The notes under the pieces are model-generated. The model was given only the letters and a program-made list of their open reading frames with translations, was not told the origin of the DNA and did no database searches. The position numbers and the translations under genes are program-made. DNA of 64,000 nucleotides from Kutzneria chonburiensis (GTDB lineage: Bacteria > Actinomycetota > Actinomycetes > Mycobacteriales > Pseudonocardiaceae): assembly GCF_028622115.1 (NCBI RefSeq), contig NZ_CP097263.1, forward strand, positions 3,782,001 to 3,846,000, in the 5' to 3' direction. The stretch's first letter is position 1. Each line of letters starts with the position of its first letter. Shown piece by piece: positions 1-64,000 of the stretch.

Positions 1-573
1 GCGTTCCCGCAGCGGGAACTCCTCGACCATGGTGGAGATCTCGCCGACGATCTCGTGGTGCCGGCCCAGTTGCAGTTCGGCGTCGAAGCAGTCCTCGAAC
101 GCCTCGACCCGCCGCTCCGCGATGCGCACCTGGTTGGCCCGCACCACGGCGCTGTCGACGCCGGTCAACGGCTCCCCGCGCCACAGCGCCAGCGCACCAC
201 GGAAAGCCTCCCGCGCGGCGTCGGACCTGGACGCCGCCAACTCGGCGCGGCCCCGGCTGACCAGGTCCTCGAACACGTGCAGATCAAGCTCGGCCGGGGC
301 CAGCTCGATGGTGTAGCCCAGGCCCCGCACCCGAATCCGGTCGCCGAGACCGGCGGTCACGGTCAGCCGGCGCAGCGCGGAGATGCTGGTCTGGATCTGC
401 GCCCGGGCGGTGGCCGGCGGCATGCTGCCCCACAGCGCGTCGAGCAGGCTCTCCAATGGCACCACTCGGTTGGCGTTGAGCAGCAGCATGGCCAGCACCA
501 CCTGCTGGCGGCGGGCGGTCACGCGGGCGGCGTTCACCTGGAGCAGCCCCAGTAGCCGGAAACTTGGTGTCAC
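1..573 (-). CDS. SARP/AfsR-family pathway regulator (partial, 3' end outside window)
   Basis: The first 191 codons of a minus-strand gene are present; the rest lies beyond base 1. The N-terminal stretch reads as an OmpR-like winged helix (VPLESLLDALWG, then ATARAQIQTSISALRRL and VRGLGYTIEL). A bacterial transcriptional activation domain follows (ALALWRGEPLTGVDSAVVRANQ...RRVEAFEDCFDAELQLG). This domain order is typical of Streptomyces antibiotic regulatory proteins, which activate clusters by binding direct heptameric repeats. The GTG at 573 overlaps the TGA of the upstream decarboxylase gene (GTGA), implying translational coupling; an in-frame GTG at 582 is an alternative start. It probably activates the adjoining polyketide genes; that role is inference from position. 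Whether it carries a further NB-ARC/TPR part cannot be seen. Confidence 0.85.
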   Translation of the reverse strand, partial: MTPSFRLLGLLQVNAARVTARRQQVVLAMLLLNANRVVPLESLLDALWGSMPPATARAQIQTSISALRRLTVTAGLGDRIRVRGLGYTIELAPAELDLHVFEDLVSRGRAELAASRSDAAREAFRGALALWRGEPLTGVDSAVVRANQVRIAERRVEAFEDCFDAELQLGRHHEIVGEISTMVEEFPLRER

Positions 574-1805
574 TGTCTCCACTTGAACTCCCCCAGAGAG
601 TGTGCCGTGGCGCCGACGAGGAGCTCGCGCGGCGGCGGGTGGCCGAGGAACGCGGTCGGGCTGGCGGTCAGCCCGTACGCCCCGGCCTGGAAGATCGCGA
701 TCAGGTCGCCGACCTCGGCCCGCGCCAGCTCGACCTTGTCCCCCAACAGGTCCAGCGGCGTGCACAGGCAGCCGACGACGGTGACGGTCTCGGTGGCGGC
801 GGCCGAGGTGGCCACCGTGAGCGGGTAGTTGCGGCGGATCTTCTGCCCGAAGTTGCCGGACGCGGCGAGCTGGTGGTGCAGACCACCGTCCACGACCAGG
901 AACGTCGTGCCCCGCGAATGCTTGCGGTCGACCACCCGGGTCACGTAGACGCCGGCTTCGCCGACGAGGTAGCGGCCGAGCTCGATCACCACGCGGGCGT
1001 CCAACTGGCGCAGCGAGGTGTCGACGAGCTTGGCCAGGTTCTCGCCGATCGGCGCGAGGTCGAGGGCGGTGTCCCGGGCCGAGTACGGAATGCCGAAGCC
1101 GCCGCCGAGGTTGACGTAGCGCACCGGTGTCGGCGCCATTGCGGCCAACCGCAGCACCAGCTCGACGGTCGCCCGCTGAGCCTCACAAATACTGTCGGCG
1201 CGCAGGTTCTGCGAGCCGGCGAACACGTGGAAGCCGTAGAAGTCCAGGTCACCGAGCTCCGCCAGCACGGACGGCACCTGCTCGGCGTCGATGCCGAACT
1301 GCTGCGCCCCGCCGCCCAACGTCATGCCGGCGCCGCGCACCGCGAAGTCCGGATTGACGCGCAGCGCCACCCGGGCCTGGATGCCGAGGTCCGAGCTGAC
1401 GTCCTGGACGCGGCGCAGCTCGGTGATCGACTCCAGCTCCACGGTCACGCCCGCGGCAACGGCCTGGACCAGCTCGGCCGTGGTCTTGCCCGGGCCGGCG
1501 AAGCTGATCCGGTCGGCCGGCATCGTGGTGTCCATGGCCAGCTGGAGCTCGCCCGCCGAGGCGACGTCGAACCCGTCCACCAGGCCGCTCATATGGTGCA
1601 GCACGGCCGGCATCGGGTTGGCCTTGACCGCGTAGCTCAGTGAGATCTCCGCCGGCAGCGCCGCGCGCAGCTCGGTGACGCGGGCGGTGAGCCGGTCGCG
1701 GTCGTACGCGAAGAACGGCGTGCCGCCGACGCGCGCCGCGAGCCGGTCCACCGGCACGCCGCCGACGGCCAGCACCCCGTCCACCCGGGGGAACGTGTTC
1801 GACAT
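570..1805 (-). CDS. PLP-dependent decarboxylase, fold type III (DAP/ornithine decarboxylase family)
   Basis: A 411-residue alanine-racemase-fold decarboxylase. The PLP lysine is in SYAVKANP (Lys61). The glycine-rich phosphate loop VNLGGGFGIPY and the active-site cysteine region VVGCLCTPLD are present. It resembles the subgroup that travels with an AMP-forming acyl ligase and a free ACP (annotated in exosortase systems), and BtrK/VinO-type enzymes that decarboxylate ACP-bound amino acids. A matching ligase-ACP pair lies at 23959-25687, so an aminoacyl-ACP substrate is a reasonable inference. It is co-transcribed with the SARP gene (4 bp overlap) and divergent from the PKS genes. The exact substrate is unknown; free meso-DAP is possible but less likely here. 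Confidence 0.8.
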   Translation of the reverse strand: MSNTFPRVDGVLAVGGVPVDRLAARVGGTPFFAYDRDRLTARVTELRAALPAEISLSYAVKANPMPAVLHHMSGLVDGFDVASAGELQLAMDTTMPADRISFAGPGKTTAELVQAVAAGVTVELESITELRRVQDVSSDLGIQARVALRVNPDFAVRGAGMTLGGGAQQFGIDAEQVPSVLAELGDLDFYGFHVFAGSQNLRADSICEAQRATVELVLRLAAMAPTPVRYVNLGGGFGIPYSARDTALDLAPIGENLAKLVDTSLRQLDARVVIELGRYLVGEAGVYVTRVVDRKHSRGTTFLVVDGGLHHQLAASGNFGQKIRRNYPLTVATSAAATETVTVVGCLCTPLDLLGDKVELARAEVGDLIAIFQAGAYGLTASPTAFLGHPPPRELLVGATAHSLGEFKWRQ

Positions 1806-2041
1806 GGCACCCCTCGATCACTTGCCGACTCAACTTCCGCCGAAACTCTGTCAAGTGCGGCCCACTACCCACATGGGTACGCCCTACCCATATTCGCCGG
1901 GCGGGTAGGGGCACGCCCGTGTCCACCGCCGCTGTCCACTAGTTGCCGGCCTTTTCCGGCCGCCGCCCGCGCCTTGCCCGCCGCATTCCGCAGACCGCAC
2001 GATCGGCAGCGAATTTCCCCTCTCGTGACGGCGGTGAGCGA
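1806..2041. promoter_or_regulatory. Divergent promoter region with repeated TACCCA half-sites
   Basis: This 236 bp gap separates the decarboxylase-SARP operon from the PKS operon. TACCCA at 1866-1871 and TGGGTA at 1874-1879 form an inverted repeat with a 2 bp centre. Another TACCCA sits at 1885-1890 (19 bp from the first), and GGGTA follows at 1903-1907. Such clustered half-sites look like binding sites for a pathway regulator such as the SARP or the LuxR-type protein. Neither binding nor promoter hexamers can be assigned with confidence. Confidence 0.45.
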
Positions 2042-5000
2042 ATGACTGGCATGGCTGCGAACGAGCCGATCGCCGTGGTCGGAATCGCGTGCCGGCTGCC
2101 GGGGGCGGCCGACCCGGAGCAGTTCTGGCGGCTGCTCGACGCCGGCCGCGACGCGATCACCGAGCCGCCCGACGGCCGTTGGCCTGGCGCGACGGAGTTC
2201 CGCCGCGGCGGATTCATTGCCGATGTTGACCGTTTCGATGCCGCGTTCTTCGACATTTCGCCGCTCGAGGCGGCGGCCATGGATCCGCAGCAGCGACTCG
2301 CGCTGGAACTGTCATGGGAGGCGTTGGAAAACGCCCGAATCGCGCCGGATTCGCTGCGCGGCTCGGGGACCGCGGTGGTCGTCGGGGCCATCAACGGGGA
2401 CTACGCGCTGCTGCACTCGAAGCTGGGGGCCGGCCCGCATTCACTCACCGGCACCCACCGCAGCCTCATCGCCAACCGCGTGTCGTATCTGCTCGGGCTG
2501 ACCGGTCCGAGCCTGGCCGTGGACAGCGGGCAGTCGTCTTCGCTGGTCGCCGTGCAGGTGGCATGCGAGCAGCTGCGTCGGGGCTCGTGCACGCTGGCGC
2601 TGGCCGGCGGCGTCAACCTGAACCTGCTGGCCGAGACCACCGAGGCCATCGCCGAGTTCGGCGCGCTGTCGCCCGACGGCCGCTGCCACACGTTCGATGC
2701 TCGCGCCAATGGCTACGTCCGTGGCGAAGGTGGCGCGGTCATCGTGCTCAAGCCGCTCGCCTCAGCTGTGGCCGACGGGGATCGCATTCACGCCGTCATC
2801 CTCGGCGGGGCCGTCAACAACGACGGCGGCGGCGAGGGGCTCACTGTTCCCCATGGCGAGGCCCAGCAGGAAGTCATCCGCCTGGCCCACGCCGCCGCCG
2901 GCGTTTCGCCGGCCGAGGTCGGGTACGTCGAGCTGCACGGCACCGGCACCAGGGTCGGCGACCCCATCGAGGCGCGCGCCCTCGGCGCGGTGCTGCGGGC
3001 CGATCGGCGGCTGCTGGTCGGGTCGGTCAAGACCAACATCGGGCACCTTGAGGGCGCGGCCGGCATTGCCGGGCTGCTCAAGGTGATCCTCAGCCTGCGG
3101 CACGGGGTGCTGCCGGCCAGCCTGAACTTCGAGACGCCCAACCCGGACATCCCGTTCGACGAGCTGAACCTCGATGTGGTGCGGGAGAAGCAGAGCTGGC
3201 CGGGTCGGCGGATCGCCGGCGTGAGCTCCTTCGGCGTCGGCGGGACGAACTGCCACCTGGTGGTGGCGGCCGGCCCGATCGAGCCTCGGGACGACTCCGT
3301 CCGCACCGACGCCCCGCTGATCATCACCGCCCGGTCGGCGAAAGCCCTTGCGGCGCAGTCGCAAACGCTTTCGTCCTTTATGGACCGTGATATCGCCTAC
3401 TCGTTGCTGCACACCCGGACCCAGTTCGAACACCGTTCCGTGATGCTCGGCGATGACGTGGTCACGGGCAAGGTCTCGCCCGGTGCGACGGCGTTCGTCT
3501 TCCCCGGCCAGGGCGGTCAGTGGGTCGAGATGGCGCAGGCCCTGCTGGCCGAGGAGCCGGTGTTCGCCGCCAAGCTGGCCGAATGTTCAGCCGCGTTGAA
3601 CGACTTTGTTGACTTCGACGTGCTGGAGCTGCTGCGGGAGGCCGGCGATCTGAGCCGGGTGGACGTGGTGCAGCCGGCACTGTGGGCCGTGATGGTGTCG
3701 CTCGCCGCGGTGTGGCGGGCCAACGGCGTCACCCCGGAGGTGGTGCTCGGGCACTCACAGGGCGAAGTCGCGGCGGCCACGGCGATCGGCGCGTTGTCGC
3801 TGGTCGACGGCGCGCGGGTGATCGCCCTGCGGAGCAAGATCGCCGGCCGTTTGACCGGCGGCGGCATGATGTCCGTGGGCGCACCGGCTTCCGTGGTGCA
3901 GGAGATGCTGCCGCCGGGCGTGACGATCGCGGCGGTGAACGGGCCGCGTTCAGTGGTGCTGGCCGGGCCGGCCGATGAGCTGGCGGGGTTGCAGGAGCGA
4001 CTGGTCGACGTCCGGACGAAGATCGTACCGGCGGCCTATGCCTCCCACTCCCCCGCAGTCGACGTGCTGCGGGGCGAGCTGTTGCCGCTGTTCGAGGCCG
4101 TCCGTCCACAAGCGACGGACGTGACGTTCATCTCCACCGTGACCGGCGAGCCGCTGGACACCCGCGAGCTGGATGCCGACTACTGGTTCGCCAATCTGCG
4201 GCAGCCGGTGCGGTTCATCGACGCCACGCGGCGGGCGCTGGCCGACGGCGTCGGGCGGTTCATCGAGTGCAGCCCGCATCCGTTGCTGCTCAACAGCATC
4301 GACGAGACCGTCGAGGGCGAGGCCGCGGTCGTCGGTACCCTGCGTCGGGACGAAGGTGGCACCGAGCGGATCCGCCGGGCGCTGGCCGAGGCGTACGTCG
4401 TCGGCGCGCCGGTGGCGTGGCAGATCACGGGCCGCAAGGTGGACCTGCCGACCTATCGGTTCCAGCGGGAACGGCACTGGTACGGCGAGATCGCCGCCGC
4501 GCAGACGGTTGCGGCCACTGGTGATCTGCGCGAGACTGTACTCAGCTCCACTGCCCATGTGTTGGGGCACAAGGACGCGTCGGCCATCGACGCCACGCGT
4601 CCGTTCAAGGAACTCGGGTTCGACTCGAACTCGCTGATGCGCCTGCGCGCCCAGCTCTCGGCACAGACCGGGCGAAAGCTGCCGACCTCGCTGCTCTACG
4701 ACTACCCGACCCCTCAGCGGTTGGTCGACGGGCTCAAGGCGGCGGTTGCGGATCAGCGGTCGGAGAATGGACCGGCCACACCGGCGGCACAACCGGTGGC
4801 CGGCCAGCCCATCCCGGCCGACGCGTCGAGTTCGGACCCGATCGCCGTGATCGCGATGGGCTGCCGCTACCCCGGCGGGGCCGACTCGCCGGAGGCTTTC
4901 TGGCGGCTCATCGCGAACGGCGAGGATGCCGTCACGCCGCTGCCGTCGAACCGCGGCTGGGATCTGGACGCGTTGTTCGACGGCGCGTGCGTGACGCGCA

Positions 5001-8000
5001 ACGGAGGCTTTCTGCACGACGCCGACCAATTCGACGCGGCGTTGTTCGGGTTGAGCCCGCGTGAGGCGCTGGCGATGGAGCCGCAGCAGCGGCTGATGCT
5101 GGAGATCTCTTGGGAGGCCTTGGAACGGGCTGGCCTGCACGATCTCCAGGGCTCGTCGACCGGTGTGTTCGTCGGGGCGATGGCGATGGACTACGGCCCT
5201 CGCCTGCACCAGCCGACCGGGGTCGTCGACGGTCACCTGATGACCGGCACCGCCCTCAGCGTCGCCTCGGGCCGTATCGCCTACACCTTCGGCTTCAACG
5301 GCCCGGCCCTGACGATCGACACCGCCTGCTCGTCGTCGCTGGTGGCGATCCAGCTGGCCGTGGAATCGTTGCGGCGCGGGGAATGCACACTGGCCTTGGC
5401 CGGCGGAGCCACGCTCATGGCCAGCCCCGGCAACCTGGTCGAGTTCACCCGTCAGAACGGCCTGTCGGTCGACGGCCGGGCCAAAGCTTTCTCCGACAAC
5501 GCCGACGGCACGTCGTTCTCCGAGGGTGCGGGCGTGCTGCTGTTGGAGCGCCTGTCCGACGCCGAGCGCAACGGGCACGAGGTGCTGGCGGTGATCCGTG
5601 GCATCGCCGTGAACCAGGACGGCGCCAGCAACGGCCTGACCGCACCGAACGGTTTGGCTCAGCGGGAAGTCATTCGCAAGGCTTTGAACGACGCCGGTCT
5701 GTCCACTGCGGACGTTGACGTCGTCGAGGCCCACGGCACCGGCACCGCCCTCGGCGACCCCATCGAAGCGCACGCCGTTCTCGCCACCTACGGCCAGAAC
5801 CGCCCCGCCGATCGCCCGGTGTGGCTCGGCTCGGTCAAGTCCAACATCGGCCACGCCCAGGCGGCGGCCGGTGTCGCGGGCGTGATCAAGATGGTGATGG
5901 CCATGCGGCACGGCATGGTGCCGCGGACCCTGCACGTCGACCAGCCGACGTCCAAAGTGGACTGGGAGTCCGGCAATGGTCGGGTGCTCACCGAGCACCG
6001 GCAGTGGCCGGTTGGTCCTCGGCGCGCGGCTGTGTCCAGCTTCGGTATGTCCGGCACCAACGCCCACGTGATCGTCGAGGGGGTCGCGGCCGAGCCTAAG
6101 GTTTCCGGCAACGACAACACCCCCCTGCTTTGGGTCATCTCCGCGCGTACCGAGGTGTCGCTGCGGACCCAGGCACACCGCCTTGCCGACGTCGCCGAGA
6201 CCGGCGACCTTCACGCAGCGGCAGCAATTCTGGCCCGCAAGCCGGCCTTCCAACATCGTGCGGTGATCGTCGCGGACTCCCGTGAGGAGCTGCGGGAAGC
6301 GCTGCAAGCGCTTGCGACCGGCGAACCGCACCCGGCACTAGTTACCGGCGAAGCGACCCGTGACACCGACCCGGTGTTCGTCTTCCCTGGTCAGGGGGCG
6401 CAGTGGGTGGGCATGGCGGTGGATCTGCTGCGCGAGAACGAAACCTTTGCGCACGAGCTTCGTCGATGCGATGAAGCGCTGCGGCCCCACACGGGCTGGT
6501 CGGTGATCGACGTGCTGACGCACGGCGAGCCGACGCTGGATGGCACGGACGTGGTGCAGCCGGTGCTGTGGGCGCTGATGGTGTCGCTGGCCAAGCTGTG
6601 GCAGTCGATCGGCGTCGAGCCGGCGGCGGTGATCGGCCACTCACAAGGCGAGATCGCCGCGGCGGCGGTGGCCGGGGCGCTGACACTGAACGACGCGGCG
6701 AAGATCAGCGCGCTGCGCGGGCAGATCGTCGGCGCGCTGGACGGCACGGGCGGCGTGCTGGCGGTTGGGTTGCCGGCGAACGAGGTCCGTCAGCGGATCA
6801 AGCCGTGGAGTGACCGGCTCTGGCTGGCGGTGGACAACGGCCCGACGGCCACGGTGATCGCCGGCGACCTCGAGGCGCTCGACGAATTCGAGGCGGCGCA
6901 AGGCGATGACGTGCAGCTTCGACGCGCGCCGGTGGCCTACGCCGCCCACACCCCGCACGTCGCGGCGGTCCGTGACGAACTGCTGCGGCAGCTGGGCACG
7001 ATCGAGCCGGTCGAGGCGACGACCAAGATCTGCTCGACCTGCCACGGCGACTTCATCGATGGCACGGCGATGACCACCGACTACTGGTACCGCAACCTGG
7101 CCGACCCGGTCAGCTTCGACCCGGCGGTCCGGAAGTTCCGCGACCGGCCGCTGTTCATCGAGGTCAGCCCGCATCCGATCCTGGCAGGCGCGGTCCGGGA
7201 GATCCTGGCCGACGAGGGTGTCGACGGCACGGCCGTGGGGACGTTGCGCCGCAACGAAGGCGGCCAGCACCAGTTCCTGATCGCCGCCGCGACGGCGTAC
7301 ACACAGGGCGCGGCCGTGGATTGGCCGAAGATCGTCGGCCCGGTGACACAGCGCATCGAGCTGCCGACGTACGCCTTCGACCGGCAACGATTCTGGCTGC
7401 ACACCAACGAAACCGGCATGCACCCGCTGCTGGCCGACGCGGTCCCGGTGGCCGACACCGGCGGCCGGCTGCTGACCGGCAAGATCTCCCGGCACAGCGC
7501 CCCCTGGGTGGTCGACCACGCCGTCAACGGCACGGTTCTGTTGCCCGGCACGGCCTTCGTCGACCTCGCGCTGACGGCCGCCGATGGCGACCAGCTCGAA
7601 GACCTGACCCTGCACGCCCCACTCGTCCTGCCGGTCACCGGCTCGGTGCAGCTCCAGGTCACGGTCGGCGGCGAGGAGAACGGCCGGCGCTCGCTGGCCA
7701 TCCACTCCCGCACCGACGGCGACTGGATCAGGCAGGCCGACGGCTTCCTCAGTGACGGCCCCCGCGTCACCAACAGGCTCACCACCTGGCCGATCGGCAC
7801 GGAGATCGATCTCACCGATGCCTACGACCGGCTCAAGGCCGGCGGTTACGAGTACGGGCCGGCGTTCCAGCTGCTGCGGAGCGCTTACCGTGACGGCGAG
7901 GACTATCTCGTCGAGGTGGCGATCCCCGATGCCGGCGACTTCACCGTCCACCCGGCGCTGCTGGACGCCGCCCTGCACATCCTCGTGCTCGACGCCGACG

Positions 8001-9634
8001 AACTGAAGCTGCCGTTCTCCTGGTCCCGCGTGTGGTTCAACGGCCGTGGTGTCAATCGGATCCGAGTGCGGCTGAGCAACGGATCCTTGGCCATCTATGA
8101 CGAAAACGGCACGCAGATCGGCGGCGTCGAGTCGCTCACCCTGGCGCCGGCACCGCAAGGCGTTGCCTCGGCTGAGTTGTACCGCGTCGATTGGGTAGAG
8201 GCTGAGCCGACCGGCCAGGCGTCGCTGACCGTGGCCCGGCCGGGCGACCTCACGAGAGTGCTGGCCCAGGTGCAGGAGTGGGTGGAGAAGGACACCGACG
8301 AGCGGCTGGTGTTCCGCGCCGATCCGTCCACTCTGGACGGTGCGCGGACGTGGGGGCTGGTCCGTTCGGCCCAGTCCGAACATCCCGGCCGGTTCGTGCT
8401 GGCCGACTGCGCCGAGGACGAGATCCCGACCACCGACGAGCCGCAGTTCGCCGTGCGTGACGGCAGGTTCTTGGTGCCGCGCATCGTCCGGCACACCATC
8501 TCGGGGTCCACCATGGACCTCGGCGGCGGCACCGTGCTGATCACCGGCGGCACCAGCGGCCTCGGCGCATTGATCGCCGAACACCTGCGGTCCAAGGGCA
8601 TCACCGATCTGCTGCCGGTGTCCCGAAGCGGCGACGTGGCCTGCGATGTCGCCGACCGGGCCCAGCTGACCGAGCTGATCAAGGGCCGCCGCATCACGGC
8701 CGTGATCCACGCGGCCGGCGTCCTCGACGACGCGACCGTCACCGAGTTGACGCCGGAGAAGCTGGACACGGTGCTCCGGCCGAAGGCCGAGGCGGCCTGG
8801 CTGCTGCACGAACTCCTGCCGGACCTCAAGGCGTTCGTGCTGTTCTCGTCGGTCGCCGGTGTGCTCGGCAACCCCGGGCAGGGCAACTACGCCGCCGCCA
8901 ACAGCTATCTCGACGCGCTGGCCACCCATCGCCAGAGCCTGGGCCTGCCGGCGACCTCGATCGCCTGGGGCCTGTGGTCGCTGCCGACGGCCATGACCGC
9001 GCACGTCAACAAGGTTGCGTGGGTGGCGCCGCTGAGTGTGCAGCAGGGCCTGGAGATGTTCGACGCAGCGATCAGCGAGCCGAACGCCCAGCTCGTCGCG
9101 GCGCGGTGGCGCCGGGACGGCGACGACGTGCCGCCCGTGCTGCGAAGTCTGTTCAAGCCGCGCCGGGCCGTGACGGTCGAGGCCGCGCCGGCTCAGCGGT
9201 TCGACGCCGACTCGATCTTCCGGCTGGTCCGCGACAAGGTCGCGGTGGCGCTCGGGCACCGGTCCGCCGCCACGGTCGATCCGGACAAACCGTTGCGGGA
9301 GCAGGGACTCGACTCACTGACCTCGGTCGAGCTGCGCAACCAACTCGGTGCGGCAACGGGTCTGCGGTTGCCGGCATCACTGGTGTTCAACCACCCGACG
9401 GTGACCAAGCTGGCCGGCTACCTGGCCGGCGAGCTCGTGCCGGCCGAGCCGTCGCCGGAAGACCTGCTGCGCGAGGCGCTGGACCGCATCGATCCGTCCA
9501 CTCTGGACGATGAGCACCGCGACCGGCTGGCCGCCGTGCTCCAGGAGACGCTGCGCACCCTCGTCCCCGACACAACCGGCCTTGATCTCTCCTCCGACGA
9601 GGAGATCTTCGCCTTCATCGACAACCAGCTGTGA
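2042..9634 (+). CDS. Type I polyketide synthase: KSQ-AT-ACP loading module plus KS-AT-DH-KR-ACP
   Basis: A 2530-residue modular PKS. The first ketosynthase has Gln164 in place of the active cysteine (DSGQSSSL), the KSQ signature of loading modules that decarboxylate the loaded malonyl-type unit to make the starter. AT0 has GHSQGE (Ser572) and YASH (666-669), which predicts methylmalonyl-CoA and a propionyl starter. ACP0 carries Ser862. Module 1 follows: KS with Cys1096, AT1 with GHSQGE (Ser1534) and the variant YAAH (1633-1636), DH with HxxxGxxxxP around His1826, KR with GGTSGLG near 2163 and Tyr2283 plus an LDD motif (B-type), and ACP Ser2425. The C-terminus ends in a docking-like helix (DEEIFAFIDNQL). 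ATG 2042 is chosen because KS homology begins just after it; an open frame extends upstream to 1943. Confidence 0.93.
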   Translation: MTGMAANEPIAVVGIACRLPGAADPEQFWRLLDAGRDAITEPPDGRWPGATEFRRGGFIADVDRFDAAFFDISPLEAAAMDPQQRLALELSWEALENARIAPDSLRGSGTAVVVGAINGDYALLHSKLGAGPHSLTGTHRSLIANRVSYLLGLTGPSLAVDSGQSSSLVAVQVACEQLRRGSCTLALAGGVNLNLLAETTEAIAEFGALSPDGRCHTFDARANGYVRGEGGAVIVLKPLASAVADGDRIHAVILGGAVNNDGGGEGLTVPHGEAQQEVIRLAHAAAGVSPAEVGYVELHGTGTRVGDPIEARALGAVLRADRRLLVGSVKTNIGHLEGAAGIAGLLKVILSLRHGVLPASLNFETPNPDIPFDELNLDVVREKQSWPGRRIAGVSSFGVGGTNCHLVVAAGPIEPRDDSVRTDAPLIITARSAKALAAQSQTLSSFMDRDIAYSLLHTRTQFEHRSVMLGDDVVTGKVSPGATAFVFPGQGGQWVEMAQALLAEEPVFAAKLAECSAALNDFVDFDVLELLREAGDLSRVDVVQPALWAVMVSLAAVWRANGVTPEVVLGHSQGEVAAATAIGALSLVDGARVIALRSKIAGRLTGGGMMSVGAPASVVQEMLPPGVTIAAVNGPRSVVLAGPADELAGLQERLVDVRTKIVPAAYASHSPAVDVLRGELLPLFEAVRPQATDVTFISTVTGEPLDTRELDADYWFANLRQPVRFIDATRRALADGVGRFIECSPHPLLLNSIDETVEGEAAVVGTLRRDEGGTERIRRALAEAYVVGAPVAWQITGRKVDLPTYRFQRERHWYGEIAAAQTVAATGDLRETVLSSTAHVLGHKDASAIDATRPFKELGFDSNSLMRLRAQLSAQTGRKLPTSLLYDYPTPQRLVDGLKAAVADQRSENGPATPAAQPVAGQPIPADASSSDPIAVIAMGCRYPGGADSPEAFWRLIANGEDAVTPLPSNRGWDLDALFDGACVTRNGGFLHDADQFDAALFGLSPREALAMEPQQRLMLEISWEALERAGLHDLQGSSTGVFVGAMAMDYGPRLHQPTGVVDGHLMTGTALSVASGRIAYTFGFNGPALTIDTACSSSLVAIQLAVESLRRGECTLALAGGATLMASPGNLVEFTRQNGLSVDGRAKAFSDNADGTSFSEGAGVLLLERLSDAERNGHEVLAVIRGIAVNQDGASNGLTAPNGLAQREVIRKALNDAGLSTADVDVVEAHGTGTALGDPIEAHAVLATYGQNRPADRPVWLGSVKSNIGHAQAAAGVAGVIKMVMAMRHGMVPRTLHVDQPTSKVDWESGNGRVLTEHRQWPVGPRRAAVSSFGMSGTNAHVIVEGVAAEPKVSGNDNTPLLWVISARTEVSLRTQAHRLADVAETGDLHAAAAILARKPAFQHRAVIVADSREELREALQALATGEPHPALVTGEATRDTDPVFVFPGQGAQWVGMAVDLLRENETFAHELRRCDEALRPHTGWSVIDVLTHGEPTLDGTDVVQPVLWALMVSLAKLWQSIGVEPAAVIGHSQGEIAAAAVAGALTLNDAAKISALRGQIVGALDGTGGVLAVGLPANEVRQRIKPWSDRLWLAVDNGPTATVIAGDLEALDEFEAAQGDDVQLRRAPVAYAAHTPHVAAVRDELLRQLGTIEPVEATTKICSTCHGDFIDGTAMTTDYWYRNLADPVSFDPAVRKFRDRPLFIEVSPHPILAGAVREILADEGVDGTAVGTLRRNEGGQHQFLIAAATAYTQGAAVDWPKIVGPVTQRIELPTYAFDRQRFWLHTNETGMHPLLADAVPVADTGGRLLTGKISRHSAPWVVDHAVNGTVLLPGTAFVDLALTAADGDQLEDLTLHAPLVLPVTGSVQLQVTVGGEENGRRSLAIHSRTDGDWIRQADGFLSDGPRVTNRLTTWPIGTEIDLTDAYDRLKAGGYEYGPAFQLLRSAYRDGEDYLVEVAIPDAGDFTVHPALLDAALHILVLDADELKLPFSWSRVWFNGRGVNRIRVRLSNGSLAIYDENGTQIGGVESLTLAPAPQGVASAELYRVDWVEAEPTGQASLTVARPGDLTRVLAQVQEWVEKDTDERLVFRADPSTLDGARTWGLVRSAQSEHPGRFVLADCAEDEIPTTDEPQFAVRDGRFLVPRIVRHTISGSTMDLGGGTVLITGGTSGLGALIAEHLRSKGITDLLPVSRSGDVACDVADRAQLTELIKGRRITAVIHAAGVLDDATVTELTPEKLDTVLRPKAEAAWLLHELLPDLKAFVLFSSVAGVLGNPGQGNYAAANSYLDALATHRQSLGLPATSIAWGLWSLPTAMTAHVNKVAWVAPLSVQQGLEMFDAAISEPNAQLVAARWRRDGDDVPPVLRSLFKPRRAVTVEAAPAQRFDADSIFRLVRDKVAVALGHRSAATVDPDKPLREQGLDSLTSVELRNQLGAATGLRLPASLVFNHPTVTKLAGYLAGELVPAEPSPEDLLREALDRIDPSTLDDEHRDRLAAVLQETLRTLVPDTTGLDLSSDEEIFAFIDNQL

Positions 9635-9645
9635 AAGGGAAAACC

Positions 9646-12600
9646 ATGGCCGGCGAGGACAAGCTCCGCGAGTATCTCAAGCGGGTGACGGTCGACCTGG
9701 CGAACGCGCGCCGCCGGCTGGCCGACGCCGACGCCCGGGAGCACGAGCCGGTGGCCGTGATCGGCATGTCCTGCCGTTTCCCGGACGCGCCGGATGTGCC
9801 CTCGTACTGGGAGATGCTGCGAGAGGGCCGGGCGGCGGAGATCACCGGCTTCCCGCGCGGCCGGTTCGACCACGACCCGTCGGCCGAGGACAACACGTTG
9901 TACCAGCCGAAAACCGGGGCCTTCCTGCCCGATGTGGCCGGCTGGGACGCGGAGTTCTTCGGCTTCCCGCCGCGCGAGGCGCTGCGGATGGACCCGCAGC
10001 AGCGGCTGCTCATGGAGCTGGCCTGGGAAGCCATGGAGGATGCCGGCACCCCGCCGAAAACGCTTGCGGGTAGCCGAACCGGTGTCTTGCTGGGCTTCTC
10101 CGACGCGTTCCAGTACGGCCAGTTGGAGCACGACCGCGAGGGTATCGACGTCTACACCGACCCGTACATGGGTCAGGGCAGCCTCGGTAGCGTGGTCGCC
10201 GGTCGCATCGCGTACCACTTCGATCTGCACGGGCCCACGTTCTCCCTGGACACCGCCTGCTCGTCCTCGCTGGTCGCCGTACACCTGGCCGTGCAGGCCC
10301 TGCGCAACAACGAGTGCGACTACGTGCTGGTCGGCGGCGGATACCTCGCGCTGCACGAGTTCCTGTATATCTACAGCTGCTCCAACGCCCTGCTCGCGGA
10401 CCGCTGCAACACCTTCGACGCCGGCGCCAATGGCTACATGATGGGCGAGGGCGGCGGCATGGTGCTGCTGACTCGGCTGTCCGATGCCGAGCGCAACGGG
10501 CACCGCGTCCGGGCGGTCATCCGCGGCACCGCCGTGAACCAGGACGGCCGCAGCAACGGCCTCACCGCGCCGAACCGCGCCGCCCAGGTCGACGTGATCC
10601 GCCGGGCGCACGCGGCAGCACAGGTGAAGCCCGAAGACATCGCCTTCGTCGAGGCCCACGGGTCGGGCACGGCGCTGGGCGACGAGATCGAGTTGGGGGC
10701 GTTGAACGACGTCTTCCACCAGCGTGAAGTCCCACTGCACGTCGGTGCGGTGAAGACCAACGTCGGCCACACGCACGCCGCCGCCGGCATCGCCGGCCTG
10801 ATCAAGACGGTTCTGGTGCTGGAGAACGGCGTGGTGCCGCCGAACCTGAACATGTCCGAGCCGGCCGAGGCCGTGGTGGCCAGCGACACCGTGCGGCCGG
10901 CGACGGCCAGCACCGAGCTGCCGGCCGGCGCGATCGCCGGGGTCAGCTCGTTCGGCTGGTCCGGCACCAACGCGCACATCGTCCTCGAAGCCAAGCCGGC
11001 ACCGGCACCGACTCAGGTCGAGGGGCTCACGTTGCTCCCGGTGTCAGGGGCGTCGGAGAGCGCTCTCCGTGACGGCCTACAGGCGCTCAGCGGCACGAAC
11101 GCCCAGCTGACGGACCTGGCCCACACGTTGCAGGTCGGCCGGACCCACCACGAGTACCGCCGGGCGATCGTGGCCACCGACGCCGCCGACGCCAAGGCGC
11201 GTTTCGCCACCTCCGAGCCGGCTATCAAAGCAGGGCACGAAAAGCCGAGGGTGGCGTTCCTGCTGCCGGGTGTCGGCGACCAGTATCGAGGGCTCGGGAG
11301 AGCGCTCTACGAGCACGAACCGGTGTTCGCGGCGGCCGTCGACGAGTGCCTGGACATCGCCGCCGACCGCTGCGGGGTCGACCTTCGCGAGCTGTTCTTC
11401 GCCGAACCGCCGGCCGAGGTGCAGGTGCCGTCGCTGTTCGGCGGCGGTCCCTCGGACGACGTGATGGACCACGCGGAGATCGCGCACCCGTTCCTGTTCA
11501 CGGTCGAGTACGCGCTGGCCCAGCTCCTGGCGCACCGGGGCATCAAGCCCGATCTGCTGGTCGGCTACAGCCTGGGCGAGTACGTGGCGGCCTGCATCGC
11601 CGGTGTGTTCTCGCTGTCCGACGCGCTCTGGGTCGTCACCGAGCGGGCCCGGCTGATCGAGTCGGCACCCGCCGGCCGGATGCTCGCCGCGGCGGCCGGG
11701 CCCGAGCAGCTCGGCGACCTGCCGGTGGACATCGCGGCGTTGAACGGCCCGCAGATGACCGTCCTCAGCGGCTCGCCACACGACATCGAGCAGGTCTCGC
11801 AGCAGCTGAAGGCCAACGGCATCGCCAACCGCACCCTGCGGTCGGCGCATCCCTTCCACTCCACGTTGTTGCAGCCAATGCAGGACAAGCTGGCGGCGCT
11901 GATCGCCACCGTCGAACGTAACGCACCGACCGTTACTATCATCTCCAACGCCACCGGCACCGTGCTGACGGAGGCCCAGGCCACCGATCCCCAGTACTGG
12001 GCCGATCACCTGTGCCGGCCGGTCCGCTTCGCCGAGAGCATCCAGAATTTCGCCGCCGACGCGTACGTGGAGCTCGGCCCCGGCCAGACCCTCGGCGGCC
12101 TCGTCCGGCAGAACGTCACCACCCGCCCGACCGTCCTCGGCACGCTGGCGGCCCCGTGGCCGGCGGTGGACCGACCGGAGGAGAACGTCAGCGTCCTGGA
12201 GACGTGCGGCCGGCTGTGGGAGATCGGCGTCGACCTGGACTGGGCGGCGTTCGACCGGGGCGGTCAGCTCGCGGAGCTGCCGCCGTACCCGTTCCAGCGC
12301 ACGCGCTTCTGGCCGCAGGCCAAGGAGAAGTCGGCGACACCGTCGAACGGCCTGCTGTACAGCCCGATCTGGCGCACCGACCTGTCCCGCCCGCAGTTGG
12401 ACGAGCTCACCGGCACGCTGATCGTGTTCGCCGACGACACCGGAATCGGCGGCCGCCTGGCGGACATCGCCGAAGCGGCCGGCGTGCGGGTCGTCGAGGT
12501 CGCGCCGGGCACCGGCCGCCGCCGGGACGGCCGACGCGTGGTGATCGACCCGACGGTTCCCGAGCTGTACCGCGAGATCCTCGCTGCCGACGGCCCGGTG

Positions 12601-14100
12601 CAGGTCGTACACCTGTGGAGCCTGCTCGCCGACTCCCCCGACACCGCGATCACCAGCGGCTTCGACACGCTGCTGCTGGCTGTGCAGGCGCTCGCCGGCA
12701 CGGCCAAGGAACACGGCGTCCGCCTCCTGACGGTCAGCGACGGGGCGTCGGAGATCGTCGGCGGCGATACTCCCACCCCGTATCGCGCCATCGTGCACGG
12801 CCTCGGCCGCGGCGTCCGGGCCGAGTACCCGGGACTGAGCTGGCGCGGCATCGACCTGGCCTCGGACGCCGATCCGTTGGCGGCGGCCAAGAACCTGGCC
12901 GAGGAGCTGCGGCGCGGGCCGTGGTCGTACGAGGACGCGGCGGCCGAGCCGGCGCTCATCGGCTGGCGCAACGGTCGCCGCTGGCTCAAGGGCTACACCG
13001 AGATCACGCCGTCGGGCGAGCCCGGCTGGGCCGGCACGTACCTGATCACCGGCGGCACCAAGGGTCTCGGCCTCCGGCTGGCCAAGCACTTGGCCGGCAA
13101 GGGAGTCAGCCGGCTGGCACTGGTCAGCCGCAGCGGCGGCGAGGTCGACATCGACGGCACCGAGGTGCTGGTGATCAAGGCCGATGTCGGTGACCCGGAC
13201 CAGTTCCGGTCGGCGATCGAGCAGGCCCAGGAGAAGTTCGGGCAGCTGCACGGCATCGTGCACGCGGCCGGCGTTCCCGGCAGCGGCCTGGCCCAGCGGC
13301 AGACCTTGGATGACGCCCATGCCGTGCTGGCCCCGAAGGTCCGTGCCCTGGAGCCGCTGCACGAGCTGATCAACTCGGCCACCCCGCCGCGCAAGGTGAT
13401 CCTCTACTCATCAGTGTCCACTGTGCTCGGTGGTCTCGGCGAGGGCGACTACTGCGCAGCGAACACCGTGCTCGACGCCTACGGCACCGCACTGGCGTCC
13501 ACTTCGGACACCCAGGTGATCACGGTGACCTGGGGCCACTGGCAGTACGACGCCTGGCAGGACGGCAGCGAAGCCATCGCAGACCGCGCGGCCTACCGCC
13601 GCCGCAACGGCTTCAGCGACGCCGCCGGCCTGGCCCTGCTGGACCGGATCGTTGGCGGCGCCAACGGCACCGTCGTGGCGATGCGGCAGGAACTTCCGGC
13701 GGCGCAACGGGAATGGTCCGCGCTGAGCAACCTCGCCGATCTCGTCGAGACGGCCGCCACGCCGGAGTCGACGCGGTTCCCGAGGCCGCCGCTGCGCACC
13801 GACTACGCCCCGCCGCGCACCGACCTGGAGACGACCGTCGCCGAGATCTGGGGCGAGTTCCTCGGCATCGACCGCATCGGCGTCAACGACCCGTTCTTCG
13901 ACCTCGGCGGCACGTCGCTGGTCGGCATGGCGATGGTGGCGGCGATCGAGAAGGTCGTCGGCCGGGCCATCGCGCCGGCCGTGCTGTTCGCGCACCCGAC
14001 GGTAGCCACCTTCGCCGCCGAGCTGACGGCATCTGACCAGCCCAGACCGGCGCTCGGCGCATCCCGTGGCGAACGTCGTCGTCGCGCCCGGCAGAAGTGA
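9646..14100 (+). CDS. Type I polyketide synthase module KS-AT-KR-ACP
   Basis: A 1484-residue single-module PKS. The start MAGEDKLREYLKRVT is a classic N-terminal docking coiled coil, a partner for the preceding PKS C-terminus. KS has Cys205 (DTACSSSL). The AT has the less common GYSLGEYVAAC motif (Ser642) and HPFH (735-738), close to the malonyl-type HAFH. Because the cluster makes a substituted malonyl-ACP, this AT could be its user; that is inference. KR has the NADPH loop GGTKGLG near 1131 and Tyr1269, but lacks the LDD motif. ACP Ser1424 lies in GGTSL. There is no DH, so a hydroxyl should remain. ATG 9646 is preceded by GAAAGGGA; an upstream in-frame GTG at 9631 overlaps the previous stop. 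Confidence 0.92.
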   Translation: MAGEDKLREYLKRVTVDLANARRRLADADAREHEPVAVIGMSCRFPDAPDVPSYWEMLREGRAAEITGFPRGRFDHDPSAEDNTLYQPKTGAFLPDVAGWDAEFFGFPPREALRMDPQQRLLMELAWEAMEDAGTPPKTLAGSRTGVLLGFSDAFQYGQLEHDREGIDVYTDPYMGQGSLGSVVAGRIAYHFDLHGPTFSLDTACSSSLVAVHLAVQALRNNECDYVLVGGGYLALHEFLYIYSCSNALLADRCNTFDAGANGYMMGEGGGMVLLTRLSDAERNGHRVRAVIRGTAVNQDGRSNGLTAPNRAAQVDVIRRAHAAAQVKPEDIAFVEAHGSGTALGDEIELGALNDVFHQREVPLHVGAVKTNVGHTHAAAGIAGLIKTVLVLENGVVPPNLNMSEPAEAVVASDTVRPATASTELPAGAIAGVSSFGWSGTNAHIVLEAKPAPAPTQVEGLTLLPVSGASESALRDGLQALSGTNAQLTDLAHTLQVGRTHHEYRRAIVATDAADAKARFATSEPAIKAGHEKPRVAFLLPGVGDQYRGLGRALYEHEPVFAAAVDECLDIAADRCGVDLRELFFAEPPAEVQVPSLFGGGPSDDVMDHAEIAHPFLFTVEYALAQLLAHRGIKPDLLVGYSLGEYVAACIAGVFSLSDALWVVTERARLIESAPAGRMLAAAAGPEQLGDLPVDIAALNGPQMTVLSGSPHDIEQVSQQLKANGIANRTLRSAHPFHSTLLQPMQDKLAALIATVERNAPTVTIISNATGTVLTEAQATDPQYWADHLCRPVRFAESIQNFAADAYVELGPGQTLGGLVRQNVTTRPTVLGTLAAPWPAVDRPEENVSVLETCGRLWEIGVDLDWAAFDRGGQLAELPPYPFQRTRFWPQAKEKSATPSNGLLYSPIWRTDLSRPQLDELTGTLIVFADDTGIGGRLADIAEAAGVRVVEVAPGTGRRRDGRRVVIDPTVPELYREILAADGPVQVVHLWSLLADSPDTAITSGFDTLLLAVQALAGTAKEHGVRLLTVSDGASEIVGGDTPTPYRAIVHGLGRGVRAEYPGLSWRGIDLASDADPLAAAKNLAEELRRGPWSYEDAAAEPALIGWRNGRRWLKGYTEITPSGEPGWAGTYLITGGTKGLGLRLAKHLAGKGVSRLALVSRSGGEVDIDGTEVLVIKADVGDPDQFRSAIEQAQEKFGQLHGIVHAAGVPGSGLAQRQTLDDAHAVLAPKVRALEPLHELINSATPPRKVILYSSVSTVLGGLGEGDYCAANTVLDAYGTALASTSDTQVITVTWGHWQYDAWQDGSEAIADRAAYRRRNGFSDAAGLALLDRIVGGANGTVVAMRQELPAAQREWSALSNLADLVETAATPESTRFPRPPLRTDYAPPRTDLETTVAEIWGEFLGIDRIGVNDPFFDLGGTSLVGMAMVAAIEKVVGRAIAPAVLFAHPTVATFAAELTASDQPRPALGASRGERRRRARQK

Positions 14101-14107
14101 GGACCCG

Positions 14108-18260
<4,153 letters not shown>

Positions 18261-18270
<10 letters not shown>

Positions 18271-19106
18271 TCGGCGTGGTGGGCGCGGGTGTGATGGGCA
18301 TCGGCGTCGCGCAGAACGTGGCCACCGGCGGGCACGACGTCGTGCTCGTGGACACCACCGAAGAGGTACTGGCCGACGCCAGGGCCGCGATCCACCGCAA
18401 CTGCCGCCTGTCCCGGATGATGGGCGGCCCCACCCTCGACCCGGACGAGGTGCTGTCCCGCATCACCACCGCCGTCGGCCTCGACGAGCTGGCCAAGGCC
18501 GAGCTGGTGATCGAGAACGTCACCGAGAACTGGGAGGTCAAGCGGGAGGTGCACGCCGAGCTGGACCGCGTGCTGCCGGCCGACACCGTGGTGGTGGCCA
18601 ACACCTCCGCCATCCCGATCACCCGGATCGCCTCCGTGGGAACGCATCCCGAGCGCGTGGTCGGCGTGCACTTCATGAACCCGGTGCCGGCCAAGCCCGT
18701 GGTGGAGCTGATCCCCGGCTTCCACACCACGCCGGAGACGCTGCGGCGCACCCGGGAACTGTTGTCCGACATGGGCAAGCGCTGGGTGGACGTGAAGGAC
18801 GCGTCCGGCTTCGTGTCCAACCGCGTGCTGATGCTGACCATCAACGAGGCGGCCTACCTGGTGCACGAGGGCGTGGCCACGGCCGAGTCGGTGGACGAGG
18901 TGTTCCGCGGCTGCTTCGGCCACCCGATGGGCCCGCTGGAGACCGCCGACCTGATCGGCGTCGACACCATCCTGTACAGCGTCGAGGTGCTCTACGAGCA
19001 CTACGCCGACAGCAAGTACCGGCCGTGCCCGCTGCTCAAGCAGATGACCGACGCCGGACTGCACGGCCGCAAGAGCGGCCGCGGCTTCTACACCTACAAC
19101 GCCTGA
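18261..19106 (+). CDS. 3-hydroxyacyl-CoA dehydrogenase family protein of hydroxymalonyl-ACP synthesis (FkbK/Asm13-like)
   Basis: 281 residues with the Rossmann motif VGAGVMGIG at the N-terminus and the dehydrogenase segment VGVHFMNPVPAKPVVELI. In ansamitocin and FK520 pathways this enzyme oxidises glyceryl-ACP (FkbH product) to the 2-hydroxy-3-oxopropionyl-ACP intermediate. It opens a set in the same order as asm13-16: dehydrogenase, ACP, acyl-CoA dehydrogenase, FkbH protein. Its ATG overlaps the PKS stop by 10 bp, so it is in the PKS transcription unit. Assignment rests on family features plus neighbours. Confidence 0.88.
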
Positions 19107-19116
19107 GGGGCAAGCA

Positions 19117-19359
19117 ATGGACACCACGGCTCGAATCCTGGCCTTCATCACCAACCGCTTCCCGCAGGCGGAGATCACCGACACCGAGGACATCTTCTCG
19201 CTGGGCTACATCAACTCCCTGTTCGCCATGGAGCTGGTCATGTTCATCGAGAAGGAGTTCACCGTCACCATCCCCAACGACGAGCTGCGCATCGACAACT
19301 TCCGCACCGCCAAGGCGATGACCGAGCTGGTGGACGGCCTGCGGTCCGCGGTCGTCTGA
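19117..19359 (+). CDS. Free-standing acyl carrier protein for the glycerate-derived extender unit (FkbJ/Asm14-like)
   Basis: An 80-residue ACP. The phosphopantetheine serine is in LGYINSLFAMEL, the asparagine-serine context usual in FkbJ-type carriers. It carries the three-carbon unit made by the FkbH protein while the flanking dehydrogenases oxidise it. The 10 bp gap to the preceding gene contains a GAGGGG ribosome-binding site. Confidence 0.9.
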   Translation: MDTTARILAFITNRFPQAEITDTEDIFSLGYINSLFAMELVMFIEKEFTVTIPNDELRIDNFRTAKAMTELVDGLRSAVV

Positions 19360-19369
19360 GGGGTGTGAC

Positions 19370-20503
19370 ATGACCCAGCAACTGGCCCCCGCCATCGACC
19401 GGGCCTTCGCGCGATCCTTTGTGGACTGTTCGGTGCGGCCCCATGCCGATGCGTGGGACCGGGCCGGGCGGATCCCGGAGGAGCTGCTCGACGAGATCGC
19501 CGCCGCCGGCCTGTGGGCTCCGTTCCTGCCGGCCGCGCTCGGCGGCTCGGGCATCGACATGGTGACGCTCGGCGAGATCCACGAGGAGGTGGGCCGCGGC
19601 TGCTCGTCGGTGCGCAGCCTGCTCACCGTGCACACCATGCTTTCCTGGGCGCTGCAACGCTTCGGGACCGACGCGCAGATCCAGCAGTGGGGGCCGGAGC
19701 TGGCCGCCGGCCGCACGCTCGGCGCGTTCTGCCTTTCCGAGCCAGGTGCCGGCAGCGACACCGCGGCGATCACCACGACCGCGGTGCCGCACAAGGGCGG
19801 CTGGCTGCTCAACGGCGTCAAGAAGTGGACCACCAACGGCCAGCGGGCCGATCTGCTCCTGGTGTTCGCCAAGCGTCCGGCCAGCACGATCGCGTTGCTG
19901 GTGCCCAGCAACGCGCCCGGTGTGCTGGTGAACCCGATCGACGACATGCTCGGCACCCGGTCGTCCATGCTGGCCGAGATCGCGTTCTCGGACGTCGAAC
20001 TCGGGCCCGAGTCCCTGTTGGGGCCCAGCGGTTTCGCGTCCGGCATGGTGCTGACCGGCACGCTGGACCTCGGCCGCTACAGCGTGGCCGCCGGCTCGGT
20101 CGGCATCATCCAGGCCTGCATCGACGCGTGCGCCAACTACGCCGCACAGCGCCGGGTCGGCGGTACGCCATTGCGTGATCTGCCCTTGATCCAGGCGAAG
20201 CTGTCGGACATGGTCACCGACGTCCGCGCCGCACGGCTGCTGCTGGCCGAAGCCGGGCGGCTCAAGGACCGGGGCGATGCCGCCACGATCATGGCGACGT
20301 GGATCGCCAAGTACTTCGCCTCCACGGCCGCCGCGCGGCACGCGTCCGAGGCCGTGCAGATCCACGGGGCCAACGGATGCAGCCCGGAGTTCCCGGTCGG
20401 GCGGTTCTACCGGGACGCCAAAGTCATGGAGATCATCGAGGGCAGCACGGAGATCCAGCGGATGACCATCGCTGCCGAGGCCTACCGGAAGTGGGAGCCG
20501 TGA
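19370..20503 (+). CDS. Acyl-CoA dehydrogenase family enzyme of hydroxymalonyl-ACP synthesis (FkbI/Asm15-like)
   Basis: A 377-residue acyl-CoA dehydrogenase. FAD/substrate segments FCLSEPGAGSD and WTTNGQRADLLL are present. The catalytic glutamate is retained in IIEGSTEIQRM near the C-terminus, unlike the other two dehydrogenases of this window. Family members in FK520, ansamitocin and zwittermicin clusters act on the ACP-bound three-carbon aldehyde stage. It sits between the ACP and the FkbH gene and overlaps the latter by 4 bp (GTGA). Confidence 0.88.
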   Translation: MTQQLAPAIDRAFARSFVDCSVRPHADAWDRAGRIPEELLDEIAAAGLWAPFLPAALGGSGIDMVTLGEIHEEVGRGCSSVRSLLTVHTMLSWALQRFGTDAQIQQWGPELAAGRTLGAFCLSEPGAGSDTAAITTTAVPHKGGWLLNGVKKWTTNGQRADLLLVFAKRPASTIALLVPSNAPGVLVNPIDDMLGTRSSMLAEIAFSDVELGPESLLGPSGFASGMVLTGTLDLGRYSVAAGSVGIIQACIDACANYAAQRRVGGTPLRDLPLIQAKLSDMVTDVRAARLLLAEAGRLKDRGDAATIMATWIAKYFASTAAARHASEAVQIHGANGCSPEFPVGRFYRDAKVMEIIEGSTEIQRMTIAAEAYRKWEP

Positions 20504-21567
20504 CCGCAGTACTGGCCAAGCCGAACCCTGTCAAACCACCACAGGGCAAGATCAAGTGCGTGGTGTGGGACCTGGACAACACGGTGTGGGACGGTGTGTT
20601 GCTGGAGGACGGCGACGTCACGGTCCGACCGTCCGTTGTGGACCATATCCACCGGCTGGACGCAATGGGTGTGCTGCACTCCGTGGCCAGCAAGAACGAC
20701 CACGGCGCAGCCATGGCCAAGCTGACCGAGCTCGGCCTGGCCGACATGTTCCTGTTCCCGCAGATCTCGTGGAACGCCAAGTCCTCGTCGATCGAGCGCA
20801 TCGCGGCCAAGCTCAACCTGGGCCTTGACGCGTTCGCCTTCGTCGATGACCAGGCGTTCGAGCTGGCCGAGGTCGGGCACGCGCTGCCCACGGTGACCTG
20901 TGTGGACAGTGCCGTGATGGATGACGTGTTGGTGCGTAAGGAGTTCCGACCGCGGTTCGTCACTGATGAGTCGGCGCAGCGGCGCGGCATGTACCAGAGC
21001 CAGTTGGCGCGGGACGACATCGAGGCCGATTTCGTCGGCACCAGCGAGGAGTTCCTGGCCAGCCTGGGCATGACGTTCACCATCGCGCCGGCCCGCACCG
21101 AGGACCTGCAACGGGCCGAAGAGCTGACCGTGCGCACCAATCAGCTCAACTCGACCGGCCGCACCTATTCCTACGACGAGCTGGACGCGTTGCGGGAGTC
21201 GCCCGACCACCTGCTGCTGGTGGCGTCGCTGACCGACCGGTTCGGCTCGTACGGGAAGATCGGCCTGGCCCTGGTCGAGAAGGGTGCCCCGGACTGGCAC
21301 CTGAACATGATGCTGATGTCCTGCCGGGTGATGTCCCGTGGCGTCGGCACTGTCCTGTTGGGACACATCATGGGCCTGGCCCGTGACGCCGGCGCCGGGC
21401 TGCGGGCCGACTTCGTGGAGACCGGACGGAACCGGATGATGCAGATCACCTACGCCTTCAGCGGTTTCCGCGAGGCCTCCCGTGACGGCCAGCACGTGGT
21501 GCTGGCCGCCGACCTGAGCCAGATCCAGCCGCCGCCCGGCTATGTCGTGATGGAGGTGGTGGAGTGA
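20500..21567 (+). CDS. FkbH-like HAD phosphatase/glyceryl transferase
   Basis: 355 residues. The HAD motif DLDNTVWDG near residue 24 is the hallmark of FkbH-type proteins, which dephosphorylate 1,3-bisphosphoglycerate and load D-glyceryl onto the dedicated ACP. A GNAT-like C-terminal half contains NQLNSTGRTYS. The GTG at 20500 overlaps the TGA of the previous gene. No O-methyltransferase gene (FkbG/Asm17) follows, so the predicted extender is hydroxymalonyl-ACP rather than methoxymalonyl-ACP, unless a methyltransferase lies elsewhere. Confidence 0.9.
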   Translation: MTAVLAKPNPVKPPQGKIKCVVWDLDNTVWDGVLLEDGDVTVRPSVVDHIHRLDAMGVLHSVASKNDHGAAMAKLTELGLADMFLFPQISWNAKSSSIERIAAKLNLGLDAFAFVDDQAFELAEVGHALPTVTCVDSAVMDDVLVRKEFRPRFVTDESAQRRGMYQSQLARDDIEADFVGTSEEFLASLGMTFTIAPARTEDLQRAEELTVRTNQLNSTGRTYSYDELDALRESPDHLLLVASLTDRFGSYGKIGLALVEKGAPDWHLNMMLMSCRVMSRGVGTVLLGHIMGLARDAGAGLRADFVETGRNRMMQITYAFSGFREASRDGQHVVLAADLSQIQPPPGYVVMEVVE

Positions 21568-22313
21568 CCGCCACCGTCGGTCACAGCCGTTGGCTGCCCT
21601 TCAGCGACACGGAGGGCGGCCTTCGGCTGTATTGCCTGCCGCACGCCGGCGGTTCCGCGTCGGCGTTCCGCCCGTGGATCGGCCGGCTTCCCGGCGTCAG
21701 CGTGCTTCCCGTGCAGTATCCGGGCCGCGAGACCCGACTTCGTGAGGCTGCGCATCACAGCGTCGGTAATCTGGCCGCCGAGCTGGCGGAGGCGTTACTG
21801 GCCGATGCACAGGACGCGCCCTATGCCGTGTACGGCCACAGTTTCGGTGCCCTGACGGCGTTCGAGCTGCTGCACGTGATCCGCGGCTTGGGCGGCCCGC
21901 TGCCCGTGCAGCTCATCGTGTCCGGCTTCGGTGCCCCGCAGACCGAGGACTTCGCCGACGACGCCGTGACCGACGAGGAGATCATCGGCCTGCTGCGCGA
22001 TCTCGGCGGCACCCCCGAGCAGTACCTCACCGACCGGAGGATCCTGAAGATGATCATGCCGCCGCTGCGGGCCGACCTGACCGCCAAGGTCGCCTACCGC
22101 TACATGCCCCGGCCCGAGCTGGACGTGCCGATCATGGCCCTCGGCGGCCTCGACGACCGGCAGGCCACGTACGACTCCATGCACGGCTGGGCCGACCAGA
22201 CCACCGGCGACTTCCGCCTGCACCCGTTGCCCGGCGGGCACTTCGCGGTGCTGGAGCAGCCCGAGGAGACGCTGGAGCTGATCAGCCGGGTGCTGCGACC
22301 ACACCTGGTGTGA
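21564..22313 (+). CDS. Type II thioesterase
   Basis: A 249-residue alpha/beta hydrolase with the serine elbow GHSFGAL, the oxyanion-side motif CLPHAGGSASAF and a C-terminal histidine in GGHFAVLE. This is the external thioesterase family that clears blocked ACPs in PKS/NRPS lines. No PKS protein here has a terminal TE domain, so it might also take part in product release; that is inference. The GTG start overlaps the FkbH stop (GTGA). It is the last gene of the PKS transcription unit. Confidence 0.9.
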   Translation: MTATVGHSRWLPFSDTEGGLRLYCLPHAGGSASAFRPWIGRLPGVSVLPVQYPGRETRLREAAHHSVGNLAAELAEALLADAQDAPYAVYGHSFGALTAFELLHVIRGLGGPLPVQLIVSGFGAPQTEDFADDAVTDEEIIGLLRDLGGTPEQYLTDRRILKMIMPPLRADLTAKVAYRYMPRPELDVPIMALGGLDDRQATYDSMHGWADQTTGDFRLHPLPGGHFAVLEQPEETLELISRVLRPHLV

Positions 22314-22325
22314 CCGGCAACGGAA

Positions 22326-22354
22326 AACGGCCCGGCGGACTCCGCCGGGCCGTT
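22326..22354. terminator. Bidirectional hairpin terminator between convergent operons
   Basis: A perfect 13 bp stem (22326-22338 with 22342-22354) and a 3-base loop lie in the 55 bp between the thioesterase stop and the ABC permease stop. An A-run just upstream gives a short T-run on the minus strand. Position and symmetry suit termination from both sides. Confidence 0.8.
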
Positions 22355-22368
22355 CCTCCGTGGACGGT

Positions 22369-23142
22369 TCACACCAGGTGGCTGCGGCCCCAGCCGTGGG
22401 CCAGCCGGAACGTGGCCACCGCACCGCAGATCAGGCCGATGACCAGGCAGATCACGCCGGGCTGCAAGGTGCCGGCGACGTCGCCCTGCACGGCCGAGCG
22501 GAGCATGGAAAGCCCATACGTGCCAGGGGAAAACGTGGTGATCGCCTGCGCCCACGGCGGCATCAGGTCGACGGGCAGGATGGCGCCGCCGATGGAGCTG
22601 ATCAGCAGCGCACCGACGTCACACGCCACGAACAGATCGCCGCGGCTGCGGACGATGGTGGACAGCATCGCGCCCATGCCCAGCAACGCGAAGCCCCACA
22701 CGCACATGGCCAACGTCAGCAGCCACAACGACTTCGGGAACGGCATGCCGACAACGGCCCAGCCGAAGACGATCAGCACGGCCTGCTGGATGAGCAGCAC
22801 GAAGAACACCGGCAGGGCCTTGCCGATGAGCAGCTCGGCCCGGGCGGCGCGGCTGGCCCGCAGCCGGTCCCAGGTCAGCCACTCGCGCTCGACGAAGATC
22901 GAGTTGGCCACGATGGACATGGCGAACACCGAGAACATCATCAGCTGCCCGGTCACGGCCTGGATCGACCCGTAGCTCAATGCCTTGGTGTACAGGGGTT
23001 GGAACATCACCATGAACACCATCGGCGCGACCAGGTAGCTGATCAGCTGGGACGGGTCGCGCAGCCGCAGCAGCGAGTTGTACTTGATCAGCGCGCCCGC
23101 CCGGATCAGCGGCTCGGGCACACGCAGCGTGTCAGTGGACAT
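22369..23142 (-). CDS. ABC-2 type transporter permease
   Basis: 257 residues with about six hydrophobic segments (for example LISYLVAPMVFMVMF, LMMFSVFAMSIVANSIF and VFFVLLIQQAVLIVFGW) and the ABC-2 family layout. ATG 23142 overlaps the stop of the ATPase gene by 11 bp; a farther in-frame start at 23196 is less likely. It forms an exporter with the next gene, probably for the polyketide product or for self-protection, like DrrB-type systems. The exporter is in the same operon as a ligase and an ACP. Confidence 0.87.
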   Translation of the reverse strand: MSTDTLRVPEPLIRAGALIKYNSLLRLRDPSQLISYLVAPMVFMVMFQPLYTKALSYGSIQAVTGQLMMFSVFAMSIVANSIFVEREWLTWDRLRASRAARAELLIGKALPVFFVLLIQQAVLIVFGWAVVGMPFPKSLWLLTLAMCVWGFALLGMGAMLSTIVRSRGDLFVACDVGALLISSIGGAILPVDLMPPWAQAITTFSPGTYGLSMLRSAVQGDVAGTLQPGVICLVIGLICGAVATFRLAHGWGRSHLV

Positions 23143-23965
23143 CGGAGACCGCCAGGGAACGGTAGAGGTCGTCAAGGTCGGGGTTGCGCAGCTCAACGGA
23201 CTCGACGGTGCCCTGCGCGTGCGCGATCAGCTCCAGCAGCGCGGCGGTCGGATCCGTGGTGGCGCGGTGGTATTCGTGGTCCGTGGTCCGTACGCGGACC
23301 TCGCCGGGCAAGCCGTCGAGCAACTCGGCGCTGCTGCCGCGGGCGATCACCTTGCCGTGCGAGGCGACGGCGATGCTGGCCTTCAGGTCGGCCAGCTCGG
23401 TGAGGTAGTGCGTGGTGTAGACCACGGCGGCCCCCTCGTCGGCCCGCTGCTTGACCACGTCCAGCAACGCCTGCCGGGTCTCCGGGTCGGCGCCGGCGGT
23501 CGGCTCGTCCATCAGCAGCAGCTTGGGCCGATGGATCAGCGCGGTCGCGGCCTGGGTGCGTCGCTGCTGACCGCCGGACAGCAGGCCGGCGCGGCGCTCC
23601 AGGAAGCTCGTGAGCTGCATGGCCGTGGCCAGCTCCTCGATCTCCGCCTTGAGTGCCTTGCGCCGCAGGCCGGACAGCCGGCCGTACAGCTCGAGGTGCT
23701 CGCGCACGGTCAGCGGCCGGTAGAGGGCGATGTGCTGCGGCGAGATGCCGATCTCGCCGCGGGTCTCGTGCGGCGGCACGCCGTCCACCAGCACGGCGCC
23801 GCTGTCCGGCTTGAGCAGCCCGGACACCATGTCCACGAAGGTGGTCTTGCCGGCGCCGTTGTGGCCGACCAGGCCGCAGATCTCGCCGGCCGCCACGGAC
23901 AGGCTGAATCCGGCCAAGGCCTGCACTTCGTCGTACTTCTTGGTCAGGTCGGTGGCTTCTAACAC
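23132..23965 (-). CDS. ABC transporter ATP-binding protein (DrrA-like)
   Basis: 277 residues with Walker A GHNGAGKTT, Q-loop region ISPQHIALYRPLTV, signature LLSGGQQRR and Walker B LLLMDEPTAGAD, all intact. It resembles the DrrA/CcmA group of drug-export ATPases with a C-terminal extension. Its ATG overlaps the acyl-AMP ligase stop by 7 bp, so transporter expression is coupled to the loading enzymes. Confidence 0.92.
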   Translation of the reverse strand: MLEATDLTKKYDEVQALAGFSLSVAAGEICGLVGHNGAGKTTFVDMVSGLLKPDSGAVLVDGVPPHETRGEIGISPQHIALYRPLTVREHLELYGRLSGLRRKALKAEIEELATAMQLTSFLERRAGLLSGGQQRRTQAATALIHRPKLLLMDEPTAGADPETRQALLDVVKQRADEGAAVVYTTHYLTELADLKASIAVASHGKVIARGSSAELLDGLPGEVRVRTTDHEYHRATTDPTAALLELIAHAQGTVESVELRNPDLDDLYRSLAVSDVH

Positions 23966-25434
23966 GACAGCTCCTTGGCCAGTAGGTGCCGGTCGAACTT
24001 GCCGTTGACCGACCGGGGCAGCTGGTCCCGCACGTCGATGCGGTGCGGTTGCATGTACGCCGGCAGCGCCTCGGAAAGCGCCTTCCGTAGCTCTTCAGCA
24101 TCGCCGAGCAGCGTCGCGACGAGCACGATGTGCTGGCCGAGCCGCTCGTCGTCGACGCCGAGCGCGACCGCCTCGCCGACAAGACCGGTGGCGTAGGCGG
24201 CTTCCTCGACCTCGGTCGGGCTGACCCGGTAGCCGGAGGTCTTGATCATGTCGTCGCCGCGGCCGACGAAGTACAGGAAGCCGTCCTCGTCGGTGCGCAC
24301 GGTGTCCCCGGACCAGACGGCGATTTCGGTGCCGTAACTGGTGGGCAGCGGCCGGAATCGCTCGGCGGTGCGCACCGGGTCGCGCCAATAGCCTTGCGCG
24401 ACAAGGGCTCCGCGGTGCACGAGCTCGCCGGCTTCGCCGGGCTCGCACGGCGTCCCGTCCGGGTGGACGACGAGGATCTCGGCGTTGGGGATGGCCTTGC
24501 CGATCGAGTCGGGGCGGCGGTCCGCCTCGGCCGGGTCGAGATAGGTGGAGCGGAACGCCTCGGTGAGGCCGTACATGAGGTACGGCTCGGCGTCCGGGAA
24601 GATCTCCCGCAGCCGTTGCAGCGTCGCCCGGGGCATGCGGCCGCCGGTGTTGGCGAAGTAGCGCAGGCGCGTGGCCGGCCACTCCTGCGTGACCAGCTGC
24701 AACCACAGCGGCGGCACGCAGGTCAGGCCGGTCACCCCGTGCTTGACGCACAGCTTCACGACTTCCCGCGGCAGCAGGTAGTTGACCAGCACGACGTGCG
24801 CGCCGACCAGGAACGACGTCGTCAGCTGGCTGAAGCCGGCGTCGAAGCTGAGCGGCAGCGCGGCCAGGATGACGTCGTCCGCCGACTGCTTCAGGTAGCT
24901 GGCCACACTTTCCGCGCCGGCCAGGATGTTGCGGTGCGAGAGCACGACGCCCTTGGGGCCACCGGTGCTGCCGCTGGTGTACATGATCGCGGCGACGTCC
25001 TGGTCGATGACAACAGGTGTTGTCACAGGGTCTTCCGAGGTCAGCGCCCGCCACCGATCGTCGCCGAAGACCACAGTCTCGACATCCGTCGCCTCACGGA
25101 CCGTGTCCAGGCGCTCGGGCGTGGTGATCACCAGTCGCGGCGTGCAGTCCTCGACCACGTGAGCCAGGTGCCGGGCCTTGAACAGCGGATTGACCGGTAC
25201 GAAAGCGGCTCCCGTTGCGGATATCGCCAGCAAAGTGACAACCGTGTCAATGCGCTTCTCGGCGTACACCGCGACCCGGTCGCCCTTGCGCACCCCGAGC
25301 CCGGACAGACCGGCGGCCAGCCGTGCCACCCGCTCCCCCAGCTCGCGGTAGCTCAGCGTGACGTCCTTGAAGGTCAGCGCCGGCGAATCCGGTTCCCCAC
25401 GGGCGAGGAGTTGATCGACGCGGACCTCACGCAT
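23959..25434 (-). CDS. AMP-forming acyl/aminoacyl ligase (acyl-CoA synthetase superfamily)
   Basis: 491 residues with the P-loop YTSGSTGGPKGV, the motif YGLTEAF, the hinge GDTVRTDEDGFLYFVGRGDDMIKTSGYRVSP and the C-terminal lysine in NGKFDRH. It resembles the AMP ligases that occur with a fold-III PLP decarboxylase and an ACP. It is encoded directly after an ACP (8 bp overlap), so transfer of the adenylated acid to that ACP is the best inference. The acid cannot be read from sequence. The decarboxylase at 570-1805 may act on the loaded product. Confidence 0.85.
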   Translation of the reverse strand: MREVRVDQLLARGEPDSPALTFKDVTLSYRELGERVARLAAGLSGLGVRKGDRVAVYAEKRIDTVVTLLAISATGAAFVPVNPLFKARHLAHVVEDCTPRLVITTPERLDTVREATDVETVVFGDDRWRALTSEDPVTTPVVIDQDVAAIMYTSGSTGGPKGVVLSHRNILAGAESVASYLKQSADDVILAALPLSFDAGFSQLTTSFLVGAHVVLVNYLLPREVVKLCVKHGVTGLTCVPPLWLQLVTQEWPATRLRYFANTGGRMPRATLQRLREIFPDAEPYLMYGLTEAFRSTYLDPAEADRRPDSIGKAIPNAEILVVHPDGTPCEPGEAGELVHRGALVAQGYWRDPVRTAERFRPLPTSYGTEIAVWSGDTVRTDEDGFLYFVGRGDDMIKTSGYRVSPTEVEEAAYATGLVGEAVALGVDDERLGQHIVLVATLLGDAEELRKALSEALPAYMQPHRIDVRDQLPRSVNGKFDRHLLAKELSC

Positions 25435-25687
25435 CGCTGAACTGCCCCGCGGGCACCAGGTCGGACACCGTGGCCCACAGCGAACCCGCGGTCGCGAAGG
25501 TCTCCTCCGTGATCAGCTCGTCCGGCAGCTCGAGGCCGAAGGTCTCCTCGAGGTCGGTCAGCAGCTGGACCAGGCCCATCGAGTTCAGGCCGAGCGCGGC
25601 CAGGTCGTCGGCCGCCGTGAAGTCCTCGTTCACCGCGTAGGGCAGGTGGGCCAGCAGGGTCTTGCGGAAGGAGCGCGGTATGTCCAT
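25427..25687 (-). CDS. Free-standing acyl carrier protein
   Basis: An 86-residue carrier protein; the phosphopantetheine serine is in LGLNSMGLVQLL. It is first in the minus operon ACP-ligase-ABC ATPase-ABC permease, and its stop region overlaps the ligase start by 8 bp. It is likely the acceptor for the ligase and a delivery point for a starter or side unit. Confidence 0.88.
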   Translation of the reverse strand: MDIPRSFRKTLLAHLPYAVNEDFTAADDLAALGLNSMGLVQLLTDLEETFGLELPDELITEETFATAGSLWATVSDLVPAGQFSDA

Positions 25688-25856
25688 GGGTTCCTCACTC
25701 GGCTGCGGGGTCGGGCGGACGCTGCGCCGAGTCGACCATCCGCCTCGCTCAACCCACCATCACCGCGCCATCACCGGGGCAGTTGCGGAGCAGTAGTGGC
25801 ACGAGAAGATCGTTTGGCACGGTGGACGCCGCTGAGCACAAGGACTTGGAGGCGAC

Positions 25857-26864
25857 ATGTCCGTGGTTACCCTCGGGTCACTGCCCACTGTGGACGGTGT
25901 GCCCGACGACCTTGAGGCCGAGCTCTACCGCTACGCCGTGCAGCTGGGCGAGATCGTCTCGCCGGAGCGGGCCGCGGCCGACCTCGCGCTGCCCACCGGC
26001 GAGGTGTTCGCCGCGCTGACGCGGCTGGTCGAGCTGCACCTGCTGCGCACCGACGGGACGACCGGCCGCTACCTGCCGATGGATCCGGAGGTCGCGGCGA
26101 CGCTGCTGATCTCACCGGTCGAGCGGGCCATGTACCAGCGGCGCGAGCTGGCCGACCGGCTGCGCGACCGGATCGACGCCATCACCCGGCCGGCCGTCGA
26201 GGTCAGCGAGCCGGTCGGGGCCATCGACAGCTTGGAGGGCGTGGCCGAGATCCGCGGGCTGTTCAAGCTGGCCGCCGAGGTGTGCCGGGACGAGATGGTC
26301 GTGCTGCGGCCGGGCCACGACGACGACGAGCTGCTCGACGACCTGCTCGCGCCGTGCTACTCGGTGCTGGAGCGGGCCGTGTCCGTGCGGGTCGTGTGCC
26401 CGCACCGCAGCCGCGCCGGTTTCGCCTCGCGGGCCAAGGCCAAGCGCCTGATCGCCGACGGCGCCGAGATCCGCACGCTCAGCCAGGTGCCGCAGGCGGC
26501 CGTGGTGTTCGATCGGACGCTGGCCGTCATGTTCAGCTTCGACGAGGACGGTTTCCCGACCGCGCGGCGGGTCCGTGACCGCAATGTCGTGCGGTTCCTG
26601 CTCGACATGTTCGGGCAGCTGTGGGACAGCGCGACGCCGTTCGCCGCCGAGGACACCGGCTACGCCGACGCCATCGACGACCTCCAGCAGAGCGTCGCCC
26701 GGCTGATGGCGCAGGGCTTGACCGACGAGGTCGTCGCCCGTCGCCTCGGCATGTCCGTGCGCACCTGCCGGCGGCACATCGCCGCCCTGTTGCAGAACCT
26801 CGACGCCGTCAGCCGCTTCCAGGCCGGCGTCCTGGCCGCGTCGAAGTTGACCATGACCGCCTGA
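25857..26864 (+). CDS. LuxR-type transcriptional regulator with TrmB-like N-terminus
   Basis: 335 residues. The N-terminal part (PERAAADLALPTGEVFAALTRLVELHLL) reads as a winged helix of the TrmB type. The middle is a ligand-sensing-like domain (VVLRPGHDDDELLDDL...VRVVCPH). The C-terminus is a LuxR helix-turn-helix (LTDEVVARRLGMSVRTCRRHIAALLQ). This arrangement is common for regulators inside actinomycete PKS clusters. It is divergent from the ACP operon with 169 bp between, and a GGAGG site precedes ATG 25857. It probably controls one or both neighbouring operons. Confidence 0.85.
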   Translation: MSVVTLGSLPTVDGVPDDLEAELYRYAVQLGEIVSPERAAADLALPTGEVFAALTRLVELHLLRTDGTTGRYLPMDPEVAATLLISPVERAMYQRRELADRLRDRIDAITRPAVEVSEPVGAIDSLEGVAEIRGLFKLAAEVCRDEMVVLRPGHDDDELLDDLLAPCYSVLERAVSVRVVCPHRSRAGFASRAKAKRLIADGAEIRTLSQVPQAAVVFDRTLAVMFSFDEDGFPTARRVRDRNVVRFLLDMFGQLWDSATPFAAEDTGYADAIDDLQQSVARLMAQGLTDEVVARRLGMSVRTCRRHIAALLQNLDAVSRFQAGVLAASKLTMTA

Positions 26865-27018
26865 TACGTGGCCTTCCTGTCCTCTTACGCAGTAGTCCGC
26901 ACCGGGTCCGGCGGTCATGGTTAGACGTGCTCCAAGTCACATCGTGGCCAACTTGATTGTGCACGATGTAATCGCCTAACGTTCTCGATGTCAGCACGAG
27001 ATCGAAGGAGACATCGAG

Positions 27019-27726
27019 ATGACCACTCAGCCGACCGCGATCCTGGTCCACGGCGCGTTCGCCGACGCCTCGAGCTGGAACGGCGTGATCGCCGACCTGA
27101 CCGACCGCGGCTTCCCGGTCATCGCCGCCGCCAACCCGCTGCGCAGCCTCAGCACCGACGCCGCCACCATCAAGGCTCTCGTCCAGAGCATCGACGGGCC
27201 GGTCGTGTTGGTCGGCCACTCGTACGGTGGCGCGGTCATCAGCAACGCGGCCGTCGGTCAGGCCAACGTCAAGGCGCTCGTCTCCATCGCCGGCTTCCTC
27301 CCCGAGCAGGGCGAGAGCGCGTTGGAGCTGTCCAACAAGTTCCCCGGCAGCACCCTCGGCGACACCCTCCAAACGGTGGCACTGCCCGACGGCAACACTG
27401 ATCTGTACGTGCGCCAGGAGCTGTTCCCCAACCAGTTCGCCGCCGACGTCCCCGCCTCGCAGGCCGCCTTGATGGCTGCCACCCAGCGCCCCGTCGCCGA
27501 GGCCGCTCTCACCGGCGGCTCCGACTCCCCCGCTTGGCACGACCTTCCCGTGTGGACGCTCATCCCCACCGGCGACAAGAACATCCCGCCGGCCGCCCAG
27601 CACTTCATGGCCAAGCGCGCCGAGGCCACCGTCGTCGAGATCGCCGACGCCTCCCACGCCGTGCTCGTCTCGCAGCCCAAGGCCGTCGCCGACCTCATCG
27701 CCGACGCCGCTGGAGCCCAGGCCTGA
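27019..27726 (+). CDS. Alpha/beta hydrolase (esterase-like)
   Basis: 235 residues with LVHGAFADASSW near the N-terminus, the nucleophile elbow GHSYGG, and a late Asp/His (PTGDKNI, ADASHAV). It belongs to the salicyl-esterase/EstC-like hydrolases widespread in actinomycetes. It has a strong AAGGAG ribosome-binding site. The upstream region holds a near-palindrome ATTGTGCACGAT around 26954-26965 that could be a MarR- or TetR-type operator. No link to the flanking clusters is evident. Confidence 0.8.
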   Translation: MTTQPTAILVHGAFADASSWNGVIADLTDRGFPVIAAANPLRSLSTDAATIKALVQSIDGPVVLVGHSYGGAVISNAAVGQANVKALVSIAGFLPEQGESALELSNKFPGSTLGDTLQTVALPDGNTDLYVRQELFPNQFAADVPASQAALMAATQRPVAEAALTGGSDSPAWHDLPVWTLIPTGDKNIPPAAQHFMAKRAEATVVEIADASHAVLVSQPKAVADLIADAAGAQA

Positions 27727-27845
27727 GCTGCCCCCAAACCAATCCAACCAGATCAACCTGGGAACCCGGGTCGAGCGCGATCGCCCAAGATCGCTCCGAC
27801 CCGGGTTTCCGGCGTCGAGGTCTAGAATGGATTCGGGGGCTGCTC
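27725..27845. repeat. MITE-like intergenic element, copy A (121 bp)
   Basis: It begins GAGCTGCCCCC and ends GGGGGCTGCTC as imperfect terminal inverted repeats. Inside are TCCAACCAGATCAACCTG and, near the right end, TAGAATGGA, all shared with copy B at 48858-48979. A long imperfect hairpin in the centre (CCCGGGTCG paired with CGACCCGGG) could also terminate transcription of the hydrolase gene. A further partial copy of the internal CAAGATCGCTCC motif lies just after it. The rest of 27727-28006 has no gene I can support. Confidence 0.75.
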
Positions 27846-28006
27846 GTTCAGCCTCGTTCGTTCAAGATCGCTCCCACCCTGGTTCGCGGGACACGGCATG
27901 GTCATCCCGACGTTGCCCGTCGAACCCGGTAACGGCGTTTACCGCTGGTCAGAGCCGGGACCGGGGTATCGTCCGGACAGCTTCTTCACCGTCCGCAGGG
28001 GGACCC

Positions 28007-28852
28007 TTGAGATCACGTTTGGTTGTCGGGCTGGCTGCTGCCCTTGTAATCGCCGGATGCGCGTCCGCGCCAGTGGCGGCACCACCACCCACCTCCGGCG
28101 CGCCGTCATCCCCCTCCGACACGGGCCCGCTCACGGCCGCCGACCTGGTCGGCAAGGTGACGGCCGCCGCACGGGGCAAACGCACCTATCACGTCACCGC
28201 CGTGCCGATCGACAACACCCTCACCTACGCGGCGGAGGGAAGCGTGCGGATCGGTTCGGTCGACACCGACCACGTGGACATCGACACCGCCGCCGACCTG
28301 GACATCACGGTCCAGGTCAAGCCGAACGACGGCAACCCGCCGCAGGCGTTGCGGTTCATCACCCTGGACACGAAGACCTATGTCGAGGTCACCCCGGTCT
28401 ACCAGCCACCGCCCGGCAAACCATGGGTGGCACTCGATCGCCAAGCGCAGGACGACTTCACCAACAGCATGTTCGGCTTCAACGACGTGGGTGTCCAGGA
28501 GACCGTGCCAACGGCGTACGACCTGGCCATGCTCGCCGCCGGCGGCGAGATCACCGGCTCGTCCCCGGAAGGGGACGCCACGCGGTACAAGATCACGCTC
28601 GACCTGAGGAAGGCCATGGACTCCCTCACCAACCCCTATCTGAAGGACGAGGCCAAGTACGCCCTCGATGCGGGCGGCCGGTCGGAGGACTTCGAACTTG
28701 TCGTCGACCGGCAGTACACGATGCTGAGCCTGAAAAGCTCGGCGAAGGTGGTGAGCACCGGCCAACCGGTGGTCTATGAGGTCCGGTTCGACAAGTGGGG
28801 TGACCCCGTCGACCTCAGCACCCCGCCTCCGGCGGAGACGACGACCCGCTGA
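28007..28852 (+). CDS. Lipoprotein, LppX/LprAFG-like fold possible
   Basis: 281 residues starting at a TTG preceded by GCAGGGGGA. A short signal peptide ends in the lipobox LVIAGC, followed by a low-complexity Ala/Pro/Ser/Thr linker. The mature part is rich in alternating beta-type segments (LTYAAEGSVRIGS, LRFITLDTKTYVEV, DFELVVDRQYTML), resembling the mycolate-actinobacteria LppX/LprG-like or DUF1396 proteins. It is likely anchored on the outer face of the membrane. Function is unknown; an upstream open frame to 27827 is not needed. Confidence 0.75.
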   Translation: MRSRLVVGLAAALVIAGCASAPVAAPPPTSGAPSSPSDTGPLTAADLVGKVTAAARGKRTYHVTAVPIDNTLTYAAEGSVRIGSVDTDHVDIDTAADLDITVQVKPNDGNPPQALRFITLDTKTYVEVTPVYQPPPGKPWVALDRQAQDDFTNSMFGFNDVGVQETVPTAYDLAMLAAGGEITGSSPEGDATRYKITLDLRKAMDSLTNPYLKDEAKYALDAGGRSEDFELVVDRQYTMLSLKSSAKVVSTGQPVVYEVRFDKWGDPVDLSTPPPAETTTR

Positions 28853-28862
28853 CCGGGGCTGC

Positions 28863-29966
28863 TCAAGCCGGCTGGTCGTGAGTCGCGCAGTGGATACCCC
28901 CGCCGCCGGCCGCGATGTTGTCGATACGTACGGGCACGACCTCGCGTCCGGGCAGGTGATCGCGAAGGATTCCGCGAGCTCGGTCATCGGCCGCGGCGTC
29001 GCCGAACTTGGGCATGAACACGGCGCCGTTGGCGATGTAGAAGTTGGCGTACGAGATCACGCTCTTCGATCCTCGAACGGTGACGTTATCGGGGTCGGGC
29101 TGCGGCAGATCGATGACGGTGAGCGAAGAACCGGTGGCGTCGGTGCTGCCCGCGAGCACGGTCCGGGCCTGGTCGGCGGACCGCGACCAGACATCGGGCG
29201 GCGAGCCGGGAAAGGCCTGGTCGAGCAGGACGACGCCGGGGGCGACGAAGCGGACCAGGCAGTCGACGTGGGCGTCGGTGATGTCCTGCCCGCGCACGCC
29301 GGCGAACCAGATCACCTTGCCGACACCGAAAAGCCGCTTGAGCTCGTCCTCGATCTGCTGCCGTGACCGACCGGGATTGCGGTTGTCGTTGACGAGCGAA
29401 CTCTCGGTGGCCAACAACGTGCCGCGGCCATCGGTCTCCAGCGCCCCACCCTCGGCGACGAGCCAGGTCGGCACGCGCGGAATCCCGTACTTGGCAAGCA
29501 AAGCGCGAGCAACGCCGGCGTCGTTGGCGTGCGGCTGCTTCGAACCCCAACCGTTGAAGTTGAGGTCGACACCGCCGTCCGAGACGAACACCGGCGCGGT
29601 GTCACGGGCCCAGAGGTCGTCGACCGGGATGGGAACGACCTCCACGCCACTGCCGACCGCGCGCTGCGCGCCGTCCACATCCTCGGGACGAGCCATCAGG
29701 ATCACGGACTCGTAGTCGGCGATCGCCCGCGCGAGGCCGGTGATGTCCTGACGCACGCCGACGACGTCGGACTCCCAGATCGTCGTGGTCGGCCACGACA
29801 TGACGGTTCGGGCGTGACGAGCCCACTCCGCGCCCAACTTCGAGGTGGTCGTGGCAGCACGCGAAGGCGCCGGTGGCTCCGGTCGGGAGCACGCGGCGAG
29901 GGCAGCCGCGCCGAGGCCGGCCGCGGTGCGCAGCACGGTCCGACGGGACAGCGAGAGGTCGTCCAT
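28863..29966 (-). CDS. Exported agmatine deiminase/peptidyl-arginine deiminase family protein
   Basis: 367 residues. The N-terminus has a Tat-type signal SRRTVLRT with a lipobox-like LAAC, so it is probably exported and lipid-anchored. The body matches the Porphyromonas-type PAD/agmatine deiminase family: VDDLWARDTAPVFV, NFNGWG, and the catalytic-cysteine region GGGGIHCATHDQP at the C-terminus. It would hydrolyse a guanidino group (agmatine or arginine). It is divergent from a TetR gene, with a shared operator in between. A specific tie to the biosynthetic genes is not shown. Confidence 0.88.
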   Translation of the reverse strand: MDDLSLSRRTVLRTAAGLGAAALAACSRPEPPAPSRAATTTSKLGAEWARHARTVMSWPTTTIWESDVVGVRQDITGLARAIADYESVILMARPEDVDGAQRAVGSGVEVVPIPVDDLWARDTAPVFVSDGGVDLNFNGWGSKQPHANDAGVARALLAKYGIPRVPTWLVAEGGALETDGRGTLLATESSLVNDNRNPGRSRQQIEDELKRLFGVGKVIWFAGVRGQDITDAHVDCLVRFVAPGVVLLDQAFPGSPPDVWSRSADQARTVLAGSTDATGSSLTVIDLPQPDPDNVTVRGSKSVISYANFYIANGAVFMPKFGDAAADDRARGILRDHLPGREVVPVRIDNIAAGGGGIHCATHDQPA

Positions 29967-29989
29967 GGCCTCATCATGAGGCTGACTAA

Positions 29990-30026
29990 ATTTTCAGTCA
30001 AGTCGATCAGCCGGGTATACTGAAAA
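29990..30026. promoter_or_regulatory. Candidate TetR operator between deiminase and TetR genes
   Basis: ATTTTCAGT at 29990-29998 and ACTGAAAA at 30019-30026 form an inverted repeat in the short AT-rich stretch between the two divergent start codons. A GTATACT element lies between the arms and could be a -10 box. This is a normal site for autoregulation by the adjacent TetR protein. Confidence 0.6.
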
Positions 30027-30048
30027 GTAAGTCAGGGAGAAAGGCCAG

Positions 30049-30600
30049 GTGGCAGCCGTGTCGGAGCGTCAGCGGGCGATACTGGACGCCGCGGTCCGGG
30101 TCATCGCGCGGACCGGGGTGCGGGGCCTGCGGGTCGAGCAGCTGGCGGCCGAGGCCGGCATCTCGACCGCGCTGATCTACTACCACTTCGGCGACCGCGC
30201 CGGTCTGCTCCGCCGCACGCTCGAGCACGTCAGCGACCGCGCGGCCGACTACACGCAGCCGGCCGCGAACGTCGAAACCATGCTGCTCCAGGAACTCCAG
30301 GACACCGAGGCAGTGCGGACGAACAGCACCGCCTGGGGTGAGCTGCGCGCCTCCGCCGTCTTCAACGACGAACTGCGCGACACCCTGGCCGAGTCGACCC
30401 GGGTCTGGACGTCCGAGGTCGCCGAGGCGATCGCCCGGGTCCGACCGGACGCGCCGGCGGCCGACGCCGCCGAGCGCCTCACCGCGCTGGTGGAGGGGCT
30501 CAGCGAACGCTGGCTCAGCGGCTCGATCACCCTGGACCGCGCCCGGGAACTGCTCCGCGGCGCCGTCGCACTGGAGGTCAGTCCGCCAGCACCTCGATGA
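30049..30600 (+). CDS. TetR-family transcriptional regulator
   Basis: 183 residues; the N-terminal helix-turn-helix EQLAAEAGISTALIYYHFGDRAGLL is clear. GTG 30049 follows GAGAAAGG; GTG 30058 is an alternative. It is divergent from the deiminase gene and likely represses it and itself. Its 3' end overlaps by 23 bp the convergent KASIII-like gene, which starts the biosynthetic region on the minus strand. Confidence 0.88.
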   Translation: MAAVSERQRAILDAAVRVIARTGVRGLRVEQLAAEAGISTALIYYHFGDRAGLLRRTLEHVSDRAADYTQPAANVETMLLQELQDTEAVRTNSTAWGELRASAVFNDELRDTLAESTRVWTSEVAEAIARVRPDAPAADAAERLTALVEGLSERWLSGSITLDRARELLRGAVALEVSPPAPR

Positions 30601-31525
30601 TCATCGCCTGGAAGTACGCGCCCTGACCGATCGCGATGAGCGCGCAGCGGTCACCGGGCTGCAGCCGGCCGACCCGGTCGGCGTGCTCCATGGCCATCAG
30701 GGCGTCGGCCCCGAAGCTGTGGCCGGTCTCGGGCATCAGGTCGAGGCAGATCTTGTCACGCGGAATGCCGGACTGGATGCTGAACGTCCGCCAGAACATC
30801 TTGTTGTTCAGGTGCGGCAGCACCCAGTCGAGCTGGTCGAGCGTCATGCCGGCCACCGCGGCCGCCCGCTCCACCGTCTCCACCACCTGGGCCGAGCACA
30901 CCTTGGCGAACAAGGCGTTCTCCTCCGAGGTCATCCGGATGTTGCGATGGAACCGGGCATCCCGGCCGCCGGCCCCGCCGAGGTAGCGATACCGGGCCGA
31001 CTGTCCGTTATGGACGATCACGCCGGCGGCGCAGTCGCCGCTGACGGTCGTGCCGGCGATGACCCGGGCGTCGTCGCCGACGCTGCCCTGGTCGCCGCCG
31101 AGCACGAGCACCCGCTCGTCGCCGGAAGCGCCGGGCCGGGCCAGGAACATCCGGGCGTACTCGACACCCCGCAGCACGGACGCGCAGTTGATGTGCGAAA
31201 GGCCGTAGAACCTCGAACTGCTCAGGCCCAACCGGGCTCGCAGCCGGTCCGGGAACTCGGCGCACAGGTCGGTCTCGGCCATCAGCATCGTGTGTCCATA
31301 GAGGACGAGATCAGCGGTGCCACCGTCCAGTGCGGCCCGTCCGGCCTCGACCAGGACATCTTCGTACAGCTCGCCGGGAGCCAGCGACGGGATGTCCCGC
31401 AGCCCGTACACCTTGGTGAACATCTTGCGCTCGGTCACCGGCCGCCCGGCCCGCACCATGATGTCGTCGACGGGCTCCACCCAACTCGGCAGCTTCACCG
31501 CCACCCGGGACAGCCCGACGCTCAC
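30578..31525 (-). CDS. KASIII-like (FabH-fold) thiolase-superfamily enzyme, first copy
   Basis: 315 residues of the FabH/KASIII fold. The nucleophilic cysteine is in HINCASVLRG and the catalytic histidine in LPHLNNKMF. The third position, Asn in the FabH motif GNTSAAS, aligns by eye with His in TGHSFGADALM. This suggests a non-standard Cys-His-His set and possibly acyl transfer rather than decarboxylative condensation. A paralogue with the same change lies at 35832-36767. It is last in the minus operon, with its ATG overlapping the adenylation gene stop (ATGA). It likely acts on acyl groups held by the ACP at 36770. Confidence 0.83.
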   Translation of the reverse strand: MSVGLSRVAVKLPSWVEPVDDIMVRAGRPVTERKMFTKVYGLRDIPSLAPGELYEDVLVEAGRAALDGGTADLVLYGHTMLMAETDLCAEFPDRLRARLGLSSSRFYGLSHINCASVLRGVEYARMFLARPGASGDERVLVLGGDQGSVGDDARVIAGTTVSGDCAAGVIVHNGQSARYRYLGGAGGRDARFHRNIRMTSEENALFAKVCSAQVVETVERAAAVAGMTLDQLDWVLPHLNNKMFWRTFSIQSGIPRDKICLDLMPETGHSFGADALMAMEHADRVGRLQPGDRCALIAIGQGAYFQAMIIEVLAD

Positions 31526-33015
31526 GACCCGCTCCTGACACGTGCGGTCAGCACCGGCCGGTCGACCTTCCGGTTGCTGTTCAAGGGAAACTCGGCCAGG
31601 TGCTGGTAGTGCAGCGGGATCAGGTACCGGGGATAGAAGGTGCCCATCTCCTCCATGAGGTCGGCGGCCGGCCGCTCCTCCCCCAGGTAGAACGCATACA
31701 GCTCGCCGTCCAGCGCGATCGCCACCGCATCGGTCACGCCGCCCAGCCTGCGCAGGCCACTCTCCACTTCGGACAGTTCGACCCGCACGCCATGGATCTT
31801 GACCTGGTGATCGCGGCGACCGAGGAAAGCCAACTCCCCATTGGGTTCCAGCCGCGCGACGTCGCCGGTACGGTACCAGCGCCGGCCATCGTGCTCCAGG
31901 AACCGGCCCTCGTCGTCACGGGGATCCAGGTAGCCGGGGAACATCTGCGGACCGGTCACGCACAGTTCGCCCGACGCCGCCCCGACGACCCCCTCCGAGT
32001 CGACGAGAACGTGGTCCAGGCCCGGGTGCATGGTTCCGATCAACACGATGTCGTTGACACACAAGGCCGGCGAGGTCACCGGGTCCCAGGTGTGCACGCT
32101 GCACGAGATCGTCAACTCGGTCGGCCCGTACAGGTTCTCCACCAGCCCACCGGTCGCGGCCTGCCAGTCGGCGGCGTCGTCACGCAGCAGCGGCTCGCCG
32201 CAGAACACCGCCAGCCGCATGGACGGCATGCACCCCGGCGTGAGCTTTCCCATACGCCGCAGCAAAGAGATGACGCTCGGCGACGAACACCACACGGTGA
32301 TGCCGTACTTGCGCACGAACTGCGGCACCGCCATGAACGCCTGCGGCGGCATGCACACCAGCGTCCCACCGCTGCCCCAGGCGCTGAAGATGTCGAACAT
32401 CGCCAGGTCGAACGTGAGCTCGCCGGTCTGGGAGAACACGTCCGACGGACCGAAACCGTAGCGGTCGTGCACGAAACGCAGATAGAACTCGACGTTGCGG
32501 TGCCGCACCGGCACACCCTTGGGCCGTCCGGTGGAGCCGGAGGTGAACAGAATGTAGGCGATGTCGTCCGGATCGGCGGAGTACGGGTGCTCCAGCGGCG
32601 GCGCGGACAGCTCGGTGATCACCGGCGTGTCGTCGAGTGCCGAACCCAAGTCCCCCAACAGGGGCCGACCGTTGTCGTCGACCAGCAGCGCGTCGATCTC
32701 GGCGGCGGTGATCATGTCGCGGGTCCGCTCGGCCGGGAAGTCCGGGTTCAGCGGCACCACCGAGGCGCCCGCGTAGCCGGCGGCGAGAATGCCGGCATAG
32801 GCCAGCTCGCTGCGGCTGGCCAGCAAGCCGATCCGTCGCGGCCGGTCGCCGACCCGGGCAACCACCTCACCGGCCAGCGCCAGCGCGTGTTCGTGGACCT
32901 GCTGGTACGTATACGATTCTCCGGCCACCCGGAGCGCGACCGCCGCCGGGTTCCGGCGCAGACTGCGCAGGAACCAGCCGTGCAGCACGCCCTCGGTGGC
33001 GATGCTCCTGGTCAT
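31522..33015 (-). CDS. Stand-alone adenylation enzyme (amino-acid-activating type)
   Basis: 497 residues. The core motifs are YILFTSGSTGRPKGVP, the A4-like FDLAMFDIFSAWGSGGT, YGPTELTI, YRTGDVARLEPNGELAFLGRRDHQVKIHGVRVEL, and the C-terminal lysine in NSNRKVDRP. The conserved Asp of A4 (FDLAMF) that contacts an amino group is kept, so an amino acid substrate is likely; the identity is not readable by eye. It is related to D-alanine:carrier ligases. It has no attached carrier domain, so the free ACP at 36770 is the probable acceptor. Its ATG overlaps the AcpS stop. Confidence 0.85.
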   Translation of the reverse strand: MTRSIATEGVLHGWFLRSLRRNPAAVALRVAGESYTYQQVHEHALALAGEVVARVGDRPRRIGLLASRSELAYAGILAAGYAGASVVPLNPDFPAERTRDMITAAEIDALLVDDNGRPLLGDLGSALDDTPVITELSAPPLEHPYSADPDDIAYILFTSGSTGRPKGVPVRHRNVEFYLRFVHDRYGFGPSDVFSQTGELTFDLAMFDIFSAWGSGGTLVCMPPQAFMAVPQFVRKYGITVWCSSPSVISLLRRMGKLTPGCMPSMRLAVFCGEPLLRDDAADWQAATGGLVENLYGPTELTISCSVHTWDPVTSPALCVNDIVLIGTMHPGLDHVLVDSEGVVGAASGELCVTGPQMFPGYLDPRDDEGRFLEHDGRRWYRTGDVARLEPNGELAFLGRRDHQVKIHGVRVELSEVESGLRRLGGVTDAVAIALDGELYAFYLGEERPAADLMEEMGTFYPRYLIPLHYQHLAEFPLNSNRKVDRPVLTARVRSGS

Positions 33016-33394
33016 GACGTTCCCTTCCGCACGGCGGCGGCCACCGCGACGACAAGATCCACTTGATGGGTGATGGAGACCGCGACGTCCCCGAGGCCGA
33101 CGGCGTCGGCCAGCCGCTCGGCGCCGCCGTGCAGGGTCACCGCGGGCGCTCCCCACTCGTCCGCGATCACCTCGATGTCCCGCCAGCGCAGGCCCTGGCC
33201 GAATCCGCGGCCGAGCAGCTTGCACACGGCCTCCTTGACGCAGAAGCGACCGGCCAGCCGCTCGGCGTGCCGCGCCGTGCCGGGCTCCCCGCCTGCGCCA
33301 GCTCGGCCTCGGTGAACACGAGGCCGCGGTAGCGGCGGTGCTCGGCGACCCGGCTGAACCGGGACACCGACAGCAGGTCGACGGCGATCTTCAT
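33012..33394 (-). CDS. Holo-ACP synthase AcpS, interrupted by an apparent -1 frameshift
   Basis: The first frame from ATG 33394 encodes MKIAVDLLSVSRFSRV...VFTEAELAQAG, the AcpS N-terminus. The second frame continues with RHAERLAGRFCVKEAVCKLLG and VSITHQVDLVVAVAAAV, the AcpS KEA motif and C-terminus. The switch falls at the C4 run 33287-33290 (G4 on the coding strand); one extra base would give a normal protein of about 127 residues. This is either a sequencing error or a real loss that the Sfp-type enzyme at 48147 could cover. Both ends overlap neighbours by ATGA. Confidence 0.82.
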
Positions 33395-34113
33395 GCCAAC
33401 TCCACGCCCGCGGCGTCCACGACCTGCGCCAGCAACCAGCCTTCACGCAGCGGTCCCTTGGTGTGCAACAGGATACGCTCGCCGTCGGCGATGTCGCCGG
33501 CGCTCAACGCCGCGTGCACGTCCAGCCAGCCGTCGCAGGCCCCGGCCCCGGTGAACCGCCACTCGACGTCCGAAAAGGACTCCGGAGAGCCCTCGCCGGC
33601 GTCCAGCACCCGCAGCGGACCCGGCCCCTGCCGCACCCGCATGCCCACGGTGGCGAAGCGACCGGTACCGACGCGAGCATCGGCGAACACCGGCTCGTCG
33701 CAGATCAAGACCGTTGCCACGGAAGGAATCGCCCAGTCCAGCAGCTCGAATCCCACGGTGCCACCGAGTTCGTCGAGATGCGTGATACCGATGTCGTCAC
33801 CGCGCCAGTCGAATTCGAGCACCATGCGGGCCAGCAGCGTGACCATCGGGTCGCGCAACGGGCCGGAGCGGATCAGGAACAGCGGCTGGTCGTCGTCGGG
33901 GACGCCGACCGCGGCCAGCGCGAGGTCGCTCAGCTCGGGCTCGTCGGAGTCGGCCGGGTTGACCACGATCAGGTGCTCAACGGGAATACCCTCCTGGATC
34001 GCCGCCTCCACCCGCTGCTTGGGCAGCAGGTCGTCCGGAAACGCCGTCAGCGGCAGGTAATCGGTGTGCGTCCGGACGGCCGCACACAAGCGAGTGATAC
34101 TCAGATCAGCCAT
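33391..34113 (-). CDS. Conserved-looking protein of unknown function in the peptide-linked operon
   Basis: 240 residues with no motif I can name. It has no signal peptide or membrane segment. There are predicted alternating strands (HLIVVNPADSDEPELSDLALAAVGV, PLFLIRSGPLRDPMVTLLARMVLEF) and a C-terminal GERILLHTKGP that faintly recalls the last strand of thiolase-fold proteins; this is too weak for an assignment. It is tightly coupled: the stop overlaps the AcpS ATG, and its start overlaps the dehydrogenase stop. Third-position GC is high, so it is a real gene. It is probably a partner of the ACP chemistry. Confidence 0.7.
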   Translation of the reverse strand: MADLSITRLCAAVRTHTDYLPLTAFPDDLLPKQRVEAAIQEGIPVEHLIVVNPADSDEPELSDLALAAVGVPDDDQPLFLIRSGPLRDPMVTLLARMVLEFDWRGDDIGITHLDELGGTVGFELLDWAIPSVATVLICDEPVFADARVGTGRFATVGMRVRQGPGPLRVLDAGEGSPESFSDVEWRFTGAGACDGWLDVHAALSAGDIADGERILLHTKGPLREGWLLAQVVDAAGVELA

Positions 34114-35242
34114 CAGCGTCTCCCGACTGGTAGCCGCGGGCCACGTGCAGGCGCTGGATGTTGCTGGTGCCGTCCATGAACTCGAAGGCCCGCACGTCCC
34201 GGGTCCACTTCTCCAGCAGCGGGTGTTCGATCAGGCCGGCCGGGCCGATGGACGCGATGGCCCACTGGGCCGTCCGCTGGGCCATCCGCACCGCGCTGAG
34301 CTTGGACGCGCTGGCGAAGTAGCCGCGCTCGGGGTCGGCGTCGAGCTTGGCCGCGGCCTGGAAGATCAGCTGCTTGCCGGCCTCCGCGCGGGCCAGCGCC
34401 AGGTCCACGCCCGGGGCGTTCTTCCGGTGCTCGGCAACGTATTCCGTGATCGCCATCGCGGTTCCCACGGCCGAGGCCGAGATCTGGATCCGCATGTTGT
34501 TCAACGTCTTGACCGCGCCCCAGATGCCACGCCGGGTGACCGGCAGGTGCTCGCCCAGCAGCATGTCCGCCGACACCGGCACGCCGTCGAACTGCAACTC
34601 GGACAGGTACGCGCCGCGCAGGCCAACAGTGTCCAGCCGCTGCGCGGTGAAACCAGAAGCCGGCACCTCGACCATCGCGGCCCGGATGGACAGCGCCGAC
34701 CGACCGGTACGGCCGAAGATCAGGCCGATGCCGCCGCGAGCGCCGTGGCCGATGTAACGCTTGGCCCCGTACAGCAGGTAGCCGCCGTTGCCGTCCTTTT
34801 CCAGCCTGGTCTGCATGTTCGTGGCGTCGCTGCCGTGACCGGGCTCGCTCATGGCGAAGAACGTCCAGGTCCGGCCGCCGTGCAGCCGGGTGTAGAACTT
34901 CTCCTGCTGCGCCGGGTTGCCGAGCAGGCTGACGTACACGCCGGCCAGCGCCGGGCACGGGCAGGCGAACATGGTGGACATGTCGCCGCGGGCCAGCTCG
35001 ACCATGCCGACGATGTCCTCCAGCACGGACTTCGCCTTCATCAGGCGGTATCCGCCGGACACCGACTCGCGGTACTCCGGAGGGGTATTGGACAGCCGGA
35101 TCATGGTGTACACGGGCGAATTGAAGTGCTGCTCCATGTCGTCCGGGTCGGCGTCGATGGACAGGGCCCGGGCGCGCATGTCCTCGACCGCGTCCCGGCA
35201 GTCGTCGCGCACGGCCCGCAGCCGCTCGTCGAGCTCGATCAT
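34106..35242 (-). CDS. Acyl-CoA dehydrogenase-like flavoenzyme, large partner (copy 1)
   Basis: 378 residues. The N-terminal and flavin segments are typical (TFFAMSEPGHGSDATNMQTRL, YIGHGARGGIGLIFGRT). The C-terminal FEFMDGTSNIQRL aligns with the family YEGTxxIQR, so the catalytic Glu is replaced by Asp. The same change occurs in the copy at 42179-43258. ATG 35242 overlaps the stop of the short partner gene. Family enzymes form alpha,beta double bonds; here the substrate is more likely carrier-bound than a CoA ester. Confidence 0.83.
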   Translation of the reverse strand: MIELDERLRAVRDDCRDAVEDMRARALSIDADPDDMEQHFNSPVYTMIRLSNTPPEYRESVSGGYRLMKAKSVLEDIVGMVELARGDMSTMFACPCPALAGVYVSLLGNPAQQEKFYTRLHGGRTWTFFAMSEPGHGSDATNMQTRLEKDGNGGYLLYGAKRYIGHGARGGIGLIFGRTGRSALSIRAAMVEVPASGFTAQRLDTVGLRGAYLSELQFDGVPVSADMLLGEHLPVTRRGIWGAVKTLNNMRIQISASAVGTAMAITEYVAEHRKNAPGVDLALARAEAGKQLIFQAAAKLDADPERGYFASASKLSAVRMAQRTAQWAIASIGPAGLIEHPLLEKWTRDVRAFEFMDGTSNIQRLHVARGYQSGDADG

Positions 35243-35835
35243 CACGCCGCTCCCTTCCGGTCGATCCAGGTGTTGGCCACCAGCGCCGACACGTACAGCG
35301 CCCGCACCGCGTGATCGGCGACGTAGCCCGCCGCACCGAACAGCTGCGTCACCTGCCAGCCCAGTTCGTCCAATGTGGAATGCAGGTCCGCCAGGGCATC
35401 CGGGGCCAGCGGCACCGACGCGTAGGCGCGGGCCAGCTCCAGCTCGGCGGCGACGTCGCCGACCGTGCCGGTGATCAGCTGCTTGCGGATCAGCGGCTCG
35501 TCGGCGACGGTCCGCTCGGACAGGTACGCGATGGCCTCGTCCAGCAGGCGTCGCACGGTGCCGATGCGCACGGCGGCCAGCAGCCGGCCGATCTCGGCCA
35601 GCGTGTAGTCCGCGGCCGGTCGTTCCCCCGGGCAGGCCAGGAACACGATGTCCTCGCGGTCGGCCAGGCTGTGCGTACGGATCTCCGCGCCATCGGCAAC
35701 GCTTGCGGCCGGCACGGCGGCAAAGCTTCCGGGCGCGGCGGCGGTGACCTCGGTGCCCGACAGCGCGGCGGCCAGGCCGGCGGCCAGACCCTCGTCCCGC
35801 GCGATCCGCTCGCACTGCTCGAGAACAGTGCTCAT
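35242..35835 (-). CDS. Short dehydrogenase-like partner protein resembling the acyl-CoA dehydrogenase C-terminal helical domain (copy 1)
   Basis: 197 residues. The C-terminal half (LLDEAIAYLSERTVADEPLIRKQLITG...LADLHSTLDELGWQVTQLFGAAGYV) reads like the all-helical C-terminal domain of acyl-CoA dehydrogenases. The flavin-binding N-terminal and middle domains are absent. It is paired with a full-size dehydrogenase downstream (1 bp overlap). A homologous pair lies at 41625-43258, so the pairing is conserved. Heteromeric dehydrogenases with split FAD sites are known in steroid degradation (FadE pairs); a comparable complex is my inference. Confidence 0.72.
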   Translation of the reverse strand: MSTVLEQCERIARDEGLAAGLAAALSGTEVTAAAPGSFAAVPAASVADGAEIRTHSLADREDIVFLACPGERPAADYTLAEIGRLLAAVRIGTVRRLLDEAIAYLSERTVADEPLIRKQLITGTVGDVAAELELARAYASVPLAPDALADLHSTLDELGWQVTQLFGAAGYVADHAVRALYVSALVANTWIDRKGAA

Positions 35836-36767
35836 GAGTCCTCCTCGACTTCGACGATCGCGGTGTGGAAGTACGCGCCCTGGGCCACCGAGACCAGGGC
35901 ACAGCGGTCACCGGGGCGCAGCCGGCCGGTGCGGTCGGCGTGGTCAAGCGCCATCAGCGCGTCCGCGCCGAAGTTGTGCCCGCACAACGGGATCAGGTCC
36001 AGCAGGACCTTCTCCCGCGGGATGCCGGCGCGGCGGCTCACGCTGCCCCAGAACATCCGGTTGGACAGGTGCGGCAGCACCCAGTCCAGCTCGTCCACGC
36101 TCAGGCCGACGGCTTTCACCGCACGATGCAGCGTGTTCACGGTCTCGTCGCAGCAGACCCGGCTGAACTCCTCGGCTTCTCGCGGCGACATCCGCATGTT
36201 GCGGTGGAACCGAAGATCACGGCTGGTCACGCCGCCGAGATACCGATAACGGCCCTGTGCCGCGACCGTGAGGCCGACAACCCCGTCGCCGCCGATGGCG
36301 ATGCCGGGGATCACGCGGGCCACGTCGTGCACGCTGCCGTGGTCGCCGCCCAGTACCAGCACCCGTTCCTTGGGGTAGCGGGCCAGGTAGCGCCGAGCAA
36401 AGTCCAAGGACCGCAACACCGACGTGCAGTTCACGTGCGACAGGCCGAAGAACCGGCTGCCGGACAGGCCGAGCCGGGCCCGGACCCGGTCCGGGAATCC
36501 GCCGCGCAGCCCGAACTCCTGCGTCAGCATGGTGTGCCCGTAGAGCACCAGGCCGGCCGTGCCGCCGTCGAGCGCGGCCCGGCCGGCCGCCACGAACAGG
36601 TCCTCGAGCTGTTCGTGGTCGGCCAGCGTCGGGCTCTCCCGCAGGCCGTGCACCTTGGCGAACATCTTGCGCTCCATGGCGTCCCGCCCGGCGCGCAGCA
36701 GGATGTCCTGCACCGGCTCGGACCGTCCGGGCAGCTGGACGGCCACTTTGGACAGTCCGATCGGCAT
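35832..36767 (-). CDS. KASIII-like (FabH-fold) thiolase-superfamily enzyme, second copy
   Basis: 311 residues, paralogous to 30578-31525 over its whole length. The cysteine is in HVNCTSVLRS, the histidine in LPHLSNRMFW, and the usual Asn position is again His (CGHNFGADALMALDHADR). It is translated from an ATG two bases after the ACP stop and overlaps the next gene by ATGA. Two paralogues in one operon may form a heterodimer or act on two different acyl-ACPs. Confidence 0.83.
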   Translation of the reverse strand: MPIGLSKVAVQLPGRSEPVQDILLRAGRDAMERKMFAKVHGLRESPTLADHEQLEDLFVAAGRAALDGGTAGLVLYGHTMLTQEFGLRGGFPDRVRARLGLSGSRFFGLSHVNCTSVLRSLDFARRYLARYPKERVLVLGGDHGSVHDVARVIPGIAIGGDGVVGLTVAAQGRYRYLGGVTSRDLRFHRNMRMSPREAEEFSRVCCDETVNTLHRAVKAVGLSVDELDWVLPHLSNRMFWGSVSRRAGIPREKVLLDLIPLCGHNFGADALMALDHADRTGRLRPGDRCALVSVAQGAYFHTAIVEVEEDS

Positions 36768-36769
36768 CG

Positions 36770-37033
36770 TCAGACCGCGGCCTTGGCGAAGCCGTGCTCG
36801 ATGTAGTCGGTCAGGCTGCCCACGGTCTGGAACACCTCGGGGCCCAGCTCGTCAGGGTCGATCTCCAGGCCGATGGTGTCCTCCAACGACATCAGCAGCT
36901 CGATCACGCTGGTCGAGTCCAGCGCCAGGTCCTCGAACAGGCGGGACTCCGGCGACAGCTCGCCGACCTCCTTGTTGAGCACGGCCGACAGGGCGACACG
37001 CAGGTGGGCGACGATCTCTTCGCGGTTCATCAT
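36770..37033 (-). CDS. Free-standing acyl carrier protein (BtrI-like position)
   Basis: An 87-residue carrier. Ser is in DLALDSTSVIELLM. It lies directly between the PLP decarboxylase (ATGA overlap) and the second KASIII-like gene. In butirosin synthesis an equivalent trio (ACP BtrI, ATP-grasp BtrJ, decarboxylase BtrK) makes 4-aminobutyryl-ACP from glutamyl-ACP; the same three families are adjacent here. It is the only carrier in this region with an intact phosphopantetheine serine. Confidence 0.88.
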   Translation of the reverse strand: MMNREEIVAHLRVALSAVLNKEVGELSPESRLFEDLALDSTSVIELLMSLEDTIGLEIDPDELGPEVFQTVGSLTDYIEHGFAKAAV

Positions 37034-38298
37034 GACTCCTTGGTGGTGTGCACGAGGATCTGGTGGCGGAGCAGGTCTTCAGCCTCGTCGCGGCGGCGCA
37101 CCAGGTGCGCCTCGCCGCCGGTGACGAGGACCTCGGCCGGGTAGCCGTGGCTGAGGAACAGGCCGGGCGAGGCCGTCGGGCCGTACGCGCCGGAGTTGAG
37201 GATGCCGATCAGGTCGCCGGCCTTGAGCGCCGGCAGCTCGGCGTGCTTGAGCACGGAGTCGTTGGGCGTGCACAGCGGACCGGTGACGTTCCACGACTCG
37301 GGCTCGCCCACGTCCTCGCGGTTGGACAGCAGCGCGGCCGGGAAGTTGCGCTTGACGAACGACCCGATGCCGACCGCCGCCATGTGGTGGTGCGTGCCGC
37401 CGTCGGCGATGGCGAAGCGCTCCCCCATCGACTCCTTGACGTAGCGCACACCCATCACGTACGTGCCGGCGCGGCCGGCCAGGAACCGCCCGGACTCCAT
37501 GATCAGCCGGGTCTCCGGGTGCGCGCCGACGAACTTGTCCAGCAGCGGGTTGATCTCGGTGGCCACGTCGACGGCGTCGATGTCCTGCTCGCCGTCGAAG
37601 TAGGCCACGCCGAGCCCGCCACCGATGTCCACGGTGTCCAGTCGGATGTTGCAGGCCTCGGCCACGCGTTCGGCCAGGTCGAGGATGTAGCGGGTGTTCT
37701 TGCCGACCACGTCCGCGTCGAGGATCCGGGTTCCCATGTATACCTGGATTCCGGCGACGTCAGCGTGCAGGTACTTCGCCGTCAGGTCGCCGGCGGCCAG
37801 CACCTGCTCCTCGTCGATGCCGAACTGGCGGGGCTTGCCGCCCATGGTCAGCCGCGAGCCGCTGATCGCCAGCGCCGGGTTGATCCGCAGCAGAACCCGT
37901 TGGTACACGCCCCATTGCGCGGCGATCCGCTCGATGTGGTCGAGCTCGTCGAAGGATTCGCAGACGATGGCGTACACGCCGGTCTCGACGCAGGCCCGCA
38001 ACTCGCACTCGCTCTTGCCGGGGCCGAGGAAGATGACGTCCTCGGGCGCGGTGCCGGCCTGCAACACGGTGCGAAGCTCCACCAGGGACGAGACCTCGGC
38101 CCGGGCGCCACCGGCCTTCAGCGCGGCGTACACGCTGACGTTCGGGTTGGCCTTGAGCGAGTAGAAGATCTCCAGCTTGGGGTGCAAGGCGTTGCGCAGC
38201 CCGGTGATCGTGTCGGTGAGCACGTCGCCGTCGTAGACGTAGAGCGGCGTGCCGAAGCGCCCGGCCAGCTCCTCGTACTCGATGCCCTGGATCCTCAT
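37030..38298 (-). CDS. PLP-dependent decarboxylase, BtrK/LysA-like
   Basis: 422 residues, fold type III. The PLP lysine is in FYSLKANPN (Lys49), the phosphate loop in DIGGGLGVAYF, and the active-site cysteine in GPLCTPND. Adjacent genes encode an ACP and an ATP-grasp protein, matching the butirosin BtrI/K/J set, where the decarboxylase acts on gamma-glutamyl-ACP. VinO/FlvO enzymes of macrolactam pathways are a second precedent for decarboxylating an ACP-bound amino acid. Only about the family level is shared with the decarboxylase at 570-1805. ATG 38298 overlaps the ATP-grasp stop. Confidence 0.86.
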   Translation of the reverse strand: MRIQGIEYEELAGRFGTPLYVYDGDVLTDTITGLRNALHPKLEIFYSLKANPNVSVYAALKAGGARAEVSSLVELRTVLQAGTAPEDVIFLGPGKSECELRACVETGVYAIVCESFDELDHIERIAAQWGVYQRVLLRINPALAISGSRLTMGGKPRQFGIDEEQVLAAGDLTAKYLHADVAGIQVYMGTRILDADVVGKNTRYILDLAERVAEACNIRLDTVDIGGGLGVAYFDGEQDIDAVDVATEINPLLDKFVGAHPETRLIMESGRFLAGRAGTYVMGVRYVKESMGERFAIADGGTHHHMAAVGIGSFVKRNFPAALLSNREDVGEPESWNVTGPLCTPNDSVLKHAELPALKAGDLIGILNSGAYGPTASPGLFLSHGYPAEVLVTGGEAHLVRRRDEAEDLLRHQILVHTTKES

Positions 38299-41129
38299 GA
38301 CTGGTTCCCCACCATTCTCTGCAGGCGTGCTTCGGCTTCCTGGCGCAGTTCCAGCGCCGCGTCGGCGCTCTCGGCGACGCAGATGGCGTACAGCCGGCCG
38401 TGGAAGCTGCCGTCGGTGGCGGCGGCGTTCAGCGTCGCGAAGTTGTTGACCAACACGCCGGTCGTGCGGCCCTCGTCGAGCAGCAGGTCCCCGAGCGCGT
38501 CGGCGACCTCGGTGAAGCTGTGCACGCGGGACGGGCGCAGTCCGAACGTGGCGGCGATGGCGTGCGCGCCGTCGGGGATGAACCGCTCGGCGATCCGGCT
38601 CTGGTAGGTCGACATGTTGAAGCGGGCGTTGATCTCCAGGCACGGGTAGAGCGTGCCGTCGGTGGCCAGCATGGCGTCCACGCCGACCAGGCCGAAGAAA
38701 CCTTCCTCGTGCAGCGCCTTGCCGATCTTCTGCACGGCCTCCTGGAGCTCGGCCGCGGCGACCGCCGGCAGCTCGACCGGGAAGCGGTGGCCCTGGTGCA
38801 CGCCGTCCTTGAGCACGGCCGCCTTCACGGTCTCGAAGCGCACGTTTCCGGTGCGGGACACCACGAACTGGTAGTTGAGGTCCTGGGCGTGTTCGATCCA
38901 CGTCTCGACGACGAGGTTGGCCGGTGCGTCCAGGCCGCGGCGCTCGATCAGCCGCAGCAGGCGGCTCGCCGCCTTCTCGTCGGCCACGACGACCATGCCG
39001 CGCCCGGACACGCCAAGGGATTCCTTGACGACCACGCGGCCGCCGTCGGCCAGCAGCTCCTCCAGCGCCGGACGGAGCTCACCGACCGTGTGCACGACAC
39101 GACCCGGAACCTCCCGGATGCCAATGCTTTCCACCAGCTGGCGGCTGAAGATCTTGCCGTTGACCGCCTTGCAGGTCTGGGCGGTGGTGCCGGCCAGCGG
39201 CAGCCCGGTCTCCTTGGCCAGCTCCTCCTCGGCCGCGGAGATGCCCAGCGGCATCAGGTAGGTGCGGCCGTCGGCCAGCTTGCGCAGCTCCTCCAGCAGC
39301 AGCGGGGAGTTGAGCGCATCCTCGGTGACCATCAGCTCGGGGCTGCTGACCTCGGCGTTGACCGTCCGGCCGGCGGCCGCGCCGAGGCGGCCGAGATAGG
39401 CCGCGAACTCGGCGTCCATGGCGGCCTTGAGCACGACCACGTCGCCGGTGTCGGCCAGCAGCGCGCCCATCTCCTCCATGCGGTTCACGGTCGCGCCGGC
39501 GAAGGCGATGCCGGCGCCGGGCAGCTTCGGCTCGCCGACCGCCCAGCTCCGCTCCACCTCGAAGTTGTTGACGAACACGAAGCGGGCGTGTTCGTCGCCG
39601 GTCAGGTCCTTCTTCAGTCGTTCGACGAAATTCATCGCTCTCCTCAGTTCGTCGGCGATCGTCCGCAGGGGCCGCGCGCCGGCGAGCCGGCCGAGCGACA
39701 CGTCGGTCCATCCCTTGTCACGTAACGCCCTGACCGTTAGCGGCAGCCGCAGGGCCCGGCCGCCGTTGGCCAGGTAGCTGGCGTCCGGGTCCACCCGGTC
39801 CAGCCCGTTGACCTCGGCCACGGCCTCGACCAGCGCTTTCACTGCCTCTTCGTCGGCGTTGACAACATCTGTTGTCACGGCCGGCGCGGCCGGCCGCTCG
39901 GAAAACGTCGGCGTGGCACCGGTCTGGAGCAGCGCCGCGTAGCTACGCAGGAAGTGCTCCACGTCGTCGCGGCTCATCACGTCGGCCATCGCCTGTAGTG
40001 CCAGCGTCGTGCCGTCGCACCACTCGTAGACCCGGAAGTAGGTGTCACCACCCGACTTGGCCCAGTGCACCGGCTCCGCGTTCCAGACAAAGCGATCACG
40101 CTTGGTCCGGCAGGATCTCGGCGCGTAGTTCAGGAAGTTCAGCTCCGACTCCACGCGCGGCTGGCCGGCCTGCGCCACCAGCTCGACGACCAGGTCGTAC
40201 GGCACGTGCGCGTACGCCATGGCCTCCTCGACCTGCTGCGCCGCACGCTTGATCACCTCGGCGAAGGGGCCGACGGTGTCGATCACCACCAGCGTCGGGT
40301 ACGAGGCGCAGCCGAGCACGTGCTCGAAGCCGCTGGACTCGCGCTGGCTGGTGTACATGCGGAACGCGACCTTCGGCTCGCCCGTGTAGGCGGCGACGGT
40401 GATCGCGTAGGCGGCGAGGTGCACGGCCGAGGGCCAGACCTTGTGCTCGGCGGCGATCGTCCGGGCCGTGGCCAGCAGCGACGGCACCGTGAACGACGCC
40501 GCGTGCGAGCCATTTTCGCCGGTCCGGCGACTGGCATAGATGTCGTGCGGCAGCTCGGAAGCCGTGCGCCGCCAGTGGTCGAGGGACGGTGTCAACGTCG
40601 CCTCGTGCCGGGCCAGGTCGACCGGCTGGTGCACGACCGGCGGCAACTGGATCGGGCGGCGCGCGATCCGCGCGGCCAGCACGGTGTCCAGCTCGGCGGT
40701 CAGCGTTCCCAGGCTGACGTCGTCCAGCGACAGGTGGTTGAACACCAGGTGCAGCCGGCGCACGGTGTCACCGTCGGCGATGACGCCCGCGCGGATCGGC
40801 CACTCCGTGGTGATGTCAAAGGGTTCCTCGGTCAGCCGCGCGATCAGCTCCGCCGGCCGGTCGCCGGCGACATGCACAGTCGGCGCCGCCGGCGGCTGCA
40901 CAACCTGTTGCGGCCAAGGCTGGGCCAACAGGTCGTAGGTGGTGCGCAGGATCTCGTGCCGGCGCACCAGGTAGGTCAGCGCCGACCGCACGTGGGCGAT
41001 CGTGGTGCCCTCGGGCACCGGGTGATTGATCGCGATGTGCATGTCGTGCCGGGCCTCGGCCGGCGTCTGGAGGTAGTGCAGCACGTGGTGCCGCTGCCCC
41101 CAACACAGGTCCGCGCTCTTCGCGACCAT
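38295..41129 (-). CDS. Condensation-domain-like / degenerate carrier / ATP-grasp fusion protein
   Basis: 944 residues. Residues 1-420 read as an NRPS-type condensation fold with HHxxxDG altered to NHLSLDD (Asn131, His132, Asp136); the general-base histidine is kept. Residues 430-495 follow a carrier-domain pattern, but the modifiable serine is Ala459 (ANGGRALRLP), so it cannot be pantetheinylated. From Met499 on is an ATP-grasp ligase (VVVKESLGVSGRGMVVVAD, LVVETWIEHAQDLNYQ, CLEINARFNMS). Met499 has its own GAGGAGAG site, so a separate ATP-grasp protein (38295-39635) may also be made, or two genes may have been joined. ATG 41129 follows GGAGG. Likely role: ligation of an amino acid to the ACP or to the peptide encoded divergently. 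Confidence 0.78.
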   Translation of the reverse strand: MVAKSADLCWGQRHHVLHYLQTPAEARHDMHIAINHPVPEGTTIAHVRSALTYLVRRHEILRTTYDLLAQPWPQQVVQPPAAPTVHVAGDRPAELIARLTEEPFDITTEWPIRAGVIADGDTVRRLHLVFNHLSLDDVSLGTLTAELDTVLAARIARRPIQLPPVVHQPVDLARHEATLTPSLDHWRRTASELPHDIYASRRTGENGSHAASFTVPSLLATARTIAAEHKVWPSAVHLAAYAITVAAYTGEPKVAFRMYTSQRESSGFEHVLGCASYPTLVVIDTVGPFAEVIKRAAQQVEEAMAYAHVPYDLVVELVAQAGQPRVESELNFLNYAPRSCRTKRDRFVWNAEPVHWAKSGGDTYFRVYEWCDGTTLALQAMADVMSRDDVEHFLRSYAALLQTGATPTFSERPAAPAVTTDVVNADEEAVKALVEAVAEVNGLDRVDPDASYLANGGRALRLPLTVRALRDKGWTDVSLGRLAGARPLRTIADELRRAMNFVERLKKDLTGDEHARFVFVNNFEVERSWAVGEPKLPGAGIAFAGATVNRMEEMGALLADTGDVVVLKAAMDAEFAAYLGRLGAAAGRTVNAEVSSPELMVTEDALNSPLLLEELRKLADGRTYLMPLGISAAEEELAKETGLPLAGTTAQTCKAVNGKIFSRQLVESIGIREVPGRVVHTVGELRPALEELLADGGRVVVKESLGVSGRGMVVVADEKAASRLLRLIERRGLDAPANLVVETWIEHAQDLNYQFVVSRTGNVRFETVKAAVLKDGVHQGHRFPVELPAVAAAELQEAVQKIGKALHEEGFFGLVGVDAMLATDGTLYPCLEINARFNMSTYQSRIAERFIPDGAHAIAATFGLRPSRVHSFTEVADALGDLLLDEGRTTGVLVNNFATLNAAATDGSFHGRLYAICVAESADAALELRQEAEARLQRMVGNQS

Positions 41130-41184
41130 CGTGACCTCCTCACCTGTCGATAGCCAGATAGTGACCCGTAAATGAACGCAACGG

Positions 41185-41267
41185 CAGTGCTCCGCACTGT
41201 CATGTTCTTTCCGGGAAATAGCTGTCAGCACAATCCGTTGACAGGACCGGGGTCGACAGGCGAATCT
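41185..41267. promoter_or_regulatory. Control region between the divergent operons (palindromes and candidate promoter)
   Basis: CAGTGC-TCC-GCACTG at 41185-41199 is a perfect short palindrome. CTGTCA occurs at 41197-41202 and 41222-41227, and its complement TGACAG at 41239-41244, giving an inverted repeat with an 11 bp centre. TTGACA at 41238-41243 overlaps the last arm and, with GAATCT at 41262-41267 (18 bp spacing), is the best candidate promoter for the peptide gene. A regulator bound here would block it. All of this is pattern reading; no regulator is assigned. Confidence 0.45.
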
Positions 41268-41343
41268 TTTGGCATCCCCGGCGACGCCGAGAGGCCGAAT
41301 CGGGGAAATCAATTAACACACCAAGGAATGAGGCGTGTACACG

Positions 41344-41499
41344 ATGCCGAACACCAAGGCCGCGGTCAAGCAGTCCGTCAAGCAGAGCGTGAAGCAGTCC
41401 GTCAAGCAGTCGGTGAAGCAGTCCGTCAAGCAGTCGGTCAAGCAGAGCGTGAAGCAGTCGGTCAAGGAGTCCGTGAAGCAGAGCGTGAAGCAGTCGTGA
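41344..41499 (+). CDS. Small ribosomal peptide of eleven tandem VK(Q/E)S tetrapeptides
   Basis: 51 residues: a leader MPNTKAA, then 11 uninterrupted tetrapeptides, ten VKQS and one VKES (the ninth), ending exactly at the stop. Every third codon position is G or C, whereas the overlapping frames are not, which fixes the coding frame. Ser is written TCC, AGC or TCG and Val GTC or GTG in irregular order, so the repeat is kept at the protein level. GAGG at 41330-41333 serves ATG 41344; AAGGA at 41323-41327 could instead serve an in-frame GTG at 41335. It has no signal peptide and no cysteine. It is first in the plus operon, followed by strong hairpins, a layout seen for highly made precursor peptides. 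A modification scaffold or RiPP-like precursor with 12 lysines is the main hypothesis. Confidence 0.8.
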   Translation: MPNTKAAVKQSVKQSVKQSVKQSVKQSVKQSVKQSVKQSVKESVKQSVKQS

Positions 41500-41504
41500 T
41501 GTAC

Positions 41505-41543
41505 GGCGGTGCGGCGGGTGCGAATCCCGCTCGTCGCACCGCC
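41505..41543 (+). terminator. Hairpin 5 nt after the repeat-peptide gene, with a tRNA T-arm-like tip
   Basis: The outer stem is 9 bp (41505-41513 with 41535-41543). The inner stem GCGGG/CCCGC (41514-41518 with 41526-41530) closes a 7-base loop TGCGAAT, one base off the tRNA T-loop TTCGAAT. A 4-base bulge lies between the stems. It probably stabilises or ends the peptide mRNA. No complete tRNA can be folded around it. Confidence 0.6.
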
Positions 41544-41560
41544 GATCTCGCCTCTCTTTC

Positions 41561-41600
41561 CGGGGGAATGCGCCGAATCGTGTAGCGGCGCATTCCCCCG
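41561..41600. terminator. Strong 15 bp hairpin before the downstream operon
   Basis: A perfect 15 bp inverted repeat (41561-41575 with 41586-41600) with a 10-base loop lies between the peptide gene and the next ATG at 41625. There is no T-run. Together with the preceding hairpin it should reduce read-through, so the peptide would be made in excess over the enzymes, as in many RiPP operons. Confidence 0.75.
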
Positions 41601-41624
41601 AATACTCGCGTCCGGAGGAGATCG

Positions 41625-42182
41625 ATGCGCCACACCATCGCGGAATGCGAACGGGCCGGCCACGACGACGGCCTTTCCGCCGGCCTCGCACTCACCGGCG
41701 CCGCCCTCGACAACGCGCCCGGCCAGGTGGCCGCGGTGCCTTCCGATTCCGTGCCTCCGGGCGCGGAAGTGCTGCGCGCGGAGCAGGGCATCAGCTTCGT
41801 GCGCACGAAACCCTGTGCCGGCCCCGAGTCGACGGCGGTCGCCGCCCGGCTGGCGGGTGTCCGGTTAGGACTGACCCGCCGGCTCGCGCAACGGGCCATC
41901 GCGCACTTGTCCGGACGTACGGTCGGCGGTGAGCCGACCATCGGCAAACAGTTGGTGCAGGGCACTTTGGCCGACGCACACGTGGCCACCGAGGCCGCTC
42001 GCCGAGCCTTGTCCGTCGCCGGCGACTGCCCCGACACCGTACGGGATGTGCACGAGCGTCTGACCACAGTGGACTGGGAGCTGGCGAAGTTGTTCGGGGC
42101 CAGCGGCTTCGTCGACGGTGGCGCGATGTTCGACGTGCACCTGTCCCGCCTCATGGCCAGTTGCTGGGTCGGTGCGTCATGA
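41625..42182 (+). CDS. Short dehydrogenase-like partner protein (copy 2)
   Basis: 185 residues, paralogue of 35242-35835. The shared stretch is RLAQRAIAHLSGRTVGGEPTIGKQLVQG, then LTTVDWELAKLFGASGFVDGG. It lacks the flavin-binding domains of an acyl-CoA dehydrogenase. GGAGGAG precedes ATG 41625. Its stop overlaps the ATG of the full-size dehydrogenase, repeating the gene pair found in the minus operon. The first 80 residues are poorly conserved between the two copies. Confidence 0.72.
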   Translation: MRHTIAECERAGHDDGLSAGLALTGAALDNAPGQVAAVPSDSVPPGAEVLRAEQGISFVRTKPCAGPESTAVAARLAGVRLGLTRRLAQRAIAHLSGRTVGGEPTIGKQLVQGTLADAHVATEAARRALSVAGDCPDTVRDVHERLTTVDWELAKLFGASGFVDGGAMFDVHLSRLMASCWVGAS

Positions 42183-43258
42183 CTTCGCTGGACGAACTCC
42201 AGGGCCTGGCCGCCGAACTGGCGGCCGAGCTGCGGCCGCACGCGCTGGCCGTGGACGCAGGCGTGGTGCCGGACATCCCCGCGCTGGACGTCATCCGTGA
42301 CATCGCCACGCCGCCCGAGTTTCGGGCCTCTGACCTGCCCAAATGCGCCGAGACGTACACCGAGACGTGCCTCGCGCGCACGGCCGCCAACATCGAGCTC
42401 TCCCGTGGTGACGCCGGCGTGCTCAACATCTGCCGTGCCCCCTCGCTCGCCGGGCTGGCTGTCGACGCCCTGGGCAGCCCGGCGCAGCAGGAAGCGTTCT
42501 ACCGTGTGCTGGCCGACGAGCGGCCGTGGACCTTCTTCGGCATGACCGAGCCGGGCTGCGGCAGCGACGCCACCGCCATGGAAACCCGGCTGGACAAGGA
42601 TTTCCGTCTGCACGGCGGCAAGAAGTACGTGGCCAACGCGGCGCGCGGCGGCATCGGCGTCGTCTTCGCCCGCACCGGTCCGACTCCGCTGTCCATCCGT
42701 GCGGTGGTCGTCCGCAACCCGAGCCCGGGTTACACCGGTCGCCCGCTGACGATGTTCGGCCTGCGCGGCGCCGCTCTTGGTGAGATGACCTTCGACGGTG
42801 TCGAGCTGTCGCGGGAAGCCTTGCTGGGCGCACACTTGCCCGCCTCACGGCGTGGACTGTGGGGCGCCGCACGCACGTTCAACGTGATGCGCCTCCAGAT
42901 CGGCGCTCAGGCCCTCGGCGTCGCCCTGGCCATCAGCGACTACGTGCACGCCCTCCGTCCACAGTGGAATACCCTGATGACGTCCAGACTGGAAGCGGCC
43001 AGGGAGTTGCTGCTCGACTGCGCGCACGACGTCGACAACAACCCGGACGACCGCCGTGCCCCGTCGATCGGCAAACTGCACGCCACGAACCTGGCCGTGG
43101 AGACCGCGCGCTGGGCCGAGTCGGCGCTCGAACCCGGTGCGCTGCTTGACCATCCGCTGCTGGAGAAGTGGTGCCGGGACGTGCACGCCTTCGAGTTCAT
43201 GGACGGCACCAGCACCGTCCAACGCCTCACCATCGGGACTGGCCATGACGACAACTGA
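42179..43258 (+). CDS. Acyl-CoA dehydrogenase-like flavoenzyme, large partner (copy 2)
   Basis: 359 residues, similar throughout to 34106-35242. Motifs are TFFGMTEPGCGSDATAMETRL, YVANAARGGIGVVFART and the C-terminal FEFMDGTSTVQRL with Asp at the usual catalytic Glu. It is encoded with the short partner and 14 bp into the first GNAT gene. Having one dehydrogenase pair in each divergent operon suggests two successive oxidations or two different carrier-bound substrates. Confidence 0.83.
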   Translation: MTSLDELQGLAAELAAELRPHALAVDAGVVPDIPALDVIRDIATPPEFRASDLPKCAETYTETCLARTAANIELSRGDAGVLNICRAPSLAGLAVDALGSPAQQEAFYRVLADERPWTFFGMTEPGCGSDATAMETRLDKDFRLHGGKKYVANAARGGIGVVFARTGPTPLSIRAVVVRNPSPGYTGRPLTMFGLRGAALGEMTFDGVELSREALLGAHLPASRRGLWGAARTFNVMRLQIGAQALGVALAISDYVHALRPQWNTLMTSRLEAARELLLDCAHDVDNNPDDRRAPSIGKLHATNLAVETARWAESALEPGALLDHPLLEKWCRDVHAFEFMDGTSTVQRLTIGTGHDDN

Positions 43259-43739
43259 ACTGCCGCACTGGTCGAGCCGGCCCTACTCGGACGCCGACCG
43301 CGACGCCGTGCTGGCCCTGTTCACCGAACCCGACTTCTTCTTCCGCACCGGGGATCCCGACACGCGGCCGGAGTGGGAGATCCTGGAGCTGCTCGACGAG
43401 GACACGCACGTGCTGCTGGCCGACGGCGAGGTCGTCGGCCTGTACGCCGTCGAGTCCGAGGCCAACAACGCCTGCCACTACAGCATGCAGTTGCGGCTGC
43501 GGGCCTCGGCCCCGCTGCGGTGGTGGCGCGCCGCGTTCGAGGAACTGGTGCGCGCCAACCGATGGCGGCGCGAGGTCGTGCGGCTGGCGCTGCGCATCGA
43601 CGAGTTCGACGACCGCGGCCTGGCCTTCGCCCGTGCCGCCGGCCTGCGCGAAGAGGGCACGTTGGCCGCGGTCACCGTGCACGACGGCAGCCGCTACGGC
43701 TCCGTGTCGTTCGCCCGGATCTGGGAGCCGACCTCATGA
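43245..43739 (+). CDS. GNAT-family acyltransferase 1
   Basis: 164 residues of the RimJ/RimL-like GNAT type. It has DTHVLLADGEVVGLYAVE as the central strand pair and the C-terminal AAGLREEGTLAAVTVHDGSRYGSVSFARI. It starts at an ATG inside the end of the dehydrogenase gene and ends four bases into the next GNAT gene. GNATs acylate amino groups; Lys side chains or the N-terminus of the repeat peptide are the attractive acceptors here, using acyl-ACP as donor as in GNAT-containing lipopeptide RiPP systems. The acceptor is inference. Confidence 0.8.
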   Translation: MTTTELPHWSSRPYSDADRDAVLALFTEPDFFFRTGDPDTRPEWEILELLDEDTHVLLADGEVVGLYAVESEANNACHYSMQLRLRASAPLRWWRAAFEELVRANRWRREVVRLALRIDEFDDRGLAFARAAGLREEGTLAAVTVHDGSRYGSVSFARIWEPTS

Positions 43740-44191
43740 GACTGCGTGGATACCGCCGCGGCGACGCCCACCTGCTCGCCGGCCCCTGGCTGCCCGGTGA
43801 GCTGCTCGGACTGCCGATGATCGACTGGCCGATGCTGGCCGAGCCCACCACCGTGCCCGCGCCGACCGACCCGAGCCAGGAGCTGTGCATCGCGTCCGGA
43901 CTGGGCTTCGTGCGCTACACCGAGCTCGACTGGGTGCACCGCCGGGCCCGCGTCGAGATCGGTCTGCAGGCCCCGCACAGCCTCGACGTGCTGCTGAAAA
44001 CCGTGGTGGCGCACGGGTTCCTGACGCTGAATCTGAGCCGCCTGTACGGCTGGGTGACGCCGGTGCTCGACCCGCCCGTGGGGCTGCTGACCGATGTCGG
44101 CTTCCAGTGCGAGGCAACGCTGCCGGAGAGCGCGTGGCTGGACGGCCGGCCGGTGGACCGGGAGATCTGGGGAGTTGTGCGCAATGACTGA
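43736..44191 (+). CDS. GNAT-like acyltransferase 2
   Basis: 151 residues. The order of segments is that of a GNAT (ELCIASGLGFVRYTELDWVHRRARVEIGL, a short helix LLKTVVAHGF, then DVGFQCEATLPESAWLDGRPVDREIWGVV). The acyl-donor loop is poorly conserved. ATG 43736 overlaps the stop of the previous gene (ATGA). It may be a subunit or a specialised paralogue acting on a different position of the same acceptor. Confidence 0.7.
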   Translation: MRLRGYRRGDAHLLAGPWLPGELLGLPMIDWPMLAEPTTVPAPTDPSQELCIASGLGFVRYTELDWVHRRARVEIGLQAPHSLDVLLKTVVAHGFLTLNLSRLYGWVTPVLDPPVGLLTDVGFQCEATLPESAWLDGRPVDREIWGVVRND

Positions 44192-44630
44192 GATCCTGCG
44201 GCTCGATGTGGACGCCGCCGTCGCCGAGCTACGGGCGTCCGGCGACTCCGCGCGGGGTTTTCTCGGGCTCGATCCCGTGACCCAGAACGATTCCCTGCTC
44301 GCCGCCGAGCTCAAGGCGTTGGCGGCGCAGCTGTTCAGCGCCGGCGAGGCACTGGTCGGTTTCGCCCCCAACACGGATCAGCCACGCCAGGCGTACGTGG
44401 CCAGCACGTCGGCGGACCCGGAACCGTTGCGGGCGCTGCTGGAATTCCTGGCGACGTACCAGCGCTGCACCACGTTCGTGGCCATGGTGCCGGTGGATGC
44501 CGAGGGCGGCAAGGGGCTCGAGGCGTGTGGCTTCGAGCGGGCCGGGTTGCTGCCGCAGCACCGGTGGCAGAACTACGACTGGCAGGACGTCCTGGTCTAC
44601 GTGGGGAGGGCGGACTCGTGCCGTTCATGA
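44184..44630 (+). CDS. GNAT-like acyltransferase 3
   Basis: 148 residues. The N-terminal half is divergent. The C-terminal GLEACGFERAGLLPQHRWQNYDWQDVLVYVGR matches the final strand-helix-strand of RimJ-type GNATs (GFxxEGxLRxHxxxxGxxxDVLVY). It overlaps its upstream neighbour by 8 bp and its downstream neighbour by 13 bp. It could be a degenerate or non-catalytic member; I cannot tell from sequence. Confidence 0.65.
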   Translation: MTEILRLDVDAAVAELRASGDSARGFLGLDPVTQNDSLLAAELKALAAQLFSAGEALVGFAPNTDQPRQAYVASTSADPEPLRALLEFLATYQRCTTFVAMVPVDAEGGKGLEACGFERAGLLPQHRWQNYDWQDVLVYVGRADSCRS

Positions 44631-45202
44631 CGGTCCGGCACTTCACCGAGGCGGACATCCCGATCCGCACGGAGCTGTTGCGGGAGAACAAGTACCAGAC
44701 CAACCTGAACGACTTCGCGATGTCGGCCGACGACCGCGCGCTGGCCGACGGTATGCAGCATACGATCGACGCGCAGCATCACGTGAAGCGGCTGTTCACC
44801 ATGTGTGGCTCCAAGGGCCAGGTGGTCGGCTTCTCGTGGATCACGTCGATCGACTGGCGCAGCCAGGCCTGCGAGCTGTCTTTCGCGGTGCTGCCCCGGT
44901 ACCGCAGCGGTTTCGGCTTCAAGGCGGTGGAAGCGGCGCACGAGTACCTGCGCGAGCAGCTGCACATGGACGTGATCATCAACCAGGTGTTGTCGCACAA
45001 CACGATGATGCTGTCGGCCGCCGAGTTGGAGGCCAACGCCCAGGTGCGCTCGGAGTTCGACTCGTACACGGTCGGCCAGTGGCGCACAGCCTGCTACTGG
45101 ACCGTGACGCGCGATGAGGTGCGTGACCGCAAGCAGCGGGAAATGGCGCGGCGGCAGGAGATCGCGGACCGGGTCCGAGCGGGAGTGCGGGAGCTGTCGT
45201 GA
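44618..45202 (+). CDS. GNAT-like acyltransferase 4
   Basis: 194 residues. VVGFSWITSIDWRSQACELSFAVLPRYRSGFGFKAVEAAHEYL is a recognisable GNAT core with the pyrophosphate-loop helix. VLSHNTMMLSAAE follows, where most members have an N-x-x-(A/S) helix, and there is a long basic C-terminal helix (DRKQREMARRQEIADR). GTG 44618 has GGGAGGG at good spacing; ATG 44627 overlapping the previous stop is the alternative. It is the fourth GNAT-type gene in a row, and its stop overlaps the protease start. Confidence 0.75.
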   Translation: MPFMTVRHFTEADIPIRTELLRENKYQTNLNDFAMSADDRALADGMQHTIDAQHHVKRLFTMCGSKGQVVGFSWITSIDWRSQACELSFAVLPRYRSGFGFKAVEAAHEYLREQLHMDVIINQVLSHNTMMLSAAELEANAQVRSEFDSYTVGQWRTACYWTVTRDEVRDRKQREMARRQEIADRVRAGVRELS

Positions 45203-48150
45203 CCGGATATCTGCGGTTCCCGACCATCGCCGGCGACACGGTCGTCTTCACCTGCGAGGACGACCTGTGGTCGGTGCCGGTCGGCGGCGGGACCGCGCGA
45301 CGGCTGACCGCCGGCGTGTCCGAGGCCAGCCGGCCCCGGCTGTCGCCCGACGGTTCGCTGGTGGCATTCATCGGCGCTGATGACGGACCTTCCGAGGTGT
45401 ACGTCATGCCCGCTCATGGCGGGCCATCGCGCCGGTTGACGTACCAGGCAGCGCGGTGCGTGACGGTCGGTTGGCATCCGGGGACCGGCGAGATCATCTA
45501 TGCCTCGACGGCTGCCCAGCCGGCCGGTTTCGGGTTCCGGCTGTTCGCGGTGTCGCCTTCCGGTGGCGTGCCCCGGCTGTTGCGTCCCGGTCTGGCCGAC
45601 GCGGTGACCTTCGGGCCGGACGGCCGCGTGGTCGTCGGCCGGAACACCGCGGATCCCGCTCGGTGGAAGCGTTATCGCGGCGGCTTAGCCGGTGAGCTGT
45701 GGACAGCGTCCACTGTGGACGGGCCGCTGACGCCGTTGTTGTCGCTGCCGGGCAACCTGGCCAACCCGTGCTGGGTCGGCGACCGGATCTTCTTCATCAG
45801 CGATCACGAGGGCGTCGGCAATGTGTACTCGTGCCGACCGGACGGCGCCGACCTGCACCGGCACACCTCACACGGGGAATATTACGCCCGTAACCTTACA
45901 ACCGATGGCTTACGTCTGGTGCATCACGCCGGCGCGTCGCTCTTCCTGCTGGACGAGCAGCTTCCCGTCGAGGTCGCCGGTTCACGGTCGCAGTGCGCCC
46001 GCCGGATCGTGTCCGCGGCCGACCACCTCGAGGACGCTCGCCTGAGCCCCGACGGCAAGTCCGTGACCCTGACCGTGCGCGGGCAGGCGTTCACCATGGC
46101 CCCGCAGACCGGCCCCGTGCGTCAGCACGGGGCTGCTTCCGGTGTACGCCATCGGCTCGTGGACTGGCTTCCCGACGGCCGGCTCGTGGCGGTCGTCGGC
46201 GACGACTCGGCCGACGAACGCTTAACTGTACTCGGTGGTTCAGATACGCCCGTGCCCGGCACGGCCACCGAGCTCGCCGCGTCACCTCGCGACGGTCTCG
46301 TAGCCTTCGCCACCAACCGGCAGCAGCTGTGGGTCGTCGACGATGGGCTTCCCCGCCTGGTGGACCACAGCCCGCACGAGCGCATCGAGGACCTGGCCTG
46401 GTCCCCCGACGGCCGTTGGCTGGCGTACACCTACCCCACCTCGCCCCGCACCTCGGCGATCAAGGTCTTCGACGCCGAACTGAACCAGGCAGTACAGGTC
46501 ACTGCACCGGTGCTGCGCGACTCCCGGCCGTCCTTCGACCCCAGCGGCCGGTACCTGTACTTCGTCGGACAGCGCGATCTGGCCGTCGACCACGACCAGG
46601 TGCAGTTCGACCTGGGCTTCCCGTACGCCGGCCGGCCCTACCTGATCACCTTGCGAGCCGAGGAGCCGCCCCCGTTCGAACACTCCTCCCCCGCCCCGCT
46701 CACCGACGTGGAGATCGACTTCGCCGGCATCGAGCGCCGCGTGCTGCCGCTGCCCGTGCCGGAGGGGCGCTACGCCAAGATCGTCGGCCTGCCCGGCAAG
46801 GTGTTGCTGCACTCCGTGCCGCTGGCCGCGCCCGACATCGCCCAGCCCGACGCCACTCCAGACGGCATCGTCTCGGTGGTCGACCTGGTCACCGGCGAGG
46901 TCGAGTCCGACGTGCTCAGCCCCGTCGACGACGTACACGCCAGCAACTCGATGATCCTCTACCGGCACGAAGGCACCGTGCACATGGTGCCGTCCGATGA
47001 CCTCGACGGAGAGGGCATCGAGCTCGATCTCAAGCGCCTCCAGGTCTCCGTCCAGCCGGAGGCCGAGTGGCGGCAGATGTTCCGGGAGACCTGGCGCTTG
47101 CAGCGCGAGGGTTTTTGGGACGCCGCCATGAACGGCGTGGACTGGGATGCCATGTACGACCGGTATCTCAGGCTGCTGGATCGCGTGGCCACTCGGGCCG
47201 AGCTGTCCGACCTGCTGTGGGAGCTCCAGGCCGAGCTCGGCACTTCGCACACGTACGAACGCGGCGGCGAGTACCGGCCGACTCCCAGCCACGGTCAGGG
47301 TTTTCTCGGCGTGGACTGGGAATCCGATTGGCGCATCGGCAACATCCTGCTCGGCGATCCGTGGAATCCCCGTGCCACTTCGCCGTGCAACCGCCTCGGC
47401 GCCGACATCCGCGCCGGCGATCAGGTCGTCGCCATCAACGGCCGGCCGATGTCCGCCGAACTCCTTGTCGGACAGGCTGATCGCCAGGTCGAGCTGACCG
47501 TCCTCCGTGACGGCACCAGCCGTTCCGTCACGGTCACCGCCCTGGCCGACGAATCCGCCGCCCGCTACCGCGACTGGGTGTCGGCAAACCGTTCTGCTGT
47601 AAGGGAATTGTCCGACTGCCGCCTCGGCTACATCCATGCTCCGGACATGAACGCCAGCGGTTACGCCGAGTTCGTGCGGGCCTTCCTGACCGAGTTGGAC
47701 TGCGAGGGCCTCATCGTCGACGTGCGATTCAACGGCGGCGGCCAGATCGCACCAATGTTGTTGGACCGCTTGTCCCGCAAGCGTTTCGGCACCGAGTCCG
47801 GCCGTTGGGGGCGGCCCACCCCGTACCCGTCCGAGGCTCCTCGTGGTCCGATGGCGCTGTTGGTCAACGAGCACACCGGTTCCAACGGCGAGATCTTCGC
47901 GCAGGGCTTTCGTTCGCTCGGGCTCGGTCCTCTCATCGGCCGGCGGACGTGGGGCGGCGTGATCGCCACGTGGCCTCGGCACTCGCTTGTCGACGGCACC
48001 GTCACCACCCAGCCCGAGTTCCGTTACGTGCTCGACGGGCAGATTCTGGAGAACCGCGGCGTGGTGCCCGACATTCAGGTCGACAACGAGGACCGGCAGT
48101 TGGCCACTGCCGTCGCCGCGCTCGTCCCGACCCCGGTGCCCGCGCCGTGA
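45199..48150 (+). CDS. Tricorn-type protease (beta-propeller, PDZ, S41 peptidase)
   Basis: 983 residues. The N-terminal two thirds carry WD/TolB-like propeller repeats (RPRLSPDGSLVAFIGADDG, ARLSPDGKSVTLT, EDLAWSPDGRWLAYTYP). They are followed by the core LGTSHTYERGGEY (Ser-His of tricorn), a PDZ-like segment (GADIRAGDQVVAINGRPM) and the S41 nucleophile loop NEHTGSNGEIFAQGF. Tricorn proteases cut peptides into very short pieces. As the enzyme encoded with a tetrapeptide-repeat peptide, it is the obvious candidate to release modified units; that link is inference. No signal peptide, so it is cytosolic. GTG start overlaps the fourth GNAT gene. Confidence 0.9.
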   Translation: MTGYLRFPTIAGDTVVFTCEDDLWSVPVGGGTARRLTAGVSEASRPRLSPDGSLVAFIGADDGPSEVYVMPAHGGPSRRLTYQAARCVTVGWHPGTGEIIYASTAAQPAGFGFRLFAVSPSGGVPRLLRPGLADAVTFGPDGRVVVGRNTADPARWKRYRGGLAGELWTASTVDGPLTPLLSLPGNLANPCWVGDRIFFISDHEGVGNVYSCRPDGADLHRHTSHGEYYARNLTTDGLRLVHHAGASLFLLDEQLPVEVAGSRSQCARRIVSAADHLEDARLSPDGKSVTLTVRGQAFTMAPQTGPVRQHGAASGVRHRLVDWLPDGRLVAVVGDDSADERLTVLGGSDTPVPGTATELAASPRDGLVAFATNRQQLWVVDDGLPRLVDHSPHERIEDLAWSPDGRWLAYTYPTSPRTSAIKVFDAELNQAVQVTAPVLRDSRPSFDPSGRYLYFVGQRDLAVDHDQVQFDLGFPYAGRPYLITLRAEEPPPFEHSSPAPLTDVEIDFAGIERRVLPLPVPEGRYAKIVGLPGKVLLHSVPLAAPDIAQPDATPDGIVSVVDLVTGEVESDVLSPVDDVHASNSMILYRHEGTVHMVPSDDLDGEGIELDLKRLQVSVQPEAEWRQMFRETWRLQREGFWDAAMNGVDWDAMYDRYLRLLDRVATRAELSDLLWELQAELGTSHTYERGGEYRPTPSHGQGFLGVDWESDWRIGNILLGDPWNPRATSPCNRLGADIRAGDQVVAINGRPMSAELLVGQADRQVELTVLRDGTSRSVTVTALADESAARYRDWVSANRSAVRELSDCRLGYIHAPDMNASGYAEFVRAFLTELDCEGLIVDVRFNGGGQIAPMLLDRLSRKRFGTESGRWGRPTPYPSEAPRGPMALLVNEHTGSNGEIFAQGFRSLGLGPLIGRRTWGGVIATWPRHSLVDGTVTTQPEFRYVLDGQILENRGVVPDIQVDNEDRQLATAVAALVPTPVPAP

Positions 48151-48848
48151 ACCCCGGCGAGGTTGTCGTCTGGCTGGTTCCGGTGCGCCCCCGCACCGGT
48201 TGGCTGGCCATGCTCGACGACGACGAGCGTTTGCGTGCCGCCAAGCTCGCCAGCACCCCCGCCGGCGACACCTTCGTCACTTCCCGTGCCACCCAGCGAC
48301 TTGTCGGTTCCCACTACCTCGGCATCCCGCCCGGCGAGATCGTCACCGACCGCACTTGCACCCACTGCGACACCGGCGCCCGCCACGGCCGCCCTCGCTT
48401 CCGCGACGCCGCCATCGACTATTCCGTCTCGCACACCGAGCATTGGGTGATCATGGCCGTCGTGTGCAGCGGTCTCATCGGTGTGGACATCGAGGACCTC
48501 CGCGCCGCCCCCGACCCTTCCGGCCTGGCCCGCGCTTGCCTCACCACTTCCGAGCGCTCCCACTTCGACTCCTTGCCTCCGTCTGTTCGCGCCCCGTGGC
48601 TCGTCTCCGCCTGGACTCGTAAGGAGGCCGCCATGAAGCTCACCGGCCTCGGCCTCCGTGCTCCGCCCCGGCATCTCGACGTTCGCGGGTCCGCCGTCGC
48701 CACCGCCATTCCGCGGTGGCCTTCCGCCGCCGTGCACCTTCGCGACATCGACGCCCCTCCCGGCCACCTCGCCGCCCTCGCCACCACCGTCCCCGTGCTC
48801 TCCGTCCGTGCCGCCACCCTCGACGACCTCGAGGCCGTGCCGGTGTGA
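48147..48848 (+). CDS. Sfp-type 4'-phosphopantetheinyl transferase
   Basis: 233 residues. The magnesium-binding VDIEDLR and the signature AWTRKEAAMKLTGLG are intact, as is the upstream SVSHTEHW. It activates carrier proteins, here presumably the ACPs and PKS carrier domains of the window. It is the last gene of the plus operon, with a GTG start overlapping the protease stop. It could compensate for the frameshifted AcpS. Confidence 0.9.
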   Translation: MNPGEVVVWLVPVRPRTGWLAMLDDDERLRAAKLASTPAGDTFVTSRATQRLVGSHYLGIPPGEIVTDRTCTHCDTGARHGRPRFRDAAIDYSVSHTEHWVIMAVVCSGLIGVDIEDLRAAPDPSGLARACLTTSERSHFDSLPPSVRAPWLVSAWTRKEAAMKLTGLGLRAPPRHLDVRGSAVATAIPRWPSAAVHLRDIDAPPGHLAALATTVPVLSVRAATLDDLEAVPV

Positions 48849-48857
48849 CCCCGTTCT

Positions 48858-48979
48858 GAGCAGCCCCCGTTTCCATCCAACCAGATCAACCTGAATCCCC
48901 GCCCCGGTGAGCCTCCCTCAAGATCGCCCCCACCCGGCCGGCCCCTTTCAGGGAGTAGAATGGAAGTCGGGGGCTGCTC
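48858..48979. repeat. MITE-like intergenic element, copy B (122 bp)
   Basis: Terminal inverted repeats GAGCAGCCCCCG (left) and CGGGGGCTGCTC (right) are perfect over 12 bp and extend imperfectly into TTCCAT/ATGGAA. The internal TCCAACCAGATCAACCTG, CAAGATCG and TAGAATGGA blocks match copy A at 27725-27845. It starts 10 bp after the PPTase stop, so it may also act as a terminator for the operon. Confidence 0.78.
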
Positions 48980-49270
48980 CGATCGCTTGATCAACAACGA
49001 TGGCTTCCCCGCACCGCCGGCCGAACAGGCCTCGGCGCACTGGGCGGTGTTTCAGACGGCGTCGTGGTCGCCGATATCCGTCCTCGTGGCCGCGTCGGCT
49101 GCCCGCGCCGCGCACAGCCAACCGGCAATCGCGCGGCGCGGGCGCCAGAAGCAACCACCGCAGCTATTGGTCTTCGCGCTGGAACTTTGTGGGGACAGGC
49201 ATGCGCGCTGAAATCCCTTGCACCCCAGGCCGCCTGCTTGGTGGGATACAGAACGGCGGGAGGGGACAGC
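48980..49270. other. 291 bp with no supported gene
   Basis: Short overlapping open frames occur on both strands, but none shows a known motif or a consistent third-position GC bias. It ends in GGAGGGG, the ribosome-binding site of the next gene. It may hold remnants of an older gene; I see no clear signal. Confidence 0.5.
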
Positions 49271-50266
49271 TTGGCGGTGTTCGGGTGTGCGGGCTGCGGT
49301 GCGGTCCTGACGGCGGCGGTGTCGAAGGTGGCGTTGCCGATTCATCTGGCCTATACCCACTGGGAAACGCTGCACCCGCCACTGCTGGAGACAGGGTCCT
49401 ACGCGGTCGACCCCGAGCCGGGCGGGCCGCCGTGGCGGCAATGCGACGAGGTCGAGGCAGCGGAGCGGGGATGGTTCATCACGTTCGGCGAGCTGCCCGA
49501 CGGACCGTCGGGCATGGTCCTGCTCGCGCCCGGTGACGTGCGCGGCACCAAGCTGATCATCGAGCGGGCCGCGGGCTACTGCCTGGGGATCGACGGGCGG
49601 GACGGCCCGAACGTGGCCTGCCGGGGCTGCGATCGGCCGGTCGGAACGAGGATCGACGACTGCGGATACTGGCAGGTTGTGCGGCTCGGCCCGGACGCAG
49701 TGGTGCGGCTGCCGAGCCCGCCGGAGCGGCCGGTCATGGACTGGCCGGAGCTGCTGGCCACCGGCGCGCTGTGGCACCGGCTGAGCGAATTCCGGGACAT
49801 CCCGGCGGGCGTGGCGCTCGCCCAAGTGGTGGTGGCGGCCGGGGGCGCGCCGGTCGAGGTGGCGCCGGGGCCGGTCGTTGAGCTCCTCGGACGGGCGCTT
49901 GCTGCGCTGCTGCCCGCCGGGGGTGGAGCGAAGCGGCTGGACCTGGCGGGACCGGGGCTCGGCGAGCCGGGCGCCGACCTGGTCCTGGTGCCGATACATC
50001 CGCAGACGGGAGACATGTGGCAGCCGAGCGCCGGGGCGGTGCCGGTGCCGATGGACGCGGCGCTCTGGGCGGAACTCGCCTTCCCGCCACCCCGAACCCG
50101 GCTGCCGATGGTCGGCGGACTGCCGGCCGGCGTGGAGCGGGACGATCCGCTGCCGCGGCGACCGTCGCACCCGTTCCAACCGTCCAGGGAAGCGTTCCGA
50201 TACACGCTCGCACGCATGCCGGCGGTCAGGGAACCGTGGCTGAAAGCGATCTTCGACCGGTGCTGA
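49271..50266 (+). CDS. Hypothetical protein with zinc-ribbon-like cysteine pairs
   Basis: 331 residues from a TTG preceded by GGGAGGGG. The N-terminal CAGC pair and a later CRGC pair suggest a metal-binding ribbon. The middle has GYWQVVRLGPDAVVRLPSPP and the C-terminus is Pro/Arg-rich. It resembles uncharacterised proteins frequent in actinomycetes, usually encoded singly; I do not recognise a function. The longer open frame from 49064 lacks a suitable ribosome-binding site. It overlaps the next gene by 7 bp. Confidence 0.65.
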   Translation: MAVFGCAGCGAVLTAAVSKVALPIHLAYTHWETLHPPLLETGSYAVDPEPGGPPWRQCDEVEAAERGWFITFGELPDGPSGMVLLAPGDVRGTKLIIERAAGYCLGIDGRDGPNVACRGCDRPVGTRIDDCGYWQVVRLGPDAVVRLPSPPERPVMDWPELLATGALWHRLSEFRDIPAGVALAQVVVAAGGAPVEVAPGPVVELLGRALAALLPAGGGAKRLDLAGPGLGEPGADLVLVPIHPQTGDMWQPSAGAVPVPMDAALWAELAFPPPRTRLPMVGGLPAGVERDDPLPRRPSHPFQPSREAFRYTLARMPAVREPWLKAIFDRC

Positions 50267-50745
50267 CGGCGACGGACGTGCACGAGATTCTCGGGCTGCT
50301 GCGGGGATTCGACGTGTGGATCGCGGGCGGATGGGGCATCGACGCGCTGCTCGGCGAGCAGACGCGAGAGCACCGAGACCTGGATCTGCTGCACCGTCGG
50401 GAGCAAGAGACAGCGGTCGTGGCGGCGCTGACCGAGGCCGGGTTCGGAGAGACGGTGGACTGGCGGCCGGTGCGGTTCGTGATGGCGGACGACCACAAAG
50501 AAATCGACCTGCACCCACTGGTCTTCGACAAGGACGGGTCGGCGGTGCAGGAGTCACTGGAGCCCGGCAAACCGTTCCGGTACCCGGCGGAATGCTTCGT
50601 GACGGGCACGATCGGCGGCGCAAGGGTGCCCTGTCTGTCGGCGGAACAGCAGGTGTACTTCCATCAAGGGTACGAACCGACGGAACGGGACCGGCAGGAC
50701 ATGGCGAGGCTGCGCAAGGCGTTCGGGATCGCGACGCACTTCTGA
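50260..50745 (+). CDS. Nucleotidyltransferase of the aminoglycoside/lincosamide type (small)
   Basis: 161 residues. The motif DVWIAGGWGIDALLG-QTREHRDLDLL is the GGWxxD...DxD signature of ANT(2'')/LnuA-like nucleotidyltransferases that adenylylate antibiotics. The GTG start overlaps the preceding stop, so the two genes are coupled. A resistance role is possible, but most chromosomal members of this family have no proven substrate. Confidence 0.78.
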   Translation: MLTATDVHEILGLLRGFDVWIAGGWGIDALLGEQTREHRDLDLLHRREQETAVVAALTEAGFGETVDWRPVRFVMADDHKEIDLHPLVFDKDGSAVQESLEPGKPFRYPAECFVTGTIGGARVPCLSAEQQVYFHQGYEPTERDRQDMARLRKAFGIATHF

Positions 50746-50796
50746 CCCGACGGTCGGCCCTGGTCGGCGGTCGGACGGGGGATCTACGGTCGGCGG

Positions 50797-51714
50797 ATGG
50801 ACCACCAGCTGGCCGCCGCGCTGGAGTCGGGGTCGTTCGCGCACGGACTGCGAACGGCGATCAGGATGCGCGGCCTGACATTGGAGCAGGTGCAGCACGA
50901 ACTGGCCGACCGCGGCGTGGTGGTCAGCTCGGTGACGCTGTCGTACTGGAGCCGAGGCCGCAGCCAGCCGGAGCGGGCGGAGTCGATCAAAGCGGTGAAG
51001 CTGCTCGAAGGCATCCTTGACACACCAACGGGATCGCTGACGGCGCTGCTGGCCCCACCACGGCCGAGGGGTCCACGACGAGCGCACGTGGCGGTGAGCA
51101 TCGACCGCCAACGCCTGTGGGACGAAGCGCACCGCCTCGACCGGGTGATGGCCCAACTGGGATCCCAAGACGAAGAACGACTGTGCCTGCTGTCGGTGCA
51201 CGACCGGTTCCAACTGGACGAGCGCCGCCGGCCGACCCGGCTGACGATCACGGAAGTCCTGCGCGCGCAACGGGATCGGGTCGACCGGGCGCTGGTGATC
51301 TTCCAGGGGCGGGAGCTGGGGCGCACGCCGAAGCTCACGGTGGTGCGTGGCGGCTGGCCGGGTCGGGTGCGTACGGACGAAGGCGCGGGCTTCCTGGTCG
51401 CGGAGGTGATGCTGGACCGCGTGATCGACAGCGGCGAGACAGCCGTGATCGAATGCGCGCTCAACTACGGCAGCCACGCCGAGCCGATGACCGACTACGA
51501 CCGCCGGCTGCCCTACGCGGCCCGAGGTTATCTGCTGGAGATTGAATTCCACCAGACGGCGATGCCGGTACGCTGTCACGCGACGACCAGACCGACCATC
51601 GAACACGTCCGGCGTGACGTCCACGAGCTCTCGCTGGGCGGCGCACCCCACGCCCACCTGGCGTTGTTCGACGTCGCCCCGGGCATCCACGGCCTGCGCT
51701 GGGAATGGGAATAA
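50797..51714 (+). CDS. XRE-like DNA-binding protein with unknown C-terminal domain
   Basis: 305 residues. The N-terminus (LRTAIRMRGLTLEQVQHELADRG...SVTLSYWSRGRSQPER) is a helix-turn-helix of the XRE/lambda type. The remainder forms a beta-rich region (LVAEVMLDRVIDSGETAVIECAL, LEIEFHQTAMPVRC) of a kind seen in actinomycete regulators of unknown ligand. It stands alone between the nucleotidyltransferase and the G1 peptidase. Its target is unknown. Confidence 0.75.
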   Translation: MDHQLAAALESGSFAHGLRTAIRMRGLTLEQVQHELADRGVVVSSVTLSYWSRGRSQPERAESIKAVKLLEGILDTPTGSLTALLAPPRPRGPRRAHVAVSIDRQRLWDEAHRLDRVMAQLGSQDEERLCLLSVHDRFQLDERRRPTRLTITEVLRAQRDRVDRALVIFQGRELGRTPKLTVVRGGWPGRVRTDEGAGFLVAEVMLDRVIDSGETAVIECALNYGSHAEPMTDYDRRLPYAARGYLLEIEFHQTAMPVRCHATTRPTIEHVRRDVHELSLGGAPHAHLALFDVAPGIHGLRWEWE

Positions 51715-51847
51715 CAGTTTCAAACAGAGTTCCGCAGGCCCCGAAACACAGTTTCCCGCAATGCGGGAGGCTCGCTTGTCCCGATTCGATTCACCGCTTT
51801 ACCGTCCGTGTCCCCTGCATTTCTCCTCGGACGGAGAGTTCCCTGCC

Positions 51848-52564
51848 ATGCGCGTAACGCTCACAGCGTTAGTTATCGGCGCGTCCCTGCTCGCGCCGAC
51901 CCAGGCCGCACCCATGGGCGCGGCCGCCGGCCACCTCGACGGCGCCGCTGCCACCCGCACCAACGACCACTGGAGCGGCTACTCGGCCCACTCCGGCGAC
52001 TACACCACGGTCTCGGCCAGCTGGACCGAGCCGACGGTCGACTGCCGCACCGGCGGCGAGGTGGTGTTCTGGGTCGGCCTCGACGGCGACGGCAATGGCA
52101 ACGTGGAGCAGACCGGCACACATGTGCTGTGCCGCAACGGGAAGGCCATCCACACCGGCTGGTGGGAGACCTACCCCTGCTACAACATCATCGACTACGG
52201 CCACGTCGTCCAGCCGGGCGACAAGATCAGCGCGACGGTCACCGACAACGGCAACGGCACCTACCGGCTCTACCTGCGCGACGCCACCCAGGGCTGGACC
52301 GAGCAGCCGAACAAGCGTGCCTGCTCGGGCGCGGGCGACGTGTCGGCGGAGGTGATCACCGAGACGCCGATCTACCCCAACGGCCCCTCGCCGCTGGCCA
52401 ACTTCGGCACGGTGACGTACACCAGCGTCAGCATCAACGGCCGGCCGCTGAGCAACGCCAACCCGCAGGCGATCACCATGGCCCGACACGGCCGCACCAT
52501 CGACACCACCTCGTCGATCACCACCGGCACCCAGTTCAGCAACACCTGGCTGGCGACCAACTGA
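51848..52564 (+). CDS. Secreted G1-family (eqolisin-like) glutamic peptidase
   Basis: 238 residues with a signal peptide (MRVTLTALVIGASLLAPTQA). The mature part has NDHWSGYSAHSGDYTTVSASWTEP, WVGLDGDG, and the late segment EVITETPIYPNG-PLANFGTVTYTSVS, the pattern of bacterial G1 peptidases whose catalytic pair is Gln and Glu. It is expected to be secreted and active at acidic pH. It is a single gene and unrelated to the biosynthetic regions as far as position shows. Confidence 0.82.
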   Translation: MRVTLTALVIGASLLAPTQAAPMGAAAGHLDGAAATRTNDHWSGYSAHSGDYTTVSASWTEPTVDCRTGGEVVFWVGLDGDGNGNVEQTGTHVLCRNGKAIHTGWWETYPCYNIIDYGHVVQPGDKISATVTDNGNGTYRLYLRDATQGWTEQPNKRACSGAGDVSAEVITETPIYPNGPSPLANFGTVTYTSVSINGRPLSNANPQAITMARHGRTIDTTSSITTGTQFSNTWLATN

Positions 52565-52565
52565 T

Positions 52566-52606
52566 GCCAGGAAGGGCCCCTTACTGACGTTGAACGGGCG
52601 GATTCC
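52566..52606. repeat. Palindromic repeat unit, left remnant beside IS30
   Basis: The string CCAGGAAGGG-CCCCTTACTGACGTT followed by GAACGGGCGGATTC resembles, with changes, the intact unit at 53945-53983 (GTCAGGAAGG hairpin, then ACGTTCAACGAGAGGATTC). It stops where the IS30 left end begins, consistent with an insertion into a tandem repeat tract. Confidence 0.6.
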
Positions 52607-53899
52607 AGGGGTCGTTGCAACACTGGTGATCAACTGGTGTTGGCCAGGAGCATAGTCAGACGCTCGGCTGGGGTGTCCCAGCCGAGCGTTTTGCGTGGTC
52701 GGCCGTTGAGTTGGGCGGCGACCGCGGCCAGGTCGGCGGGGGTGTGGACGGACAGGTCGGTGCCTTTGGGGAAGTACTGGCGTAGCAGGCCGTTGGTGTT
52801 CTCGTTGGAGCCGCGTTGCCAGGGAGAGTGCGGGTCGCAGAAGTAGACCTGGATGCCGGTGGCCGCGCTGAACTCGTGGTGGCGGGCCATCTCCACGCCC
52901 TGGTCCCAGGTCAGCGACCGTGTGAGGTGGGCGGGTAGGGCGGTGATGGTGGTGATCAGGCCGTCGCGGACGGTCTCGGCGTCGTGGCGGCCGGGTAGGT
53001 GGACCAGCATCACGTAGCGGGTGCTGCGTTCGACCAGGGTGCCGATCGCGGAGGCGTTGCCCAGGCCCATGATCAGGTCGCCTTCCCAGTTCCCGGGGTA
53101 GGCGCGGTCTTCCACCTCGGCCGGGCGGTCGCTGATCATGACCATCGGTTCGGTGAACCGGGGGCGGCGTTGGTCGGGCCGGCGTCGGGGTGTGCGGGCG
53201 GTGCGTCCGGTGCGCAGGGCGCCGGTCAGCTCGCGGCGCAGCGCGCCGCGTGTTTGGACGTAGAGGGCCTGGTAGATGGTCTCGTGGGTCACGTGCAGCT
53301 CCGGCCGGTCGGGGTGGTCACGGCGTAGCCGACAGGCGATCTGCTCGGGGCTGTGCCGATCGTCGAGCATGCCCTGCACCAGATCGCGCAGTTCGGGGCG
53401 GGCGGCGATCTTGCCGGTTTTCGGGCGTGGTCGGCGGGCCTCGGCCCGGGCCTGGGCGGCGTGGGGCCGGTAGTCGCCGCTGGCGGGGTGGCGGTTGCGG
53501 GCCAGTTCCCGGCTGATCGTGGACGGGGTGCGTCCCAGTGCGGTCGCGATGGCCCGTACGCCGGTCCCGGCCCGGTGCAGGTCGGCGATCGCGATCCGTT
53601 CCTCGACGGACAGGAACCGGGACGAGATCGCCGGCCGCGCGGCCGGCAGACACGCGGGCGGGGCGGACGACTGGCTGGTCGTCCGCCCCGGGCTGGGTGC
53701 TCGTCCGTGCCGCCACCGGTGGCCGGTGCGGCGGTTGATCCCCACGATCCGACATGCTTCGGTCGTGCCCACGCCCTGCTTCACAAGATCAAGATAGTGC
53801 TGGCGTTCAGCGTGGAGTTTCTTACGGCCCTGTGGTGAGCGGTCTTTGCGGATCTCGAACACGGCAACCCCTGAACGGGTCAGGTGTTGCAACCACCAC
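52607..53899 (-). mobile_element. IS30-family insertion sequence
   Basis: About 1.29 kb. The ends share GTTGCAACAC in inverted orientation (52612-52621 and 53884-53893) within imperfect terminal repeats of about 17 bp. A single full-length transposase fills the inside on the minus strand. The target-site duplication is too short to define by eye. It looks intact and may be active. Confidence 0.82.
52630..53862 (-). CDS. IS30-family transposase
   Basis: 410 residues from a GTG start. The N-terminal helix-turn-helix (TTEACRIVGINRRTGHRW) and second one (TGVRAIATALGRTPSTISREL) precede the DDE catalytic core: WEGDLIMG, LTWDQGVEMARH and the Glu in RGSNENTNGLLRQYFP. All three acidic residues are present. 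Length is normal for the family, so it is probably functional. A TTG farther upstream at 53892 is in frame but lies in the terminal repeat. Confidence 0.92.
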   Translation of the reverse strand: MFEIRKDRSPQGRKKLHAERQHYLDLVKQGVGTTEACRIVGINRRTGHRWRHGRAPSPGRTTSQSSAPPACLPAARPAISSRFLSVEERIAIADLHRAGTGVRAIATALGRTPSTISRELARNRHPASGDYRPHAAQARAEARRPRPKTGKIAARPELRDLVQGMLDDRHSPEQIACRLRRDHPDRPELHVTHETIYQALYVQTRGALRRELTGALRTGRTARTPRRRPDQRRPRFTEPMVMISDRPAEVEDRAYPGNWEGDLIMGLGNASAIGTLVERSTRYVMLVHLPGRHDAETVRDGLITTITALPAHLTRSLTWDQGVEMARHHEFSAATGIQVYFCDPHSPWQRGSNENTNGLLRQYFPKGTDLSVHTPADLAAVAAQLNGRPRKTLGWDTPAERLTMLLANTS

Positions 53900-53923
53900 T
53901 AGAACCCAAGACGCCAGTATCGG

Positions 53924-53998
53924 TCCCTTGATCTTGCCGGCGGTGTCAGGAAGGGGTCCTTCCTGACGTTCAACGAGAGGATTCGTCCCTTGATCTTG
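53924..53998. repeat. Palindromic repeat unit with hairpin, right of IS30
   Basis: TCCCTTGATCTTG occurs at 53924-53936 and again at 53986-53998. Between them, GTCAGGAAGG (53945-53954) and its perfect complement (53958-53967) make a 10 bp hairpin with a 3-base loop. It is a REP-like unit and matches the degenerate copy left of the IS element. Confidence 0.7.
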
Positions 53999-54043
53999 GG
54001 CGGGGCGGCGGGTCGCCGTCCCGTCCAAGATAGATTTCCCGGC

Positions 54044-55873
54044 GTGAAGGCACTGGCGCAGGGCGCGGGCATGCTCGTGGTGATCATCGTGGTGGTGGGC
54101 AGCGCGGCCGGTGTCGGCGCGGCGCTGGGCCTGGGCAACGTGACGATCCTCGCGGGACTGACGGCGCTGTTCTGTTTCATCGCGGCCAACGGCGGCCCGC
54201 TGCGAGCGGACCTCAAGCTGCTGGCGGCGTTCGCCCCGGCGGTGATCATCGGCGGCGCGCTGCCGAGGCTGCTGGGCGAGCTGTCGCACATCGCGGCGAT
54301 CGTGGCGCTGGTGATCATCGTGTTCATCGCGGCGCTGCTACCGGTGTTCGGCACGCGCTTCGTGACGGTCGGCCTCGGCCTGGGCATGGCCTCGGTCTTC
54401 GGTTACGGCTATCAGCTCACGGGCAGCGAAAGCCTGTGGCAGATCGTGGCCGCGCCGGCGATCGCGGTCGGTGTGGTGATCATCCTCCGTACGCTGATGG
54501 GTGCCCGCGACCCGGACAAGCCGACCCGCGTGGCGCTGGCGGGTGCCCTGCAAGGCGTCAGCGGCGCGCAGGAACGCGCGGCCCGAGTGTGGCTGGCCGA
54601 CCGTCCCCGCGTATGGCAGTCCCGCGTTCTCGGTGCGGGGGTACGGTTCTCCGCGACCATCACCGTCCTCAAAGGACGCCAGCAGGCGCTGCCACAAGAG
54701 CAGGCCGAGGCGCTGGCCGAGGTGATCGAAGCAGCCCGAGCACAGATGGCGGTCCTGGCCGAGGCGGTCAAGGCGAAGTCCACTCCGGACGATCTGCCGC
54801 CGGTGGAACGCCTGTCTCCCAAGGTGAAGCTTCCCGGCGCAACCGAACACATGATGGAGGGCCTGTGGCGGCTGATCGACACGGTCCACGAGGCTGTGAT
54901 CAACCGCGACCGGTCGACCTCGACCTTTCCCCGCTACTTCATCGAACAGGCCCTACGCCGCGAACTCGCCGGCACGTTCTCCTGGCGCAGCGCCCAGCTG
55001 CGGCACGCAATCCGCTGCGCCCTCGGCATGGCGATCGCGCTGACGATCGCCGCGTTCCGGCCGGGTGACCCGCTGACCGTCTCGTTCCTGATGACCACGT
55101 TCGCGATCATGCAGCCGGAGTGGCGGGACACGCTGGCCAAGGCGTGGCAACGGGTCGGCGGCGCGCTGGCCGGCGCGGCGGTGCTGGCGCTGGTGCTGTG
55201 GCTGCTGCCGCAGTCGGCGCTGATGCCGGTCGCCCTGGTGGCGCTGCTGGTCGGCTTCCCGTTCATGCAGACGCAGCCGATGCTGTTCAACGGCTGCATG
55301 GTGTTCCTCAGCGTCGGCCTGAACGCGTCCAGCCGGCACCTCGACCCGGTGAGCACGCTGATCGAATACGTGCTGCTGATGGCCGGCGCGGCAACGATCG
55401 GCCTGCTCTTCGGCTTCCTCGCGGTGCCGGGCGTGGCGCGCCCGCCGCTGAGCGCCCGGTTTGCCGACGCCACCGCCGAACTCCAGCGCCTGCTGGGCAT
55501 GGTGTCGAGCCTGCTGCGTGGTGACGAGATCCTCGGCCGCACGGTCGGCGTCCGTTTTCGTGACGCCGCAAGGGCACACCAGAACCTGATCGCCCCGGAG
55601 CCCGGCAGCAAGGCCCCTTCGGCCGATCAGCAGGAAGCCCTGGACGAAGCCGGCGAGGGCCTACGCGGGCTCGCCGCCTCGTCACTGGCGCTGTTCCGGT
55701 TGGGCAACACCGCCCCGGCGCTGGCCGACTTCACCGCCGAGGCGGCGCGGGCGCTCACCGACGGCGAGCCGCCGGAGCCGCCGGCCGGCCTTGACGACGA
55801 GCAGCAGCTGATCGCCGACGTCGTCGTGGCCGACCTGCTCCGGATCCAGCACGCCCGCCCGCAGCTGGGCTGA
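54044..55873 (+). CDS. FUSC-family membrane protein (aromatic acid exporter type)
   Basis: 609 residues from a GTG start. An N-terminal block of about six membrane segments (GMLVVIIVVVGSAAGVGAALG to IVALVIIVFIAALLPVFG and beyond) and a second block (MAIALTIAAFRPGDPLTVSFL to MAGAATIGLLFGFLAVP) are separated by a cytosolic stretch. This is the FUSC/YccS two-block layout. Family members export aromatic acids such as fusaric or p-hydroxybenzoic acid. The substrate is unknown. Confidence 0.82.
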   Translation: MKALAQGAGMLVVIIVVVGSAAGVGAALGLGNVTILAGLTALFCFIAANGGPLRADLKLLAAFAPAVIIGGALPRLLGELSHIAAIVALVIIVFIAALLPVFGTRFVTVGLGLGMASVFGYGYQLTGSESLWQIVAAPAIAVGVVIILRTLMGARDPDKPTRVALAGALQGVSGAQERAARVWLADRPRVWQSRVLGAGVRFSATITVLKGRQQALPQEQAEALAEVIEAARAQMAVLAEAVKAKSTPDDLPPVERLSPKVKLPGATEHMMEGLWRLIDTVHEAVINRDRSTSTFPRYFIEQALRRELAGTFSWRSAQLRHAIRCALGMAIALTIAAFRPGDPLTVSFLMTTFAIMQPEWRDTLAKAWQRVGGALAGAAVLALVLWLLPQSALMPVALVALLVGFPFMQTQPMLFNGCMVFLSVGLNASSRHLDPVSTLIEYVLLMAGAATIGLLFGFLAVPGVARPPLSARFADATAELQRLLGMVSSLLRGDEILGRTVGVRFRDAARAHQNLIAPEPGSKAPSADQQEALDEAGEGLRGLAASSLALFRLGNTAPALADFTAEAARALTDGEPPEPPAGLDDEQQLIADVVVADLLRIQHARPQLG

Positions 55874-55879
55874 GAAATG

Positions 55880-55930
55880 TGTCAGGCCACTCCTGACAGG
55901 CCGTGCTAGCGTGTCAGGCACAACCTGACA
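55880..55930. promoter_or_regulatory. Two perfect TGTCAGG-N5-CCTGACA operators
   Basis: The same 19 bp inverted repeat occurs twice, at 55880-55898 and 55912-55930, with different 5-base centres, 32 bp apart (about three helical turns). They sit just before the GGGAGGGG site of the gene at 55947. Cooperative binding of a dimeric regulator is likely, possibly the encoded protein itself. Confidence 0.75.
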
Positions 55931-55946
55931 TGGGAGGGGTCATCGC

Positions 55947-56303
55947 ATGCTGAGCTGTTCCTTCTGCACCAAAACCCAGGACGAGGTCGAGAAGCTGGTC
56001 GCCGGCCCGGGCGTCTACATATGCGACAAGTGCGTCGACCTGTGCGCCAAGATCATCGCCCACGAGAAGTCGCCGGGCCGGGTGCCGGAATGGGCCGAGA
56101 TGTCCGACGAGCAGATGCTCGACAAGCTGCCCCGCATCGCCGGCACCATGGCCCAGGTCGAAGCCGGCCTCGACGACTGGGTCGGCGAGCTGCGGCGACG
56201 CGGCGTGACCTGGGTTCGCATCGGCGAGAAGCTGAGCATGACCAGGCAGTCGGCCTGGGAACGGTTCAAGCCGACCACCGAGTCAGCCGAGGATGGGGCC
56301 TAG
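55947..56303 (+). CDS. Small protein with ClpX-type zinc-binding domain and helix-turn-helix-like tail
   Basis: 118 residues. The N-terminus [29 protein letters not shown] is the C4 zinc finger normally at the start of ClpX, here without the AAA+ domain. The C-terminal [19 protein letters not shown] reads as a short helix-turn-helix. Such proteins occur in actinomycetes and may regulate themselves or adapt substrates for Clp. The duplicated operators directly upstream favour a regulator. Its end overlaps the convergent gene by 21 bp. Confidence 0.82.
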
Positions 56304-56693
56304 GATCCCGCCGCCGTCGTCGGTCGTCGTCGTGGTGGGCGGCGTGGTCGTGGTCGGCCGCGGCGGCTTCGACGGCTTGGTGGTCTTCGTCGGCCGACTG
56401 GTCGTCGTCGGCGTGGTCGTGGTGATGGTTGTCGTGGTCGTCGTCGCCGAGGTGGTGGACGACGTCGTCCGCGACGGCCGGCTGGTGGTGTGGGTCACCG
56501 GCACCGGGAACACCGGATCGGTGCTGGTCGTGCTGGTCCGCGCGGGCGCCTGCTGCCCCTGGAAGTCGGCGGTCATCGGCTGCGGCATCTTCACGAACGC
56601 CATGCCCAGCACCACACCGGCGATCGCGGACACCACAAGCGCGGTGCTCGCGCTCATCACGCGGTCGAACGGGGTACTCGCAGCCCGGTCCAC
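56283..56693 (-). CDS. Membrane-anchored Thr/Pro-rich protein
   Basis: 136 residues. One N-terminal membrane segment ([18 protein letters not shown]) is followed by a long extracellular Thr-rich stretch with Thr runs and Pro/Lys spacers, ending [12 protein letters not shown]. It is low complexity with no known domain. The opposite strand is also open, but its translation is Val/Asp runs. It is probably a surface or cell-wall-associated protein, possibly glycosylated. Confidence 0.65.
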
Positions 56694-56795
56694 TCTCGGC
56701 GCCCTCTCGGTAAGTCGTCGTCAGCACTGGGTACGCACCCGACCACGCAGTGGTTCAGCCCGATCGGGAACCGGTTCCAGGGATACCCTGGTCGA

Positions 56796-57557
56796 ATGGG
56801 GCGGCTGATGGTTGACGGCGGGGAAATCCATTACGAGATCGCGGGTGCGGGCCGACCGGTGGTGCTGCTGCACACCGGCATCCAGGACGCCCGGATGTGG
56901 AACCGCGAGTTCGAGTTGCTAACGGATACCCACACGGTCATCCGTTACGACGCTCGCAACCACGGTCGGTCCAGCACGGCCACCAAGCCGTACGCCCATC
57001 ACGACGACCTGCGGCTGCTGCTGGACGGCCTGGGCATCGAGCGGGCCAGCCTGGTCGGCATGTCGCTTGGCGCGCGGACGTCCATCGACTTCACGCTGAC
57101 CTGGCCGGACCGCGTGGAGCAGCTGCTGCTGGTCTCCCCCGGGGCCAGCGGCATGACACACCGTGACCCGTTCGTCCTCGACCAATTCGAACGGCTCAAG
57201 ACCGCGACGGACCTCGAGGGCGTGGTCACGCCGATCATGCGGATGTGGGTGGACGGCCCACACCGCACCCCGGAGCAGGTGGACCCGGCGGTCCGGGTGC
57301 CCTGCCTCGAGATGATGACCAACACCGTCTCCCGGCACGCCCCGTCCTTCGCGATCCCGCCGATCGAGGTCGGCGCGATCGACCGGCTGGCCGAGCTGGC
57401 CGCGCCGACCACCGTGGTGCTGGGCGACCTCGACTCCACCGACATCGTTGACGTGGCGGAACGCATCGGCGAGCCGGTCGTCGTCGAGGGCGCCGGACAC
57501 GTCGTCAACCTGGAACAGCCCGAGCGGTTCGCGGAAATCCTGCTCAAATCCGTCTGA
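56796..57557 (+). CDS. Alpha/beta hydrolase
   Basis: 253 residues from ATG 56796 (ATG 56808 also possible). RPVVLLHTGIQDARMW, the nucleophile elbow GMSLGAR, an Asp in VVLGDLDSTD and His in EGAGHVVNLEQPERF complete the hydrolase triad. It resembles the 3-oxoadipate enol-lactonase/haloperoxidase-like group. The substrate is unknown and no operon partner is evident. Confidence 0.8.
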   Translation: MGRLMVDGGEIHYEIAGAGRPVVLLHTGIQDARMWNREFELLTDTHTVIRYDARNHGRSSTATKPYAHHDDLRLLLDGLGIERASLVGMSLGARTSIDFTLTWPDRVEQLLLVSPGASGMTHRDPFVLDQFERLKTATDLEGVVTPIMRMWVDGPHRTPEQVDPAVRVPCLEMMTNTVSRHAPSFAIPPIEVGAIDRLAELAAPTTVVLGDLDSTDIVDVAERIGEPVVVEGAGHVVNLEQPERFAEILLKSV

Positions 57558-57678
57558 AGTAGACGGTAACCATTACCCTTCACCGGTTTGTCGCAGCGTG
57601 ACCAGCCGACAAACCTGGCCAGCACGGCGCGGGAACGAGTAGAACATGGGGATCTATTCCGTAACGGAAGGGATCGCC

Positions 57679-59523
57679 ATGCGACTACGCCGCAGCGTCA
57701 GCTCGGTTCTGTCGGTAGGGCTCATGGCCGGCCTCACCCTCGTGGCCGGCGCGACGCCCGGCTCGGCGCGGCCCGCCCCGGCCAAGCACCCCGTGGCGCA
57801 GGGCTTCTTCGGCGCGGTCGTCTCGGACACGCCGGAGTCCACCCAGGCCGGCATCGACGTGCTGCGCCGGGGCGGCACCGCCGCCGACGCCGCGGTCGCG
57901 GTGGCCGCGACGCTGGGCGTCACCGATCCGTACGTCGCCGGCATCGGTGGCGGCGGATTCCTGGTGTACTACGACGCCCGCACCCATCAGGTGTCCACAA
58001 TAGACGGACGCGAGACCACGCCGGCGGCCGACACCGAGACCATGTTCGTCGACCCGAGCACCGGCAAGCCCTACGCCTTCCCGACCGGCGTGACCAGCGG
58101 CCTTTCGGTCGGCGTGCCGGGCAACCTGGCCACCTGGCAGCGGGCGCTGCAGCGCTGGGGCCGGTTCAGCCTGGCCGACAACCTGCGCCCGGCCGAGGAA
58201 GTGGCCGACCGCGGCTTTGTCGTCGACGACACGTTCCGCGAGCTGACCAGGGAAAACGCTGCCCGGTTCGCCCAGTTCTCGTCCTCGGCGGCGCAGTACC
58301 TGCCGGACGGGCAGCTGCCCGTCGTCGGCTCAACCATGCGCAACAAGGACCTGGCCGACACGTACCGGGAGATCGGCCGCAAGGGCATCGGGGCGCTGTA
58401 CGGCGGTTCGGTCGGGCGTGACCTGGTCAACGCCGTGCAGAACCTGCCGCTGGCGGCGGGCTCGACGCTCAAGCCCATCCCCGGCCCGATGCAGCTGTCC
58501 GACCTGACGGCGTACAAGGCGCTGGACACGGCCCCGACGCACGTGAACTACCGCGGCTACGACGTGTACGGCATGGCCCCGTCGTCCAGCGGCGGCATCA
58601 CGGTCGGCGAATCGCTGAACATTCTGCAGAACTTCGACCTCAAGAACATGGACCCGGTCCAGGCGCTGCACCACTACCTGGAGGCCACGCGGCTGGCCTT
58701 CGCCGACCGCGGCCGCTACATCGGCGACTCGCGCTACGTGAACGTGCCGCAGCAGCAGTTGCTGTCGCCGCAGTTCGCGGCCAGCCGGGCCTGCCTCATC
58801 GACCCGACCAAGGCCGGCGTCAGCCCGGTCGCGCCGGGCAACCCGGCCTCGCCGACCCCGTGCGCCACCGGCACCGCAGCGTCGGCCGGCGACGACGAGA
58901 ACCACACCAACCACTTCGTGGTCTCCGACGCGTACGGCAACGTGGCGTCGTACACCAACACCATCGAGGAGCTGGGCGGCAGCGCGATCGTCGTGCCGGG
59001 GCGGGGTTTCCTGCTCAACAACGAGCTGACCGACTTCAACTTCGCGCCGACGCAGGGCACCGCGCCCGACCCCAACCTGCCGGCGCCGGGCAAGCGGCCG
59101 CGCTCCAGCATGTCGCCGACGATCGTGTTGCAGCACGGCAAGCCGTTCCTGGCGGTCGGCTCGCCCGGCGGCTCCACGATCATCACCACCGTGCTCCAGA
59201 TCCTGCTCAACCGGATCGACTTCGGCATGAACCTGGAGGACGCCATCGCCGCGCCGCGGGCCACGCAGCGCAACACGGCGACGTCCACGGCGGAACCGGC
59301 GTTCATCGCCCTGCCGACCACGGCGGGATTGCAGGCGCTCGGCCAGAAGTTCGCGATCAACGACACGTCGCCGCTCGATCCGACGATCAAGATCGCGCCG
59401 ACCATCGGCGTGGCCTCCGGCCTCGAGTTCAGGCCGGACGGCCGGGTCATCGCGGCCGGCGAGCCGTCACGCCGTGGCGGAAGTGCCGCCGCAGTGGTGT
59501 TTCCGACGTGCTACTGTGATTGA
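57679..59523 (+). CDS. Gamma-glutamyltransferase (secreted)
   Basis: 614 residues. The start at ATG 57679 has GGAAGGG in front; an upstream ATG at 57646 lacks one. A signal peptide (SVLSVGLMAGLTLVAGATPGSA) precedes the large-subunit segment STQAGIDVLRRGGTAADAAVA. The autocatalytic cleavage and nucleophile threonine lie in ENHTNHFVVSDAYGN, and the substrate loop in PRSSMSPTIV. It should hydrolyse or transfer the gamma-glutamyl group of glutathione-type compounds outside the cell. The next promoter lies in its 3' end. Confidence 0.92.
   Translation: MRLRRSVSSVLSVGLMAGLTLVAGATPGSARPAPAKHPVAQGFFGAVVSDTPESTQAGIDVLRRGGTAADAAVAVAATLGVTDPYVAGIGGGGFLVYYDARTHQVSTIDGRETTPAADTETMFVDPSTGKPYAFPTGVTSGLSVGVPGNLATWQRALQRWGRFSLADNLRPAEEVADRGFVVDDTFRELTRENAARFAQFSSSAAQYLPDGQLPVVGSTMRNKDLADTYREIGRKGIGALYGGSVGRDLVNAVQNLPLAAGSTLKPIPGPMQLSDLTAYKALDTAPTHVNYRGYDVYGMAPSSSGGITVGESLNILQNFDLKNMDPVQALHHYLEATRLAFADRGRYIGDSRYVNVPQQQLLSPQFAASRACLIDPTKAGVSPVAPGNPASPTPCATGTAASAGDDENHTNHFVVSDAYGNVASYTNTIEELGGSAIVVPGRGFLLNNELTDFNFAPTQGTAPDPNLPAPGKRPRSSMSPTIVLQHGKPFLAVGSPGGSTIITTVLQILLNRIDFGMNLEDAIAAPRATQRNTATSTAEPAFIALPTTAGLQALGQKFAINDTSPLDPTIKIAPTIGVASGLEFRPDGRVIAAGEPSRRGGSAAAVVFPTCYCD
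59509..59517 (+). promoter_or_regulatory. Extended -10 promoter for the Thr leader and ThrRS gene
   Basis: TGCTACTGT forms an extended -10 element inside the last codons of the gamma-glutamyltransferase gene. Initiation about 7-8 bases downstream would fall at or next to the leader ATG at 59525, giving a leaderless leader peptide, which is common in actinobacteria. No clear -35 is seen. Confidence 0.5.
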
Positions 59524-59524
59524 C

Positions 59525-59575
59525 ATGCAGCGCGCCAACGTCACGACGACGCCGGACCCAGTCCCGGCGCGCTGA
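59525..59575 (+). CDS. Threonine leader peptide (attenuator)
   Basis: The 16-residue reading frame MQRANVTTTPDPVPAR has three consecutive ACG threonine codons. It ends 13 bases before a strong terminator hairpin, and the next gene is a threonyl-tRNA synthetase. Ribosome stalling at the Thr codons when charged tRNA-Thr is scarce would be expected to prevent the terminator. This is classic transcription attenuation, inferred from layout. Confidence 0.75.
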   Translation: MQRANVTTTPDPVPAR

Positions 59576-59588
59576 ATCACGTTTTCCA

Positions 59589-59625
59589 GCAGAAGCCCCG
59601 GGCAGGTGCCCGGGGCTTCTGCTTT
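59589..59625 (+). terminator. Attenuator hairpin before the ThrRS gene
   Basis: A perfect 14 bp stem (59589-59602 with 59609-59622) with a 6-base loop is followed by a short T-run (59623-59625). It lies between the Thr leader and the synthetase start at 59659. Confidence 0.82.
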
Positions 59626-59658
59626 GCGGTCACCTGCCTTCACGCGAAGGAGACCGCT

Positions 59659-60867
59659 GTGCACGACCACCGCAAGCTCGGCCGCGAACTCGGCCTGTTC
59701 GACACCGATCCGTTGATGGGCGCGGGATTGCCGTACTGGCTGCCCGCCGGGGCAGCGATCCGCCACGTGTTGGAGGAGTACGTGCGCGACCTGGAACGCC
59801 GCGCCGGCTACCAGCACGTCTATTCGCCCGTGCTGGGCAAACGGGCGTTGTTCGAGCAGTCCGGGCACTGGTCGCACTACAGCCACGACATGTTCCCGCC
59901 GATGGACGTGGGCGGCGAGCAGATGGTGTTGCGCCCCAGCCTGTGCCCGCACCACGCGTTGATCTACCGCTCACGGGCGCACAGTTACCGTGAACTTCCC
60001 TTGCGCCTGGCAGAAATCGGCGGCATGTACCGGGCCGAGCTGTCCGGTGTGCTGGGCGGGCTGTCGCGGGTGCGGTCCATCCAGCTCAACGACGCGCACG
60101 TGTTCTGCACCCCGGATCAAGTCCTGGGTGAGGCGCGGGCGGCGTTGGAGCTCGTCCAGCGAGCGCACCATGATCTCGGCATCAAGCCCGTGCGCTACCG
60201 GCTGTCGCTGCGGGGCGACGGCGGCAAGTACGTGGACAATCCCGAGCTGTGGCAACGTTCCGAGGGGTTGCTGCGGGAAGTTCTGTCCGATGTGGACCAC
60301 GAGGAGGCGCCGGGCGAGGCCGCCTTCTACGGTCCGAAGATCGACATCCAGATAGCCGACAGCGCGGAGCGGGAGTCCAGCATTTCCACCGTACAGGTGG
60401 ATTTCCACCAGCCGGCACAGTTCGACCTCAGCTACATCGGGGCCGATTCGGCCCGGCACCGGCCGGTCATGGTGCACCGCAGCCTGATCGGCAGCATGGA
60501 ACGGGCCGTGGCACACCTGATCGAGGTGCACGGCGGCGCGTTCCCGGCGTGGTTCGCGCCGGTGCAGATCGTGGTGCTGCCGGTGTCCGACGAGGAGTGG
60601 CCGGCGGCTTCTGCTGTGGCGCAGCGATGTATGGATCTTGGGTTGCGGGCGGAAGTCGTTGGGGTAGCACAAGGTTCGCTCGGCGCGCGGATCCGTGAGT
60701 CGAGGTTGGTGCCGTACCAGGCGGTGATCGGGGCGAAGGAAGTGGCCAACGAGGAGGTGGCGTTGCGGTTGCGCGACGGTCGCCGGCTGGACCCGATGTC
60801 CGTACAGGAGGCGTTGGGGCGGATCGGTTCTCTGGTCGGGGCACGGTCGTTGGCCTTGTGGGACTAG
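59659..60867 (+). CDS. Threonyl-tRNA synthetase lacking TGS and editing domains
   Basis: 402 residues against about 640-690 for standard bacterial ThrRS. The class II catalytic core is complete: motif 2 region MYRAELSGVLGGLSRVRSIQLNDAH, zinc ligands Cys (SLCPHH), His (NDAHVF) and His (MVHRSLIGSMER), then the anticodon-binding domain (FAPVQIVVLPVSDEEW to VALRLRDGRRLDPMS). The N-terminal TGS and Ser-editing domains are absent. It is likely a second, inducible ThrRS, expressed under Thr limitation or conferring tolerance to a ThrRS inhibitor. GTG start follows GAAGGAG. The housekeeping copy should be elsewhere in the genome. Confidence 0.9.
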   Translation: MHDHRKLGRELGLFDTDPLMGAGLPYWLPAGAAIRHVLEEYVRDLERRAGYQHVYSPVLGKRALFEQSGHWSHYSHDMFPPMDVGGEQMVLRPSLCPHHALIYRSRAHSYRELPLRLAEIGGMYRAELSGVLGGLSRVRSIQLNDAHVFCTPDQVLGEARAALELVQRAHHDLGIKPVRYRLSLRGDGGKYVDNPELWQRSEGLLREVLSDVDHEEAPGEAAFYGPKIDIQIADSAERESSISTVQVDFHQPAQFDLSYIGADSARHRPVMVHRSLIGSMERAVAHLIEVHGGAFPAWFAPVQIVVLPVSDEEWPAASAVAQRCMDLGLRAEVVGVAQGSLGARIRESRLVPYQAVIGAKEVANEEVALRLRDGRRLDPMSVQEALGRIGSLVGARSLALWD

Positions 60868-60876
60868 GCTTCGAGC

Positions 60877-61110
60877 ATGATCCGTCGTTGGAATCCGCCG
60901 TCGGTCGCGGCCCCGTCCGGGCAGTACAGCCACGTGGCGACCGTGCCGGCCGGGCACGAGCTGGTGTTCGTGTCCGGTCAGCTCGGTCTGCGTCCGGACG
61001 GCACGTTGGCCGGCCCGGACGGGGACTTCCCGGCGCATTCGCTGATGGTGGTGACGCCCGAGTTCGCCGTGGAGATCGAGGTGGTGGCGGCGGTTCCTAT
61101 AGGCCGGTGA
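60877..61110 (+). pseudogene. RidA-family remnant with internal deletion
   Basis: 77 residues. The first part (MIRRWNPPSVAAPSGQYSHVA...LVFVSGQLGLRPDG) matches the start of RidA/YjgF enamine deaminases, and the last (VVTPEFAVEIEVVAAVP) matches their final strand. The middle, about 50 residues that normally hold the helices and part of the trimer interface, is missing without a frame change. It is probably non-functional. It overlaps the convergent transporter gene by 14 bp. Confidence 0.65.
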
Positions 61111-62113
61111 GGGCCTGGATGCCGAGGCTGCTGGCGGCCACGGCGATCCACAGCAGGCCGCCCAGCAGCAGCGGCCGTGCGCCGGCCTTGCGCATGTCGG
61201 CGAACCGCAGCGACAGGCCGATGCCGGCCAGCGCGGTCGTGATCAGGAACGCGCCGAGCGCGGACAACGCCGGGTGCCAGGAGTCGGGGATCAGACCGGC
61301 GGTGTCGGTGGCCGCCGCAAGCACGAAGCCGATCAGGAACGCCGGCACGATGCGGTGCCACGGCAGGTGCACCTCGTCGTTGCGGCGGGCCTTGAGGAAG
61401 GCCAGCGTGATGACGATCGGGATGATCATCAGGCTGCGGGTCAGCTTCACCACGATCGCGTACGGGCCGGCGTCGCCGCCGTAGGCGTAGGCCGCCGCGA
61501 CGACCGACGAGGTGTCGTTGACGGCGGTGCCGGCCCAGAGGCCGAAGGCGTGCGGGCTCAGGCCGAGCAGGTGGCCGATCGGCGGGAACAGCAGCACCGC
61601 CGCGATGTTGAAGGTGAAGATCGTGCCGATCGCGTAGGCCGTCTCGGTGCTCTTCGGCTTGATCACCGCCGTGGTCGCGGCGATGGCCGACGCGCCGCAG
61701 ATGCCGGTGCCCACGCCGATCAGGGTCTTGGTGTCCGAGCCGACCTTGAGCCACTTGCCCAGCAGCCAGGCGCCGCCGAGCGCGACCGCCAGCGTGCCGA
61801 GCATGACCGGCAGCGAGGACACGCCGACGTGCACGACCTGTTGCAGCGAGAGACCGGTGCCCAGGACGACGATCGACAGCTGGAGCACGGTCTTGGAGGC
61901 GAAGGTGTAGCCCGGCGTGAGGCGGGTGGCGCGGAGCGGCTTGAGGGTGGTGGCCGCGAGGACGCCAAGGACGATCGCGAAGACCGGGCCGCCGACGACC
62001 GGGACCAACAGGCCAAGGCCGGTGGCCACGGCCGCGACGAGGAGGGTCACGGCCAGGCCGGGCAGCCGGGTCGCGATGTGCGTCTGCGGTGCCGCGACGG
62101 CGGTGCGGGCCAT
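61097..62113 (-). CDS. YeiH/PSE-family putative sulfate exporter
   Basis: 338 residues with about ten membrane segments and the family hallmark GVGTGICGASAIAATT. ATG 62113 has AGGAGG in front; an in-frame GTG at 62119 is less suitable. YeiH-type proteins are annotated as putative sulfonate/sulfate exporters, with little biochemical proof. It is divergent from the GntR gene and shares a 40 bp operator with it. Confidence 0.87.
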   Translation of the reverse strand: MARTAVAAPQTHIATRLPGLAVTLLVAAVATGLGLLVPVVGGPVFAIVLGVLAATTLKPLRATRLTPGYTFASKTVLQLSIVVLGTGLSLQQVVHVGVSSLPVMLGTLAVALGGAWLLGKWLKVGSDTKTLIGVGTGICGASAIAATTAVIKPKSTETAYAIGTIFTFNIAAVLLFPPIGHLLGLSPHAFGLWAGTAVNDTSSVVAAAYAYGGDAGPYAIVVKLTRSLMIIPIVITLAFLKARRNDEVHLPWHRIVPAFLIGFVLAAATDTAGLIPDSWHPALSALGAFLITTALAGIGLSLRFADMRKAGARPLLLGGLLWIAVAASSLGIQALTGL

Positions 62114-62123
62114 GACCACCTCC

Positions 62124-62163
62124 TAATGTCCGTACATTTACGCTACGAGATGTTCGGACATTA
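62124..62163. promoter_or_regulatory. Inverted repeat operator TAATGTCCG-N22-CGGACATTA
   Basis: Perfect 9 bp arms at 62124-62132 and 62155-62163 lie in the 72 bp between the divergent starts. A second TGTNCG-like match lies in the centre. It is the natural site for the GntR-type protein to control both genes. Confidence 0.7.
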
Positions 62164-62185
62164 GGCAACCGGTAGCGTTGCCCTC

Positions 62186-62941
62186 GTGGCGGGGCGCACA
62201 TTGGACCGGGCCGGATCGACACCGCTGTGGCAGCAGCTCCAGACGGCGTTGCTGGAGAGGTTGTCGGCCGGGGAGTTCGCTTCGGCGTTCCCGGGGGAGA
62301 TGGCGCTCGTCGAGGAGTACGACGTCAGCCGGTCGACCGTGCGGCAGGCGTTGCGGCAGCTCAGGGCCGATGGCGTGATCGTCGCGGAGCGGGGACGGCA
62401 GCCCCGGGTGGCGGCGGTGCCGGAGATCCATCAGCCGCTGGGGGCGCTGTATTCGCTCTTCGCGTCGGTCGAGGCGGCGGGGTTGTCGCAGGACTCCGTG
62501 GTGCGGGTGTTGGACGTGCGGGCTGATGGCGTGGTGGCGGAGCGACTGGGGTTGGAGGGGTCGACGCCGCTGGTGTATTTGGAGCGGTTGAGGCTGGCCG
62601 GGGGTGAGCCGTTGGCGATCGACCGGGTGTGGTTGCCGGCTTCGGTCGCGTCTCCGCTGCTGGAGGCGGATTTCAGCCACACGAGTTTGTATGGGGAGCT
62701 CGCGGCGCGCACGGGGGTTCGGCTGGACGCGGGGCATGAGGACGTGCATGCGGTGATCCCGACGCCGGCCGAGTTGAAGCAGCTTCACTGCCCTGGTGGG
62801 ACCGCCCTGTTTGCGATCAACCGGCTGGGGTCGTCGCAGGGGCGGGCGGTGGAGTGGCGGCAGACGCGGGTGCGGGGGGATCGGTTTGCGTTGACGGCGG
62901 AGTTCACGGCGCAGTTTGGGTATCGGTTCATGCAGCGGTGA
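62186..62941 (+). CDS. GntR/HutC-family transcriptional regulator
   Basis: 251 residues. The N-terminal winged helix (FPGEMALVEEYDVSRSTVRQALRQLRADGVI) is followed by a UTRA ligand-binding domain (LVYLERLRLAGGEPLAIDRVWLP, AVEWRQTRVRGDRFALTAEF). GTG 62186 start. It is divergent from the YeiH-like exporter and most likely controls it in response to a small ligand. Confidence 0.9.
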   Translation: MAGRTLDRAGSTPLWQQLQTALLERLSAGEFASAFPGEMALVEEYDVSRSTVRQALRQLRADGVIVAERGRQPRVAAVPEIHQPLGALYSLFASVEAAGLSQDSVVRVLDVRADGVVAERLGLEGSTPLVYLERLRLAGGEPLAIDRVWLPASVASPLLEADFSHTSLYGELAARTGVRLDAGHEDVHAVIPTPAELKQLHCPGGTALFAINRLGSSQGRAVEWRQTRVRGDRFALTAEFTAQFGYRFMQR

Positions 62942-63014
62942 CGGCGGGGTTGCACGGTTGGCGCGGTTTGGGTGGGGGTTGGTGCGGTTTGGTGCGGGGG
63001 TTTAATTCGGTGTG

Positions 63015-63137
63015 GTCGCGTGGATTTGGTGTGGAGCCTCTGCGCGATGGCCCAAGGGCTAAAAGCGGGCAGGACGAGCCTGCCCTTGGCCTGTCAATTG
63101 TACGCCATCGCGCCCCTCCACACAAAATCCACGCGAC
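63015..63137. repeat. 123 bp element with 22 bp terminal inverted repeats
   Basis: The ends (63015-63036 and 63116-63137) are inverted copies with one mismatch. Nested inside are CGCGATGGC/GCCATCGCG and GGGCAGG/CCTGCCC pairs, so the RNA could fold into a long multi-stem structure. The flanks from 62942 to 63014 are G/T-rich and carry no gene. It is either a miniature mobile element or a structured RNA. Confidence 0.6.
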
Positions 63138-63221
63138 TGGTCGGAGTTGCCGTGTTGTGGTGTGGCGGGAGGAAAGAAAAGCCTTTCTGTCCGGCGGGAT
63201 TCACCCGTTAGGGATTCGCGT

Positions 63222-63244
63222 TCGATCTTGTGTTCGAGTATTCT
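63222..63244 (+). promoter_or_regulatory. LexA/SOS-like box overlapping a leaderless promoter
   Basis: TCGATCTTGTGTTCGA (63222-63237) matches the actinobacterial SOS box TCGAAC-N4-GTTCGA at 11 of 12 fixed positions. TATTCT at 63239-63244 is a good -10 element whose start point would coincide with the ATG at 63252. LexA boxes in front of DUF222 (13E12-type) genes are known in mycobacteria. Confidence 0.65.
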
Positions 63245-63251
63245 CAGAAGT

Positions 63252-64000
63252 ATGGAACTCACCCGCGACATCGAGAGCATGGAACCCACCGGGGCCATGT
63301 TCGATCTGGTGGTGGGCGTGGATCCCGCGAGCCTGACCCAAGAACAGTTGGTCAATTTCGTGGGGGCGGCCCGGAAGGTGCGGGCCGTGTGTGAATGGGC
63401 CGAACATGAGGCCCTCAACCACATCGACGACCTCACCGAATTGGCGATGGCCACGAAGGTGTCAGAGCCGGCCCTGGCCCGGTCCCAGGAGATCGCCGCC
63501 GCTCTGGAGACTCACCCCGCGCTGGCCGAGCGGTTCCGCCGGGGAGAGATCGACCTGGCCCGGTTCGCCGCAGCCTGGGAACGCACCCGCCACCTCACCG
63601 ACCCGGCCCAGGTCGCCGAGGTCGACCAGGCCCTGGCCGAGCAGGCCGCCGGCATGACCCGGACGCAGGTGTGCCGCAAGGCCACCGCGCTGGTCGCCAA
63701 AGCCGACCCCGACGGCCACGAGCAACGCTGCCACAAAGCCAAAAACGACCGGCAAGTCGGGATCTCCGCCTTGCCCGACGGCATGGCCAAGCTCGTGTGG
63801 ATCCTCCCCGCGACCGAGGCTCACCAGCTGTTCCAGCAGATCTGCGCGGATGCGAAGTCGCTGCCGAAGGATGAGCGCACCACCGACCAGAAACGCTCGG
63901 ACGTGCTCTGGGATCGCTTGCGGGGCAAGCACACCAACTGGAACGTCCGCACCTTCGTGACCATCTCGATGGAGACCTTGCTTGGTCTCACGAATGACCC
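63252..64000 (+). CDS. DUF222 (13E12-repeat-like) protein, partial; HNH nuclease domain probably beyond the window
   Basis: 249 codons to the window end with no stop. The N-terminus (LTQEQLVNFVGAARKVRAVCEWAEHEAL) and RGEIDLARFAAAWERTRHL...MTRTQVCRKATALV are the DUF222 pattern. Family members usually end in an HNH nuclease domain, which would lie outside. They are often repetitive in actinobacterial genomes and DNA-damage-inducible, which agrees with the SOS-like box upstream. Confidence 0.85.
   Translation, partial: MELTRDIESMEPTGAMFDLVVGVDPASLTQEQLVNFVGAARKVRAVCEWAEHEALNHIDDLTELAMATKVSEPALARSQEIAAALETHPALAERFRRGEIDLARFAAAWERTRHLTDPAQVAEVDQALAEQAAGMTRTQVCRKATALVAKADPDGHEQRCHKAKNDRQVGISALPDGMAKLVWILPATEAHQLFQQICADAKSLPKDERTTDQKRSDVLWDRLRGKHTNWNVRTFVTISMETLLGLTND

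Follow-up and report, generated by a model that had tools for sequence, protein, structure and literature searches.

Why does a short open reading frame that encodes little more than one tetrapeptide repeated eleven times stand between two divergent gene series in Kutzneria chonburiensis? The frame lies in a stretch of 64,000 nucleotides, here called the window, between a minus-strand operon and a plus-strand series comprising a split acyl-CoA dehydrogenase (ACAD), four small proteins labelled 'GNAT1', 'GNAT2', 'GNAT3', and GNAT4, and a tricorn protease homologue. Its translation, MPNTKAA-(VKQS)8-VKES-(VKQS)2-stop, confirms the 51-residue frame of the original prediction, with ten VKQS units and one VKES unit. 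The DNA of the array is a 12-base tandem repeat bearing scattered synonymous changes, and it tops the nine Tandem Repeats Finder rows for the window (10.9 copies, score 157). The codons are scrambled, as had been claimed: valine is encoded by GTC (6) and GTG (5), serine by TCC (4), TCG (4), and AGC (3), and lysine by AAG in 12 of 12 cases. All 51 third positions are indeed G or C, but this carries little weight, since the other called genes of the window have GC3 values of 0.85-0.97 and the full GC3 alone is thus unremarkable. The ATG is considered the conserved start because the GTG codon at 41335 is replaced by GCG in one congener. The proposed position at the head of an operon appears to fit the gene order, the next plus-strand genes starting at 41625, 42179, 43308, 43736, 44184, 44618, and 45199.

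Table. Features of the repeat-peptide locus in the window (positions of the window, which is 64,000 nucleotides long)
Feature	Position	Strand	Basis or remark
KAS III-like protein b	30578..31525	-	domain scan
AMP-forming ligase / adenylation enzyme	31522..33015	-	domain scan
Conserved protein, no family match	33391..34089	-	domain scan
Split ACAD, first pair (small subunit 35242-35835, large subunit 34106-35245)	34106..35835	-	domain scan
KAS III-like protein a	35832..36767	-	domain scan
Stand-alone acyl carrier protein (ACP)	36770..37030	-	domain scan
PLP-dependent decarboxylase, Orn/DAP/Arg fold	37030..38298	-	domain scan
Condensation domain fused to PreATP-grasp/ATP-grasp ligase (first gene of the operon; separate genes in Amycolatopsis)	38295..41129	-	domain scan
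Possible upstream GTG start, adding 3 residues (GCG in congener G003)	41335..41343	+	congener alignment
K4 peptide ORF, MPNTKAA plus 11 VK(Q/E)S units	41344..41499	+	translation; found in 3 congeners (orthologues) and 5 other genera (homologues)
Strong hairpin, 4 bases past the K4 stop codon	41504..41544	+	RNA folding
Second strong hairpin, ahead of the next gene	41561..41600	+	RNA folding
Split ACAD small subunit, second pair	41625..42182	+	not beside the peptide in Amycolatopsis loci
Split ACAD large subunit, second pair	42179..43258	+	domain scan
'GNAT1', conserved small protein, GNAT membership unproven	43308..43739	+	homologue scans
'GNAT2', conserved small protein, weak GNAT similarity	43736..44191	+	homologue scans
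'GNAT3', conserved small protein, no GNAT match	44184..44630	+	homologue scans
GNAT4, GNAT acetyltransferase-type protein	44618..45202	+	curated Pfam GNAT cut-off passed
Tricorn protease homologue, catalytic Ser/His/Ser/Glu present	45199..48150	+	alignment to 1k32

The ORF, termed K4, occurs in four of the seven Kutzneria genomes searched. Its frame, start, and 12-base phase are preserved, and the cluster and its surroundings are syntenic across all four. The peptides have 11 (window), 11, 10, and 9 units, and within these 41 units Val, Lys, and Ser are invariant, the third residue being Gln save for Glu twice and Arg once. A GNAT4 search of 297 family genomes matched nine, five of them outside Kutzneria, and four of these five contain an in-cluster short ORF of other sequence and equal period: MSKEASKVASKVASKVASKEASKEASKEASKVASKEA and similar sequences in three genomes of one genus, and an ORF beginning MAKSAAKAAAKSAAKVAAKVAAK in the fourth genome. 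The GNAT4 profile scan of the GTDB collection (84,980 species) returned 13 loci, comprising two of Kutzneria, seven of Amycolatopsis, one each of Actinophytocola and Kibdelosporangium, and two of streptomycetes (Streptomyces sp. ICBB 8177 and Streptantibioticus parmotrematis). A K4 ORF is present within the flank at 11 of the 13; Actinophytocola is the twelfth, with its K4 ORF beyond the flank, and the 74 kb of the Kibdelosporangium locus have none. The two streptomycete peptides are 93 and 97 residues long.

A K4-peptide profile search matched 22 of 390 family genomes, of which five were rejected because their frames are longer or the pattern is absent. Stand-alone K4 ORFs therefore remain in 17 genomes (4 of Kutzneria, 11 of the genus of the Amycolatopsis loci, 1 of Actinophytocola, and 1 of a further genus), and each of the 17 adjoins the condensation or ATP-grasp gene of the cluster. 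For three of the Amycolatopsis-genus genomes (G743, G752, G759), 1.5 kb was read on each side and the first two small proteins are visible. The ORF of the further genus reads MDKIAVKEANKVAVKDAVKDAVKEAVKEA, with Lys at 7/7 register sites by eye; its readable sequence ends ahead of any GNAT. The retention of frame, start, and phase in four of seven Kutzneria genomes and the cluster linkage of all 17 family ORFs indicate that K4 is more than a chance reading frame. The original prediction depended on homologous loci that retain the repeat, and these exist in three other Kutzneria genomes and five further genera. The check it named was a search for VKQS-type repeats near GNAT, tricorn, and ATP-grasp genes in other actinomycetes; linked K4 ORFs are found, but the VKQS wording is confined to Kutzneria.

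Some other matches are not K4 peptides. Four extra-genus matches of the first peptide search over 60 genomes (G007, G023, G051, G055) are low-complexity stretches. Longer proteins with AKDS- or KQST-type repeats are encoded at G023:C25:14162-14308 and G085:C110:12321-12422, with no cluster gene in the 3 kb read. In a class-wide sample, the GNAT4 profile matched the window's own genome only (1/394), with eight first-look candidates per genome scored in the rows inspected. None of the four K4 peptides scanned, from 13 distinct ones, lies above a Pfam or NCBIfam cut-off.

The tetrapeptides outside Kutzneria include SKVA, SKEA, and AKAA, with Lys still at every fourth residue. Fifteen peptides, 13 of them distinct, were counted, with 9 to 24 lysines each. 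In the 13 distinct peptides Lys occupies 165 of 165 in-register sites and no off-register site. The residue before it (K-1) is S 85, V 50, A 26, or T 4 times, the residue after it (K+1) is V 54, Q 39, E 35, A 21, S 11, I 4, or R 1 times, and K+2 is A 122 or S 43 times. The lysine codon is AAG in 183/183 cases across the 15 ORFs. Because K-1, K+1, and K+2 vary whereas Lys is constant, VKQS is only a Kutzneria dialect. The earlier stress on regularly spaced lysines is upheld; the stress on VKQS and on eleven Ser side chains is not, as neither the motif nor Ser is conserved beyond Kutzneria, and the serines are therefore not the point. Net charge is not preserved among K4 peptides, the Amycolatopsis forms having several Glu, and by our reading helix propensity is not preserved either (AKAA versus VKQS). 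Both the peptide family and the selection for a lysine at each fourth position, flanked by small residues, are well supported.

Five equal-length Amycolatopsis orthologues have 18/4/36 differences at codon positions 1/2/3, a tally summed over 10 pairwise comparisons whose pairs are not independent. The openness of the frame by itself proves nothing, since alternative frames of K4 ORFs are frequently open as well. The order of silent codons seemed frozen among Kutzneria. Selection at the nucleotide level was rejected as unproven after comparison with neighbour genes: the array has 1, 4, and 0 silent Val/Ser differences where these genes lead one to expect 4.0, 3.5, and 3.5, and its silent-codon conservation reached P<0.05 in 2 of 13 comparisons and not in the other 11. 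Among the Amycolatopsis pairs, the silent sites of K4 are not significantly more conserved in 9/10. The third-position bias of changes and the lack of a consistent silent-site excess uphold the claim that selection acts on the peptide and not on a DNA repeat.

A long hairpin is present behind the K4 ORF, within 110 bases of the stop codon, in all 15 loci folded (the region of Kutzneria sp. 744 is 88 bases, ended by N). The 331-base window region folds with a z of -2.28 against shuffles, a comparison that applies to the window region and not to the 15 loci. Hairpins of this kind often follow precursor genes with high expression, but this one could be a partial terminator. A tRNA-like element was considered for the first hairpin, whose loop is T-arm-like; ARAGORN detected neither a tRNA nor a tmRNA anywhere in the window, and the element is kept as a hairpin. 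Rfam gives a single match over the window, away from the K4 hairpin. This match, ASpks (RF01782) at 5765-5839 (-), lies inside a polyketide synthase (PKS) gene and probably reflects conserved PKS coding sequence, not an sRNA. The gap between the K4 ORF and GNAT1 in Amycolatopsis sp. A133 (G314:C22 ~239890-240150, minus) contains several palindrome copies around CTTTCACGTGAAAG, and similar palindromes occur in some of its relatives.

Wherever the flank is readable, K4 is accompanied by the four small proteins and the tricorn homologue, and the order of GNAT1-4 is the same in the Kutzneria, Amycolatopsis, Actinophytocola, and streptomycete loci. The description of these proteins as four GNATs holds in part. 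GNAT4 passes the curated cut-off, although a search of solved structures gives it no relative at E<=0.01. The support for 'GNAT2' is weak: 2 of 10 members have GNAT similarity (best E 0.012), and its profile matches that of GNAT4 weakly (E 0.0024, probability 12%). 'GNAT1' and 'GNAT3' are unsupported as GNATs, with similarity in 1/12 members (E 0.11) and 0/9 members, respectively, and no informative match in profile comparison against GNAT4.

The predicted tricorn protease is borne out by a nearly full-length match to the Thermoplasma enzyme 1k32 (E 1.8e-136). The residues aligned with S745, H746, S965, and E1023, to which we assign the catalytic roles, are present in 15/15 rows, representing 14 genomes (L062 and G157 are the same locus). 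The position aligned with D936, which we take to be the source of the basic-P1 preference, is Glu in 15/15 rows; it is thus still acidic, and if that role is right a basic P1 should be favoured. Directly after the active-site Ser, the three Kutzneria rows have Asn where all other rows, and Thermoplasma, have Asp. Each of the four Kutzneria genomes with K4 has a single tricorn copy, and the three Kutzneria genomes without K4 have none at E<=1e-60.

The minus-strand operon contains an ACP, a PLP decarboxylase that is presumably BtrK/VinO-like, KAS III-like proteins, and an ACAD. These four kinds of gene are found together in the Kutzneria, Amycolatopsis, and Actinophytocola clusters, which bears out the earlier claim of ACP-linked chemistry. 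In the available part of the bolagladin report, the proposed route starts from an aspartyl-ACP, on which a BtrK-like enzyme carries out the decarboxylation and a KAS III homologue the N-acylation, before desaturation by an acyl-CoA dehydrogenase yields N-acyl-dehydro-beta-alanyl-ACP; deletion of the dehydrogenase gene gives dihydro products (PMC7756342). For autucedines and olenamidonins, the sections available propose that a KAS III homologue joins acyl-CoAs to dehydro-beta-alanyl-ACP, and place the acyl-Dba unit on the side-chain amine of diaminopropionate (PMC11204786). In gene content, the minus-strand operon resembles this N-acyl-dehydro-beta-alanyl-ACP route. By analogy, the window cassette is likely a Dba-type acyl-ACP supplier, because its genes match the bolagladin and autucedine routes and a related cassette exists at a second locus. 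The acceptor of the Dba-type unit would then be the K4 peptide and not an NRPS.

The second Dba-type cassette lies in the same genome at L030:2074-17084 (G000:C1:3330073-3345083). Its relation to the window cassette is 66% for the decarboxylase and 57% for the ATP-grasp protein. Its neighbours are SbnA/SbnB diaminopropionate genes, adenylation domains, and a carbamoyltransferase-KAS III fusion, and no K4 peptide, GNAT1-4, or tricorn match is found in its 28 kb. It looks like a kutzneridine/enamidonin-type NRPS cluster (kutzneridine as in the available part of PMC12843350). Elsewhere in the window, a decarboxylase and a ligase at 570-1805 and 23959-25434 pass TIGR03099/TIGR03098, which carry exosortase-system names, and an ACP lies at 25427-25687. 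These three genes may form a set that supplies a beta-amino-acid starter to the PKS at 2042-17386.

The components vary between loci. All long-flank loci have the peptide, the four small proteins, the tricorn homologue, the ACP, and the ACAD small subunit; the large subunit is unmatched at L057 and L059, where the sequence ends nearby. The two streptomycete loci contain the peptide, GNAT1-4, tricorn, ACP, and ACAD, have no KAS III match in 20 kb, and have only a 35-36% relative of the decarboxylase. Neither of the two streptomycete genomes has an ATP-grasp match at E<=1e-20; an apparent one at L056 and L060 is an alignment artefact spanning the condensation domain. The ATP-grasp ligase, named earlier as a cluster gene, is present in the window but belongs to the divergent operon and, having no match at that cut-off in the two streptomycete genomes, is unlikely to be a universal modifier. 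The lack of ATP-grasp and KAS III matches also means that the streptomycete acyl group may differ. In Actinophytocola the condensation domain is not matched in 61 kb. The Kibdelosporangium locus (L063/G199) has ATP-grasp, decarboxylase, ACP, and relatives of GNAT1/2/4 (30-34%), with no GNAT3 or tricorn match in 74 kb; these relatives occur without a K4 peptide, so that GNAT1/2/4 may have other acceptors. Away from its K4 cluster, at G803:C12:158784-160139, the genome of the A. vancoresmycina locus (L054) encodes a further ATP-grasp relative (47%).

The peptide gene adjoins a gene cluster of antibiotic type in several soil bacteria. Its rigidly spaced lysines and the enzymes retained next to it suggest a ribosome-made lysine rack for the attachment and later release of small molecules. 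The fuller proposal, that K4 is a leaderless all-repeat scaffold or precursor whose lysines take ACP-borne acyl units and which the tricorn protease then cuts, is plausible, its probability falling a little short of even. An amino acid would be loaded onto the stand-alone ACP and decarboxylated, and the ACP-bound unit would be N-acylated by a KAS III-like enzyme and desaturated by the split ACAD, so that the acyl unit of the window cluster would probably be N-acyl-dehydro-beta-alanyl. The lysine epsilon-amines of a presumably highly expressed K4 would provide many identical acceptors (9 to 24 per peptide, and 7 in the genus with MDKIAVKEANKVAVKDAVKDAVKEAVKEA). The GNAT-type group at 43308-45202 may move the acyl unit to lysine, with the condensation domain as second candidate. 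The tricorn protease would chop the loaded polymer into pieces of about four residues with one lysine each, for which one cut per unit suffices. Against this, an acylated lysine is not ideal as a basic P1 residue, and three of the four 'GNATs' are, by homology, not securely GNATs. The components unmatched in the streptomycete and Actinophytocola loci, the GNAT1/2/4 relatives of Kibdelosporangium, and the Asn behind the active-site Ser in the Kutzneria tricorn rows also speak against it. The original idea of a scaffold or multi-core precursor is thus partly supported, by the lysine spacing, the ACP chemistry, and the tricorn protease, but not by the serines, the VKQS motif, or a set of four GNATs. 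It is more doubtful that K4 stands for a third class of carrier in biosynthesis, distinct both from phosphopantetheine thioester carriers and from C-terminal amide carriers. Such a carrier would be a ribosomal polymer with one lysine per tetrapeptide, loaded many times over with ACP-built acyl units through amide bonds, and a tricorn protease devoted to it would break it down into uniform pieces of four residues.

Lysine could instead be kept as the P1 residue of the protease. The array would then be a multi-core RiPP precursor that is first cut into tetrapeptides, and the PGM1-like ATP-grasp ligase or the condensation domain would join an acid to their N-termini, as for pheganomycin. The PreATP-grasp domain, the acidic S1 position, and the variable number of units in a constant tetrapeptide phase agree with this, but K-1 and K+1 vary inside single non-Kutzneria peptides, so the cores would be a mixture, and the two streptomycete genomes with K4 have no ATP-grasp at E<=1e-20. 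Both this order of events and this role for lysine are considered rather unlikely. It is improbable that the peptide serves the producer as an internal decoy or buffer, binding or neutralising the toxic product by means of lysine amines that act as sacrificial nucleophiles or as counter-ions. Lysine is the sole invariant residue of the repeat, and the hairpin behind the ORF would suit a high copy number; the linked tricorn protease and the strict period are, however, left unexplained, and net charge is unconserved, with several Glu in the Amycolatopsis forms.

The short ORF, its recurring Lys codons, and the hairpins just ahead of the next gene also recall an attenuation leader, in which ribosome speed at Lys codons would govern the hairpin and the downstream operon. 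This is quite improbable, as the ORF can run to 97 codons, a quarter of them for Lys, and is then far longer than the tandem-codon attenuation leaders known to us. An attenuator needs neither the exact period nor the absence of off-register Lys, and the downstream genes differ among genera. It is very improbable that K4 is a small basic peptide of structural or nucleoid type, or that the array is a DNA/RNA repeat element that codes only incidentally. AKAA-type units resemble histone-H1-like tails, and repeats can act as binding arrays, but among the 390 family genomes K4 ORFs are found only beside the cluster (17/17). A DNA/RNA element also disagrees with the bias of changes to third codon positions, with silent-site conservation that has no consistent excess, and with the folding of the array RNA, which is like that of shuffles (z 0.09).

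If the lysines of K4 are loaded as the acyl-scaffold reading proposes, the biosynthesis of small molecules would make use of a ribosomal polymer as a scaffold with many sites, and a bacterial tricorn protease would gain a dedicated biosynthetic substrate. K4 systems can be found by a trivial pattern, a Lys at every fourth residue near GNAT4 and tricorn genes. Among the papers listed first by literature searches that covered few subscription journals, no title or abstract opening describes such a peptide or system.

K4 shares with RiPP precursors in general a short encoded peptide conserved beside putative modifying enzymes, which would act on it. It has no leader region: in Amycolatopsis, Actinophytocola, and the streptomycetes the first repeat starts as early as residue 2-3, and in Kutzneria nothing but MPNTKAA comes before the repeats. 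The PreATP-grasp domain is one that we take to be the PGM1 domain. As far as the available parts of the sources describe them, three ribosomal systems are comparable. Pearlins, like the proposed K4, have small-molecule chemistry take place on a carrier peptide of ribosomal origin, with an amide as the link and proteolysis as the release step (PMC9303977), but they carry a single C-terminal residue per carrier with tRNA-dependent loading, whereas the 13 distinct K4 peptides have nine or more internal lysines; no Pfam match to a PEARL (LanB-like peptide aminoacyl-tRNA ligase) is present among the window genes scanned. In selidamides and nostolysamides, Lys/Orn side chains of a ribosomal peptide undergo GNAT-type acylation (PMC13060382), as is proposed for K4, whose cluster has one clear GNAT. 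Their precursors combine a leader with a lanthipeptide core, and in the npu case it is Lys1 that is acylated, whereas K4 is all repeats without leader or Cys. Pheganomycin shares a PreATP-grasp/ATP-grasp ligase and a small ribosomal peptide (PMC8939145). In that system PGM1 joins a small core peptide to an acid, whereas in the K4 family a PGM1-type ligase is not a constant companion of the peptide, being unmatched in 2/2 streptomycete genomes. From its gene context, K4 would work like the carrier or multi-core precursors of these systems, but it lies outside the full definition of each, since it has no leader and no lanthipeptide features and its ATP-grasp gene is not universal. The autucedine/olenamidonin/enamidonin and bolagladin cassettes have, like that of the window, an ACP, a PLP decarboxylase, a KAS III-like N-acyltransferase, and an acyl-CoA dehydrogenase (available parts of PMC7756342 and PMC11204786). 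The autucedine and bolagladin products described there are NRPS-made, whereas the cassette of the window is linked to a lysine-repeat peptide made by the ribosome, to GNAT-like proteins, and to a tricorn protease; if K4 is such a third class of carrier, the system would be a ribosomal counterpart of the NRPS-made enamidonin-type acyl-Dba lipopeptides.
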